IMG/VR virus record: IMGVR_UViG_3300025326_000093
Span: 1 to 41,084 of that record
Length of the DNA: 41,084 nucleotides
Strand: one strand, 5' to 3'
DNA from: a virus
Shown: positions 1 to 41,084 of the stretch, piece after piece
How the letters are laid out: every line of letters begins with the position of its first letter
Numbering within the stretch: the stretch's first letter is position 1
The notes under the pieces: model-generated
Told to the model about the DNA's origin: nothing
Database searches by the model: none
What the model saw: the letters and a program-made list of their open reading frames with translations, nothing else
Translations under genes and position numbers: made by a program

Positions 1-42
1 CCCCGTCTGCATCCGTGGTCGAGCGTGGTGATGCGGACGGGG
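1..42 (-). terminator. hairpin after the leftward genes, possible terminator
   Basis: Positions 1-13 and 30-42 form a 13-bp inverted repeat (one G-U pair) around a 16-nt loop. It lies just beyond the stop codon of the leftward gene ending at 50, where a terminator would be expected. Any U-tract would lie outside the window, so intrinsic termination cannot be confirmed. Confidence 0.4.
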
Positions 43-49
43 CCGGGGC

Positions 50-394
50 TCATGACGCCCTCCGAATCGTCGCGACTGTCTGCTCAGGCTCAGCGTCGAG
101 CGTGACCACGTCCTCGCCGTCCTCGTCACGGGCCGGGGGCGCCACGCCATCAAACAGCTTCGCGCGCAGCAGCAGAATCGCCAGACCGAGACCAGCCTCT
201 TTGGAGTCGTTAGCCGGGGCTTGGAACGCCCAATTCGTCGCGCGAATCCGCGCTGCGGCCTCATGGATGCGGCGCGGCCGCGCCTCGACGCACGAGCCAC
301 AGGGGCAACCCGGGTCGCCAAAGGCGTGGGGGGGGAGCGGATGGCAGACGAACTCGCGGGTGCTGCGAAGCAGCGTGAGAAGCCGGCGGATCAT
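50..394 (-). CDS. hypothetical leftward early protein with a CPCGSC motif
   Basis: A 114-residue protein that I do not recognise. It starts with a basic amphipathic stretch (MIRRLLTLLRS), has a Cys cluster CPCGSC near residues 30-35 that could bind a metal, an Arg-rich helix, a hydrophobic helix around residues 69-80, and an acidic C-terminus. The ATG overlaps the stop of the upstream leftward gene by 4 bp (ATGA), so the two are probably translationally coupled. Its MIRxLLTxL start and RATN-x-A-x-Q-xx-A-x-DS segment recur in the small protein at 9850-10038, which hints at distant paralogy. It is the last gene of the leftward arm, before a hairpin. The role is unknown. Confidence 0.7.
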   Translation of the reverse strand: MIRRLLTLLRSTREFVCHPLPPHAFGDPGCPCGSCVEARPRRIHEAAARIRATNWAFQAPANDSKEAGLGLAILLLRAKLFDGVAPPARDEDGEDVVTLDAEPEQTVATIRRAS

Positions 395-561
395 CGCGCA
401 GCCTTTCGCGCGGATGCGGCGCCGTTCGTGTTCTCAGCGGCCTGGCGAGCCCAGCGCTGCCCTGCGTACAAAGGCAGGTGGGCCGCGGGCAGCACGCCGA
501 GGGCTGCTAGCGCGGCGCGCTTGGTGGGCTGGCTGCGGGCGGGCGCTGTGTTCGTCGACAT
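391..561 (-). CDS. hypothetical small leftward protein, 56 aa
   Basis: This 56-residue reading frame begins MSTNTAPARSQPTKR and is rich in Ala and Arg with no recognisable domain. I include it because its stop codon overlaps the ATG of the next leftward gene in the ATGA arrangement used throughout this genome, and because its start lies just downstream of the AT-rich control region with operator-like sites at 581-589 and 611-620. It would be the first or second gene of a short leftward transcript. No function can be assigned. Confidence 0.55.
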   Translation of the reverse strand: MSTNTAPARSQPTKRAALAALGVLPAAHLPLYAGQRWARQAAENTNGAASARKAAR

Positions 562-580
562 GAGCCAACGATAGCCCGGC

Positions 581-844
581 TGATATATCGGCGTCTAGTC
601 GGCGCGTCGCTGATATGTCACTTTTTTTGTCTGCCGCAAAACACTACGACATCAGCACACGTGGTCTGCGTGGCGCGGCACATAGCGAAACCCGTGTGCT
701 TCCACCAAGGCCTGCACGTCGAACTCGCGTGCGCACCCCTCGCCAGCCAGCTTTATCGCAACGGCTAGCACTGATATATCTGAACACGTCGGCGACATGT
801 AGGCAATGAATTTGCTCTTGCCCCGATGTGTCGGGTGATATATC
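581..844. promoter_or_regulatory. cluster of GATATATC-type operator sites
   Basis: The octamer GATATATC occurs exactly at 582-589, 773-780 and 837-844, each preceded by T. Close variants lie at 612-619 (GATATGTC), 825-832 (GATGTGTC), 794-800 (GACATGT) and 648-655 (reverse-oriented GACATCAG). I did not find GATATATC elsewhere in the window. The sites flank the divergence between the leftward genes and the rightward Cro-like gene, so they are probably operators for that small helix-turn-helix protein. This assignment is an inference from position and repetition. Confidence 0.6.
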
Positions 845-855
845 GCTCGATCCAT
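652..855 (-). CDS. hypothetical leftward protein, 67 aa (or 48 aa from an internal ATG)
   Basis: The frame reads as a plausible globular protein (for example SDISVLAVAIKLAGEGCARE and VEAHGFRYVPRHADH). By my hand count its GC by codon position is about 66, 64 and 46 percent at positions 3, 1 and 2, the order expected of a real gene. From the first ATG (855) the start codon would overlap the divergent ATG of the Cro-like gene at 854 on the other strand. A second ATG at 798 would give 48 residues and free space for a promoter. Three operator-like sites fall inside the longer version. No family is recognised. It may act with the switch region, but this is only positional. Confidence 0.45.
   Translation of the reverse strand: MDRAIYHPTHRGKSKFIAYMSPTCSDISVLAVAIKLAGEGCAREFDVQALVEAHGFRYVPRHADHVC
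812..841 (+). promoter_or_regulatory. possible rightward early promoter overlapped by operators
   Basis: TTGCTC at 812-817 and TGATAT at 836-841 are spaced 18 bp and resemble sigma-70 -35 and -10 boxes. GATATATC (837-844) covers the -10 and GATGTGTC (825-832) sits in the spacer, so a bound repressor would block it. The start codon at 854 is about a helical turn downstream with no Shine-Dalgarno sequence, suggesting a leaderless message. Weak promoter match. Confidence 0.35.
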
Positions 856-1096
856 GACTCTGTCCGAATGGCTAGCGAAACAGCCCAGGGGCACGGCCGC
901 CAGCTTGATGTGGGCGACGCGCCTGAGCCACGCAACGATATCTCGGGCCAAGCGCGGCGAAAGCGTCTCCGCCAATAGCGCCGGAATCATAAGCACTTTC
1001 ACCGGCGGCAAGGTCCCAGTCGAAATATTGGTCGCTGGTGGCGCTGCCAGGCGCGCGCGCCGCGTAGCAAAGGCGGCCGGGCGGAGGCGCCTGTGA
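854..1096 (+). CDS. small Cro/YdaS-like helix-turn-helix repressor
   Basis: An 80-residue protein whose first 65 residues match the layout of Cro/YdaS-type phage regulators: a first helix (TLSEWLAKQ), then a helix-turn-helix in which the recognition helix reads SHATISRAKRGE, then a short strand and a helix ending VPVEILV. The C-terminus is a basic tail. It is the first gene of the rightward operon and sits beside a cluster of GATATATC-type sites, so it most likely binds these to balance leftward and rightward transcription. There is no clear ribosome binding site before its ATG. The stop overlaps the GTG of the next gene by 4 bp. The fold assignment is good; lysogeny control versus a purely lytic switch cannot be decided. 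Confidence 0.75.
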   Translation: MTLSEWLAKQPRGTAASLMWATRLSHATISRAKRGESVSANSAGIISTFTGGKVPVEILVAGGAARRARRVAKAAGRRRL

Positions 1097-1596
1097 GCGC
1101 CGACGTCGCCAGCTTCACGATCACGAGGCGTGACGGCGCCGTTCACACAGTCCTTGTCGATGCTGCGGACCTGGAGCGGGTGCTCGCGGCCGGGCCGTGG
1201 CAGATCCGAGCAGCTGGGGTACGCAGCAGGCTGCATTACGCGATTCGCACCATTCGCGTCGACGGCAAGCAGAAGACGCAGTTCTTACACCGCTTCCTGC
1301 TCGACCCTGGCGACCTGGAAATCGACCACCGCAACGGCGATGGTCTCGACAATCGTCGCGACAACCTGCGCATCGCGACGCGCGCCGAGAACTCACGAAA
1401 CACCGGCGTTCGCCGTGACAACTCGAGCGGATTCAAAGGGGTGAGCTTCCACAAGCAGTGCCGCAAGTGGACGGCGCAGATCAAGCTCGACGGCAAGCTG
1501 CACCGCCTCGGCCTACACGCCACACCTGAGCTTGCGCATGCCGCGTACTGCCGGGCTGCAGCCGAGTTGCACGGTCAGTTCAGGCGGACATCATGA
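1093..1596 (+). CDS. HNH-AP2 endonuclease, copy 1
   Basis: A 167-residue free-standing homing-type endonuclease of the HNH_3 plus AP2 class. Residues 6-36 hold the N-terminal block shared by all copies here (SFTITRRDGAVHTVL, then AAGPW). Residues 65-95 hold the HNH core: LHRFLLD, then IDHRNGDGLDNRRDNL with the DH pair at 78-79 and conserved Asn residues. Residues about 112-160 form an AP2 DNA-binding domain (SGFKGVSFHKQCRKW, then LGLHATPELAHAAYC). The GTG start overlaps the repressor stop and its own stop overlaps the next ATG, so it sits cleanly inside the operon. Enzymes of this class nick or cut DNA at a site that their gene then invades. Four relatives occur in this window. Confidence 0.92.
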   Translation: MSADVASFTITRRDGAVHTVLVDAADLERVLAAGPWQIRAAGVRSRLHYAIRTIRVDGKQKTQFLHRFLLDPGDLEIDHRNGDGLDNRRDNLRIATRAENSRNTGVRRDNSSGFKGVSFHKQCRKWTAQIKLDGKLHRLGLHATPELAHAAYCRAAAELHGQFRRTS

Positions 1597-1769
1597 CCGT
1601 GCTTGACTGGACAGTCCGCGCGTTAGCACTGACCGCCGTCCTGAGCGCGGGTTCCGGCATCGCGCTCTATCTGAGCGGCTGTGCGATCCACGCGCTGGCC
1701 GCCATCGCGTTCTCCTATCTCACAGGCACGGCCGCGGCGCTGGGCAGCGCGCTCGAGGTGCGGACATGA
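1593..1769 (+). CDS. small membrane protein, 58 aa
   Basis: The reading frame begins MTVLDWTVRALALTAVL and is almost wholly hydrophobic, with two likely membrane-spanning segments (about residues 7-27 and 32-52) and only a few charged residues. ATGA overlaps join it to both the upstream HNH gene and the downstream gene. It is one of several tiny membrane proteins in the early operon; such proteins in phages often act on the host envelope, but no family is recognised and no role is assigned. Confidence 0.6.
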   Translation: MTVLDWTVRALALTAVLSAGSGIALYLSGCAIHALAAIAFSYLTGTAAALGSALEVRT

Positions 1770-1978
1770 GTCCCCGGCTCCGCTCCTGGGCGCTCCACGA
1801 GCCGCTTCCGCCGCAGGACCGCGTCTCCTACCTCGAAGCACGCATCCGTGGCGCGCGCTTCAAGATCGCCGAGATGAAGTGCAGCTGTCTCGGCAAGAAA
1901 GCCTACTTCGCCGAGATCGACCGCCTGCGAAGACAAATCTTCGAATGGCGGCGTGAGCTCCGGGAGCTGAGGTTGTGA
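1766..1978 (+). CDS. hypothetical coiled-coil protein, 70 aa
   Basis: A 70-residue, strongly basic protein. Residues 18-70 are likely one long helix or coiled coil (DRVSYLEARIRGARFKIAEM, later EIDRLRRQIFEWRRELREL), with a Cys pair CSC near residue 40. The ATG overlaps the upstream stop by 4 bp and the stop overlaps the next GTG. It resembles the short helical accessory proteins common in early phage operons. The function is unknown. Confidence 0.6.
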   Translation: MSPRLRSWALHEPLPPQDRVSYLEARIRGARFKIAEMKCSCLGKKAYFAEIDRLRRQIFEWRRELRELRL

Positions 1979-2070
1979 TCGACGCGCTGTCTGACTGGCG
2001 AGTGATCGTCGCGCTGTGGGCGATCGCAGTCGCACTTCTGATTGTCTTCAACCGTGGAGCCAGCAAATGA
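1975..2070 (+). CDS. 31-aa single-span membrane peptide
   Basis: A GTG-initiated frame of 31 residues, MIDALSDWRVIVALWAIAVA followed by LLIVFNRGASK. It consists of a short polar N-terminus, one membrane span of about 17 residues and a basic tail. Both ends overlap neighbours by 4 bp (GTGA and ATGA), which is the main reason to accept so short a gene. The role is unknown. Confidence 0.45.
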   Translation: MIDALSDWRVIVALWAIAVALLIVFNRGASK

Positions 2071-2360
2071 CGTTCGTCCTCTTCGCAATCACCCTATTTT
2101 TGGCGCCGATTTACGTCGCCGCCCTGTGTTTGCTCGCTGCGCGTTGTGCTCGGTTGCCGGGGGGTGACCTGAGTATCCGCGATGAAGCGAGCATCCTGGA
2201 TCCGGTCCTCGCGAATCCCCCTCGCGTAGGGCCGGGTCCAGCTCTTTCTGACGACGAAGCGCCGACCGAGCGATGGAGTCGCGTCACGGGCACCATAAAC
2301 GTCACGCGCCTCGGCCCGCGCACGCTCGAAGTCGTCGAGACGCGGGCGGTGGCGCCATGA
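2067..2360 (+). CDS. hypothetical membrane-anchored protein, 97 aa
   Basis: Starting at the ATG that overlaps the previous stop, the protein begins with a strong N-terminal membrane segment (MTFVLFAITLFLAPIYVAAL, extending to about residue 27). A soluble, acidic then mixed tail of about 70 residues follows. It is probably anchored in the inner membrane with the tail in the cytoplasm. An upstream ATG at 2016 would add 17 residues but would run across the 31-aa gene, so I prefer 2067. No family is recognised. Confidence 0.6.
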   Translation: MTFVLFAITLFLAPIYVAALCLLAARCARLPGGDLSIRDEASILDPVLANPPRVGPGPALSDDEAPTERWSRVTGTINVTRLGPRTLEVVETRAVAP

Positions 2361-2842
2361 GCGCGAGCTTTACGATCACGCGCAAGGACGGCTCCACGCA
2401 TGTCGTGCTTGCCGATGCCGATGACCTGGAGCGCGTGTTGGCGGCTGGTCCGTGGCACGTCGCGACGCGCCACAGGACGGTGTACGTGGCCCGCAACGTT
2501 CGCGTCGACGGCAAGCAGACTAAGCAGTACCTGCATCGCTTTCTGATGGAACCGTGCGGCATGGAGGTCGACCACGTGAACGGCGACGGGTTGGACAATC
2601 GGCGCGTCAACCTGAGGCGTTCCACGCACGCGCAGAACCTTCGCAACACCGTCAAGCGCGCAGACAACACGAGCGGCCTCAAAGGCGTATGCTTCCACAA
2701 GCAGTGCCGCAAGTGGAAGGCGCAAATCAGGCTCAACGGCAAGAATCGTCACCTTGGATTGTTCGCTACATCCGAAGCGGCGCATCAGGCGTATTGCACC
2801 GCTGCCGCTGAGTTGCATGGTGAGTTTGCGAGGTTCGCATGA
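2357..2842 (+). CDS. HNH-AP2 endonuclease, copy 2
   Basis: A 161-residue paralogue of the gene at 1093. It carries the same N-terminal block (SFTITRKDGSTHVVL, then AAGPW), an HNH core (YLHRFLM, then VDHVNGDGLDNRRVNL) and a C-terminal AP2 domain (SGLKGVCFHKQCRKW, then EAAHQAYCTAAAELHGEF). It shares the phrase FHKQCRKW with copy 1 but not with copies 3-5, so copies 1 and 2 look like the closest pair. ATGA overlaps on both sides show clean insertion between genes. An active nicking or cutting enzyme is expected because the DH and Asn residues are intact. Confidence 0.92.
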   Translation: MSASFTITRKDGSTHVVLADADDLERVLAAGPWHVATRHRTVYVARNVRVDGKQTKQYLHRFLMEPCGMEVDHVNGDGLDNRRVNLRRSTHAQNLRNTVKRADNTSGLKGVCFHKQCRKWKAQIRLNGKNRHLGLFATSEAAHQAYCTAAAELHGEFARFA

Positions 2843-3249
2843 GCTTCCAACTCGTCATCATCGAGTCTCGATTAGCTGGCGACGTCGCCAGCAATCTCGC
2901 CTACGCGCGCTGCCTCATGCGGTTCTGCCTGCGCCGCGGGCAGGCACCTTTCGCTAGCCACTGCCTGTATCCGCAGGTTCTCGACGACAACATCCCTGAT
3001 GAGCGCGCACTCGGCATCGCAGCCGGCCTCGCCTGGGGCAACGCGGCCGCGCTGACCGTGGTCGGCGTCGACCTGGGCGTTTCCGACGGCATGCGGCGCG
3101 GCATCGCGCACGCACGCGCGTGCTGTCGCCAGGTCGAGTTCGTGAGCCTGGCCAAGTGGCGCCCATCGCGCGCGAAGGCGTGGGAGCTGGTCTACGCGCT
3201 TGAGCTGGTCCAGCCAGGCGCCGACGTATTCACGCTGGAGGCGCCATGA
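2839..3249 (+). CDS. DUF7768-type, nucleoside 2-deoxyribosyltransferase-like protein
   Basis: A 136-residue protein with the signature of the DUF4406/DUF7768 group of phage proteins: an opening strand with ESRLAGDVASNLAYAR, then CLRRGQAPFASHCLYPQVL, then DERALGIAAGLAW and a C-terminal GVDLGVSDGMRRGI segment. Members have a Rossmann-like fold related to nucleoside 2-deoxyribosyltransferases, and the pattern of Asp, Asn and Gly residues is kept here. A role in nucleotide or base metabolism is often suggested, but no reaction is established. The ATG overlaps the HNH copy 2 stop by 4 bp. Confidence 0.8.
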   Translation: MSFQLVIIESRLAGDVASNLAYARCLMRFCLRRGQAPFASHCLYPQVLDDNIPDERALGIAAGLAWGNAAALTVVGVDLGVSDGMRRGIAHARACCRQVEFVSLAKWRPSRAKAWELVYALELVQPGADVFTLEAP

Positions 3250-3455
3250 AGCACATCGCGACCATCGAGATCTTCGCCGACGACGACCTCGGCACGGTGC
3301 ACGCCGAGGTCTCCGCGCCGCGCCGCATCGGCCGCTATCGCAGCGGCAGCTTCGCGACGGTGAGCGCGCTGCTCAACGCGGTCGCGCCTGTCGTTGCAGA
3401 GCTTCGCGACGCGCGGGACCCGATCATCCGCATCGGGGATGGGTTCGTAACATGA
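3246..3455 (+). CDS. hypothetical protein, 69 aa
   Basis: A small protein that looks like an alpha/beta fold: a first strand (MKHIATIEIFADDD), a second strand (GTVHAEVSAP), a helix (SFATVSALLNAVAPVVAEL) and a last strand (DPIIRIGDGFV). I do not recognise a family. It overlaps the previous and next genes by 4 bp each. The position before the helicase-methyltransferase pair does not suggest a role. Confidence 0.6.
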   Translation: MKHIATIEIFADDDLGTVHAEVSAPRRIGRYRSGSFATVSALLNAVAPVVAELRDARDPIIRIGDGFVT

Positions 3456-3538
3456 CGGCCATGCCCTGGCCCGAAGCCGCCGCTGTTCTGTGCGTGATCG
3501 TGATCATCTATCTCAGCCAGTGCTGCGGGGTTCCATGA
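3452..3538 (+). CDS. 28-aa membrane peptide
   Basis: A frame of 28 residues, MTAMPWPEAAAVLCVIVIII then YLSQCCGVP with one I fewer, that is a single hydrophobic span of about 15 residues followed by a Cys pair. It is supported mainly by ATGA overlaps with both neighbours. It is the third tiny membrane peptide of this operon. The role is unknown, and it could be a translational-coupling spacer rather than a functional protein. Confidence 0.4.
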   Translation: MTAMPWPEAAAVLCVIVIIYLSQCCGVP

Positions 3539-4944
3539 CGGCGTATCAAGATTTCGTCGCGTCGAAGCTTTCGCTGAGCGCGCCCACGGGCATTCCCGAT
3601 GCGCTGGTCGGATCTGACTTCCTATTCCAGTTCCAAGCGGACCTCGTGGCTTGGGCATTGCGCCGCGGGCGCGCTGCCGTCTTCGCCGCCACCGGTCTCG
3701 GCAAGAGCCGGATGCAGCTTACGTGGGCCCATCGCGTCGCCGCCCACACGCAGAAGCCGGTGCTCATCCTGGCGCCGCTCGCTGTCTCGCAACAGACCGC
3801 CGACGAGGCCGCGCGCATCTACGTCGACGCGACCGTCGCGAAAGATGGCTCGATGGTCACGCCCGATCGCGCTCACGTCTACGTCACCAACTACGAGAAG
3901 CTGCACCGCTTCGACCCGAGCGTGTTCGGTGGGGTGGTTTGGGACGAGTCGTCCATCTGCAAGAGCTTCAACAGCAAGACGCTCGCTCAGCTGCTCGCGG
4001 CCTTTTCAGGCACAGCCTTCCGACTCGCGTGCACCGCCACGCCGTCCCCGAACGATTACACGGAGCTCGGGACGCACGCGGAGCTGCTTGGCGTCTGCAC
4101 ACGCGCCGAGATGCTGGCTGAGTACTTCGTGCACGATGGCGGCGAGACCCAGAAGTGGCGCCTCAAGGGCCACGGGCGCGCGCAATTCTGGAAGTTCGTG
4201 GCGAGCTGGGCGGCGCTCGTGCGGTCGCCCGTCGACCTTGGATACGACGGCAGTGCGTACGAGCTGCCAGAACTCACGGTCGAGCATCATGTGGTGGGCG
4301 CTGACGACGAGTCCGTAAAGGCTACGGGGCTGCTGTTCGCGCAGGAGGCCCGTACGTTGATGGAGCGGCGAGCGGCTCGGCGCGGGTCGATGGCATCGCG
4401 TGTTCGCGAGTGCGCCGATCTCGTCAACAGCGACAAGGAGCCATGGGTGGTCTGGTGCCTGCTCAACGATGAGAGCGAGGCCCTGGCCAAGGCCATTCCT
4501 GGCGCCGTGGAAGTCCGCGGCTCGAACACCGAGGACGAGCGCGAGCGGGCGCTGATGGCTTTCTCGTCGGGGGCCGCCAGGGTCATTATTTCGAAGGCAT
4601 CCATCACAGGATGGGGTTTGAACTGGCAGCACTGCGCGCGCGTCGCCTTTGTTGGCGTGGATGACTCGTGGGAGTCGTATCACCAGGCCGTGCGGCGTTG
4701 CTGGCGGTTCGGGCAGACGCGTGAGGTGCAAGTGCACCTCTTCTCGAGCGAGCTTGAGGGCGCCGTCATGAAGAACCTGCAACGCAAGGAGTCCGACGCT
4801 CAAGCGATGGCGGAGGAGCTCTCGATAGAAACGGCGGAAGTGGTCCGCAGCGAGGTGCGCGGGACGGTACGTGCGACGAACGAGTATGACGCGCGGCAGA
4901 CCATGCGCGTACCTGAGTGGATGACAAGCGAGGGAGGCTGCTAG
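3535..4944 (+). CDS. SNF2-type DEAD/H helicase/ATPase
   Basis: A 469-residue superfamily 2 ATPase. A Q-like motif (FQFQADLV, about 31-38) precedes Walker A ATGLGKS (52-58). The DEAH-type Walker B is WDESS (136-140) and motif III is TATPSPND (167-174). The C-terminal RecA-like lobe carries SITGWGLNWQ (356-365) and the arginine-finger motif QAVRRCWRFGQ (384-394). It is about the usual size of phage SNF2 helicases. I chose the ATG at 3535, overlapping the upstream stop, over a GTG at 3490. It directly precedes a DNA methyltransferase, a pairing frequent in phages, so it may remodel DNA for modification or replication. Confidence 0.9.
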   Translation: MTAYQDFVASKLSLSAPTGIPDALVGSDFLFQFQADLVAWALRRGRAAVFAATGLGKSRMQLTWAHRVAAHTQKPVLILAPLAVSQQTADEAARIYVDATVAKDGSMVTPDRAHVYVTNYEKLHRFDPSVFGGVVWDESSICKSFNSKTLAQLLAAFSGTAFRLACTATPSPNDYTELGTHAELLGVCTRAEMLAEYFVHDGGETQKWRLKGHGRAQFWKFVASWAALVRSPVDLGYDGSAYELPELTVEHHVVGADDESVKATGLLFAQEARTLMERRAARRGSMASRVRECADLVNSDKEPWVVWCLLNDESEALAKAIPGAVEVRGSNTEDERERALMAFSSGAARVIISKASITGWGLNWQHCARVAFVGVDDSWESYHQAVRRCWRFGQTREVQVHLFSSELEGAVMKNLQRKESDAQAMAEELSIETAEVVRSEVRGTVRATNEYDARQTMRVPEWMTSEGGC

Positions 4945-5919
4945 GTGCCGGTCATTGACCAACATATTACGGACAGATTTGCGGCGTACATGGGCGATAC
5001 GGTCATGGTGACACGTGAGCTACCACCGCAGAGTTGCGATTTTTCCATCTTCAGCCCCCCTTTCGGATCGTTGTACGTTTACGGCAATTCGCCGAATGAT
5101 ATGGGCAATGTTCGCAACGATGAAGAGTTCTTCAAGCACTACGATTTTCTGATCTCGGAGACGAGACGCGTAATGAAGCCGGGACGTCTTGTCGCTCTGC
5201 ATTGCATGAACTTGCCAACCTCGAAAGAGCGCGACGGATTCATCGGCATCAAGGACTTTCGCGGAGAGCTCATCCGAGCCTACCAGCGTCACGGTTTCAT
5301 CTATCACTCAGAAGTGTGCATCTTCAAAGATCCTGTCACCGCGATGCAGCGGACCAAGGCCTTTGGTCTTTTACATAAGACCATCCGCAGGGACTCCACA
5401 ATGTCTCGCCAAGGTCTGCCGGACTATCTCGTGGTGATGCGAACGCCAGGTACTAATCCAGACCCTGTATCGCACACATTCGAGTCATTCCCGATCGAGC
5501 GCTGGCAGCGCTTTGCGAGTCCGTGCTGGGTGTCGATCAAAGGCGTTGACGACGACGGCTTCGGGATCTGCGGCGACGACCAGCAGTCAGGGAACGACTC
5601 GAGTGGCATCGACGCAACCGATACGCTGCAATACCGCAGCGCTCGCGAGCACAGCGACGAGCGCCACATCGCGCCGCTCCAACTCGAAGTAATCCGCCGC
5701 GCGATCAGGCTGTGGACGAACAGCAACGAGCTTGTCTGGTCGCCGTTCATGGGCATCGGCAGCGAAGGTTACGTCGCCCTCCAAGAGGGACGACGGTTCG
5801 TCGGCGCGGAGCTGAAGCGCTCTTACTACGAGCAGGCGGTGCGCAACCTGGCGAGCGCCGTTTCGCAATCCAAACAGCCCAGTCTTTTCGATCTCGTCGA
5901 ACAATCAGAGGCAGTATGA
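4945..5919 (+). CDS. beta-class DNA N6/N4 methyltransferase
   Basis: A 324-residue S-adenosylmethionine-dependent DNA methyltransferase. The catalytic motif IV is SPPFGSLY (37-44), a variant of the D/N/S-PPY motif. The AdoMet-binding motif I, SPFMGIGSEG, is near residues 266-275, followed by GAELKRSYYEQA. The order catalytic motif then binding motif is the beta class, which methylates adenine N6 or cytosine N4. It starts with GTG straight after the TAG of the helicase gene. Its codons look less GC-rich than those of its neighbours, which hints at separate acquisition. No restriction partner is visible, so it probably protects phage DNA from host restriction. The target sequence is unknown. 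Confidence 0.9.
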   Translation: MPVIDQHITDRFAAYMGDTVMVTRELPPQSCDFSIFSPPFGSLYVYGNSPNDMGNVRNDEEFFKHYDFLISETRRVMKPGRLVALHCMNLPTSKERDGFIGIKDFRGELIRAYQRHGFIYHSEVCIFKDPVTAMQRTKAFGLLHKTIRRDSTMSRQGLPDYLVVMRTPGTNPDPVSHTFESFPIERWQRFASPCWVSIKGVDDDGFGICGDDQQSGNDSSGIDATDTLQYRSAREHSDERHIAPLQLEVIRRAIRLWTNSNELVWSPFMGIGSEGYVALQEGRRFVGAELKRSYYEQAVRNLASAVSQSKQPSLFDLVEQSEAV

Positions 5920-6098
5920 AACAGCTAGCGTTAGAGTTTTTTCCCGGCGCCGCGTTCGACGCCAACGACGGCAGCATAGTCATCGAAGCATTGCGCGAGG
6001 CCGCCGAGATGTGTCGCGGCTCGGACGAGATGCCCGACCAGCCCCTCAAGCGCTACGTGCTCGACGCCTTCGCCGATCAGCTGGAAGGAGCGATCTGA
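5916..6098 (+). CDS. hypothetical protein, 60 aa
   Basis: A 60-residue acidic protein beginning MKQLALEFFPGAAFDANDGS. The QLALEFF segment resembles the Q-L/F-x-L/F-F type of clamp-binding peptide, and it lies directly upstream of the sliding-clamp gene, so clamp binding is conceivable but unproven. The rest is helical. The ATG overlaps the methyltransferase stop by 4 bp, and a strong Shine-Dalgarno sequence inside its end (GGAAGGAG) serves the clamp gene. Confidence 0.6.
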   Translation: MKQLALEFFPGAAFDANDGSIVIEALREAAEMCRGSDEMPDQPLKRYVLDAFADQLEGAI

Positions 6099-7187
6099 AT
6101 GCAACTCGTCATCGCGAAAACCGATCTCGTCCCACTCCTCGCCGCCGCAGCTTCCGCAGCCGCGCCCAAGTCACCGATGCTCGGGCACACCATGGTGTCG
6201 CTCGACGCTGCAGACGGCAGCCTACGCGTCCGCGCTTCGGACAGCTACGTCGGCATCAGCTCGAGCACCACGTGCGCCGTCAAGTCGCCAGGTGCCTGCG
6301 CCGTTGATGCGCGCCGAGTCTTCGACTCCGCGAAGGCGCTGCCTGCTGGCGATGTCCAGATCAAGGCCACCGCTGATCATCTCGAGCTCCGCTCTGGGAA
6401 ATCCGCGAAGTTCAAGATTCCGACCTTCCCCGCCGACGACCTCGCCCCGCCCCCCGCGCTCGACGATGCCAAAGCAGTGGCGTCCGTGCCCGCCTCAGAC
6501 CTGCTGAGGGCGCTACGGTCCGGCTCCTACGCCCGGGACAGTGATGACAGCCGCGGCATGTCAGGCACGCTCTTGGACGCCCGAGCGGGCGAGCTGCGCG
6601 TCGTTGGATGCTGCAGTTCTCGCATGGCCGTCGCCACCATCGTCGTCGAGTGCGCGGGGTCGCAGTTGGTTCTTCCGAGTCGCGGGCTGGGCGAGTTGAT
6701 GAAGCTTTGCGAGGCCCACTCGGAGGATCCCGTCGCGATCTCGTACTACGGCTCCATGGCCGTATTCACCGCCAGCACGACGACGCTGTGGACTCGTCTC
6801 CAGGACGACAAGTTCGTCGCCTACCAGCGAATCCTCGAGTCGCTCAAGGCCGTGCACACCGTGCACGTGCTGCGTGACGCGTTCCTGGACGTGGTCAAGC
6901 GCGTGTCGGTCGCCTGCGCGCGTGAAAAGACTGGTAGCTCGGCAACGCTCGCATTCGCGGACGGAGAACTCAGGCTGTCGGCGGTCTCTGTCACGGGCGA
7001 GGCCAGCGACGCGCTCGAATGCGACGCGGACTTCGCGGGCGTCATGGATCTCGACCCGGACCTGCTGTCAGCGGCGATTGCTGCGGCTGGCGAGGACGAA
7101 CTGACGGTTCTGTTCAGCGATGATTCGTCGCCGCTGACGATCCGGTGTGCGGGCTATTTGGCCGTCGTAATGGGCAGGCGCAGGTAA
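6099..7187 (+). CDS. dnaN: DNA polymerase III beta sliding clamp
   Basis: A 362-residue protein matching bacterial beta clamps in length and layout. The first domain opens MQLVIAKTDLVPLLAAAASA, followed by LRVRASDSYVGIS where the host clamp reads ATD-type motifs. The second domain has DARAGELRVVGCCSSRMAVA, matching the conserved TDGHRLA strand. The third domain holds the loading and polymerase-binding surface and ends DDSSPLTIRCAGYLAVVMGRRR, like the PxR(M/L)P C-terminus but altered. Clamps encircle DNA and tether polymerase. GGAAGGAG lies before the ATG. No polymerase or clamp loader is present, so host Pol III would be the partner. Confidence 0.88.
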   Translation: MQLVIAKTDLVPLLAAAASAAAPKSPMLGHTMVSLDAADGSLRVRASDSYVGISSSTTCAVKSPGACAVDARRVFDSAKALPAGDVQIKATADHLELRSGKSAKFKIPTFPADDLAPPPALDDAKAVASVPASDLLRALRSGSYARDSDDSRGMSGTLLDARAGELRVVGCCSSRMAVATIVVECAGSQLVLPSRGLGELMKLCEAHSEDPVAISYYGSMAVFTASTTTLWTRLQDDKFVAYQRILESLKAVHTVHVLRDAFLDVVKRVSVACAREKTGSSATLAFADGELRLSAVSVTGEASDALECDADFAGVMDLDPDLLSAAIAAAGEDELTVLFSDDSSPLTIRCAGYLAVVMGRRR

Positions 7188-7444
7188 TGGACGTCCGCGC
7201 CAGCAACGCCATCGCCGCCGACCCCGAGCGACTGGGCAAGCGCCTGCGTGAGCTGCGCCGCGGCGCTGGTCTTACTCAGCTTCAGGTAGCGCGCGAGATG
7301 GGAACGTCCAGGGGCGCCCTGGCCAAGATCGAGAATGGCTGGACGCTGCCTGGATTGGACACGCTCGGCAGGTTTTGCACGGCGGTCGGCGTGCGCGTGT
7401 CGGATGTGTTGGTTGGGGCGGGCGCGAAAGGGGACGTTTTCTAA
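7187..7444 (+). CDS. XRE-family helix-turn-helix regulator
   Basis: An 85-residue protein that is almost entirely one XRE/Cro-C1 domain: LGKRLRELRRGAGLTQLQVA, then REMGTSRGALAKIENG with the recognition helix, then PGLDTLGRFCTAVGVRVSDVL. The ATG overlaps the clamp TAA by one base. It is distinct from the YdaS-like protein at 854, so the phage has at least two small DNA-binding regulators. Its position between clamp and replication initiator suggests control of replication or of a later switch. It is one candidate to act at the repeated late-promoter element, but there is no direct evidence. Confidence 0.85.
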   Translation: MDVRASNAIAADPERLGKRLRELRRGAGLTQLQVAREMGTSRGALAKIENGWTLPGLDTLGRFCTAVGVRVSDVLVGAGAKGDVF

Positions 7445-8250
7445 TGTGGTTCAAGGTCGACGACGGGTTCCCGGAGCACCCGAAGCTCGAAGAGCTCGAG
7501 CATGAACCAAGGCTCTACATGGCTGCCATCACCGTGTGGACGATCATGGGTGCAGACTGCGCGCGACGTCTCACGGACGGCTTTGTCAGCCATGCCAGGC
7601 TAGACAAGGTGCTCTTTAGGATCGGCAAGGCGGCGCGCGATGGCGCCCGGGCCCTTGTCAGCTGTGGACTTTGGGTCGAGGTAGAGGGCGGTTGGTCGTA
7701 TCACGACTGGCACGACTACCAACCCACGAAGTCGGATGTAGGCGCGTCGAGGAGGACAAAAGCAGAACGCCAGAGACGCTGGCGTAGCAAGCATGTAGAC
7801 GCGTCTACAGACGCGTCTACTAACGCAGCTACGACAACGTCGCGAGACGCTGGTGAGGCCTCGCGCACGCGTAGCGCGTATCCCGACCCGACCCGACCCG
7901 ACCCGGATCCCCCTGTAGTCCCCCAACCCGAGTCCGGGGTGCACGAGGTCCCACGGCCAGACGACTCGCTGGCCCGAGCTCGGAGGTACTACTCCGAGCT
8001 GCTCGAGGACCTGAGCACGTTCCCCACGTGGACCGCGCCGGCCGTGGCAAACGCGAAGTCGCTGGCGGTCTGGGCAGACAAGCACGCAGACCCAGCGCTG
8101 GCGCTCAGAGCCGCTTTCCTGGGCTTCCGACACGACCCGTGGGCAAAGACCAAGGGGTACCCCATCGGGGCGCTCGCGAACGGCGCGCAGAAGTACCACG
8201 CGGTTGGAGCCGACCTGCTCGAGCAGACCCGCGACGAGGTCGCCCAATGA
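7444..8250 (+). CDS. DnaD-like replication initiator/replisome organiser
   Basis: A 268-residue protein. Its N-terminus (MWFKVDDGFPEHPKLEELE) is typical of the winged-helix domain of phage replisome organisers. A charged segment (RRTKAERQRRWRSKH) and a low-complexity linker rich in Asp, Pro, Arg, Ser and Thr (about 115-170) lead to a C-terminal helical domain (SLARARRYYSELLEDL, then FLGFRHDPWAKTKGYPIGAL). The family binds origin DNA and helps load the DnaB-type helicase, which is encoded immediately downstream with a 4-bp overlap. The linker is encoded by simple DNA repeats at 7798-7825 and 7884-7908, which could also be the origin or a slippage-prone tract. Confidence 0.78.
   Translation: MWFKVDDGFPEHPKLEELEHEPRLYMAAITVWTIMGADCARRLTDGFVSHARLDKVLFRIGKAARDGARALVSCGLWVEVEGGWSYHDWHDYQPTKSDVGASRRTKAERQRRWRSKHVDASTDASTNAATTTSRDAGEASRTRSAYPDPTRPDPDPPVVPQPESGVHEVPRPDDSLARARRYYSELLEDLSTFPTWTAPAVANAKSLAVWADKHADPALALRAAFLGFRHDPWAKTKGYPIGALANGAQKYHAVGADLLEQTRDEVAQ
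7798..7908 (+). repeat. simple repeats inside the initiator gene
   Basis: Two short tandem tracts lie in the linker-coding part of the initiator gene: ACGCGTCTAC repeated with a CAG or TAA step at about 7799-7823, and a CCCGA pentamer repeated about five times at 7884-7908. They encode Ala-Ser-Thr-Asp and Pro-Asp-Pro-Thr-Arg runs. Such repeats in a replication gene can be iteron-like initiator sites or slippage products. Confidence 0.6.
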
Positions 8251-9578
8251 GCCGGCTGGCGCTCTCCCCGCTGTTCGACCCTGAGCAAGAACGCTCCGCG
8301 ATCTCGGTGCTGCTGCGGGACTACGGACGCTTCCTGGCTCTCGGGCTCACCGAGCGGCACTTCACCGTGGCCCAACACGTCGCGGTCATCCAAGCGGCCG
8401 ACAGGCTCGCTGACTCCGGGGCGGCGGTCACGTTCGAAGCCCTGGCGCTCGAACTGCAGCGCGCCGGCATGGACCGGCTGATTGGTGGCCAGGAAGGCAT
8501 CCTGGAGCTCCGCAGAGGCGCTCCGGGCACCGTGCTCGACGTCCAGCGCCTGCGGAAGCTCACGAGCCTCAGGGCGGTCCGTGAGGCGCTCGTGGAGGGC
8601 GCTGAGCTCGCGGGCCGAGAGGACCTGCAGGGCGCACTTGCCAAGCTCGACGGCGCCATGACGCTCGGCAAGCTGGACTCGACCGTGCTCGGCCTGCGGC
8701 AGCTGTGCGAACTCGCGCTCGAGCAAGGGAGCAGCGAGCTGCAGGCCCGCAAGCGAATCATCTACCCGGGCTCCGAAGCGCTCGAGGAGGTTTTGACAGG
8801 CTTCCGACCCGGCGGCATGTACGTGCTCGGCGCGCTTTCGAACGTTGGCAAGAGCATGATCGCTCAGACTTGGGCGCTGAACTGCGTGCGCCATGGGCTG
8901 GTGGTCGGATGGGTGTCGCTCGAGGATCCCATCCTGACCACCGGCTCACGAGCGCTCGGAATGCTCGCCAACGTCGAGCCACAGCGAATCGAGACCGGAG
9001 CGGCTCTCAGCACCAGCGAAGAGCGCATGCGGCTGGAGCGTGGTCACGGCCAGGCCATGGAGTTCGACGGTCGGTTCTTGTACACCGACTTGACCGGGCA
9101 AACGGAGCTCGACGTTTGCGCGGCCATGAGCGTGATGGCGGCACGCGGGGCGAAGCTGGTCATCGTGGACTACGTCGGCGTCATCACGTCGAGCAAGGAC
9201 CAGCAGGACCGACGCAACGAAGTCCGGTACGTGGCAATCAGGCTCAAAGCTCAGGCGAAGCGGCTTGGTATCGCGCTACTACTGATCTCTCAGCTCACCA
9301 TGCCGCGCGACGACGTCGGAGTGGCCCGCGAGCCGAGCAAGTACAGCCTGCGCGAATCAGGCGACCTTACCAATGCTGCCGAGGCGATCATCCTTGCGTG
9401 GCGGCTGGAAGAGTCTGACAACGCAGAAATCAATCTGGTAATGTCTAAGGGCAAAAGCGGTGGCGTCGGAAAGCACTGGACGATGCAGCGGGACGAGTCC
9501 ACTCAGCAGCTTGTGGAGACGTCGAGACCGCAGTACAGAAAAAAGCAGAAGCCTGCAGTACGAGGGTTCAGCTCATGA
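8247..9578 (+). CDS. dnaB: DnaB-family replicative helicase
   Basis: A 443-residue hexameric replicative helicase. An N-terminal helical domain (about 1-150, LLRDYGRFLALGLTERHFT) precedes the RecA-like ATPase. Walker A is GALSNVGKS (195-203), the S-LED strand is at 224-227, Walker B is LVIVDY (304-309) and the sensor-like ISQL is at 347-350, followed by a region with SGDLTNAAE as in DnaB. The length is slightly short of bacterial DnaB. The start at 8247 overlaps the initiator stop by 4 bp; the frame stays open upstream to 8028 but that part only shadows the initiator gene. It unwinds DNA ahead of a polymerase that must come from the host. Confidence 0.92.
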   Translation: MSRLALSPLFDPEQERSAISVLLRDYGRFLALGLTERHFTVAQHVAVIQAADRLADSGAAVTFEALALELQRAGMDRLIGGQEGILELRRGAPGTVLDVQRLRKLTSLRAVREALVEGAELAGREDLQGALAKLDGAMTLGKLDSTVLGLRQLCELALEQGSSELQARKRIIYPGSEALEEVLTGFRPGGMYVLGALSNVGKSMIAQTWALNCVRHGLVVGWVSLEDPILTTGSRALGMLANVEPQRIETGAALSTSEERMRLERGHGQAMEFDGRFLYTDLTGQTELDVCAAMSVMAARGAKLVIVDYVGVITSSKDQQDRRNEVRYVAIRLKAQAKRLGIALLLISQLTMPRDDVGVAREPSKYSLRESGDLTNAAEAIILAWRLEESDNAEINLVMSKGKSGGVGKHWTMQRDESTQQLVETSRPQYRKKQKPAVRGFSS

Positions 9579-9853
9579 AGTTCGAGAGCGTTCAGGAAGC
9601 AATCGTGGCGCTGCGTGAGAGGCGCCCGTTCGATTGGTCCTACTACGAGAGGTCGGCAGAGGTGGTAGTGAAGGCCGGCCTGCATTGCCGTGGCGAGCAG
9701 GTGTATTCAGACCTAGACGATGCGCTGGGAGACTGGCGAGCAGAGTACGAATGCGACGTGAGGCAGATGGCTGAGCACATCATGGAGCTCGGCGGAAACG
9801 TCGACGACGCTGTGGTTGATGGTCTGTTCGTATGGGCTGAGGCCGCCCGATGA
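9575..9853 (+). CDS. hypothetical acidic protein, 92 aa
   Basis: A 92-residue protein with no recognised domain. It has an N-terminal helix (FESVQEAIVALRERRPFDW), aromatic residues in WSYYERSAEVVVKAG, and acidic segments (YSDLDDALGDWRAEYE) that suggest a compact helical fold. It is joined to the helicase gene and to the following gene by 4-bp overlaps, so it is probably co-expressed with the replication genes. No function can be given. Confidence 0.65.
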   Translation: MKFESVQEAIVALRERRPFDWSYYERSAEVVVKAGLHCRGEQVYSDLDDALGDWRAEYECDVRQMAEHIMELGGNVDDAVVDGLFVWAEAAR

Positions 9854-10038
9854 TCCGCTCACTTCTAACCCGCCTCGCCCTCCGCATCCTCCGCGGCACG
9901 CCGCACGACCCCGAGCTCTTACGCGCCGGTCTGGTGGCCGCGCAGCTGCGCGCGATGAATCTCGAGGAGCAGCTGCTCCGTGAGCGCGCGACGAATCGGG
10001 CGTGGCAGTTCTTTGCGGTCGACTCGAGGAGGCACTGA
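9850..10038 (+). CDS. hypothetical basic helical protein, 62 aa
   Basis: A 62-residue protein with an amphipathic basic N-terminus (MIRSLLTRLALRILRG) that could associate with membranes or nucleic acid, and a second helix (GLVAAQLRAMNLEEQLLRER). The closing RATNRAWQFFAVDS resembles a segment of the leftward protein at 50-394, which also begins MIRxLLTxL. The two may be diverged copies. It has ATGA overlaps with both neighbours. The role is unknown. Confidence 0.6.
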   Translation: MIRSLLTRLALRILRGTPHDPELLRAGLVAAQLRAMNLEEQLLRERATNRAWQFFAVDSRRH

Positions 10039-10289
10039 TGGGCGAAGCGGAAAACATGGCCTTCCTGCCCGCCACCGTATCGGCCGGCATGTTCCCCGCC
10101 GAGCGCGTTGTCACGGTCGAGCATCTGGACGGCGTGTCCAGCTGGTTCGTGCCTGACCACTACGTCAGCTTCGACGGCGCTTCGGTACGAGTGCGCCGGC
10201 TTCATGTCGGGCTGACGTGGGAGCTGCTGGGCGTGCCGAGTCTGGACGGTAATACGGCGATCGTGGTGCGAAGAGGATTGGCGAGATGA
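10038..10289 (+). CDS. hypothetical beta-rich protein, 83 aa
   Basis: A protein of 83 residues starting MGEAENMAFLPATVSAGMF. Alternating hydrophobic residues (ERVVTVEHLDGVSSWFV, ASVRVRRLHV, TAIVVRRG) suggest a small beta barrel or sheet. The ATG shares one base with the previous stop. An ATG at 10002 would extend it over the previous gene and is unlikely. There is no family match that I recognise. Confidence 0.65.
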   Translation: MGEAENMAFLPATVSAGMFPAERVVTVEHLDGVSSWFVPDHYVSFDGASVRVRRLHVGLTWELLGVPSLDGNTAIVVRRGLAR

Positions 10290-10525
10290 CCACCACAGAC
10301 GATAGCGACAAACGGCTCCACCCCGACCCGATCGTGCGCTGCGCTTACTACGTCAAGCGCACAGAAGCCGCAGAGATCAAGCTGGCAGTGCTGCGCGCTG
10401 GCATCGAGTCGCTGGCGGCGCGGTGGGAGGAAGACTCGCGCAGCACAGCCGACCTGAACAGCGCTGGTAGCGAGATGAGGCGCTGCGCTCGTCAGGCGCG
10501 GAAGCTGCTCGGAGGCGAGACGTGA
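10286..10525 (+). CDS. hypothetical helical protein, 79 aa
   Basis: A 79-residue mostly helical protein (AYYVKRTEAAEIKLAVLRAG, then SEMRRCARQARKLLGGE). The polar N-terminus TTTDDSDKRLHPDP is likely disordered. It is chained to its neighbours by 4-bp overlaps and lies just before the DUF1064 nuclease gene. No recognisable domain. Confidence 0.6.
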   Translation: MTTTDDSDKRLHPDPIVRCAYYVKRTEAAEIKLAVLRAGIESLAARWEEDSRSTADLNSAGSEMRRCARQARKLLGGET

Positions 10526-10836
10526 GACCGTTCAAGCCAGTCAACAAGTATCGAGCCCGCCGCACGCGCGGGTACAGCAGCAAGCGTGAAGCTCAGTACG
10601 CAGACACGCTTGTGCTGCGGAAGCAGGCGGGCGAGGTGCTCGACTGGCTCGAGCAAGTAACGATCAAACTGCCAGGCGGAAACAAGTACGTCTGCGACTT
10701 CGTCGTGTTCGAAGCGACCGGCGCAACCAGGTTCGTGGAGATCAAAGGAGTCGAGACCGAGCAGTGGACCATCAAGGTGCGCGCGCTCGAAGCGGCGCGG
10801 CCGTGGATTTTCGAGCGATTGGAGATTCTCAAATGA
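10522..10836 (+). CDS. DUF1064 restriction-endonuclease-fold protein
   Basis: A 104-residue protein of the DUF1064 family, small phage nucleases with the restriction-endonuclease fold. The hallmarks are an opening NKYRARRTRGYSSKREAQYA with catalytic-type Glu23, a strand YVCDFVVFE with Asp59, and FVEIKGVETEQW with the Glu73-x-Lys75 pair. The family is often found near replication and recombination genes and is thought to cleave branched or foreign DNA, though the substrate is not established. The GTG start overlaps the upstream stop by 4 bp. All three acidic/lysine positions appear intact. Confidence 0.82.
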   Translation: MRPFKPVNKYRARRTRGYSSKREAQYADTLVLRKQAGEVLDWLEQVTIKLPGGNKYVCDFVVFEATGATRFVEIKGVETEQWTIKVRALEAARPWIFERLEILK

Positions 10837-11054
10837 CCGAAGAGAAGAAACGCGCGCGCAGTCCTAACAAAACCATGGAGCAGATGCTGCAAGCCAAGCT
10901 CGACGCCGTGATTAGACGGCGCCTCACCGCGCAAAATCGGGCCACAGCCGCGCAAATAGAGGAGCGCGATTTGCGGGCGCAGTCGGACAAACTGCGACGC
11001 GCTATCGACGCGCTCGATGCGCTGGCTGGTGATGGCGGGGAGACTTCGCCGTGA
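10833..11054 (+). CDS. hypothetical coiled-coil protein, 73 aa
   Basis: A highly charged 73-residue protein. A basic N-terminus (TEEKKRARSPNKT) leads into one long predicted helix (RRLTAQNRATAAQIEERDLR, then LRRAIDALDALAG), so a coiled-coil dimer is likely. ATGA overlap upstream and GTGA overlap downstream. The role is unknown; DNA binding through the basic part is possible. Confidence 0.6.
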   Translation: MTEEKKRARSPNKTMEQMLQAKLDAVIRRRLTAQNRATAAQIEERDLRAQSDKLRRAIDALDALAGDGGETSP

Positions 11055-11419
11055 CCCGCGGCGTATTTGCAGCGGTCGAGAAGGCTCTGTCTGGACACCT
11101 CAGCATCGGGCCCGTTACGCTGTATGGCGCCAACGCGATGCACTGGGGGGTCACCATCAGCACGCGCAGGTGGGGATACGTCTGCTTCCGGCTGCCGTTG
11201 CCCTGCTTCGGCAAGTGGTGGCCGCTCTACTTCTACGCTTCTCCGAATGCCACGCCATGGGCCTCTACCTATTCGGTCGGAGGCGGGCACAGCAAGCTCG
11301 CTTCGCTGGAGCGCAGCCTTCAAGCCGAGTCCAGGCGTCGAGCGTTCGGGCACGGCTTCTGCGTCAGCCAGAACGCCGAGGAGCTGCAGCGGATCAACCA
11401 ACAGGCCAGGTACTCGTGA
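11051..11419 (+). CDS. hypothetical protein, 122 aa, aromatic-rich
   Basis: A 122-residue protein starting at a GTG that overlaps the previous stop. The middle is beta-rich and strongly aromatic (GVTISTRRWGYVCFRLPL, then WWPLYFYASPNATPW), and the C-terminus is helical. The text resembles a small enzyme or binding domain but I do not recognise the family. Its opening MTRGVFAAVEKA is echoed by the 21-codon frame that follows, suggesting a partial duplication. Confidence 0.6.
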   Translation: MTRGVFAAVEKALSGHLSIGPVTLYGANAMHWGVTISTRRWGYVCFRLPLPCFGKWWPLYFYASPNATPWASTYSVGGGHSKLASLERSLQAESRRRAFGHGFCVSQNAEELQRINQQARYS

Positions 11420-11481
11420 CCCGCGGTCAACACCAACTGCTCGCCGCGGTCGAGAGGGCGGCGCCGGTGATCGCGCCATGA
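11416..11481 (+). CDS. possible 21-aa peptide
   Basis: A GTG-initiated frame of 21 residues, MTRGQHQLLAAVERAAPVIA plus P, that overlaps both neighbours by 4 bp. Its start resembles that of the gene just upstream (MTRGVFAAVEKA), so it may be a duplicated remnant that keeps ribosomes moving to the next gene. Too short to be sure it yields a working protein. Confidence 0.3.
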   Translation: MTRGQHQLLAAVERAAPVIAP

Positions 11482-11666
11482 CCCGCAACCTAGAGCTGTC
11501 TGCGATGCAGGTCTGCACGCGGCTGAGCGCGCGGCTCTCTAAGACGGCCTGCGCAGCTCGGTGGAGAAAGGCTGCCGCTATGCGGCCGGGAGCCATCGCA
11601 GATAGCTGCTGCAATTGCCGCGGTTGCCCGATCGGCGATCGCAATGCGGCGGAGCCGCCGCCATGA
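11478..11666 (+). CDS. small Cys-rich phage protein with CPIG motif
   Basis: A 62-residue protein with a helix (MQVCTRLSARLSKTACAARW) and a Cys cluster at about residues 44-50 reading SCCNCRGCPIGD, which suggests a bound zinc ion. Small phage proteins with the same plan (an ALSxxACARRW-like helix followed by CxxCPIG) occur in accessory regions of other phages, as far as I recall. The biochemical role is not known. The ATG overlaps the preceding stop by 4 bp. Confidence 0.6.
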   Translation: MTRNLELSAMQVCTRLSARLSKTACAARWRKAAAMRPGAIADSCCNCRGCPIGDRNAAEPPP

Positions 11667-11878
11667 CCGCCTGCAAGTTGCTATCGCAGATGACCGACGC
11701 GGAGCTCGAAGCTGAGGCGGTCTACCTGGAATCTACGAAGGCGAGGGCTGATTACGCCTCCCACGGCCAAATTCTTGGACTGCTAGCGTGGGAGGCGGAA
11801 TCCGCTGGGATGCAATCACGGCTGGACAGTAAGCGGCTGGTTCTAGAGGAGATCGCGCGGCGGCGCGGCAAAGGCTAG
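11663..11878 (+). CDS. hypothetical helical protein, 71 aa
   Basis: A 71-residue acidic, helical protein beginning MTACKLLSQMTDAELEAEAV. The ATG at 11663 overlaps the previous stop; an earlier in-frame ATG at 11615 would lie inside the Cys-rich gene and is less likely. The C-terminal helix is basic (EEIARRRGKG). It resembles short helical adaptor-like proteins but matches no family I know. It ends 2 nt before the next ATG. Confidence 0.6.
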   Translation: MTACKLLSQMTDAELEAEAVYLESTKARADYASHGQILGLLAWEAESAGMQSRLDSKRLVLEEIARRRGKG

Positions 11879-11880
11879 CG

Positions 11881-12312
11881 ATGACCCTGCGCGTCGAGCC
11901 ACGCTGCCCGCAGCTACGATTGGTCCCGGCCGAGCCGGCGCTGCCGACGCGCGTGTCGTACTGGCGCATCGGGCTCGAGCTTCGCCGTCTGGACGGCCGC
12001 GGGCAATCGCGCGAGCAGCAGGCCGAGCAGGCGCGGCAACTGTCGCGCGAGGGGCGGCAGGCGGTCAGCAGGGCGCTGACGTCGCTGTACCTGGCGGCGC
12101 TGCGCATCATGCCGGACCAGGCGGACGAGATCCTGCTGGCGGTCGTGCTGTCGGGGATGCCGACGGGCGACGGCTTGTCGGCTGGGTCGCAGCGCGCGCG
12201 GTGGGTGCAGTCGCTACCGGGCTGGACGAAACGGGTTCTGCAGCGCCGCTGGGAAGCGAGCGGGCAGCTCGCAAAGCGCCCACCGCCGACGCTCGATCTA
12301 GGATGCCGATAG
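11881..12312 (+). CDS. hypothetical protein, 143 aa
   Basis: A 143-residue Arg- and Gln-rich protein. A helix with RGQSREQQAEQARQLSREGR leads into SRALTSLYLAALRIMPDQAD, and the C-terminal third carries two Trp residues (RWVQSLPGWTKRVLQRRW). The composition suggests a nucleic-acid-binding or packaging-associated helical protein, but no family is recognised. It begins two bases after the previous stop with no strong Shine-Dalgarno sequence, so translation may be coupled. Confidence 0.6.
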   Translation: MTLRVEPRCPQLRLVPAEPALPTRVSYWRIGLELRRLDGRGQSREQQAEQARQLSREGRQAVSRALTSLYLAALRIMPDQADEILLAVVLSGMPTGDGLSAGSQRARWVQSLPGWTKRVLQRRWEASGQLAKRPPPTLDLGCR

Positions 12313-12317
12313 AAGCC

Positions 12318-12842
12318 ATGGCGCACAGAAGAAACGCTCCGTTTGCGATCGCAATCAGCTCCGCCGTGCCAGCAGCCAGCGAGAAGAACCTCCTGCTCGG
12401 CAGCTGGCGGCACAGCCTTCAGGATTCGCCCTTCGGTGGCAGCATGCCGGCGCGGGCGTTCTCTGCGTGGTTCGAGGAAATATGCGATTTCTATCTCGAC
12501 CTCGAGAGCGACGATGTGCGGCTGCCGCGCGGCGTCACGCTGTTGACGATTCGGATGGCCGAACGGGCGAGCTTCATCGCCGGATGGCTCTTGCTTGATC
12601 GTGGCGTGCCGGGCGTGACGGCGCTCGTGTACTGCTACTGCAAGAAAGCGAGTCAGCTTAGGAATTGCGGCCTTGCGAGTCTGCTAATCAGCAGCGCGCT
12701 CGACATGGCAGGAGACGACGAAGTCGTCCACTGCCTTAGCGGTCCTAGGGAATGGCAGAAGGCGAAGATCGACGCTTATGGCTTCCCCTACCGCAGCATC
12801 GAAGACTTCCTGCGCGCAGACAGAAACGCGGAGGCGGCGTGA
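12318..12842 (+). CDS. GNAT-like acetyltransferase-related protein
   Basis: A 174-residue protein (179 from the in-frame ATG at 12303). The N-terminal third has FYLDLESDDVRL. A central part reads like the acetyl-CoA-binding region of the GNAT fold: a strand FIAGWLLLDRG, then VTALVYCYCKKASQLRNCGL in which QLRNCGLASLLI stands for the R/Q-x-x-G-x-G/A pyrophosphate loop. Proteins of this type are common just upstream of terminase genes in podovirus genomes. Because the loop is degenerate (RNCG), catalysis is uncertain. The stop overlaps the GTG of the next gene. Confidence 0.6.
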   Translation: MAHRRNAPFAIAISSAVPAASEKNLLLGSWRHSLQDSPFGGSMPARAFSAWFEEICDFYLDLESDDVRLPRGVTLLTIRMAERASFIAGWLLLDRGVPGVTALVYCYCKKASQLRNCGLASLLISSALDMAGDDEVVHCLSGPREWQKAKIDAYGFPYRSIEDFLRADRNAEAA

Positions 12843-13087
12843 TTTTGAAGCTGGTCGAGTTCGTGCACAACGTGCAGCTGCCTGGTGCCACGCCAGGCGA
12901 CATTCGTTGGAACACGACGCTCGTTAGTGAGCTGTACGAGCTCACCAAGAGCGGCGACGTCGTGCACGCGATGGAACGGTCGACAGGCAAGCGGCTGAGC
13001 TATCCGTGGCAATCGGTGAGGTTCGCTGAGTTCGGAGACGAGGCCACTGAGCCGGCTGATCCGGCCAACCGAGAGACAGCGAGGTAG
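12839..13087 (+). CDS. hypothetical protein, 82 aa
   Basis: An 82-residue protein with a GTG start overlapping the previous stop. It begins MILKLVEFVHNVQLPG and includes a helix VSELYELTKSGDVVHAMER and a polar tail. The pattern recalls small phage proteins that carry a beta sheet with VQLPGAxxxDIRWN; I have no firm family. The frame stays open upstream to 12752 but only across the GNAT-like gene. Its location before the packaging genes suggests late-early expression. Confidence 0.6.
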   Translation: MILKLVEFVHNVQLPGATPGDIRWNTTLVSELYELTKSGDVVHAMERSTGKRLSYPWQSVRFAEFGDEATEPADPANRETAR

Positions 13088-13091
13088 CCGC

Positions 13092-13466
13092 TTGGGAAAC
13101 GGAGTGGAGCTGCCAGAGGGGCTCGTCAAGAAGGCAGCCCAGCAGATGCTGAACGCGGGCGATCTGTCTGGTCGCATTCGCGACGTCGACGGCGTGCGTG
13201 AAGATACGTCGCGCAAAGAGATCTGGGTTCTCTGCTGGCAGATCAGCGGCAAGCGGTGGAAGGCGACCACGGTCGAGCCGATCACGATTCACGGGACGGT
13301 GACGTGCTACGGCCACTCGGAAGCAGCCGCGTGCGGTTCCGAGATGCGCATGGCTCTGATTCGCGCGCTCGTGCAGGGCGGCATTCATAACACCGAGGCC
13401 GAGGCACAGGCGTACGTGCTCCATCGCGTCGACTTGCGGGTCGCGCACGTGGACAGGTTGAAGTGA
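13092..13466 (+). CDS. hypothetical protein, 124 aa
   Basis: A 124-residue protein from a TTG start; no ATG or GTG fits the beginning better. Helical N-terminus (PEGLVKKAAQQMLNAGDL), a beta-rich middle (KEIWVLCWQISGKRWKATT, then TIHGTVTCYG) and a helix with EMRMALIRALVQGG. No domain is recognised. The coding sense is clear from composition, while the exact start is uncertain. Its last bases overlap a GTG of the next frame. Confidence 0.6.
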   Translation: MGNGVELPEGLVKKAAQQMLNAGDLSGRIRDVDGVREDTSRKEIWVLCWQISGKRWKATTVEPITIHGTVTCYGHSEAAACGSEMRMALIRALVQGGIHNTEAEAQAYVLHRVDLRVAHVDRLK

Positions 13467-13477
13467 GGAGCGAAAGC

Positions 13478-13762
13478 ATGAGTGATTCGAAAATAAGTTT
13501 CGGCGACGGGTACACAGCGCATGGATTCGGCAACGGCGTTGTCGTGTGCCGCAAGCACCAAACAGACGGGTCGGTGCCGTTGACGTCGGGCCGCTTCAAC
13601 GCGGAGTTGGCGCAAGGCTGGTGTCAGCTGGCCATTGGCAAGCCCGAAGCCGCGAGCAGGGCCCTGGCGGTGTGCCAATGGATGGCCGACTCCGCGCCGT
13701 GGCTGGCAAGCAGCAAAGCTCACCTGGCTGGTCTCGCCGAAGAGATCGCGAAGCGCGGCTAG
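13478..13762 (+). CDS. hypothetical protein, 94 aa
   Basis: A 94-residue protein starting MSDSKISFGDGYTAHGFGNG. I prefer the ATG at 13478 because a ribosome binding site (GAGGAG) lies 8-13 bases upstream; a GTG at 13463 overlapping the previous stop would add five residues. The N-terminal half looks beta-stranded with many glycines and the C-terminal half helical (ASRALAVCQWMADSAPWLAS). It directly precedes the small terminase gene. The function is unknown. Confidence 0.6.
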   Translation: MSDSKISFGDGYTAHGFGNGVVVCRKHQTDGSVPLTSGRFNAELAQGWCQLAIGKPEAASRALAVCQWMADSAPWLASSKAHLAGLAEEIAKRG

Positions 13763-13765
13763 GCC

Positions 13766-14242
13766 ATGACCATGGCGGCAGACGCGATCGCCGAAGCGGA
13801 CGACGGGCTCTCCGAGAAGGAGCGCCGGTTTTGTGACGCGTATGCTGGCGATGCGGCAGGAAACGGCGCCAAGGCATGCAGGATGGCAGGCTACGAAGCC
13901 ACCGACGCGTCACTGGCGACCATCGCATGGCGGCTGTTGAGGAAAGTCGACATAAAGCGTGCCATCGACGCGCGCATGGAATCGGACCCACTTGTCGCTG
14001 GCAGAGTCGAGCGCCTGCGTTTCCTGACCTCCGTTTTGCGCGGTGAGATTACCGACGAGAAGCTCGATGGCGAGGGTAGCCGCGTGGAGCTCAGGGTGGA
14101 CTCGAAGGCTCGGCTCGCGGCTGAGGCGGCGCTGAGCAAAGTGGCGGGCGAGCACGTGCAGAAGGTCGCGCTAACGAACAGCGCAGGCGACGACATTGCG
14201 GGCGTGCCTTTGTCCGAGCTGTTGGCGCTGCGCAATGGGTGA
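13766..14242 (+). CDS. terS: terminase small subunit
   Basis: A 158-residue protein with the Terminase_2-type plan. Its N-terminal helix-turn-helix region reads LSEKERRFCDAYAGDAAGNG followed by AKACRMAGYEATDASLATIA and WRLLRKVDIKRAIDARM, the classic sequence of TerS proteins that recognise the packaging site. A helical oligomerisation part and a tail ending VPLSELLALRNG follow. TerS forms a ring that binds phage DNA and hands it to TerL. Unusually, terL is about 21 kb away at 35201, with portal and capsid genes between. Its ATG lies 3 nt after the previous stop. Confidence 0.85.
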   Translation: MTMAADAIAEADDGLSEKERRFCDAYAGDAAGNGAKACRMAGYEATDASLATIAWRLLRKVDIKRAIDARMESDPLVAGRVERLRFLTSVLRGEITDEKLDGEGSRVELRVDSKARLAAEAALSKVAGEHVQKVALTNSAGDDIAGVPLSELLALRNG

Positions 14243-14278
14243 TGGTCGTGGTATCTTCCGCGCGAAGGAGCAACAGCG

Positions 14279-15520
14279 ATGAAGGTCTGTCAGAGGCATC
14301 AGCAAGCATTCGAGAGCGCGTGTCAGTACTGCGAGCCGGAGAGCGCCGACGCAGGCTGGCTGTTCCGCAAGCTAGCCGGGGCTGGCTTGGACGAGCAGCT
14401 CGCAGCCTTCAGCGCTGACCGGCCGCCGAATCCGCATGGGCTCGCTGAGACTGCCAAGCGGCTCCACGTGCCGGAGCGCAGCCTCGAGCAGGAGGTCGAG
14501 CCTCCGCGTCTGCTCCGCATCGCGCTACCAGGCGAGACCGCGCCGACGCCTGAGCAGCTCGCGCACCGAGCCCGCGAGGCTGAGCTTTCCCGCGTCATCC
14601 AGCGCGATGAGGAGCGGGCGAAGCTGTGGCAAGAGGCGGTCAGCACGTGCTCGGTGGCAGCTCGCACGGAGCTAGTCAAGAAGGCCATGGAAGAGCGCAC
14701 GGCGGTGCACAGTGAGCGCTTGCAAGAGCTGCAGTTGCAGTCCTCCAAGTTGATGGAGGGGATGCAGCTCGCCGAGACGTACCGCGAGCGATGTCAGCGT
14801 CTGGTCGACGAAGGCAAGGCCGTGTGGTTCAAGGCCGACTGGCCGAATAGAGCGCCTGAGGCTGCGCCGCCGATCACGCTCGCTGATCCGCGTGACGCCG
14901 ACGCCTTCGCGATCGGGTCGCGCTGGGTGCAGGTCCCGCCCGGCGGCGGCGAGGGGCCGGCTGGAGTAGCGACCGTCACCGCGGTCGACGCCGCCTCTGG
15001 CATGGTGACGTTTGCGGACATGATGCGCGAGATCGACGTGACGGTAGCCGCGACGTATGCGGACAGAGCGCAAGACGAGCGCGACTTCGCGGACTATCTG
15101 AAGCGCGAGGTCGACGGTGCGATGGAGACGATCGACGCAGTCGGTCGGCGCATGGGAGGCTTCATCACCCGCGAGCAGGCCCTCGAGCTGCTCAACCAGC
15201 CGGTGCCGGAAGGCACGACAGCAGCCGGGCGCTGGGAGCAGGTCAACGCGTGGCTGCGCGGGCCGGAGTCAGAGCCGGAGGCTGACGAGGACGAGGACGG
15301 CGCCGAGGCCGAGCTCGCAGAGAAGCTGCCGCATCTGGTCGGCTTGGCATGCGAGGACAGTCCGGAGGTGCGCGACCTGCCGCCGCTCGAGCGCGCTGAG
15401 GCTGAGTTTCTGCTGCGGCTCGAGTCTGCCTACGACCGCGTCTCCGACAAGCACGGCCTTGACCCATGCAACTGGGCTGCGCTGTGTCTGGCGTATCGAG
15501 CGGCCAGTGGAGAGCCGTGA
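14279..15520 (+). CDS. large hypothetical protein between terS and portal
   Basis: A 413-residue protein that I cannot place in a family. It opens with a Cys/His group (KVCQRHQQAFESACQYCE) like a small zinc finger, followed by helical, acidic and Gln/Glu-rich segments (EEVSTCSVAARTELVKKAM type), a putative beta-barrel segment with IGSRWVQVPPGGGEGPAGVA, then more helices and an acidic patch DEDEDGAEAELAE. A ribosome binding site (GAAGGAG) precedes the ATG by about 7 bases, and the 36-bp gap from terS makes this the start of a new unit. It could be a packaging-, scaffold- or injection-related protein. No role is assigned. Confidence 0.7.
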   Translation: MKVCQRHQQAFESACQYCEPESADAGWLFRKLAGAGLDEQLAAFSADRPPNPHGLAETAKRLHVPERSLEQEVEPPRLLRIALPGETAPTPEQLAHRAREAELSRVIQRDEERAKLWQEAVSTCSVAARTELVKKAMEERTAVHSERLQELQLQSSKLMEGMQLAETYRERCQRLVDEGKAVWFKADWPNRAPEAAPPITLADPRDADAFAIGSRWVQVPPGGGEGPAGVATVTAVDAASGMVTFADMMREIDVTVAATYADRAQDERDFADYLKREVDGAMETIDAVGRRMGGFITREQALELLNQPVPEGTTAAGRWEQVNAWLRGPESEPEADEDEDGAEAELAEKLPHLVGLACEDSPEVRDLPPLERAEAEFLLRLESAYDRVSDKHGLDPCNWAALCLAYRAASGEP

Positions 15521-16002
15521 GCGCCGTACTCGACACCACCGAGCACGCGAAATGGTGGGTCGCCGCCATCTCCTCGGGATGGGCCGAGCAGCTGCGCCAG
15601 CGCAAGGCAGCCGTCGCAGGCGCACCGCCAGCGGGCGCAGCGGCTGATGGCCAAAGACGACATCCGGCCCCGCAAAACATGCGAAGTGGAATGCACTGGG
15701 TGCGGCTGGTCATTTTGGCTAGACGCGCTGGATCATGCGCTGTTCGCGCCTGTCTGCGCGACGTGCAAGTATGGCGATCGAGAGTTGCCGAAGGCGCTCG
15801 GCGCAAAAGAGAATGGCTGATGAGGCTTGAGCGAGGCGAGGAATGGCTCTGCTACGAGGACCTGGAAGAGCTGCTCGCGCAGGCCCCCGGCGACGTGCTC
15901 ACGCTCATCCGGCCGGACTCAGTGCGCATGCCCGTGATCGTCACCCGTGTGGACGTGGTGCGCTCTAGGCTGGCGTTTCGGCGCTATGCGGGGAGCTGCT
16001 GA
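15517..16002 (+). CDS. ambiguous long frame overlapping two better small genes
   Basis: A GTG frame overlapping the previous stop stays open to 16002 (161 residues). Its first part (SAVLDTTEHAKWWVAAISSG) looks genuine, and it reads KAAVAGAPPAGAAA, the same phrase as the portal C-terminus, across the 38-bp repeat at 15606-15643. After that it becomes Arg-rich, typical of an out-of-frame reading, while another frame (15647-15820) gives a clear Cys-rich protein. The last 60 residues (from 15820) look real again. I infer a short N-terminal gene damaged by the repeat, or a frameshift, rather than one long protein. Confidence 0.3.
   Translation: MSAVLDTTEHAKWWVAAISSGWAEQLRQRKAAVAGAPPAGAAADGQRRHPAPQNMRSGMHWVRLVILARRAGSCAVRACLRDVQVWRSRVAEGARRKREWLMRLERGEEWLCYEDLEELLAQAPGDVLTLIRPDSVRMPVIVTRVDVVRSRLAFRRYAGSC
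15606..15643 (+). repeat. 38-bp direct repeat, copy 1
   Basis: This segment matches 18051-18088 at 35 of 38 bases. Both copies are read in the frame AAVAGAPPxGAA. It lies in the small gene upstream of the portal gene, while the second copy lies at the end of that gene. A segmental duplication or recombination scar is likely. Confidence 0.75.
15647..15820 (+). CDS. small putative zinc-binding protein
   Basis: A 57-residue frame starting MAKDDIRPRKTCEVECTGCG. Four cysteines in two pairs (Cys16-x2-Cys19 and Cys37-x2-Cys40, plus Cys12) around SFWLDALDHALF give a treble-clef or ribbon-like zinc site. Its stop shares one base with the next ATG. It overlaps the doubtful longer frame at 15517-16002, but this reading has the cleaner protein character. 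Small zinc proteins of this kind are common near phage packaging genes; the role is unknown. Confidence 0.55.
   Translation: MAKDDIRPRKTCEVECTGCGWSFWLDALDHALFAPVCATCKYGDRELPKALGAKENG
15820..16002 (+). CDS. hypothetical protein, 60 aa
   Basis: A 60-residue protein beginning MRLERGEEWLCYEDLEELLA, with a predicted helix followed by beta strands (DVLTLIRPDSVRMPVIVTRV, then RSRLAFRRY), suggesting a small alpha/beta fold. It starts on the last base of the upstream zinc-like gene and ends at the 16003-16048 control region that precedes the portal operon. No family is recognised. Confidence 0.6.
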   Translation: MRLERGEEWLCYEDLEELLAQAPGDVLTLIRPDSVRMPVIVTRVDVVRSRLAFRRYAGSC

Positions 16003-16007
16003 GGCTC

Positions 16008-16041
16008 GCAAAGCGAGCGCCTGAGCGGTTCGTGCCAGCAT
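16008..16041 (+). promoter_or_regulatory. late promoter-like element, copy A
   Basis: The exact 14-mer at 16008-16021 (GCAAAGCGAGCGCC) is followed after 15 nt by AGCAT (16037-16041), then a GTG start after 7 nt. The same 14-mer and the same 15-nt spacing occur at 27665 and 37109. The 5-mer resembles a degenerate -10 box. The arrangement predicts transcripts that begin at or beside the start codon. This copy would drive the portal-to-tail block. That it is a promoter is an inference. Confidence 0.65.
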
Positions 16042-16048
16042 CGTGGAC

Positions 16049-16273
16049 GTGACTCCAGACGAGTTCGTCCAGCTCTGTCGCGACATGCTCGCCCTCGACC
16101 CGCCGCCAACGCGGGTTGAAGCCGTCGGGTTTGTCGCGCTGTTTCCAGCGAAGGGTCCGCGGCTCGCAGTCGACAAGGCTCCCGACCGCGCCGACAAGGA
16201 GCCTGATCCGCGCGAGCTTACGGCTGAGCAGCGGCTCGAGATCGAGCTTCGGGCGGAGCTGGAGGGGCGATGA
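16049..16273 (+). CDS. hypothetical protein, 74 aa, before portal
   Basis: A 74-residue protein beginning (V/M)TPDEFVQLCRDMLALDPP. A GTG at 16043 would add two residues, but the GTG at 16049 sits 7 nt after the promoter-like box, matching the other two copies of that element. There is no Shine-Dalgarno sequence, so a leaderless start is likely. The helical N-terminus and acidic, Pro-rich middle end in a helix (LTAEQRLEIELRAELEGR). The stop overlaps the portal ATG. The role is unknown; it is the first gene of the structural block. Confidence 0.6.
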   Translation: MTPDEFVQLCRDMLALDPPPTRVEAVGFVALFPAKGPRLAVDKAPDRADKEPDPRELTAEQRLEIELRAELEGR

Positions 16274-18153
16274 GCGGGCCGATCTGCTGGTACGAATCAT
16301 CTCGAGAAAACGTCGCCCGCGAAGTCTTCACGACGACGGCGGCCATCGAGGCTGAACAATATACGCAACGACGCATGACGCTCCACTTTCTCGACCTGGT
16401 CGCGGACGGCAACCCTAGCGGTCTGGGCCAGCGCGCCAGCCACACCGCCACGCAACGCGAGCTGTCGCGATTCTTCAAGACCACCCCGAGCGGTTCCAGC
16501 TTCAACATGGCCCGCGCCGCGGGCGAGACCGTGACGTCGATGGTCGCGCAGCAGTCGCCGCTGCCGATCTGGATCACGAGCGGCACTGACCTCAAGATCG
16601 CGCGCAAAGCTGAAAAGAAGACGAAAGCCCACCAGTCGCAGATGAATGAGCTGCGGCGCGGCGGCGTGTTCACCGAGGCTTTCGGATTCTGCTGGCAGAC
16701 GGGCACCGGCGTCATCCACGTCTACACCGGCGAGGACAAGCTCCCGAAGCTCGAAGCGGTGAACCCGCTCGAGATGCTGGTCGACCACCTGGACGGGCTG
16801 TATCGCAATCCGCGGAGCGTCCACCGCAAGAAGTTCTTGTCGAAGCGCGCGGCCATGGAAATGTGGCCAGGCAACGACGACCTGATCCGCAAATCAGGCA
16901 CGAACTCGCTGGACGTCATCTCGAGCTACCTGCTGCCGAGCGGCTACGGAGACCTGTCCGAGATGGTCGAGGTGCTCGAGTCGTGGGCATTGCCGCGCGG
17001 CAAGAGCAAAGGTCGGCACACGATCTGCGTGAACATGGGCTCGCTGGTAGACGAGTCGTACGAGGAGAAAGACTTCCCGTTCGCGTTCTGCCGCTATCGA
17101 GTGCGACCGTTCGGCTTCTGGGGCTCGGGGCTGGTCGAGAGCATCCGGCCGAACCAAGAGCGCGTGAACAGGCTGATCCGCAAGGTGGAGCGAGGCCAGG
17201 ACCTCGGCAGCAATCTCTACATCTTCTCGCCGGACGACGGCGAGAACAGCGTCAACCCGAACTTCATTACCACGAAGATCGCGACGATCATCCCGTACAA
17301 TCCGGATATCGGGCCACCCACGCTGGCGAAGTGGGACGGGACCATGATCGACCTGCAGCAGCAGATCGATCTCGAGTTCGAGCGCGTGCTGCGCATCGAA
17401 GGCATCAGCGACACGCAGGTGAGCGGTGAAGGCGCGGGGCGCGGCGTCACCAGCGCGGTGGGCGTGCGCGCGACCGACGACGTTCAGTCTCGCCGGCTGT
17501 TTCATCCGACCGAACGGTTCGAAGAGATGTGTCTGCGTGCGTCGGAGCTTGTTGCGCTGGAGAACGACAAGCTCGCGCGAGACAACCCGCGGTACGCTGT
17601 GCGCGGTTACGTTGACAGTGCGGGCGTGAACTTCCTCGTTACGTCGGAGTGGGCGGAGCTCGAGATTCCCGACGGCCAGGCGTGCCTGAACGTCATGAAG
17701 ATGAACGCGCTCCCCACTACGCCGCAGGGTAAGTGGTCGGCTGTTCAGGAGTGGATAGAGGCGTCGTTCATCACCAAGCCGGCCGCTCTGAAGCTTCTGA
17801 ACTTCCCTGCGCTAGATGAATTCGCGTCTCTCGAGACGGCCCAGTTTGATCTGGTAATCAGCCAGCTCTGCGACCTGCTCGATGGCATCCCAGTGCTGCC
17901 ATATCCAAGGCAGTCCATGAAGCTGGCGCTCGACCTGGGCACGAAGGCGTGGGCGAAGATGATCGTCATGAAGCCTGACGATGCCGTGATCGATGCCTTC
18001 GAAGAGTACCTAGATTTTGCGAAGGCTCAGGACGACGAGGCTGCCGCAAAGGCAGCCGTCGCAGGCGCGCCGCCAGTAGGCGCAGCGGTGCCGCAGCCTG
18101 AGCAGGTAGCGCCTCAGCAGAACGACGCGGCCAATCTCGGCATCGCGGCATGA
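16270..18153 (+). CDS. portal protein (head-tail connector)
   Basis: A 627-residue protein with the size and plan of podovirus portals: a helical N-terminus, a clip/stem core with FNMARAAGETVTSMVAQQSP, WQTGTGVIHVYTGEDKLP and NPLEMLVDHLDGL, a conserved segment with RPFGFWGSGLVESIRPNQER (a typical portal phrase), and a C-terminal Ala/Pro/Gln-rich tail. The portal forms the dodecameric ring through which DNA enters and leaves and to which the adaptor docks. The ATG overlaps the small upstream gene by 4 bp. The 38-bp repeat copy 2 lies in the tail. Confidence 0.88.
   Translation: MSGPICWYESSRENVAREVFTTTAAIEAEQYTQRRMTLHFLDLVADGNPSGLGQRASHTATQRELSRFFKTTPSGSSFNMARAAGETVTSMVAQQSPLPIWITSGTDLKIARKAEKKTKAHQSQMNELRRGGVFTEAFGFCWQTGTGVIHVYTGEDKLPKLEAVNPLEMLVDHLDGLYRNPRSVHRKKFLSKRAAMEMWPGNDDLIRKSGTNSLDVISSYLLPSGYGDLSEMVEVLESWALPRGKSKGRHTICVNMGSLVDESYEEKDFPFAFCRYRVRPFGFWGSGLVESIRPNQERVNRLIRKVERGQDLGSNLYIFSPDDGENSVNPNFITTKIATIIPYNPDIGPPTLAKWDGTMIDLQQQIDLEFERVLRIEGISDTQVSGEGAGRGVTSAVGVRATDDVQSRRLFHPTERFEEMCLRASELVALENDKLARDNPRYAVRGYVDSAGVNFLVTSEWAELEIPDGQACLNVMKMNALPTTPQGKWSAVQEWIEASFITKPAALKLLNFPALDEFASLETAQFDLVISQLCDLLDGIPVLPYPRQSMKLALDLGTKAWAKMIVMKPDDAVIDAFEEYLDFAKAQDDEAAAKAAVAGAPPVGAAVPQPEQVAPQQNDAANLGIAA
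18051..18088 (+). repeat. 38-bp direct repeat, copy 2
   Basis: This copy lies in the portal C-terminal coding region and matches 15606-15643 with three mismatches. It is read here as AAVAGAPPVGAA, part of the disordered tail. Because the phrase suits the portal tail, this copy is the likely source and the upstream one the derivative. Confidence 0.7.
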
Positions 18154-18163
18154 AGGAGAACAC

Positions 18164-18565
18164 ATGTCCAAGAAACACGACGAGCCATCAGCCTTTGACT
18201 CGAAATACGACGAGGTGCCGGTCTACTCCGCCCCCGAGCCGGCCCCGGACCAGTCCGAGCAGCCGGATGCCGTCCGCGGACTAGAGCTCGAGCACGAAGC
18301 ACTGCATCGCGGTGTGGACGCAATCGACGCGCGCGTTGGTGCGCTCGAGGTAGCCTTCGTGGAGCTGCATACGGCGGTGAGCGAGCTGCAGCCCGGCGTC
18401 GAGACGCTCACAGCGCGCGCGACGTCGAACGAGAAGGTGTGGGATTCGCTGTGCGGCAACGTCGAGGCGCTCACGGGGCTGGTCGCCAAGCTGCAGGCCG
18501 ACGTCGACGCGCTTCGAGCGCAGTCAGCTGGCCGGGCGCGCGCCCGGGATCAGCTTGGAATCTGA
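18164..18565 (+). CDS. hypothetical coiled-coil protein, 133 aa
   Basis: A 133-residue protein. A disordered polar N-terminus (SKKHDEPSAFDSKYDEVP, then PAPDQSEQPD) leads to a long heptad-rich coiled coil (ALHRGVDAIDARVGALEVAF, then LHTAVSELQPGVETLTA, then ALTGLVAKLQADVDALRAQS). GAAGGAG precedes the ATG. It sits between portal and scaffold genes and is probably an assembly or virion-internal protein, but no family is recognised. Confidence 0.65.
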   Translation: MSKKHDEPSAFDSKYDEVPVYSAPEPAPDQSEQPDAVRGLELEHEALHRGVDAIDARVGALEVAFVELHTAVSELQPGVETLTARATSNEKVWDSLCGNVEALTGLVAKLQADVDALRAQSAGRARARDQLGI

Positions 18566-18593
18566 GAACAACGCCGAGCAAGGAGCAATAGCA

Positions 18594-19076
18594 ATGGCAA
18601 GTTTCGTGATTCTGCACAAAGGCGAACTGCACACGGTCCTGGTCGACGACGAGGACTACGACCGCGTCATGGCCTCTGGGCCGTGGCACGTGAACACTGG
18701 CAGCAGCAATACGCTTTACGCGGCCCGTAACGTCTACGTCAACGGGAAGCAGACAAAGCGCAAGCTCCACCGCTTCTTGATGGACGCTGGCAACCTCGAA
18801 GTCGATCACATCAACGGGAACGGACTAGACAACAGGCGAGAGAACCTGAGGTTCGCAACGCACGCAGAGAACATGCGCAACCAACACAAGCGACGTGACA
18901 ACGCGTCCGGCTACAAGGGCGTGAGTTTGGAAAAGCGCCGCAGCAAGTGGAGGGCGCAGATCAAGTGCGACGGGAAGAAAATCTTCCTCGGCTATCACAC
19001 CACCCCCGAATCCGCTCACGATGCGTACTGCGCAGCGGCGGCTGAAATGCACGGCGAGTTTCGGAGGACGGCATGA
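18594..19076 (+). CDS. HNH-AP2 endonuclease, copy 3
   Basis: A 160-residue relative of copies 1 and 2: N-terminal block MASFVILHKGELHTVLVDDE, HNH core KLHRFLMDAGNLEVDHINGN followed by GLDNRRENL, and an AP2 domain with SGYKGVSLEKRRSKW and TTPESAHDAYC. It has its own ribosome binding site (AAGGAG, 18580-18585), and the bases GAGCAAGGAG in front of it are shared with the broken copy at 36705. Inserted between a coiled-coil gene and the scaffold gene, it starts 28 bp after the first and overlaps the second (ATGA). Likely active. Confidence 0.92.
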   Translation: MASFVILHKGELHTVLVDDEDYDRVMASGPWHVNTGSSNTLYAARNVYVNGKQTKRKLHRFLMDAGNLEVDHINGNGLDNRRENLRFATHAENMRNQHKRRDNASGYKGVSLEKRRSKWRAQIKCDGKKIFLGYHTTPESAHDAYCAAAAEMHGEFRRTA

Positions 19077-20179
19077 GTGATCTTGAAGCCGCCGCCACGC
19101 CAGCCGCCGAGACTGCGCCAGAAGCCCCGCCGCCGCCCAGCGCCCCGCCCGCACCCGCGGCCGAGCCAGATGAGCGCAGCGCCAAGGAGCGCGCGCGCGA
19201 CCGGCTGGCCGCGTTGCGGGCGTCGCTGAAGGCGAAGACGGCCGATATCAAGGTCGAGCCGGCCGCAGACCAGCCAGCCGATGACGCGAAGCCGGACGAC
19301 TCGAAGCTCAAGGCGGACGACGAGTCAGAGCCAGAGCCGAAGCCGAAGGGCCAAGAGAAAGATCTCGAGCTAGATCTCGCCAAGGCGAAGCGCGCGGCGG
19401 CCAACGCTAGCGAAGATCTGCGCGAAACGCGTGCGGAGCTGAAAGCGCTGAAGGAGCGCACGACCGCTGACGACGCGTCGCGCGCCAAGATCAAGGACGA
19501 TCCGGTCGCGAGCCTGGCGGCGTTCAAAGAAATCTTCGGGCGAAGTTTCGGCGAGTACACGCGTTGGCTGGTCGAGAACAAGGCCACGATCGAGAGCCAA
19601 CAGAAATACGCCGACCTTCCGCCCGACGTGCGCGAGGAGCTCGAGCTCGCCAAGCAGGAGCGGGCCGAGCGCGTCGAGCAGGCTGCGCAGGCTGCTCAGG
19701 CCGCGAAGTCGAGCAAGTACTCGGCGAACGTGACGCAGTACCTCACCGACAACGCCGAAGACTTCCCGCTCGCCAGCGCCGCGGAATGGGCAGCTGCTCA
19801 TCTCGTGGCGACGCACGGAGTCGGCAAGGTCCGGCCCGAGCACATCAAGGCCTTCGAGGAAGGTCTCGCAAAGACGTACGTCAAGGACTTCTCGAACGAA
19901 CGCGTGATCGAGTGGATCGTGAACGCGGACGAGAAGGTTCTTGCAGCGACCCAAGCAGCAATCGCAAAAGCACTCAGCAAGAAGCAAGCGCCTACCAAGA
20001 GCCCCACCGTGGCAAGCCCAACGAACGGTACACCAGCACCTGCGGATGGTCCGCGGGGGCTGAGCAACAGTGCTTCACCCGGGACGGTCGTAAGGAGCCA
20101 AGACGACAAGCCGACCCGGAAAGAGCTGTTGGTTGCCGGGATACAGAGGCTTCGTGCAGAGAAGGCCCGAGCGGGCTGA
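19073..20179 (+). CDS. putative scaffolding protein
   Basis: A 368-residue, highly charged protein. It has a Pro/Ala-rich disordered N-terminus (DLEAAATPAAETAPEAPPPP), long helices rich in Ala, Lys and Glu (KAKRAAANASEDLRETRAEL), a central folded part with SLAAFKEIFGRSFGEYTRWL and a C-terminal basic tail. This composition, plus its position directly before the major capsid gene, fits a phage head scaffold, which shapes the shell and is then lost. Identification rests on position and composition, not on a domain. The ATG overlaps HNH copy 3 by 4 bp. Confidence 0.7.
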   Translation: MSDLEAAATPAAETAPEAPPPPSAPPAPAAEPDERSAKERARDRLAALRASLKAKTADIKVEPAADQPADDAKPDDSKLKADDESEPEPKPKGQEKDLELDLAKAKRAAANASEDLRETRAELKALKERTTADDASRAKIKDDPVASLAAFKEIFGRSFGEYTRWLVENKATIESQQKYADLPPDVREELELAKQERAERVEQAAQAAQAAKSSKYSANVTQYLTDNAEDFPLASAAEWAAAHLVATHGVGKVRPEHIKAFEEGLAKTYVKDFSNERVIEWIVNADEKVLAATQAAIAKALSKKQAPTKSPTVASPTNGTPAPADGPRGLSNSASPGTVVRSQDDKPTRKELLVAGIQRLRAEKARAG

Positions 20180-20188
20180 GTGCTCACG

Positions 20189-20203
20189 ACGCCGTAAGGG
20201 CGT
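20189..20203 (+). promoter_or_regulatory. small hairpin over the capsid ribosome binding site
   Basis: ACGCC (20189-20193) and GGCGT (20199-20203) can pair around the loop GTAAG. The purine-rich stretch TAAGGG (20195-20200) lies in the loop and stem, about 9 nt before the capsid ATG. The hairpin could modulate capsid translation. The stem is short, so confidence is low. Confidence 0.3.
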
Positions 20204-20209
20204 GCTGTA

Positions 20210-21451
20210 ATGGCTGATCTAGATACTGGAGATGCGGGCTACCTGTTCAAGCTTTTGGCTGAGCAGAAGCTGGATGATGATGCGTTGAAGCGGAACAATC
20301 CGCTCGTGAAGTGGATGCCGAGCGAGACAGACTTCACCTCTCACCGAGGCAAGGAAGTTTCGATCGAATACACGACTGCTCAGGGCATGGGCGCGACCGA
20401 GGCCATCGCCTCGAGCACGGCCAACCCCTCCAAGGGCACCGTGTTCCTCGTGCCTCAGCGGCACTGGACGCACAACGCTGGACTGCAGCGCGTGGTGCTG
20501 CAGAACGCTGCGGCAGGCGGATCTGACAGCGAGTTCGCCGACGCAATGGTGAACGAGTTGGACGGCGTCACGCAGCAGTTCGGCAATCAGCTCGAGCGGC
20601 AGGCGTGGGGCACGAGCTCCGGCGTCCGCGGTGTGGTCGCTGTCGGCACCGCGAGCCCCATCACCCTGACCGATATCGCGACGGCGCAGCTGTTCGAGAT
20701 CGGTCAGTCGTTCAGCGCGATCGATCCGTCTGGCGATGCGTTGCGCGTGGGAACCGGCGTGGTCAGCGGGATCAACCGCACGACCGGCGTCATCACGTAC
20801 ACGGGCACGATCACTGCGCTCGCAGTGGGCGACTACTTGATCGGCCTCGGCGACGGCGGCAATGAGCTGTCAGTGCCCGGCAACTTCGCGTTCGACGGCA
20901 TCCAGGGCTGGTGCCCTGTCACCCCGAGCGCGAGCTTCCTCGGCGTCAACCAGACGACCGATCGCGAGCGCATCGCTGGCATCTACACGGACCAGAGCAC
21001 GGCCTCGATCCGCAACGCGTTCATTGCGGCGCAGGCGATCACTGACCTGATGAGCGGACTAGCGCTCGACCAGGCAGCGCCGCTGTTTTGCAACCCGCTC
21101 AACTACGCGGAGGTCGAGATGTCTGTAGAGGCATCGAAGGTCAACGCGATGTCTCTCAAGGAGAAGTACGGGATCGGACTCGAGGGCATCTCGGTCGGCT
21201 CCATGAATTTCGTCAAGGCGGCGTTCTGCCCCGTCAATCACAGCTTCAAGATCGGCAAGGGCGCGTTTATCCGCGGTTCGAGCGGGAAACAACCCAAGTT
21301 GAACAACTTCAACGCGGATGGCTCGGCGTACGTCTACGACCCGGCGACGGGGACGTTGAAGTTCACGATGTCACACGACGGCAACGTGTACAGCCGGCGT
21401 CCCTATCACATCATGCGCGTCAAGGTCCGCGCGCAGACGGTGCTGGCGTAA
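20210..21451 (+). CDS. major capsid protein
   Basis: A 413-residue protein. It opens MADLDTGDAGYLFKLLAEQK with a helical N-arm, then WMPSETDFTSHRGKEVSIEY and TTAQGMGATEAIASSTAN. Downstream come QNAAAGGSDSEFADAMVNEL and a P-domain-like segment with DRERIAGIYTDQSTASIRNA and LFCNPLNYAEVEMSVEAS. The layout is that of HK97-fold shell proteins of podovirus type. Position after the scaffold and length support this. The stop and the next ATG share one base. The preceding 30 bp form the hairpin region. It is expected to be the most abundant protein of the particle. Confidence 0.87.
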   Translation: MADLDTGDAGYLFKLLAEQKLDDDALKRNNPLVKWMPSETDFTSHRGKEVSIEYTTAQGMGATEAIASSTANPSKGTVFLVPQRHWTHNAGLQRVVLQNAAAGGSDSEFADAMVNELDGVTQQFGNQLERQAWGTSSGVRGVVAVGTASPITLTDIATAQLFEIGQSFSAIDPSGDALRVGTGVVSGINRTTGVITYTGTITALAVGDYLIGLGDGGNELSVPGNFAFDGIQGWCPVTPSASFLGVNQTTDRERIAGIYTDQSTASIRNAFIAAQAITDLMSGLALDQAAPLFCNPLNYAEVEMSVEASKVNAMSLKEKYGIGLEGISVGSMNFVKAAFCPVNHSFKIGKGAFIRGSSGKQPKLNNFNADGSAYVYDPATGTLKFTMSHDGNVYSRRPYHIMRVKVRAQTVLA

Positions 21452-21813
21452 TGTCTACGGACAACACGAGCGTCTGCCCGAGCTGGGGATTCGGATACAA
21501 CCCGCTCCATGCAGCTGGCGTGATGACGCCAGTGAACGGGGCAGCGCCCACCACGGTGAACGCGTTCGGACTGACGTTCGCGCGCACCGGCGAGGGCATC
21601 TGGACGGCCACCCTCAAGGAGATCCCGAAGGGTGGGTTCACGGCGATCGTGCAGGGCGTATTCGCCTCTGGCGGCCGCGAGATGCGGATGACCGCGTGCG
21701 TGCAAGCGACCGGGGTCATCACGTTCACGAACGACACGAACGCGGGCGGCGCGGCCGACGACGTGACCGGCCTCACGGCGGTCATGGTGCTCGTCTACGG
21801 CGTGCGGGGGTAG
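21451..21813 (+). CDS. virion-associated protein, possible head decoration
   Basis: A 120-residue protein with alternating hydrophobic residues and many glycines (AFGLTFARTGEGIWTATLKE, then GGFTAIVQGVFASGG, then LTAVMVLVYGVRG). This suggests a small beta-sandwich, as in decoration or head-fibre proteins. Position just after the major capsid gene supports a head surface protein. No family is recognised with certainty. The ATG shares a base with the capsid stop. Confidence 0.55.
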   Translation: MSTDNTSVCPSWGFGYNPLHAAGVMTPVNGAAPTTVNAFGLTFARTGEGIWTATLKEIPKGGFTAIVQGVFASGGREMRMTACVQATGVITFTNDTNAGGAADDVTGLTAVMVLVYGVRG

Positions 21814-21816
21814 CCG

Positions 21817-22053
21817 ATGAAGCACGGCAAATCTGGAATCGCGCTGCTGCTCGAAGGGCCGCCCGAAGACGAGGACGACGAGGAGAGCGAGGACGCTGGC
21901 GAAGAAGACGCGCTCAAGGCGTTTTTCAGGGCCGGCCGCGCAGGAGACTGGGCAAAGGCAAAGGAGGCGATGGAACAGTTCCTCCTCGCATGCGGCGTAA
22001 TTGACGAGGAGCACATCGACGAGGACCACGAGATAGACGGTCCGATGATGTAG
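21817..22053 (+). CDS. hypothetical acidic protein, 78 aa
   Basis: A 78-residue protein with a long acidic run (PEDEDDEESEDAGEEDAL) followed by a helix (FFRAGRAGDWAKAKEAMEQF) that resembles a small protein-binding domain, and another acidic stretch. Acidic proteins of this kind near phage capsid genes may act as head or adaptor assembly factors. No function is assigned. It starts 3 nt after the previous stop. Confidence 0.6.
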   Translation: MKHGKSGIALLLEGPPEDEDDEESEDAGEEDALKAFFRAGRAGDWAKAKEAMEQFLLACGVIDEEHIDEDHEIDGPMM

Positions 22054-22063
22054 CGGATGAGCA

Positions 22064-22119
22064 GCCCGGCGCGAACGTCGGGCCGTTCTCCTGAGCCACC
22101 GCTGGCGGTTCAGGAGAAC
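22064..22119 (+). terminator. tandem hairpins between head and tail genes
   Basis: GCCCG (22064-22068) pairs with CGGGC (22079-22083). Directly after, a perfect 10-bp stem GTTCTCCTGA (22085-22094)/TCAGGAGAAC (22110-22119) encloses a second 5-bp stem ACCGC/GCGGT. There is no U-tract, so it may be an RNA-processing or attenuation structure rather than a classical terminator. It lies just upstream of a strong ribosome binding site. Confidence 0.5.
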
Positions 22120-22137
22120 GAAGGAAGGAGCTGTCAG

Positions 22138-22182
22138 ATGAACTTTGGACAAGCGATCGAAGATCTGAAGGCCGGCGCGTGA
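22138..22182 (+). pseudogene. 14-aa leader resembling the start of a DUF2829/Tad2-like protein
   Basis: The frame reads MNFGQAIEDLKAGA and stops. MNFGxAxxxLKAG is the hallmark start of DUF2829/Tad2-like phage proteins (Tad2 sequesters the Thoeris immune signal), in which the next residues normally continue with a KVARxGWNGK-type segment. Here the frame ends instead, and the stop overlaps the GTG of the adaptor gene. An excellent ribosome binding site (GAAGGAAGGAG, 22119-22129) precedes it by 8 nt. It is either a truncated remnant or a deliberate leader peptide driving the adaptor by coupling. The resemblance is seen; the origin is inferred. Confidence 0.5.
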
Positions 22183-22859
22183 ACATCACTTTCACAGTCG
22201 CGTCAGTACTCGAGAACGCGCGCCAGCGAATGGCGATCCCGGCGTTTTCGGCCAGCACAAACGTGACCCAATCGCAAAGCCTGCTCTGGCTGAATCAGTC
22301 GCTCGAGTCGCTGCAGGCGCTCACGCGGCAGAAGCTTGGCGGAGACTACGACCTGCTCACGACGGGGTCGCTCAGCACGACGACGAACTCGGCGCTGGTC
22401 ACGCTGCCTGCGATCTGCGGCGAGATGCACGACCTGCTGTGGGTGAAGGACGCGACCACGATCGTACCGCTCGAGGCCATGACCAAGGACGATCTCACGA
22501 CGAACGCATTCGACCCTGGCGAGTGGACGGCACCGCCACGCTATCGCCTTGAGGGCAACTCCCTTCGACTGTCACCGGTGCCGAACCAAGCCTACGCGCT
22601 CCAGATCTGGTTCACGAACCACGCCGCGATCACAGCCACCGGTGACACGGTCACAGGCAGGCTCGACTGGTCGCAGTGGCTCGAGCTCGACCTGTGCGCG
22701 AAGTGCTGCCAGCGCAAGCGCCGCTTCAGCGACGTGGCGATGTTCGAGCAACTCAAGACAGCGCTCGCCGCCGACATGTTCTCGCGCAAGCGTCGACGCG
22801 ATCAGAACGCGGTCCATCAGGTGCGCGACGTTGGCATTTACGGCGAGTGGGACTACTGA
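22179..22859 (+). CDS. head-tail adaptor protein
   Basis: A 226-residue protein beginning MNITFTVASVLENARQRMAI, with helices (LLWLNQSLESLQALTRQKL), a beta part (SLSTTTNSALVTLPAICGEM) and the segment ALQIWFTNHAAITATGDTVT, and a C-terminal helix with CAKCCQRKRRFSDVAMFEQL. This is the plan of phage adaptor proteins that sit below the portal in podoviruses (gp11/gp4-like, T7 gp11-type role), with a helical bundle and a short beta sheet. The GTG start overlaps the 14-codon leader by 4 bp, so its translation is probably coupled. The Cys pair is unusual. Confidence 0.65.
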   Translation: MNITFTVASVLENARQRMAIPAFSASTNVTQSQSLLWLNQSLESLQALTRQKLGGDYDLLTTGSLSTTTNSALVTLPAICGEMHDLLWVKDATTIVPLEAMTKDDLTTNAFDPGEWTAPPRYRLEGNSLRLSPVPNQAYALQIWFTNHAAITATGDTVTGRLDWSQWLELDLCAKCCQRKRRFSDVAMFEQLKTALAADMFSRKRRRDQNAVHQVRDVGIYGEWDY

Positions 22860-24175
22860 TGGCCGCCGACCTGTCTGACCTGCTGCAGCGTACCGGAATG
22901 GACGTGGCCTCGCTTGCGAGTCGACTGCGCGAGCTTGCACGGATCACGGATACGGTGGCCGTAACCGACGAGGTGGTGCCGCTCGATCTCGGCGTGCCAC
23001 AGCTCACCCCGGGCTCGGCGCACTGGCAGCGCAGCGCGAACGCGTGGGTAATCTCCGCGCCCGGAGAAGAGCAATCGATTACCTTCAGCCTCGACGTGTT
23101 CGTGCCGCGCGGGGCGCGGGTAACCGGACTTAAGATCAGCTACGCGACGAACGCGAGCTACGTCGACGGTGACGTTGCGCTTGAGCTGATTGTACACGAC
23201 TCGATCGGTACGCAGACAACGGCGGTGCAGAGCAGCGTGGTGCTCGTCCCGTCGACGACGTCGCTTAGCCCGATGCGCACGGCGCTCGCGGTCAGCAAGC
23301 GCCTGCTGATGAGCGACGGCAAGGAGACCATGCTGCGCGTGCGCTACGTCGTCGCGCGGGCGAGCAGCGAGTTCCGAGTGTACGGGCTGAACGTCACGTA
23401 CACGTACACGAACCGTCCGCAGCCTTATCCGCTGACCAGACTGGTGGCTATTGCTGGTGCGCTCAGCGCGGCGATGTCGAGCTGCTCTCTGGCACAGCTG
23501 CAGCCAACGCTCTACTCGCCGGTCGCACAGTGGGCGCTGCGCGGCGCCCCGACCACGGCCATCACGTATGCGGATCGCTCTGGCAATGGTGTGAACTTTA
23601 CGGGAGGCACTCCGATCCCGTGTCCAGACCTGATCTGCGGGCAAACGTGCATCACGAATAGGCCTCCTGCGCCGATCTCGCCGGGGCTCCTAACGGTCAC
23701 GTCTGCGTCGCTGAGAATCGGCGGTGCGTTGACGCTCACGTGCAGGGTATGGATCAAGAGCACTGGCGCTACGCAGGTGCTGCTCGAGCAAGGCGGGTCC
23801 TCGGCAGCCAGCGCAGACAACGCGCAGTACGTGCTGTACGTCGACAGCGCTCACAGGCCTGGTCTCTTCTGGGAGACGGGCGCATCCGTCGACAACTCGG
23901 TGACGTCCACGCTCGTAGCGCCGAATGGCAAATGGACGTTCCTGAGCTGGCGTAGAGACGGTTCTGGCAACCTTACGTTCGGAATTGATGGCGTCTACGA
24001 GACGCTTGCTGGTGGCCTCCCCACTGGGGGCAGCACGTCATTCCTTACGATCATGGACGATGACGGCGGCAGATCGCCGTGGCAGGGCGGAGTGGCAGAC
24101 CTGTGCGTCTGGGCCAGCAGGCTTACCGACAGCGAGCTGCAGCCGCTACAGCGCGCGGCTATGGGGGTTGGCTGA
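22859..24175 (+). CDS. LamG/concanavalin-like tail or spike protein
   Basis: A 438-residue protein. The N-terminal part is a helical segment followed by a beta-rich module (SITFSLDVFVPRGARVTGLK, then ISYATNASYVDGDVALELIV). A C-terminal half shows the LamG-type jelly roll: SLRIGGALTLTCRVWIKSTG, then YVLYVDSAHRPGLFWETG, then KWTFLSWRRDGSGNLTFGID. Such domains bind glycans, so a tail appendage for host attachment is likely. It sits between adaptor and a large tail protein and begins on the last base of the adaptor stop. Confidence 0.65.
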   Translation: MAADLSDLLQRTGMDVASLASRLRELARITDTVAVTDEVVPLDLGVPQLTPGSAHWQRSANAWVISAPGEEQSITFSLDVFVPRGARVTGLKISYATNASYVDGDVALELIVHDSIGTQTTAVQSSVVLVPSTTSLSPMRTALAVSKRLLMSDGKETMLRVRYVVARASSEFRVYGLNVTYTYTNRPQPYPLTRLVAIAGALSAAMSSCSLAQLQPTLYSPVAQWALRGAPTTAITYADRSGNGVNFTGGTPIPCPDLICGQTCITNRPPAPISPGLLTVTSASLRIGGALTLTCRVWIKSTGATQVLLEQGGSSAASADNAQYVLYVDSAHRPGLFWETGASVDNSVTSTLVAPNGKWTFLSWRRDGSGNLTFGIDGVYETLAGGLPTGGSTSFLTIMDDDGGRSPWQGGVADLCVWASRLTDSELQPLQRAAMGVG

Positions 24176-27100
24176 TGGCCGGTGAAGAACTCAAGCTATC
24201 GTTCTTGCTCAACGGCGGCATTGACGATCGCTCGCAGGCCGAACTACGCGCACCCTTGATCCAGCAAGGCGCTAGCCCGAATCTCGCGGCGAGCATCAAC
24301 ACGCGCCTGTCGCCGGTGCCGGGCACCGTCACGCGCGCTCCGGCCCTCACCGCGGTGAGCGGCACGGGCACGGCCGGCGTGGACTGCTACGGGCTGCTGG
24401 CGAGCGACGCTGGCGATGCAGCTGTCGAGTTCTTTTTGCCCGGCGACGAGGGCGCGGCGCTAGGCAATCGCGCCATCTACGGTGACGGCGCAACCAGCAC
24501 GGCGATCCTGCGCCATCAGACGCTTCCAGCGTCGCTGCAGAGCGTGTACGTGCCAACCGTGGTCGAGCCGTTCATCTCGTTGACCACGCCGTATGGCGCG
24601 GATCTGCCCGAGGCGGTCGCATACGACGTGACAAACGCGCGCATTATGCGCGTGGCAACGGACGCGGTTAGCGCGGCGGTCTACGGCTACGTAGTAGACA
24701 CGCTTGGGCGTGTCGTAGTGCCGCTGCAGCTTCTGTTCGTAGATGCGGCCATCACGTGGCTTGGGCTGACGTGGCACGGCGCGAACGGTTTCTATGTCTG
24801 GTACGAGGACGGGACCGCACTGCGCAAGCGGCAGGTCACTGTCAGTGGCTCGCTGTTCACGGTCGGCTCCGAGACCACGGTGTACACGCCGGCCGCGCTA
24901 GGAGACCGCACAGACGTATGCCGAGTCAGCGACACGATCGCCGCGATCCTCGGCACGTCGTCTGCAAGTGCCGACGACGCCACGCTGCGCAGCCACAACG
25001 TGACGAGCGGGGCGGAGACCACTGCGGCTCTATCGGGCGTCGCGGCCGGTACCCCGACGTACTACTCGGTCGTTTGCGAGACGATCCCTTCTCTCGCTGT
25101 GCAGCGGATCGGGGTGGTTTGCTCGACGCAGACGGGGACGGCCGTGAACACGGGCGTCTACGACACGACTCCCACGGCGATCTGGGGGCCAACCTCAGAG
25201 GCCACGTTCCACGGGCCCGTTGCCTGCCGTTTTCAGGACAGCGCCGATGGCGCGCGGCTCGTGTACGCGGTGAGCGACGACTCGGGGTCGTTCTCTGGCG
25301 CGGCCGACACGCTGCGTACGCAGTTCAGGTCGCGTTCGATCGCGACCGGTGGCGCCGGGCCGTTCGTGGCGGATGTGCCTTGGATGGTTCTTGCCAACCG
25401 TGGAGCACAGCTTGCGATCGGGGCGAGGCTGTACCCCGTTTTCTGTCTGCAGCGCGCGTACTCCGGGCCAGCACAGGCATCCGTCTCGTCGCCTGACTTT
25501 GTAGACGATCCGGATATCCAGGTGTGGCTGGCAAACGAGGGCGTGGCAACCATGCAGGTGAGTCCGATCGCCCGCGCTGGCGTGGTCAGGTCTGGCGCGT
25601 CGCCTGCGCGGTGCGCCATCGACGCCAAGCTGGCGGCCGGAAGCGCGGTAGGCGTAGGCCCGAGCGTCTACTGCTCGTATCTCACCGAGAGCTCTGGCGG
25701 ATTGGCGGCGTACGAGCCGCGCATGGCGGTCATAAGCGCGGTCCCGCAGACGCTGCGCTCCGCCCACGATAAGAGCGGCCTGGCCTTTGCTGCGTCCGCG
25801 TTACCCGTTCAGTGGGACGGCAACGAGCTCTCAGAGGCTGGCGGCCCGCTGTACGGGCCGAAGTTGCGGGGGACCGTCACGGGCGGCAGTGGAGCGTCGT
25901 ATGCGGCTGGCATTTACTCGTTCGTGGCGATCTACGTCTGGACCGATGCGGCTGGCATGCTGCACAGGTCGCGCGTCAGCAACGTGGTCACGATGACGCT
26001 TGGAGGAACGGATGAACCCACGCTGGCGGTCAGTTTGGCGGCGTCGCTGAGGCCAGAAGTCAGGGCAGAGGTGTATGGCACGACCGCGAACGGGATCACG
26101 TTCCACCGTATAGCGGCGTATCCGACGTCGATCAGCACAGTGGTCAACTTTGCGAACTTGCCCGAACCGCTACTCGAGAGCCCGCAGATCTACTCCACTG
26201 GCGAGGCCGGCCAGGAGATCATGCCGCAGCCGCCTCCGCCGCTGCACGACGTGGCGATTGTCGGCTCGCGGATGTGGGGCATCGACGCGGAGATTCGCAG
26301 CCGCGCCGTGCACAGCAAGCTTCGCGTGAGCGGCGTGGGCTTTGAGTGGTCGCCGGCCATGGAGGTCAACTTCCCCAGCGGGGGTGGCGACCTGCAGCGC
26401 GTGTTCGAGATGCAGGGCGTGCCGGTGTTCGTGGGCTCTCGCGCCACGTTTTACGTCACCGGCGAGGGGCCGGACAACAACGGCGCGGGCGGATTCTTTT
26501 CTGCGCCCACGAAGGTCAGCGATCACGGCTGCAGCAACGCGCTCGCGTTCGGGTCGTTTCCTGGCGGGGCCGTCTGGCAAGACGGTCTGAAATGGGTGGT
26601 GATGCGCGGCATGCAAACGGCTTACGTCGCTGGCGTGCAGTGCGAGTTTACGCCGATTGCAGCGCTGCACATGCGCCGCTCGTGCGAGATCGTGTTCGTG
26701 AACCCGAGCGGCGGCGCCAAGGTCTACAACTACGAGTACGATCGCTGGACAACGTGCGACGCGGCGGCTGTTCCCGTCTCCACGCTTGGGGCGAGCGTGC
26801 CGTACTCCGACTTCACGGCATACCTGTACAGCAGGGCCACGGGAGCCTTGCTGAAGTGGGCTGACGCCACCCCCTCCGACAGCGCTGTCAACATGACGTT
26901 GGAAACGGACTGGATGCTGCTTGGTGGCGACTGGCAGGATGAGGTCATCCTGCGGTACATCGTCTTCCGCGCGAACCGCGCCGGGCCGCATGCGCTGACC
27001 GTCGATGTGTTCACCGACTACGCCAGTTCGGCGACGACGTCGCGCACGTGGACGAACGCCGAGTTGCTGTCGGTGGCTGACGCGCTCGGCAATTATACGA

Positions 27101-27273
27101 TCCGCATCGAGCCACTCGAGCAGGCATCGCGCGCGGTCAAGGTCCGCATCACGGACAGCACGGTGGGGGAGACCGACAGCGAGGGCATGCGGCCGATCGC
27201 GCTGACGGTGTACTACGCGGCAGAGAGCCCTCTGCGCGAGGAAGCGTTCGCGCTTGACGCGGCGACGAAGTAA
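24175..27273 (+). CDS. large tail protein, possible nozzle/tail hub
   Basis: A 1032-residue protein beginning MAGEELKLSFLLNGGIDDRS with a Pro- and Gly-rich N-terminus (NTRLSPVPGTVTRAP). The rest is a series of beta-rich blocks (for example VESAVYGYVVDTL-like and YTPAALGDRTDVCRVSDTIA), consistent with beta-propeller or barrel domains of phage tail nozzle proteins such as T7 gp12. Length and position after the adaptor and lectin protein support a tail role. It shares one base with the upstream stop. After it the next gene is on the opposite strand, so the block ends here. Confidence 0.6.
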   Translation: MAGEELKLSFLLNGGIDDRSQAELRAPLIQQGASPNLAASINTRLSPVPGTVTRAPALTAVSGTGTAGVDCYGLLASDAGDAAVEFFLPGDEGAALGNRAIYGDGATSTAILRHQTLPASLQSVYVPTVVEPFISLTTPYGADLPEAVAYDVTNARIMRVATDAVSAAVYGYVVDTLGRVVVPLQLLFVDAAITWLGLTWHGANGFYVWYEDGTALRKRQVTVSGSLFTVGSETTVYTPAALGDRTDVCRVSDTIAAILGTSSASADDATLRSHNVTSGAETTAALSGVAAGTPTYYSVVCETIPSLAVQRIGVVCSTQTGTAVNTGVYDTTPTAIWGPTSEATFHGPVACRFQDSADGARLVYAVSDDSGSFSGAADTLRTQFRSRSIATGGAGPFVADVPWMVLANRGAQLAIGARLYPVFCLQRAYSGPAQASVSSPDFVDDPDIQVWLANEGVATMQVSPIARAGVVRSGASPARCAIDAKLAAGSAVGVGPSVYCSYLTESSGGLAAYEPRMAVISAVPQTLRSAHDKSGLAFAASALPVQWDGNELSEAGGPLYGPKLRGTVTGGSGASYAAGIYSFVAIYVWTDAAGMLHRSRVSNVVTMTLGGTDEPTLAVSLAASLRPEVRAEVYGTTANGITFHRIAAYPTSISTVVNFANLPEPLLESPQIYSTGEAGQEIMPQPPPPLHDVAIVGSRMWGIDAEIRSRAVHSKLRVSGVGFEWSPAMEVNFPSGGGDLQRVFEMQGVPVFVGSRATFYVTGEGPDNNGAGGFFSAPTKVSDHGCSNALAFGSFPGGAVWQDGLKWVVMRGMQTAYVAGVQCEFTPIAALHMRRSCEIVFVNPSGGAKVYNYEYDRWTTCDAAAVPVSTLGASVPYSDFTAYLYSRATGALLKWADATPSDSAVNMTLETDWMLLGGDWQDEVILRYIVFRANRAGPHALTVDVFTDYASSATTSRTWTNAELLSVADALGNYTIRIEPLEQASRAVKVRITDSTVGETDSEGMRPIALTVYYAAESPLREEAFALDAATK

Positions 27274-27297
27274 TGGCCGGGCTGAGCTGCCAGCTGG

Positions 27298-27615
27298 CTA
27301 CCGACAGACCTGCAAATCCGTCTCGCCGACCCTCGTGCACACGACCAGGTTACCCGTGCGCGCGGCATGGATGACGGTCAGGGCCTGGAAGAATCTGAAC
27401 GCGCCGCCGCGCGCCGGGGCATTGGCGCGAGCGCGAGCGCGCTCGGCGTCGGCCTGCGCTTTCAAATGCGGGGCCCGTTGCGCGTCTGACCACACCCGCC
27501 ACTCCCGCTCCTCTGGCGTTTCGAGGCTTGCCACGTAATTGCGCGGCGTCTTGACGTGCGCGACGTGAATGCAGCCGGTGGTCAGGCTTACGATCAGTGC
27601 GAGCGCGAGCTTCAT
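27298..27615 (-). CDS. reverse-strand lipoprotein, moron-like
   Basis: A 105-residue lipoprotein on the opposite strand to all surrounding late genes. The N-terminus MKLALALIVSLTTGC is a signal peptide with a lipobox ending at Cys15 (LTTGC). The mature part is mostly helical and Arg/Ala-rich (RVWSDAQRAPHLKAQADAER) and ends with a Cys pair (VCTRVGETDLQVC). Third codon positions are visibly GC-rich, as for a real gene. It lies alone between two late blocks, next to the palindrome at 27627. Phage lipoproteins in such spots often block superinfection or alter the host envelope; this role is inferred. Spanin function is less likely because it is far from the lysis genes. Confidence 0.82.
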   Translation of the reverse strand: MKLALALIVSLTTGCIHVAHVKTPRNYVASLETPEEREWRVWSDAQRAPHLKAQADAERARARANAPARGGAFRFFQALTVIHAARTGNLVVCTRVGETDLQVCR

Positions 27616-27626
27616 GACCGTATCTT

Positions 27627-27638
27627 ACGACCGGTCGT
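27627..27638. promoter_or_regulatory. 12-bp perfect palindrome upstream of the lipoprotein gene
   Basis: ACGACCGGTCGT at 27627-27638 is its own reverse complement and lies 12-23 bp upstream of the lipoprotein start on the minus strand. A dimeric regulator could bind here. No good sigma-70 promoter is obvious, although TAAGAT in minus-strand sense lies next to it. Confidence 0.45.
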
Positions 27639-27664
27639 GTCCAAAACTTGAGAGCAAATCTCGC

Positions 27665-27698
27665 GCAAAGCGAGCGCCGGGCGCGTTCGGCATACGAT
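27665..27698 (+). promoter_or_regulatory. late promoter-like element, copy B
   Basis: GCAAAGCGAGCGCC at 27665-27678, then 15 nt, then ACGAT (27694-27698, within TACGAT, a fair -10 box), then 8 nt to the ATG at 27707. The 14-mer and spacing match copies A and C exactly. This copy sits in the gap between the divergent lipoprotein gene and the internal virion block and would transcribe the latter. The message would begin at or close to the ATG. Confidence 0.7.
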
Positions 27699-27706
27699 CG
27701 CGGGCA

Positions 27707-28726
27707 ATGGGAAGAGCTGGCACGAAAGGTAGTCGTCGACGCAAGGCACGCCGGGAGTTGCGGAAATCGGCCCGCACGGCCAAACCGCAATACCTAGGCG
27801 GCAGCGAGAATGCCGAGAAGGACCTGCTACGCACCGCCGAGCGAGAGAGCGAGTCGGCGCGTGAAGAGCGTTCAGCCGCCACCAAGCGCCTCGACGATGC
27901 AGCAGGCCGCTCGCAGCAGCTCGAGAGCGCCGCGGACCAGGATTACCGGAGCCGCCGAGCCGAGGAAACCGAGTCTCGTGGCGCGCAGCAGAGCTCGATC
28001 TCCGGCATCAACGCGGGCGCGACGTCGGCGATCGGCCTGCGCAACCGCGCGCTGCTCGACAACGACCTGAACGCCGCTGCCTCGCGCGGCATCGCGGAGA
28101 ACGAGGCGGTTGCGCAGCAGCGTCTCGGGCTGCAGACGGGCCTGATCAGCCGTCAGGCGCGCGGGCTCGCCGGCAGCATGGGCGAGGGCGGTGCGCTGGC
28201 CATGCAGCAGGCCATTGCGAGCTCCGGCGCCGGCGCTGCCGAGCTCGCGGCCAAGACCGCGGCGGAACAGGCGGCACAGGCCGCGAAGATGCGGTTCGAG
28301 GGCGCGACGGGGCAAATCACCAACGCGATCGGGGCGGCCGACGCGAACGCCGCTCTCACGTACACGGCGGGCCAGGACGTGGCCGCGGCAACGCAGTCCC
28401 TGCGCCAGGATGACGCCGCTGCGCTAGCCGCCGCGAACGCCAGGCAGACGGCGTTCCTCAACGCCCGCAACGAGGCCGCAGGTGCCGGCGCGACCGCTGC
28501 GCTGGGGGCGTCCGGGCAGGAGCTTGGCTCGCAGGCGGCGCTGGTCGGTGGGCAGGTGGCGGCCAGCCAGGCCAACGAAGCAGCGCGGCTCGCGAGCGCG
28601 GAGGCGAACTCGCTCGCGGCCAGGTTCGCTCGGATGCGGACTGCGACCACGGGCGGGATGATCAAGGTCGGATGGCTGTGTTTCGCCTGGAAAATCGCGG
28701 AGTTACTTGCTGTAAAGGTGGGCTGA
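27707..28726 (+). CDS. Ala-rich internal virion-type protein
   Basis: A 339-residue protein starting MGRAGTKGSRRRKARRELRK with a basic N-terminus, then long Ala/Glu/Gln-rich helices (ALLDNDLNAAASRGIAENEA, then ALAAANARQTAFLNARNEAA), ending with a hydrophobic tail (GGMIKVGWLCFAWKIAELLA). This is typical of podovirus internal core proteins that are ejected with the DNA. The ATG at 27707 is chosen because it lies 8 nt after promoter copy B; the frame is open back to 27569. No Shine-Dalgarno sequence precedes it, so it may be leaderless. No specific family is claimed. Confidence 0.65.
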   Translation: MGRAGTKGSRRRKARRELRKSARTAKPQYLGGSENAEKDLLRTAERESESAREERSAATKRLDDAAGRSQQLESAADQDYRSRRAEETESRGAQQSSISGINAGATSAIGLRNRALLDNDLNAAASRGIAENEAVAQQRLGLQTGLISRQARGLAGSMGEGGALAMQQAIASSGAGAAELAAKTAAEQAAQAAKMRFEGATGQITNAIGAADANAALTYTAGQDVAAATQSLRQDDAAALAAANARQTAFLNARNEAAGAGATAALGASGQELGSQAALVGGQVAASQANEAARLASAEANSLAARFARMRTATTGGMIKVGWLCFAWKIAELLAVKVG

Positions 28727-28730
28727 AGTT

Positions 28731-28793
28731 ATGGCGCGCGGCAAGAGGCAAACGGCAGAAGAGACACTCAGGGCACGATCTGGCAAATCTTGA
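28731..28793 (+). CDS. possible 20-aa peptide
   Basis: A frame of 20 residues, MARGKRQTAEETLRARSGKS, in the 110-bp gap between two virion genes. It is very basic and short. There is no clear ribosome binding site. It may be a chance frame; I include it only as a weak candidate because the gap is otherwise unexplained. Confidence 0.15.
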   Translation: MARGKRQTAEETLRARSGKS

Positions 28794-28836
28794 CCGGTGG
28801 GCACTGGTCCCTACGCCAACCAATCGAGGCGATCTA

Positions 28837-29301
28837 ATGTTCGGACAGGATCTCAGCGACGACGATCTCAACTCTGCCTTGCAAGTTTCCGGGTCGGACT
28901 ATCGCGTTCCATCGGCGCAGCCTGCTGTCGGTTCGTCCGTACAACCACTGCAGACCGCTCCGCCAGCGCAGCCCGCTGCCACGCCCGCCCCGATGGCGCA
29001 GCCGGTCGCGCAGGCATACGACACGACCGAGCGCGGGAAGCCGACCGAAGCCCTGGCCAACCGCGGCATGCAGGGCATCGCCGTCAACACGACTCCGCAG
29101 GAGGCCGCTGATCGTGCAGCGGAGCGTGCGAAGGCGTCGGCAACGTCGATGGCCCCGCCGTCGACGCCTGGGCAGACGGCCGAGTCAGGGCAGTCTGGCC
29201 CTACGGATATGAGACCGCCCGCGGGCCGGCCAGACGACGGCAAAGATCCCGGCGGCAAGCAGTTTTTGGGCGCCATCCTCAAGATGTTTGGGTTGGGCTG
29301 A
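28837..29301 (+). CDS. virion protein, partial paralogue of the 29790 gene
   Basis: A 154-residue Pro/Ala/Gln-rich protein. Its N-terminal phrase LNSALQVSGSDYRVPSAQP aligns with LDQALELSGSTYRLPSAAP in the 581-residue protein at 29790, and its C-terminal GKQFLGAILKMFG resembles GKALSIVGSILSMLPG there. It looks like a shortened or diverged copy of that protein's N-terminal third. HNH copy 4 lies exactly between the two. GAGG precedes the ATG at 28837, which I prefer to the upstream frame start at 28672. It is probably in the internal virion set. Confidence 0.6.
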   Translation: MFGQDLSDDDLNSALQVSGSDYRVPSAQPAVGSSVQPLQTAPPAQPAATPAPMAQPVAQAYDTTERGKPTEALANRGMQGIAVNTTPQEAADRAAERAKASATSMAPPSTPGQTAESGQSGPTDMRPPAGRPDDGKDPGGKQFLGAILKMFGLG

Positions 29302-29789
29302 TGGCAAGCTTTGAGATCACGCGCCGCGACGGCAGTGTGCACACCGTGCTCGTTGACGACGAGGACTTGGGGCGCGTTATCGCGGCAGGGCCGTGGCGTG
29401 TGCATGCGCCGAATAGCGGCAATACGCTGTACGCGATCCGTGACATTTACGTCGACGGAAAAAGGACGACTCAGTATCTCCACCGCTTTCTGCTCGATGC
29501 TGGCAACTTCGAGATCGACCACATCAACTGCGACGGCCTGGATAACCGACGCGCGAACCTGCGGATCGCCACGCCATCTCAGAACCAGCACAACCGTGGC
29601 GCACAGCGCGACAACAAGTCCGGATACAAGGGCGTCACCTTGGACAAGCGCCGCGGCAAGTGGATGGCGCAGATCGCACTCGAAGGCAAGCGGCGGTCGC
29701 TCGGCCTACACGCCACGCCCGAGCTCGCGCACGCGGCATACTGCCGCGCAGCTGCCGAGCTGCACGGTAAGTTCGCCAGGATCGCATAG
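29301..29789 (+). CDS. HNH-AP2 endonuclease, copy 4
   Basis: A 162-residue protein of the same family: N-terminal MASFEITRRDGSVHTVLVDD, HNH core YLHRFLLDAGNFEIDHINCD followed by GLDNRRANL, and AP2 domain SGYKGVTLDKRRGKWMAQ and LGLHATPELAHAAYC. The DH and Asn residues are intact. It starts on the last base of the upstream stop and ends one base before the next ATG, with TAG rather than TGA, so the coupling is looser here. It separates two related virion genes and is most similar to copies 3 and 5 in its N-terminal block. Confidence 0.92.
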   Translation: MASFEITRRDGSVHTVLVDDEDLGRVIAAGPWRVHAPNSGNTLYAIRDIYVDGKRTTQYLHRFLLDAGNFEIDHINCDGLDNRRANLRIATPSQNQHNRGAQRDNKSGYKGVTLDKRRGKWMAQIALEGKRRSLGLHATPELAHAAYCRAAAELHGKFARIA

Positions 29790-31535
29790 ATGGCACGACT
29801 AGAACCGCTAGGATTTCTAGGCGCTGACACCGGAGATCTGCGCCAGGCGCTCGCGGCTCAAGGAAGCGATTCGAGCTTCCTTGACGCGGCACCGGCTCAG
29901 CGCCAGCAGCCCGCACCAGTTCCAACTGCGCCAGCCGTCAACCCGCTCGACCAAGCGCTCGAGCTGAGCGGCAGCACGTACCGGCTGCCCTCAGCCGCGC
30001 CCGTGGCAGCACCAGCGCCAGCCCCAGTCGCGCCACCGCCTATCAGCGCGCAGGCGTTCGATCCGAGCGCTGGGCTGAAGCAGCTCCGCGGCGAGCAGGT
30101 CGCTGGCGTGAACGAAAAGATGGATCTGGCCACGCAGAAGGGCGAGATTGGCGCCGAATCCGCGACTCGCCAGGCCGAGCAGCACGGCTTGCAGCGCGAC
30201 GAGCAGCGCGCCGGCATCGACTCCGCGAAGTCGAGGCAGGCCGCGAACGACGAGCGCCGTGCACGACTCGAGCGGCAGGCCGACGAGGCGCTCGAGGCGA
30301 TGAGCGACGCGATCAAGAACCCGCCCGACGCCACGAAGGGCAAGGCGCTCAGCATCGTCGGCTCGATCCTGTCGATGCTCCCGGGCGGCCAGACGATCGG
30401 CCAGGGTTTCCAGATGCTGCAGCAGAGCATGGCCGAGGACATGAACGCCTACGCGCTCAAGATCCAGAGCAACAAGGAAGCGGCTGGAACGTTCGCCAAG
30501 ATGGCCGGCGCCGAGGACGATGAGAACGAGTCGTTGTTGCGCCAGCAACAGCTGATCGGCAACATGACCGCGGCCACCTACGACTCGGCGCTGAAGCAGA
30601 TCGAGAGCGAGGCGAAGTCGGACGAGGAGCGGCGCGCGGCGCAGGAGGCTCGGCTCGGCGTGCGGCAAATCGCGGTGCAGGGCGCGGTCAGCGCAAGCGA
30701 GCAGCGGGCTGCGTTCGCTGCGAAGAAAGCGCGCACCAATGCTCAGTCCGCTGCTGACACGGAGATCATCAAAGCGATCGTAGGCGCACCGTCTCCCGAG
30801 GCGGGGAAAGCAATCGCGGCGCAGTACGGTCCGCATGGACTCGAGCTGCTCGGATTGGCGCAGAAGGGCGACGTCACGCAGGCGGGTCTCGAGGGCAAGC
30901 GGGCGGACACCGAGGCGACGCGCGCCAAGCTTGCGGCAGGGCCCGCGCCGAAATCGCTCACCGATGGTGAGCGCAAGACACTGCGGCTGTTCGCGGGCGT
31001 GGCGCCGTCTGTCTCGAGAATTCGCGAGATGGCCGGCGGCCGAGGCGCGCCGCATCCGTACGCGGACAACGCGCCTGACATCCTTCGTTCGGCCGAGGCG
31101 CTGGAGGACGAGGCGGCGCTGAAGAACGTGGCGCTGGCACTCCTGCGCGACGAGTCGGGGGCGGCGCTACCGCCTGCCGAGCAGGCCGAGAAGCGCGCAT
31201 CGTGGGGCGTCGACTCCGGAGATCCTGACGTGCGCAAGCGCGGGCTGCAGCTGATGTTGGCGGAGTTCGACGCCCGCAACGGCATGCTGACAGGCGAGGG
31301 CGCTGCCCCTGCCCCTGCCCCACTCGCGCCGCCGTCCGCGCGAGACCCACGGTTCACCCCTGGCCGCGTGACTCCGCAGGCTTCACAGCGCGGCGTCACA
31401 CCAGCGGCGCCACGGCCCGCGCCCCTGGGTGCTCAGCAGCAGCTCGTCAATGCGCCGTACGCGCTCCCCGACGTGCAGGTGAACGTCACCCCCGAAGAAC
31501 TCGCAGGCATTCCCAGCGAGTGGTTGCGCAGATAG
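29790..31535 (+). CDS. internal virion protein, 581 aa
   Basis: A 581-residue protein. The N-terminus is Pro/Ala-rich and disordered (LDQALELSGSTYRLPSAAP), then come coiled-coil helices (ARLERQADEALEAMSDAIKN and later ARLGVRQIAVQGAVSASEQR). A C-terminal phrase LLRDESGAALPPAEQAEKRA followed by VDSGDPDVRKRG resembles the R-x-ESGAAI...E motif of phage internal virion proteins. Ejected core proteins of podoviruses look like this. It lies between HNH copy 4 and the largest virion protein. Likely an ejection-core component; no enzyme motif is seen. Confidence 0.65.
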   Translation: MARLEPLGFLGADTGDLRQALAAQGSDSSFLDAAPAQRQQPAPVPTAPAVNPLDQALELSGSTYRLPSAAPVAAPAPAPVAPPPISAQAFDPSAGLKQLRGEQVAGVNEKMDLATQKGEIGAESATRQAEQHGLQRDEQRAGIDSAKSRQAANDERRARLERQADEALEAMSDAIKNPPDATKGKALSIVGSILSMLPGGQTIGQGFQMLQQSMAEDMNAYALKIQSNKEAAGTFAKMAGAEDDENESLLRQQQLIGNMTAATYDSALKQIESEAKSDEERRAAQEARLGVRQIAVQGAVSASEQRAAFAAKKARTNAQSAADTEIIKAIVGAPSPEAGKAIAAQYGPHGLELLGLAQKGDVTQAGLEGKRADTEATRAKLAAGPAPKSLTDGERKTLRLFAGVAPSVSRIREMAGGRGAPHPYADNAPDILRSAEALEDEAALKNVALALLRDESGAALPPAEQAEKRASWGVDSGDPDVRKRGLQLMLAEFDARNGMLTGEGAAPAPAPLAPPSARDPRFTPGRVTPQASQRGVTPAAPRPAPLGAQQQLVNAPYALPDVQVNVTPEELAGIPSEWLRR

Positions 31536-34500
31536 ATGGCCCAGCGCGTTCAAATCGTTGCTCCAGACGGCACCCTTGGTCACGCAGACGAGGCTGATGT
31601 GCCGTCAATGCTGGCGGACGGCTATCAGCTCGCCACGCCCGACGCGACCCCGGAGGCTGCGCCGGCATTGGAACTCGCGCCTGGGCCGACGTTGCCTGCG
31701 GTCGAGATCGTGCAGCCGGAGACAACGGAGCCCGAGCGCGTCAACGTGTTCGCTCCCGACGGGACGCTCGGCAACGTGGCCGCGGCGGACCTCCCGAGCA
31801 TGCTGCAGGAGGGCTACCGCGCCGCCGACGAGACCGGCATTCAGAGGGCCGCCGAGCTCGAGTACAACGAGTCCGCGCTGGGCATCGCGCAGACCGCGGC
31901 CGAGCAGGCCGCGCAAGGAGCCACGCTCGGCGGCTACGGGCTGGCAGCTGGCGCGATCGACGACGGCTACGGCCAGCGTGTCGAGCAGCGGGCCGAGGAC
32001 AACCCGATCACCGCGACCGCGGCGCAGGTGGCCGGAGCGGTCGCGCCCGTGCTGCTGTCGGGCGGCACAGGCGCAGTCGGCGCGATGGCCAGGGTCACGC
32101 CAGCGGCCCTGGCGGAGCAGATCGGCGCTCGAGCTGGGGTAGGCGCGGCGAAGTATTTCGGGGGCAGCGCAGCCGTCCGGCTGGGCGTTGCAGGCGCAGT
32201 TGAGGGCGGGCTCGGCAGCGCGGCCTTCGACGCTGCCAGCGGCGCCGACCCGGTGAGCGTGCTGAAGTCGCTCGGCACAGGCGCAGCCATCGGCGGCGCA
32301 CTCGGCGCGGGGTTCGGCGTGGCGGAGGGCGCGGTCGGCGCGGTGCGCGGCAAGCTGCGCGAACAGCTCGACGCGTTCGCGGGACGTCGCCAGGCGATGC
32401 GCGTGCAGGCCGAGATCGCGGACCTGCACACCGTTGACGCGCTTACCGCGCCCCTGCCCGAGGAGACGGCGGAGCATCTGATCGTTGGCCAGGGCGACAG
32501 GCTTCTTGCTGACCTGCCAGTCGATCAGATCGACGCGGAGGTCTCGTCGGTGCTCGCAGAGATCAACGACGGCGCGGGCAAGGTCACTGAGCAGACGGTG
32601 CGCGACATCAACGCCGCGTTGCCCAAGGTGACCGGCGCAAACGTCGCGGACCACATCACGGCTCTGCGCACGAACGCATCGAAGACTGCGAAAGAGCGGC
32701 TCGCGGGCGGCGCGGCGGACCCGTTGGAGGCCATGCGCGCGGCGCGCGGCGACCTCGACAACGAGCTCGACGACATCGCCCGCGAGGTCGAGAAGCGCCG
32801 CAACCGGATCTACGACGTGCGCGACAGGATCGACACTGACGATGCGCTCGACGCGAAGCTGCGCGGCGTGGTGGAGCGGACCAAGAACAGCATCACAGCG
32901 TCGCCAGCGTCGATCACGAGTGAGATTCAGCGGCTGCAGGATGCCGTGGCTGGCACACGCGCGGCCTACGGTGACGCGGCACTGGCGATGGACGGCGGCA
33001 CTGCGGCGCTGCGCAAGGTGGAGCTCACGATCGCAGACCTGTCGCCGCGCATCGGCGACGCGATCGCAGACGGCGATCTGGCGCGGGCTTACGCGTTGCT
33101 CGACCGGATGAAGCGCGTGACGCAGCGCGTGGCGAAGCGGACGCAGAGCCGCGAGGTGAAGCAGATCCTTCGCGAGAAGTCCGAAGACTTCAAGAACTAC
33201 CTGATGGACGAGGCGCAGTGGGGCGACGTCGCCGTTCTTCAGCGCGAGTTCAACGGGCCTTGGAGCGAGTACTTTCTCAAGAGCGGTGACAGCGACCTGT
33301 CGAGCCTCACGAAGGCTCGCTCTGGTGACCGCGCGATCGACCCATTCGACACGTCCGAGCGGGTGAGCGGCGGGGGTATGCGCTCGTTCCTCGACGGCAT
33401 CGGCGCGCAGAAGACTGAGACGGCCGAGCGGGCGTGGCGCGCGGAACTCGCTGCGGACGTGCACGACCTCGTCAACCGTTCGTCGCTGGTCGGGTCGGAG
33501 GCGGATCAGGCGCTCGCGCGTCAGGCTGCAGAGGACGCGGTCGCCATCGACGCGCTGTCGACGCGGTTCGCCGAGATCAACGCGATGAAGCCAGAGGGTG
33601 TGAAGCTCGCCAAGCTGGAGGCCGACCAGCTCAAGATCGCCGAGCAGGAAAGCAAGGAGCTCGCCCGCTCGTCTCTTGCCGCGGAGAAAGAGGCGGCAAA
33701 GGAAGCCAAGGACGCGACCCGGCTGGCCACACGCGACGCGAAGGAGATCGAGCGCCAAGCTGCGCGCGAGGCGAAGGAGTCGGCTCGCGAGGCCCGCGAG
33801 ATTGAGCGCTCGACAGCCCAAGAGCTGCGCGAGCGTGCGGCGGTTGAGGCACGCGCCAAGAGCGACCGCGAAGACGCTGTCTCGACGATCGGTGCGGCAT
33901 TCGGCGCTGCGATCGGGGGCGCGCCCGGCGCGGCAGTGGGCTTCGCGCTGGGCAAGCTGCCCAAAATCGTACGCGCTGGGAAGCTGCTGCTCTCCCAGAC
34001 CGACGAGCAGGCCGTGGCACGTGCCGGCAAGGCTGCGGACACGTTCATGCGCACGATCTCGCGCGGGCTCACGGCAGGCGGCAGAGCAGCGCCGGCAGCA
34101 GCCGCAGCGTTCTCAGCCAGCAAGATGGCCGAGGCGATGGCGCAAGTGAACGACTTGCTTGACCCGTCGAGCCCGGCGTCGATCGACCTGCAGCGTAAGG
34201 CGAACCGGCTCGACGTCGTGCGGCCTGGACTCGGCGCGGCCTATGCTGGCTCGGAGATGGCGCGGGCGGAGTTCATTGCGTCGAAGATTCCGGCGCAGCC
34301 GCCGCAGGCGGGACCGTTCGCACGTGCGCCGCGAATGGATCCGGTCTCAGAACGCAAGCTCCAAAGATTTGTCGCAGCCGCTTACTTCCCAGAAAAGGCG
34401 CTCGATCGCGTCGCCAACGGGACGAGCTCGCACGAGGATCGGGAGGTTTTGCGAATCCTCTATCCGCAGCAATGGGCGCGGTTCGTGGACGGCGTCGAGC

Positions 34501-34754
34501 AGCAGCTTTCCACGCGCAAGAAACCGCCGACGTACGACGAGCGGCTTCGGATCTCCTATCAGCTCGGGATCGTCACGAGCCCTAGCACGGATCCGGCCAA
34601 CCTGCCGGCGCTGCAGGCCGTTGCAGACTCGAATGTCGAGGACGCGAAAGACGCCATCGAAGGCAAGCCGCAGGCGGCCTCTAAATACAGAGCCAAAGGC
34701 GATCCAAACAAAGTCTACGGAGCGAGAACTGACGCGATCATTGATCAAAGGTAA
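31536..34754 (+). CDS. large internal virion protein, 1072 aa
   Basis: The longest gene of the window, 1072 residues. It begins with two tandem repeats: VQIVAPDGTLGHADEADVPS with MLADGYQLA, and VNVFAPDGTLGNVAAADLPS with MLQEGYRAA (about residues 5-35 and 67-97). A Gly/Ala-rich hydrophobic region follows (about 110-270), then long helices. A charged coiled coil (EIERQAAREAKESAREAREI) comes next, then a glycine-zipper-like segment (AAFGAAIGGAPGAAVGFALG) that could enter membranes. The C-terminal FVAAAYFPEKALDRVANGTS followed by YPQQWARFVDGV looks like a conserved core-protein tail. A role in DNA ejection through the envelope is likely. No peptidase or transglycosylase motif is apparent. Confidence 0.68.
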   Translation: MAQRVQIVAPDGTLGHADEADVPSMLADGYQLATPDATPEAAPALELAPGPTLPAVEIVQPETTEPERVNVFAPDGTLGNVAAADLPSMLQEGYRAADETGIQRAAELEYNESALGIAQTAAEQAAQGATLGGYGLAAGAIDDGYGQRVEQRAEDNPITATAAQVAGAVAPVLLSGGTGAVGAMARVTPAALAEQIGARAGVGAAKYFGGSAAVRLGVAGAVEGGLGSAAFDAASGADPVSVLKSLGTGAAIGGALGAGFGVAEGAVGAVRGKLREQLDAFAGRRQAMRVQAEIADLHTVDALTAPLPEETAEHLIVGQGDRLLADLPVDQIDAEVSSVLAEINDGAGKVTEQTVRDINAALPKVTGANVADHITALRTNASKTAKERLAGGAADPLEAMRAARGDLDNELDDIAREVEKRRNRIYDVRDRIDTDDALDAKLRGVVERTKNSITASPASITSEIQRLQDAVAGTRAAYGDAALAMDGGTAALRKVELTIADLSPRIGDAIADGDLARAYALLDRMKRVTQRVAKRTQSREVKQILREKSEDFKNYLMDEAQWGDVAVLQREFNGPWSEYFLKSGDSDLSSLTKARSGDRAIDPFDTSERVSGGGMRSFLDGIGAQKTETAERAWRAELAADVHDLVNRSSLVGSEADQALARQAAEDAVAIDALSTRFAEINAMKPEGVKLAKLEADQLKIAEQESKELARSSLAAEKEAAKEAKDATRLATRDAKEIERQAAREAKESAREAREIERSTAQELRERAAVEARAKSDREDAVSTIGAAFGAAIGGAPGAAVGFALGKLPKIVRAGKLLLSQTDEQAVARAGKAADTFMRTISRGLTAGGRAAPAAAAAFSASKMAEAMAQVNDLLDPSSPASIDLQRKANRLDVVRPGLGAAYAGSEMARAEFIASKIPAQPPQAGPFARAPRMDPVSERKLQRFVAAAYFPEKALDRVANGTSSHEDREVLRILYPQQWARFVDGVEQQLSTRKKPPTYDERLRISYQLGIVTSPSTDPANLPALQAVADSNVEDAKDAIEGKPQAASKYRAKGDPNKVYGARTDAIIDQR

Positions 34755-34765
34755 GGGAGTTCGAT

Positions 34766-35182
34766 ATGAGCACTGCGGTGGAAAAGAGTTGCCTGGTCGG
34801 CGGAGTCGTGATCGGGCCGATTGCAGACACGACTGGTCTGACTGGCCTGCTTTATCGCGCTAACGCGAGTGTCAGCAATGGCTCGTTCGCGATCAATGCG
34901 GCGATCAGAGGCAAGTGGCTAAACATGTACGCGAAGGGTACGAACTTCCAATTCGCGTTCAGAGCGGAAGGCGGAAACGTCGCCGGCACTGCGGCTACGC
35001 TCGTCTACGACCAAGCCGTGACGCCGGGCACTGGCTCGCTTGCAGCTGGCGGGACTGTGCCAGCGGGCATCGTCACGCCGGTTCTCATTCCGTGCAATGC
35101 TACCCACCTGAGTCTCATATCCGAGACCGCGACCGGCGTCGTTGAGTGCTATATTTCTGAGTATCTGGCTGGCGGGAAGTAG
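34766..35182 (+). CDS. hypothetical virion-type beta protein, 138 aa
   Basis: A 138-residue protein, strongly beta in character and rich in Gly, Ala, Thr and Val (SFAINAAIRGKWLNMYAKGT, then FAFRAEGGNVAGTAATLVYD, then VPAGIVTPVLIPCNATHLSL). It has a ribosome binding site (AAGGGAG) before the ATG. It lies between the large internal virion gene and terL. A small capsid-surface or tail protein would fit. No family is claimed. Confidence 0.55.
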   Translation: MSTAVEKSCLVGGVVIGPIADTTGLTGLLYRANASVSNGSFAINAAIRGKWLNMYAKGTNFQFAFRAEGGNVAGTAATLVYDQAVTPGTGSLAAGGTVPAGIVTPVLIPCNATHLSLISETATGVVECYISEYLAGGK

Positions 35183-35200
35183 CATCCAGCAGCGGTAAGC

Positions 35201-36688
35201 GTGGACGTAAACATCGCGATCGCCGATCAGGCCACGAAGCGTCAGGCCGCGCGCACTGAGGTCAGACGGCGCGCGCGCGTCGAGATGTCACGTCAGGCGC
35301 GCGAGAACTCGGCGCAATACAATGCCGCAGTCAAAGCCGTTCTGATCGCGACGCTGCACGACCGACAGCGCGGCGTCGTCGCCGACATCGACGCCGGTGA
35401 GCGCTTCATTTCGCTGTGCTGCTCGCGGCGCGGCGGTAAGACGTACCTGCTGGGCACGTTGATCGTGATTCTGATGCACGATCTCCCGTTCGGGCAGGAG
35501 ATCGTGTTCGTTGCGCCGACGATGAAGCGGGGGAAGGAGCTGATCTTCAGCGAAGTGGCGCGCGTGATCGATGAGTTCTGCCTGCCGTGGCACATCGTGG
35601 AGACGATGGGCACCATTCGCACGACTACCGGCGCCTATTTCAGAGTTGTCGGACTCGACAAGAAAAAGCAGATTGGCCGCGTGGCCCGCGGCGGCAACAC
35701 GCGCGCCTTTTTCAGCGACGAGACCCAGGAATACGCTCATCTACTGCAGGACTTCATCAAGGCCGCGTCGCCAGCGCTGGCGCAGTCCAAGGGAATCTTC
35801 ATCGCCGCTGGCACACCCGGCGTTGCGCAGAGCGGATTCTGGTATGACGTCTGCAAAGGCGCGGCTGGGTTCCGCTCGTACAACTGGAGCCTGCGCGACA
35901 ACCCGCACCTTGGCAGACCAGCAGAGGAGATTCTGCGCGAAGAGCGCGAGCGCATGGGGTGGGACGAGAATCATCCGGACTACCGGCGCGAGTGGCTCGG
36001 GTTATGGTGCAGGGACAGCAATCGGCTAGTGGTAGAGTTCAACCACGTCAAGAATCTCGTTGCCGAGCCGCCTGGCTACGATATCAAGAAGTGGCGCCAC
36101 TTCGTGGGAGTGGACTACGGGTTCAACGATCCATGCGCGTGGGTAGTGCTCGCTGCGCATCCCAACTCACGCGAAGTGTTCGTGGTTCACGCCGAGAAAC
36201 ACGCTGGGTTCACCAGCGAGCAGATTGCTGACAAGACATACGAGCTCAAGGTCAGGTTCAGTCCCGTGGCGATAGTCGGTGACAGCGCCAGCGGCGGGAA
36301 AACATTCATCAGCGACTTCAATGTTCGGTACGGATCCAAGGCCGGGGTCCGCATGCGCCACGCGCGCAAGGCGGACAAGGCAGGCCGCATCTCGTTCCTA
36401 AATACTGAGCTTCGCTGCAGCAGACTACGACTAGTTGAGTCAGCGTCAGGTCCGTTGATCGAAGAAATCGAGGTGCTACAGTGGGCAGATGACGAGCGGA
36501 CCAAGATACTAGAGGGCTTGTCGTTTCCAGATCACGCGTTCGACGCCGCGCTTTACGCCTTGGGAGAGTTCAGGGCGTACAATCACAAGGCGGCGAAGCC
36601 GGAGCCGACCGCGGCCGAGATGGAGCTGGAATCGATCGAGCGCAGGAACGCAGCTGCAAGGGCCGCAGAGTCGTGGGGTACTGGCTGA
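35201..36688 (+). CDS. terL: terminase large subunit
   Basis: A 495-residue DNA-packaging motor with GTG start. The ATPase has Walker A CSRRGGKT (74-81) and Walker B AFFSDETQEY (169-178, Asp173/Glu174). The nuclease domain of RNase H-like fold shows VGVDYGF (Asp305), AIVGDSASGG (Asp361) and PDHAFDAALYAL (Asp444/Asp448), all the acidic metal ligands. It pumps DNA through the portal and cuts the concatemer. The gene lies about 21 kb from terS. An N-terminal helical extension precedes the ATPase. No clear ribosome binding site is seen before the GTG. A nearby broken HNH gene follows. Confidence 0.93.
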   Translation: MDVNIAIADQATKRQAARTEVRRRARVEMSRQARENSAQYNAAVKAVLIATLHDRQRGVVADIDAGERFISLCCSRRGGKTYLLGTLIVILMHDLPFGQEIVFVAPTMKRGKELIFSEVARVIDEFCLPWHIVETMGTIRTTTGAYFRVVGLDKKKQIGRVARGGNTRAFFSDETQEYAHLLQDFIKAASPALAQSKGIFIAAGTPGVAQSGFWYDVCKGAAGFRSYNWSLRDNPHLGRPAEEILREERERMGWDENHPDYRREWLGLWCRDSNRLVVEFNHVKNLVAEPPGYDIKKWRHFVGVDYGFNDPCAWVVLAAHPNSREVFVVHAEKHAGFTSEQIADKTYELKVRFSPVAIVGDSASGGKTFISDFNVRYGSKAGVRMRHARKADKAGRISFLNTELRCSRLRLVESASGPLIEEIEVLQWADDERTKILEGLSFPDHAFDAALYALGEFRAYNHKAAKPEPTAAEMELESIERRNAAARAAESWGTG

Positions 36689-36704
36689 GCAAGGAGTAGG
36701 CGCG

Positions 36705-37102
36705 ATGGCGAGTTTTACGATTACGCGCAAGGACGGGTCAGTTCACACCGTCCTCGTAGACGACGAGGACTACGACCGCGTCATGGCCAGCTGCACCGAT
36801 TTCTGTTCGATGCTGGTGATCTCGAGATCGACCACGTGAACCGTAACGGGCTGGACAACAGGCGCGCGAATCTGCGCCTCGCGACGCGTTCGGAGAACCT
36901 GCGCAACCGCGCCGTACATTGCAACAACACGAGCGGATACCGGGGCGTTCGCTGGAAGCCAGCGCGTCGCAAGTGGGTGGCGAATATCACGCTCAACGGC
37001 CAGCAGCACCATCTCGGCTACCACGCCACCCCCGAGGCCGCTCATCAGGCCTATTGCGCCGCCGCGCGCGAACTGCACGGAGAGTTTGCCCGCACTGGCT
37101 GA
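36705..37102 (+). pseudogene. broken HNH-AP2 endonuclease, copy 5
   Basis: The ribosome binding site, start and N-terminal block are intact: MASFTITRKDGSVHTVLVDD, then YDRVMAS. The sequence then jumps from GGCCAG (36785-36790) straight to CTGCACCG, omitting about 90 bp that in the other copies encode the AAGPW to linker part, and the frame shifts. The original frame stops soon after, but the second frame restores the HNH and AP2 regions (LHRFLFDAGDLEIDHVNRNG, then GYRGVRWKPARRKW) to 37102. A GTG at 36836 could give an 88-residue AP2-only protein. The gene is decaying; whether the fragment binds DNA is unknown. Confidence 0.85.
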
Positions 37103-37108
37103 TCCCCG

Positions 37109-37142
37109 GCAAAGCGAGCGCCGGACCCGCCTGTGCGACGAT
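37109..37142 (+). promoter_or_regulatory. late promoter-like element, copy C
   Basis: GCAAAGCGAGCGCC at 37109-37122, 15 nt, then ACGAT (37138-37142) and, 7 nt later, the ATG at 37150. The same 14-mer and spacing as copies A and B. It lies directly after the decayed HNH gene and would transcribe the fibre and lysis block. Bases around the box (TGTGCGACGAT) also match copies A and B in part. Confidence 0.68.
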
Positions 37143-37149
37143 GCTGGGC

Positions 37150-38010
37150 ATGGTCGGTCGACGCCTCCGAGCTCAACGCGGATGCCCACGAGTGGGGGCG
37201 GTAGGCGGCGTAGCGTACGAGCTATTCCTGCTCGAGCAGTACCTAGCCCGCAACCTGTTCAGCTGGATGCGCGCAGACTACCGCACCGAGGCGGGCGGGA
37301 AGGTCACCGCCTTCCAAGACAAGGTCGCGCTCGAATCGGAGGGGGCGGTTGCGCCGAATGCGCGGAGCGTGGACCCGAACCATGCGTTTGCGCAGGCGAG
37401 CGGGCCGAATCAGTCGCCTGCGGCTGCCGCCAGCGCGCTATTCAATAATCAGGTCGTCATCACGAACCCCAGCGAGTCGCTCTTCTACAAGTCGACGATC
37501 GCCAGCTCGAACTGGAAGTACCACTCGCACTCGCATGCGATTTACACGGCGGCCAGGACGACAGCCGGCATCGCGTGTGTGATTCACTCGACCGCCAACG
37601 AGCTGCCCACGAACCACGGCATTTACTACCCGCTAAGACAGTCCGCGGGCATCAGCACCAACACCGCGACCGGCCGCATTTTGAACGGAACTGCCACTTA
37701 CCACGCGAATAACAATGGTGATGTTGGTAGCGCACCGCTGAACACGGCGCGAGTTTACGCGTGGAAATACACGCTCAATACGGACCTAGCCATCCTGTCT
37801 GCGATTCCGAAGACTGTCGCTGTAACAGGAACGGCGTCTTCATCGAATCCAACTGGTGGGCCTATGGCACTCTTGGGTGACTCAGCTTTCGGCGGGGTGG
37901 GACTTATAGGAGACTGGGCAGATACGCTGTTCTTCAATCGCGCCGTGACCGTGGCAGAGGACGCCTTGATCCTTCGCTACTTCTTTCTCCGCTACGGTTT
38001 CGTCGCGTGA
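37150..38010 (+). CDS. lectin-like tail fibre or spike protein
   Basis: A 286-residue protein. I chose the ATG at 37150, 7 nt after promoter copy C, over the ATG at 37141, which overlaps the -10-like box. After a short helix (ELFLLEQYLARNLFSWMRAD) the sequence has the K-V-T-x-F-x-D-K opening and V-D-P-N-H-A-F-A-like turns of concanavalin-type jelly-roll domains, with WKYHSHSHAIYTAARTTAGI and GDWADTLFFNRAVTVAEDAL near the end. It probably binds host glycans. Stop and next GTG overlap. The 22859 gene carries a similar domain, so two lectin-like proteins are encoded. Confidence 0.6.
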   Translation: MVGRRLRAQRGCPRVGAVGGVAYELFLLEQYLARNLFSWMRADYRTEAGGKVTAFQDKVALESEGAVAPNARSVDPNHAFAQASGPNQSPAAAASALFNNQVVITNPSESLFYKSTIASSNWKYHSHSHAIYTAARTTAGIACVIHSTANELPTNHGIYYPLRQSAGISTNTATGRILNGTATYHANNNGDVGSAPLNTARVYAWKYTLNTDLAILSAIPKTVAVTGTASSSNPTGGPMALLGDSAFGGVGLIGDWADTLFFNRAVTVAEDALILRYFFLRYGFVA

Positions 38011-38357
38011 GCAGGCATTTGCAAGGCTCCGCTGCGCAGTGTGGCGGATGGAAACAGGCCGTCGACGCCGTTGCCGGATGTCCGATACTCGGTGTTACCG
38101 TCGGCGGCGAGGAACGCGTCAATCCGCTCGTCGTCGGCCCAGGCTGGACAACCACCGTCGTCTACGAAGTTCTGCAAGTGAATCCCGGCCTCGCATGCCT
38201 CGAGGTGCCACCGGACCGCTGGCAGCACTTCGGACAGAACGGCGTGCCTGCGCTCGCGGCGACGAAGCTAGACGGCGAGCTCCCGCCTGGTCTGCTGACG
38301 CTGGTCTATGCGCGCAGAGGCTTGGACGAAAACGGGGTGCCTTTCCCTTTAGCGTAG
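38007..38357 (+). CDS. hypothetical protein, 116 aa, after the fibre gene
   Basis: A 116-residue protein, GTG start overlapping the fibre stop by 4 bp. It begins with a Cys-containing polar stretch, then turns beta-rich (GCPILGVTVGGEERVNPLVV, then TTVVYEVLQVNPGLACLEVP). It could be a fibre tip, chaperone or accessory structural protein. No family is recognised. There is a 57-bp gap to the next gene. Confidence 0.55.
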   Translation: MSRHLQGSAAQCGGWKQAVDAVAGCPILGVTVGGEERVNPLVVGPGWTTTVVYEVLQVNPGLACLEVPPDRWQHFGQNGVPALAATKLDGELPPGLLTLVYARRGLDENGVPFPLA

Positions 38358-38414
38358 GCGTCGGCGGGACAGCCGTCGGCGCTGAACCAAGGACCCGATG
38401 ATCGGAGTATTTGC

Positions 38415-38729
38415 ATGGACGAACTGCTGACAGCTATACCACCAGACCTGCTTGCTAAGGCCTCGCCCTGGCTGCTCGGCGCCTTCCTCTTCTGCAGCGG
38501 ACTGGGCTGGCTGCTCAAGCACTTCGCCGCCGCTGCAATCGCAGCCGATGGGCGTCTGTTCTGGCTCGCTCGCGTGCTCGACTGGGCAGCGCTGAATAGT
38601 AAGACCGCCCTGTCGATCGCGAAGGAAGCCAAACTCAAGTCCGAGATCGTGCAGAAAACCGATCAGCTGAATCGGGCGCTTTCGCTACCGCCTGTGAAGT
38701 ACGTCAAAGAGCTGAACGGAGAGGAATAG
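38415..38729 (+). CDS. holin candidate, 104 aa
   Basis: A 104-residue protein with one clear membrane segment (SPWLLGAFLFCSGLGWLLKH, residues about 17-37) followed by a helical, charged C-terminal half (NSKTALSIAKEAKLKSEIVQ). Position before another one-span protein and the endolysin fits the lysis cassette of podoviruses. It may be the holin or its partner; holins have no reliable sequence signature, so this rests on position and membrane topology. Confidence 0.5.
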   Translation: MDELLTAIPPDLLAKASPWLLGAFLFCSGLGWLLKHFAAAAIAADGRLFWLARVLDWAALNSKTALSIAKEAKLKSEIVQKTDQLNRALSLPPVKYVKELNGEE

Positions 38730-38731
38730 CC

Positions 38732-38917
38732 ATGAGTAAGCTCGCCAAAGCCGGCCGCGCCCTCACGATCATTCTTCCGATCGTCGACGGCATCTCGTGG
38801 GCGATCGACAAGATCCGCGCGCGCCGCAAGCGCCGTTTCACCGATGCCGAACGTGAGCAGGCCACACGCGAGGCCAAGGAACGCTTGGACGAGATCGTTC
38901 GCAGGGCGAAGCGTTGA
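38732..38917 (+). CDS. small membrane protein in the lysis cassette, 61 aa
   Basis: A 61-residue protein with a moderately hydrophobic segment (ALTIILPIVDGISWAI, about residues 10-25) and a strongly basic tail (RARRKRRFTDAEREQATREA). Such a layout, membrane anchor plus positive C-terminus, occurs in small holins and antiholins. The ATG lies 2 nt after the previous stop. Role inferred from context only. Confidence 0.5.
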   Translation: MSKLAKAGRALTIILPIVDGISWAIDKIRARRKRRFTDAEREQATREAKERLDEIVRRAKR

Positions 38918-39183
38918 CCGGCGACGACAGGATCACCGAGACGTTCAGCCTGCTCGGCTCGCTGGCCGCTGTCGTCGCCAGCGCGGGCGGGCCGTGGCAG
39001 GGGCGAGCGCTGGCGGTATCCAGACTGCTCAAGGAGGCAGAGTCCGCGATCGTGCATCGGCGCAAGTCGCTGCAAGACGTGCTGCTGGATATTCGGCGCG
39101 GCCATCTGGGCCCACTGATCGACCCGGACAGTGCGCCAACTCGGGCGGAGCGTCCGAGCGCGAAGCGAAGGGACCAGGAGTAA
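38914..39183 (+). CDS. hypothetical protein, 89 aa, before endolysin
   Basis: An 89-residue protein from a TTG start overlapping the previous stop by 4 bp; no ATG or GTG fits better. A hydrophobic stretch (ETFSLLGSLAAVVASAGGPW) may be a membrane segment, followed by a helical basic part (KEAESAIVHRRKSLQDVLLD). It lies next to the endolysin gene in the lysis cassette. The role is unknown. Confidence 0.5.
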   Translation: MTGDDRITETFSLLGSLAAVVASAGGPWQGRALAVSRLLKEAESAIVHRRKSLQDVLLDIRRGHLGPLIDPDSAPTRAERPSAKRRDQE

Positions 39184-39185
39184 GC

Positions 39186-39665
39186 ATGCTGAAGGAGTTG
39201 CCGCCGTCGGCGGTTGTCGTGCCGAGATGGATCGCGATCGCGCTTGGCGAGATCGGCGTCCGCGAGAATCCGGCGCGGGGCGTGTCCAACCCCCGCATCG
39301 AGCAGTATCACGCGGTCACGAGCGCAGGCGAGGCGCTGGACGACGTCCCTTGGTGCTCGAGCTTCGTCTGCTGGTGCATGGAGATGGCCGGCGTTGCGTC
39401 AACGCGCAGCAAGGCCGCCGCTTCATGGTCGCAGTGGGGCGTCGACTGCACGCGCGGGTTCGGCTGCATCATCGTGTTCGGCAAGCACGACAAGGACGCG
39501 CGCGGCACCGGCCACGTCGGCTTTTGCTTGGGCACGACCGGGCACGAGGTTTTCGTGCTCGGCGGAAACCAAAAGCAGAGAGTCGGCATCGACGTGCGCG
39601 ACGCGCGCAAGATCGTGACGTGGCGCTGGCCAGAGGCGGTCCAGCTGCCCAAGGCGACGTCGTGA
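39186..39665 (+). CDS. endolysin, CHAP-like (TIGR02594 type) amidase/peptidase
   Basis: A 159-residue enzyme of the NlpC/P60-CHAP superfamily, TIGR02594 group: opening PRWIAIALGEIGVRENPARG, active-site Cys57 in DDVPWCSSFVCWCM, the catalytic His110 in ARGTGHVGF, and a polar residue in GGNQ (about 127-129) as the third member. There is no signal peptide, so release through a holin is expected. It degrades peptidoglycan at the end of infection. It starts just after the TAA of the upstream gene. Extra cysteines (C63, C88, C94) are notable. Confidence 0.8.
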   Translation: MLKELPPSAVVVPRWIAIALGEIGVRENPARGVSNPRIEQYHAVTSAGEALDDVPWCSSFVCWCMEMAGVASTRSKAAASWSQWGVDCTRGFGCIIVFGKHDKDARGTGHVGFCLGTTGHEVFVLGGNQKQRVGIDVRDARKIVTWRWPEAVQLPKATS

Positions 39666-39699
39666 CCGTCAGACTGACGGTACCATCGGCGCCAAAAAC

Positions 39700-39748
39700 T
39701 ACGCCGCCGGCTTCCCTTTCGGGCTTGCACGGCGGCGCGGAGCGCGTA
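39700..39748 (+). ncRNA. stem-loop in the 39.7-kb non-coding stretch
   Basis: TACGC CGCCG (39700-39709) pairs with CGGCG (39730-39734) and, after a 9-nt bulge, GCGTA (39744-39748). Inside the loop, CCC (39713-39715) can pair with GGG (39721-39723). The compact two-level structure suggests a structured RNA or a replication or terminator element rather than coding. No homology is claimed. Confidence 0.35.
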
Positions 39749-39752
39749 GGCT

Positions 39753-39770
39753 CAGGTTTACCACAACCTG
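39753..39770 (+). terminator. perfect 6-bp hairpin
   Basis: CAGGTT (39753-39758) and AACCTG (39765-39770) form a perfect stem with loop TACCAC. It lies 88 bp after the endolysin stop, directly after the larger stem-loop. There is no U-run, so a terminator role is uncertain. Confidence 0.3.
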
Positions 39771-40270
39771 ATGTCAAAATACTCGACATACGGTTCTTGC
39801 GCAAGCGAGACGAAGCGCCTCCAGCGGCGCCAAGCAGTGCCCGGAAGTGGCGGGCGCACGGCGACAGCCGAAATAACTGGGCGTCTTTTGAACGAGACGC
39901 GAAAGCGGCCAACTCTCCTCTGCCTGATTCATGTGGGGACCGGATTGCGCGGGCGGCACAGACCGCTCGGCCCTTGCCTTGCCGCAAGGGTTCGCACGGG
40001 GGCTCGCGCCCTTTTGCGACGCCGCACCAGCTGTCCGGGTGGAGAGCCTCGCCGCATACGCGGCCGGCTGCATGTCGACAGGGTTACCGTCAGAGCAGAA
40101 CGTGGCCGACGAGGCGTACTGACCTGCACGTTTCTGTAGCAGCGGTCCGGCGCCAGAGAGCCCGGCCAGACCTACCAAAGAACAGCCACCTAGGACTGAG
40201 AGCGAGAGCCCATCAGGTCCAGAAAGGGCTGGATCTAATCTCTGACCTGGCCTGGTGGGCGGCCCCGTGA

Positions 40271-40873
40271 ATGGCGGACATTTTTCGCTGGCTCGGCTCG
40301 CTCTCGCCCGACACAGCCGGCAGCGCGATCGGCGCCTTCTTCGCGGCGTTCCTGCTGGCGACGGTGGCGCGGGTGAAGGCGCATGCGGAGAAGGCACGCG
40401 TGAAGGCCTACGCGAAGGTCGAGGCAGATGCCAGGGCGTCCAGCACGCCGACGATGCTGCCGCCGCCCTCGCCATCCATCCCCGCGCCCGTAAAGGCGCT
40501 CGACGTCCGGCTGCGCGAGATGGAGAGGCTGATTCGCATGCGCACTGAGTGGGACCTCGATCAGTGCAGAGTGCACGTGAAGGAGCTCGAGGCCGCCTAC
40601 GCGCGCATCCAACAGGACGCCGCTCGTCAGGCCACGTCGCTGATGATGACGAGGCGCGATCTTGACCAGGCCCTGTCGGATGTCGCGGACGCCAAGGCTG
40701 CCGTCGCCCAGTCCGTCAGGGACCGGAACGCGGCCGACGCGCGCGCCCTGCGGGCCGTGGAGGAGCTGGGCGAACTGAAGCGCGCCATCGCCAGCGGCCA
40801 CCATGGCAGCGCCGCCGTGACGCCGCTGCGGCCAGGCCCGCCCCACACAGCGAAGCCACGAGGCGCGCGATGA
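40271..40873 (+). CDS. spanin-like membrane-anchored coiled-coil protein
   Basis: A 200-residue protein. A single N-terminal membrane segment (SAIGAFFAAFLLATVARVKA) is followed by a Pro-rich linker (TPTMLPPPSPSIPAPVK) and a long coiled coil (LDVRLREMERLIRMRTEWDL to about residue 170) with an Ala/Arg-rich tail. This is the layout of inner-membrane (i-)spanins such as Rz, which fuse inner and outer membranes at the end of lysis. Position after the endolysin supports it. The next gene overlaps by 4 bp as in nested Rz/Rz1 pairs. Confidence 0.6.
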   Translation: MADIFRWLGSLSPDTAGSAIGAFFAAFLLATVARVKAHAEKARVKAYAKVEADARASSTPTMLPPPSPSIPAPVKALDVRLREMERLIRMRTEWDLDQCRVHVKELEAAYARIQQDAARQATSLMMTRRDLDQALSDVADAKAAVAQSVRDRNAADARALRAVEELGELKRAIASGHHGSAAVTPLRPGPPHTAKPRGAR

Positions 40874-41058
40874 AACGCTGGCTCTACTGGATGCACCTAG
40901 CTGGACTCGTCGCGGCGTTCGCCTACTCGTTCGTGACAGCGTTTCTAGAGCAGCCGATCGAGCCGCTCACGCCCGCTCCAGAGCGAAGTCCGCGCGTGCA
41001 TTGCGTGACGACGATATCGTGCGTCGAAGTCCCGGAAGACGGTGGCGAGTGGCGCTGA
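40870..41058 (+). CDS. small membrane protein, possible spanin partner
   Basis: A 62-residue protein with a hydrophobic N-terminal segment (WMHLAGLVAAFAYSFVTAFL) and a Pro-rich, Cys-containing tail (EPLTPAPERSPRVHCVTTIS). It overlaps the spanin-like gene by 4 bp, a usual place for an outer-membrane spanin subunit. No lipobox is seen, however, so it is not a typical Rz1 lipoprotein. Function is inferred from position only. Confidence 0.5.
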   Translation: MKRWLYWMHLAGLVAAFAYSFVTAFLEQPIEPLTPAPERSPRVHCVTTISCVEVPEDGGEWR

Positions 41059-41084
41059 AACCACAGATGGCGATGCGCTTGCGG
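41049..41084 (+). CDS. partial gene cut by the window end
   Basis: A frame starting at GTG 41049 overlaps the previous gene by 10 bp and runs off the end of the window: MALKPQMAMRLR. An ATG at 41067 is an alternative start. Only 12 codons are visible, so its identity and even its reality cannot be judged. Confidence 0.25.
   Translation, partial: MALKPQMAMRLR

Follow-up and report, generated by a model that had tools for sequence, protein, structure and literature searches.

A predicted phage β-clamp with an altered partner pocket, encoded beside a methyltransferase with a clamp-binding-like tail

The virus record IMGVR_UViG_3300025326_000093 of IMG/VR (G000), analysed over its whole length of 41,084 bases (the window), encodes a beta-type sliding clamp whose partner-binding pocket appears strongly altered by alignment; a DNA methyltransferase encoded close by ends in a tail resembling a clamp-binding motif. 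We propose that this protein is a functional, phage-specific alternative beta clamp, which the host would load and which would serve host Pol III as well as clients encoded by the phage, the methyltransferase among them; in our judgement this reading is about evenly balanced. Phage clamps without a polymerase turn out to be common, which moves the question to their binding partners. New here are the altered pocket and the tail of the methyltransferase, which bear on whether phages redirect clamp traffic and link DNA modification with replication.

The clamp gene (positions 6099–7187, plus strand; 362 residues) is an intact open reading frame with an ATG start and coding-like base composition (third-position GC 0.80). 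Residues 1–361 match the PHROGs profile phrog_947 (‘DNA polymerase processivity factor’; E 1.4e-48) and the N-terminal domain only matches PF00712 (E 1.3e-12; 48.3 bits versus a cut-off of 24.4); the TIGR00663 DnaN equivalog threshold is missed (98.6 bits versus a cut-off of 137.65). The single-chain AlphaFold2 model (pLDDT 92.1, pTM 0.89) is predicted to adopt the three-domain clamp fold, as judged with Foldseek, which matches it to bacterial beta clamps at a TM of ~0.9 and also to phage clamps in BFVD, and with VIA-align, in which E. coli beta (3q4j_B) gives the highest Z score (39.8; rmsd 1.9 Å over 353 residues). The DNA-channel residues Arg24, Arg73 and Arg80 are K, R and K in the phage clamp, all basic. 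The preliminary description had placed a full-length beta-clamp gene here, beside an initiator and a DnaB-type helicase, and the profile matches and predicted fold, together with those of the neighbouring genes, bear this out.

Those neighbours form a run of plus-strand genes whose ends adjoin or overlap, in the order helicase, methyltransferase, 60-residue protein, clamp, HTH regulator, initiator, DnaB. The run opens with a DEAD/SNF2-type helicase (3490–4944; phrog_62, E 2.2e-59), homologues of which adjoin the methyltransferase in several clamp-bearing contigs of related phages, and continues with the N6_N4 DNA methyltransferase (4945–5919; PF01555, E 3.5e-15; phrog_67, E 3.4e-32) and a 60-residue orphan protein (5916–6098; no phrog match), whose stop codon abuts the clamp ATG. 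Downstream of the clamp are a Cro/CI-type HTH regulator (7187–7444; PF13560, E 1.7e-13), a replication initiation protein (7444–8250; phrog_2447, E 1.5e-36) and a DnaB-like replicative helicase (8247–9578; PF03796, E 3.1e-26; phrog_19, E 1e-44). A promoter and terminator scan of positions 1–13800 gave nothing above shuffles. The window also encodes TerS, TerL, portal, major head protein and endolysin. In the early region there is a DUF7768 protein (2839–3249) with a weak likeness to nucleoside 2-deoxyribosyltransferase (phrog_355), and five related HNH-AP2 endonuclease-like genes are spread over the window (1093–1596, 2357–2842, 18594–19076, 29301–29789 and 36705–37102), the last being split into two short open reading frames.

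Pfam and PHROGs scans took in 32 distinct proteins out of 64 genes predicted, and six-frame family searches cover the remaining genes for polymerases. These searches of the window found no match to PF00476, PF07733 or PF00136 (families A, C and B, respectively) or to the clamp-loader family PF13177, which rules out a second or hidden polymerase of families A, B or C and a PF13177 loader in the record; the polymerase search comprises these three families, with PF03175, PrimPol and families X and Y outside it. The reported absence of a polymerase and of a clamp loader accordingly stands for these families, in a record that may be a fragment, since it has no terminal repeats and carries no completeness estimate.

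What did not survive is the view of a clamp without a polymerase as an oddity. PF00476 and PF07733 were matched in none of 49 records searched in six frames (this one, three named phages and 45 clamp-bearing viral contigs) and in none of 14 further named clamp-bearing phages, whilst PF00136 and PF13177 were each matched in 0/49 (this record, all 17 named phages and 31 contigs). A family A, B or C polymerase is thus found in 0/17 named clamp-bearing phages, and one of family A or C in 0/45 contigs. The contigs, which may themselves be fragments, were drawn from 80 clamp loci with long ones favoured; the 14 named phages were picked among 60 listed matches, with no kind contributing more than a few, bacterial-looking records excluded and polymerase status playing no part, and large phages fall outside the sample. 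Among the phages searched, lack of a polymerase is the rule, and it is not special to this one. Two annotations count against a blanket rule: a figure legend for phage MMDA13 includes a DNA polymerase as well as a Pol III beta subunit (PMC7472734), and RHph_X2_25 has a gene annotated ‘putative DNA primase/polymerase’. Three records were rejected as sources of phage clamps: L004 (CAKLQH020000026.1, an Acinetobacter ‘phage’) is annotated dnaA-dnaN-recF-gyrB, and the open reading frames of the fecal ‘phage’ records L006 (MT838334.1) and L007 (MT837552.1) read like bacterial dnaN-recF chromosome pieces.

PMC11139829 lists the partner-pocket residues of the clamp as nearly all conserved and describes this same pocket as the binding site of Pol III alpha and of the delta subunit of the loader. 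In the alignment, residues 171–176 of the phage clamp (codons 6609–6626, plus strand) read CCSSRM where T-D-G-H-R-L is usual, such that the D-G-H core (E. coli 173–175) is C-S-S. Six of the 18 listed pocket residues are identical to those of E. coli dnaN (R152, R176, R246, V360, M362 and R365), five swaps stay non-polar or small (L155M, T172C, L177M, P242V and V247I), and the other changes affect the D-G-H core, N320, Y323, P363 and M364. Because the arginines, V360 and M362 are kept and several swaps are non-polar or small, the site for the ‘LF’ hydrophobic anchor of a partner motif looks usable; by alignment, the glutamine of the motif meets a changed site.

In an alignment of 104 clamps the core is highly conserved among the comparators (D173 in 101/102, G174 in 99/102 and H175 in 96/102), and none of the 103 with letters at these positions, E. 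coli included, has all three residues changed; three Arthrobacter phages change two. The pocket core reads T-D-R-Y-R-[LM] in the Arthrobacter phages Persistence, Richie and Colucci (L113, L118 and L119) and T-D-G-L-K-M in Agrobacterium phage Rivra (L115). Given so strongly altered a pocket, binding of host Pol III is not to be taken for granted, and the host, whose Pol III alpha and delta subunits use this pocket, might not load or use the clamp.

The C-terminal end of the methyltransferase (...KQPSLFDLVEQSEAV) includes a clamp-binding-like QPSLF (codons 5875–5889, plus strand), and the tail motif recurs in homologues. The pattern [SDAGNTE][LM]F occurs in 24/29 distinct homologue tails, whereas 2000 shuffles within the tails average 2.2 and never exceed 7. 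Each tail is the stretch that follows the last conserved block; the set comes from viral contigs with and without a clamp, includes the phage's own tail, and omits homologues cut by an end or with an alignment short of the tail. In bacterial genomes, searched with patterns that leave the tail untouched, the count is 36/75 distinct tails against a shuffle mean of 4.8 and maximum of 14 (1000 shuffles; tails from the best 80 of 378 relatives, two cut by contig ends). As the sequences are related, the shuffles test residue order rather than independence; within that reading, the tail is clamp-binding-like and conserved beyond chance in both sets. Several genome tails without the motif end instead in a zinc-ribbon-like stretch. 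An N6_N4 methyltransferase family of phages and prophages from several bacterial phyla shares the arrangement of a variable linker followed by a Q-x-[SD]-L-F-type tail, like those of sliding-clamp partners.

The methyltransferase search brought up 17 records, some of them short fragments, and none encodes a clamp; the tail is thus more probably a tag for binding clamps in general, in many cases that of the host. The literature provides related cases: a QL(S/D)LF motif and DNMT1-PCNA coupling are described in PMC9690074, and in Erythrobacter phage R6L a short clamp-like open reading frame adjoins a DNA modification methylase (PMC5463345). A literature search, with most subscription journals outside it, revealed no methyltransferase recognised as having a beta-clamp-binding tail.

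The preliminary description had instead proposed the 60-residue protein as a partner, through its QLALEFF segment. The segment exists, and its QLALEF (codons 5922–5939, plus strand) fits QLxLxF, given in PMC11139829 as one of the two highest-affinity clamp-binding consensus forms; it is the single QLxLxF in the predicted proteome, versus 0.088 expected per shuffled proteome. The protein has no relatives in viral_contigs, and the suggested structure prediction with the clamp, made as a read-through fusion, gave no confident docking. In that model the 60-residue part has a pLDDT of 62–69, with QLALEF modelled as a helix, and the clamp's final pLDDT block is 79 (three residues) versus 54 for the clamp alone (two residues), too little for a docking claim. 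N-terminal QL motifs at other loci show only a weak excess and were set aside as evidence, with 8/3687 starts with a Shine-Dalgarno-like match, the protein's own motif included, versus 15/24906 without. The 60-residue protein is the weaker client candidate; judged on its tail sequence, the methyltransferase is the better-supported candidate partner and the best candidate client.

Motif counts over the whole proteome of the record were discarded as evidence, being not above shuffles (strict pentapeptide 1 versus 0.83; hexapeptide 3 versus 2.3). An unbiased survey of the loci, covering 114 protein families, ranked methyltransferases and phrog_204, a small phage protein, highest for the motif. 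A Q-type motif is present in 9/10 non-redundant phrog_204 members versus 0.38 expected, and a clamp is also encoded in 42/50 records of phrog_204 relatives (50 taken of 80, with seeds from clamp loci); the motif count among the later-fetched relatives is not evidence, since the search pattern was the motif itself. The C-terminal stretch H-P-[QS]-Q-x-[DN]-M-F of phrog_204 is conserved, and its gene lies near the phage clamp gene (L016:8485-8817, L024, L027, L035, L039, L045, L080, L081, L012 and L015). In the window itself, the search yielded no phrog_204 member. The phrog_6074 gene, which lies directly after the clamp in relatives, was rejected as the source of a clamp-binding tail; some members end KEMF, but many end KEMD plus one residue.

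In the mechanism that we propose for the phage-specific clamp, the phage initiator and DnaB-like helicase would open the phage DNA, the host clamp loader would place the phage ring on it, and host Pol III would copy the phage whilst held by that ring. The changed pocket may shift partner preference toward phage-encoded clients; of these, the QPSLF-tailed methyltransferase would act behind the fork to mark freshly made phage DNA. That a polymerase-less clamp phage uses the host replicase is plausible, given how common the lack of a polymerase is and the intact predicted ring fold.

Other readings of the same evidence have to be weighed against this one. The clamp could be a general-purpose second clamp that does the job of the host clamp with host Pol III, simply providing more of it, the pocket changes being neutral drift. 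The frequency of polymerase-less clamp-bearing phages fits this, as does the comparison of conserved columns: the phage clamp keeps 6/16 in the pocket and 28/75 elsewhere (Fisher P 0.62), so that general divergence could explain the pocket. By the same measure one ordinary bacterial clamp, L006, keeps only 5/16 pocket columns, although it retains D-G-H. We nonetheless hold this reading to be doubtful. Among the 13 clamps listed, E. coli keeps 16/16 pocket columns versus 54/76 elsewhere, Acinetobacter 16/16 versus 47/76, and L087 16/16 versus 43/72, all retaining the pocket though diverged outside it; joint loss of the D-G-H core has no parallel among the 103 comparators.

A changed pocket would also suit a decoy, a clamp which disturbs the host replisome through mixed dimers or partner sequestering rather than aiding phage synthesis. 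Phages do target host clamps, as with the phage protein Gp168, which binds the host clamp and blocks its loading (PMC11139829) and whose clamp complex (7evp) is among the structure matches. The grouping of the clamp gene with the initiator and DnaB rather than apart from them, the full ring fold in the predicted model and the DNA-channel positions that are all still basic make such a role very unlikely. We think it equally improbable that the partner polymerase is encoded on phage sequence absent from the record: the lack of terminal repeats and of a completeness estimate, the MMDA13 legend and the primase/polymerase annotation in a named relative would allow it, but the record already holds the terminase, portal, head, endolysin, initiator and helicase genes, and none of the 17 named clamp-bearing records has a family A, B or C polymerase.

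The phage-specific clamp loaded by the host can be extended into a broader proposal, which we regard as unlikely on present evidence. Phage clamps of this kind would be less polymerase processivity factors than tool-belts for phage-encoded non-polymerase clients, with the pocket here re-cut to prefer these over host ones; methyltransferases and, in relatives, phrog_204 with its Q-x-[DN]-M-F tail would ride the clamp behind the fork, as a counterpart of DNMT1 on PCNA.

As regards known systems, searches of viral_contigs found no closer relatives of the clamp, its middle part, TerL or DnaB, and those of genome_contigs no close relative of the clamp; the literature search described above, with the same coverage, likewise revealed no phage beta clamp recognised as acting without a polymerase. 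The main text of the AP-16-3 paper contains neither the word polymerase nor the word replication (PMC10460002). The phrog_947 clamps of Rhizobium phage 16-3, RHph_TM3_3_14B, X2_25, AP-16-3 and others resemble this one in a full-length profile match and the same fold, and in their genomes, too, replication genes occur with neither a loader nor a polymerase of families A, B or C. The clamps of viral contigs are 23–28 % identical to the phage clamp, which differs in the replacement of the D-G-H pocket core. With bacterial DnaN (E. coli beta, TIGR00663) it shares the three-domain ring fold at ~20 % identity in structure alignments, but it lies below the equivalog cut-off and has the E. coli residue at only six of the 18 listed pocket positions. 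The closest parallel to the idea put forward here is DNMT1-PCNA in eukaryotes, in which a short motif holds a DNA methyltransferase on a sliding clamp (PMC9690074); the likeness is only an analogy, and the conserved tail motif suggests that the phage methyltransferase may be tethered in a similar manner.

Follow-up and report, generated by a model that had tools for sequence, protein, structure and literature searches.

Why would a single reverse-strand gene lie between two virion genes of a phage late region, and what might its product do? We address this question for IMG/VR virus record IMGVR_UViG_3300025326_000093, the whole of which (41,084 bp, 65% GC) is here called the window. The phage is known from metagenome sequence alone. 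Gene order and weak family matches mark it as podovirus-like (Table 1). It also carries genes for a DnaB helicase, a beta clamp, and a methylase, and no tyrosine integrase was detected in its genome. Searches of named phages by DNA, portal, terminase, capsid, or tail protein gave no usable relative, and a search of genome contigs gave none. The original prediction, made from the letters of the sequence, held that the reverse-strand gene is a lipoprotein moron with its own regulation that changes the host envelope.

Table 1. Coordinates of the features discussed. Positions refer to the window unless L004 is named. Family matches are weak and were read together with gene order.
Feature	Position	Strand	Detail or basis
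Window, whole virus record	41,084 bp		IMGVR_UViG_3300025326_000093
Cro/C1-type protein	7187-7444		
Terminase small subunit	13766-14242		family match
Portal or head-tail connector	16270-18153		family match
Capsid	20210-21451		family match
Tail protein, left flank of slot	24175-27273	+	1032 aa, conserved; probably nozzle-like
Variable slot flanked by conserved virion genes	27274-27706		433 bp
Predicted lipoprotein gene	27298-27615	-	105 aa (14-residue signal, 91-residue mature part); ATG start, TAG stop
Predicted lipoprotein signal peptide and lipobox	27571-27615	-	codons 1-15, MKLALALIVSLTTG then Cys15; relaxed lipobox rule, hydrophobicity, chance rate
-10-like TAAGAT	27622-27627	-	no -35, no Shine-Dalgarno
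Perfect palindrome ACGACCGGTCGT, possible operator	27627-27638		-12 to -23 from ATG
Ala/Gln-rich virion-type protein, right flank of slot	27707-28726	+	conserved; start codon set from the L004 and L005 alignments
Large virion proteins	29790-34754		
Terminase large subunit	35201-36688		family match
Endolysin region	38415-39665		
CHAP/TIGR02594 endolysin-like	39186-39665		family match
L004 slot occupant, predicted lipoprotein	L004:13237-13731	+	164 aa; own lipobox MKFVALVLAVLVVGC, metzincin zinc motif HEMLHCLGLEHERSD

We find that the gene is the sole credible one on the reverse strand between 1093 and 41058, as had been claimed for the late region. Gene calling with a model trained on the window kept no other in this interval, and the remaining reverse-strand candidates are weak and confined to the left end (50 to 1002). 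The GC-rich third positions are likewise borne out, with a third-position GC of 0.82 that equals that of the neighboring genes. Under a codon model trained on the 35 other genes of the window, from which this gene was left out, it scores +0.21 bits per codon, about the bottom of the range covered by the training genes (0.208 to 0.594). Random open reading frames of 90 to 125 aa score -0.23 on average (SD 0.11), and none of 3,352 scores as high as the gene. The same is true of 23 shadow frames within genes, the best of which reaches 0.164. We rejected coding on the forward strand of the gap, since codon scores there are negative or near zero.

The 105-aa translation reads MKLALALIVSLTTGC (through Cys15) and then IHVAHVKTPRNYVASLETPEEREWRVWSDAQRAPHLKAQADAERARARANAPARGGAFRFFQALTVIHAARTGNLVVCTRVGETDLQVCR, with the predicted cleavage site before Cys15. 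As a lipoprotein signal we counted a basic n-region, a hydrophobic stretch, and a lipobox with its cysteine at position 15 to 35. Cys15, Lys2, and a hydrophobic h-region agree with the relaxed PROSITE-type (PS51257-type) rule, but the strict [LVI][ASTVI][GAS]C lipobox does not match because position -3 is Thr. The proposed signal peptide with lipobox is retained in its relaxed form. In random sequence, frames of at least 100 aa with a signal of this kind turn up at a rate of 0.27 per 41 kb, which comes to about 0.003 per 433-bp gap, and the gene is the window's one frame of that length to carry one. Both the coding status of the gene and its lipoprotein signal are well supported. Its product is most likely a lipid-anchored envelope protein, judging from this signal. 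The signal supports the putative envelope location implied by the original prediction.

The mature protein (91 residues) is basic, with a pI of 9.9, and the cysteines are Cys15, Cys93, and Cys104. AlphaFold models a helix at residues 34 to 65 with confidence and the remainder poorly (mean pLDDT 54); a C-terminal hairpin that contains Cys93 and Cys104 appears at low confidence. Foldseek returned nothing significant with this model. The 105-aa protein had no homologue in phages or plasmids, no match in PHROGs, Pfam, or NCBIfam, no relevant match in PDB, and no relative in the records of the three IMG/VR relatives described below. Nor was a homologue found in IMG/VR viral contigs, where a single-protein query finds close relatives only. 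A weak Pfam match to BscB (E 0.008, below the cut-off) was treated as noise. Comparisons with the known exclusion-type lipoproteins Llp, Rtp45, Cor, and Ltp likewise gave no sequence homology (PHROG, Pfam, NCBIfam, and PDB). The protein is ordinary in kind and orphan in sequence, and since it has no homologue of any kind, its function can be approached by analogy alone.

Three relatives from IMG/VR were reached via the tail protein. One of them, L002/L003, has a capsid 71% identical to that of the window, but it ends inside the tail gene, so the slot is unreadable there. The other two, L004 (a 58-kb contig, 58% GC in the part read) and L005 (a 53-kb contig, 69% GC), are distant but follow the window in gene order, from the portal through a scaffold-region gene, the capsid, and the tail protein to the next virion protein. 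Between the window and these two, the tail protein is 30 to 32% identical over its full length, and the gene after the slot is 32 to 37% identical with a shared start. A longer start for that gene at 27569, which would overlap the lipoprotein gene, was rejected on alignment to both relatives.

What lies between these orthologous flanks is different in each of the three phages: the reverse-strand orphan lipoprotein in the window, a forward metzincin-type lipoprotein unrelated to it by sequence in L004, and nothing in L005, where the tail gene stops at 13255 and the next ATG is at 13263, with 7 bp between. This supports the view that the slot is facultative and that its cargo is exchanged between relatives. 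The L004 occupant has an HEXXHXXGXXH motif with weak matches to Astacin and Matrixin; it has no relatives in named phages, and its AlphaFold model was unusable. Because the gene is absent or replaced in relatives whose flanks are orthologous, the moron reading of the original prediction gains independent support, and the gene is probably an optional addition to the genome. Superinfection blocking remains an analogy. We judge it highly probable, taking the two points jointly, that the gene codes for a protein with a lipoprotein signal and that the slot is facultative, with cargo exchanged between relatives.

Both known occupants of the slot are predicted lipoproteins. This is suggestive because the lipobox scan found no second convincing lipoprotein in the window, and none besides the occupant in the stretches of L004 and L005 that it covered. 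It suggests, from two occupants of two (n = 2), that the slot carries envelope-directed cargo. The late operon of this uncharacterized podovirus-like group would then seem to hold a variable slot for envelope-targeted accessory proteins. A stronger version, in which the slot is a dedicated bay for envelope-directed lipoproteins in an undescribed podovirus group, with sequence, enzyme type, and orientation varying and some members empty, is a speculation that we hold to be doubtful. Should more genomes bear the pattern out, new lipoproteins that exclude superinfecting phages or modify the envelope could be sought through their position in the slot instead of through sequence similarity.

The expression signals are sparser. 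The palindrome is exact, as originally described, and has no other perfect copy in the window. However, it carries little weight: perfect palindromes of at least 12 nt number 25 in the window against about 17 in shuffled sequence, and the chance of one falling in the 91-bp gap is about 5%. As such palindromes are common here, ACGACCGGTCGT is weak evidence by itself. Consensus scans found no sigma-70 promoter, only the -10-like TAAGAT, and no terminator; no Shine-Dalgarno sequence precedes the ATG at 27615. The proposed regulation of its own is plausible from the orientation of the gene, but the palindrome is weak, TAAGAT lacks a -35 partner, and no promoter was found. An 8-bp inverted repeat also brackets the slot (27288-27295 and 27715-27722), and we judged it to be chance.

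How might such a gene serve the phage? We propose, tentatively and at rather less than even probability for the chain as a whole, an accessory gene with its own promoter whose lipidated envelope product would block a receptor and so counter superinfection or the loss of progeny to debris. In this undescribed podovirus-like group, a reverse-oriented moron in the late operon would encode a small, basic, secreted lipoprotein. From a promoter in the 91-bp gap, the gene may be transcribed earlier than, or independently of, the late genes, whose transcription would cross it in antisense. With the usual spacing, TAAGAT would place the transcript start on or immediately beside the ATG and yield a leaderless message. 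The palindrome would then occupy the spacer from -35 to -10, a common binding site of repressors; as the sequence lacks a -35 consensus, this arrangement is hypothetical. The Cro/C1-type protein is a candidate regulator. The product would be lipidated at Cys15 and retained in the host envelope, and Ile at +2 would direct it to the outer membrane, provided that the host is diderm and its Lol sorting resembles that of E. coli. There, the helix and the Cys93-Cys104 hairpin may bind an envelope protein, and the benefit would be that seen with Llp and Rtp45.

Superinfection exclusion is, by this analogy, the likeliest function, though it too falls somewhat short of an even chance. Superinfection-exclusion lipoproteins are small, periplasmic, allosteric receptor blockers (PMC9586334; PMC12685063). 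Llp attaches to FhuA from the periplasm (PMC9586334), and the Llp proteins of T5 and BF23 are non-homologous versions in related phages that do the same job (PMC4728585). Like Llp, the product described here would be a small phage-encoded lipoprotein whose gene adjoins a tail gene. In contrast to Llp, it comes from a podovirus-like phage, shows no detected similarity, and has its role by analogy; moreover, its neighbor is a probably nozzle-like tail protein, whereas llp of T5 lies beside the gene for the receptor-binding protein, which argues against exclusion. Rtp45 of phage Rtp, considered here with the Cor-type exclusion lipoproteins of T1-like phages, binds LptD and is a short lipoprotein with a Cys30-Cys38 disulfide and a hairpin (PMC12685063). 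A cysteine pair in a hairpin is shared with our protein, in which the disulfide is putative, but ours is longer (91 mature residues versus about 6 kDa) and has no PHROG or PDB match. Ltp of TP-J34, a streptococcal prophage lipoprotein, offers the idea of a lipoprotein moron. It differs in that our protein has no Pfam match and its gene is reversed within the late region; with no tyrosine integrase detected, a temperate role such as that of Ltp becomes less probable.

Other readings of the gene must be set against receptor blocking. The L004 occupant is protease-type, which means that exclusion is not necessarily the purpose of the slot. The product may be another kind of accessory lipoprotein that acts on the envelope, one that inhibits an envelope protease or lysozyme of the host, stabilizes the envelope, or contributes to host fitness. 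The variable slot in L004 and L005 fits this possibility, and the metzincin motif indicates that the biochemistry of the cargo varies. A precedent comes from Listeria, where a phage-derived metzincin and lipoprotein pair is reported to alter cell-wall sensitivity (PMC8235301). However, the 91 mature residues have neither a family match nor an enzyme motif and indicate no specific target, and we regard such a role as possible, though well short of even odds. A frame without function, in a 433-bp spacer that might be structural or regulatory DNA, would explain the want of homologues, Shine-Dalgarno sequence, and clear promoter, as well as a codon score at, or just under, the minimum of the training genes. 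Against this stand the random and shadow frames, none of which reaches that score, the rarity of a chance lipobox in such a gap, and the lipoprotein gene at the same place in L004. A chance open reading frame is unlikely on codon and signal evidence, and we give the non-functional reading very little credence.

The main specific rival is a stand-alone o-spanin, which would act with a partner in the inner membrane, for example the product of 40271-40873, to fuse the membranes at lysis. It is the genome's one convincing lipoprotein, predicted to be small and to have a periplasmic domain, and neither the endolysin region nor the gene pair at 40271-41058 contains an o-spanin. T4-family o-spanins have no proline stretches and have conserved cysteines 87 and 98, which are 11 residues apart (PMC6139136). 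Our protein resembles this T4-type (PseT.2) family in being a lipoprotein without a proline-rich region and in the spacing of Cys93 and Cys104, also 11 apart. Yet two-component spanin genes are nested, overlapping, or close in described architectures (PMC6139136), whereas the lysis-type genes here (38415-41058) lie 11 to 13 kb away on the other strand. There is no spanin match in PHROG or Pfam, and a slot that is protease-type in L004 and empty in L005 would be unexpected of a lysis gene. We therefore consider an o-spanin improbable, and receptor blocking by an accessory envelope lipoprotein is the reading that we tentatively prefer.

Several further features of these genomes are recorded here. 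The right-end pair at 40271-41058 consists of overlapping genes for a 200-aa protein (40271-40873), with an N-terminal membrane segment followed by a long helical region (membrane segment plus coiled coil), and a 62-aa protein with a membrane segment at its N-terminus; the two resemble a lysis or spanin-type pair, but neither has a lipobox. Between the endolysin-like gene and this pair lie 605 bp (39666-40270) without a convincing gene. In the early region, 1593-1769 encodes a 58-aa membrane protein in which an LSGC motif is flanked by two hydrophobic stretches, and which may be holin-like or lipoprotein-like. L005 encodes a 1421-aa virion-region protein (L005:14748-19013) rich in "DAG(AP)" repeats. 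Repeat motifs of this kind are common in Myxococcota proteins, and they are a possible hint at the host.

Finally, an HNH-AP2 homing-endonuclease-like gene occurs five times in the window (1093-1596, 2357-2842, 18555-19076, 29301-29789, and 36705-37102). The copies are mostly 58 to 67% identical to each other, and the fifth is broken into two pieces (36705-36839 and 36836-37102). The same family is present in L004 and L006.
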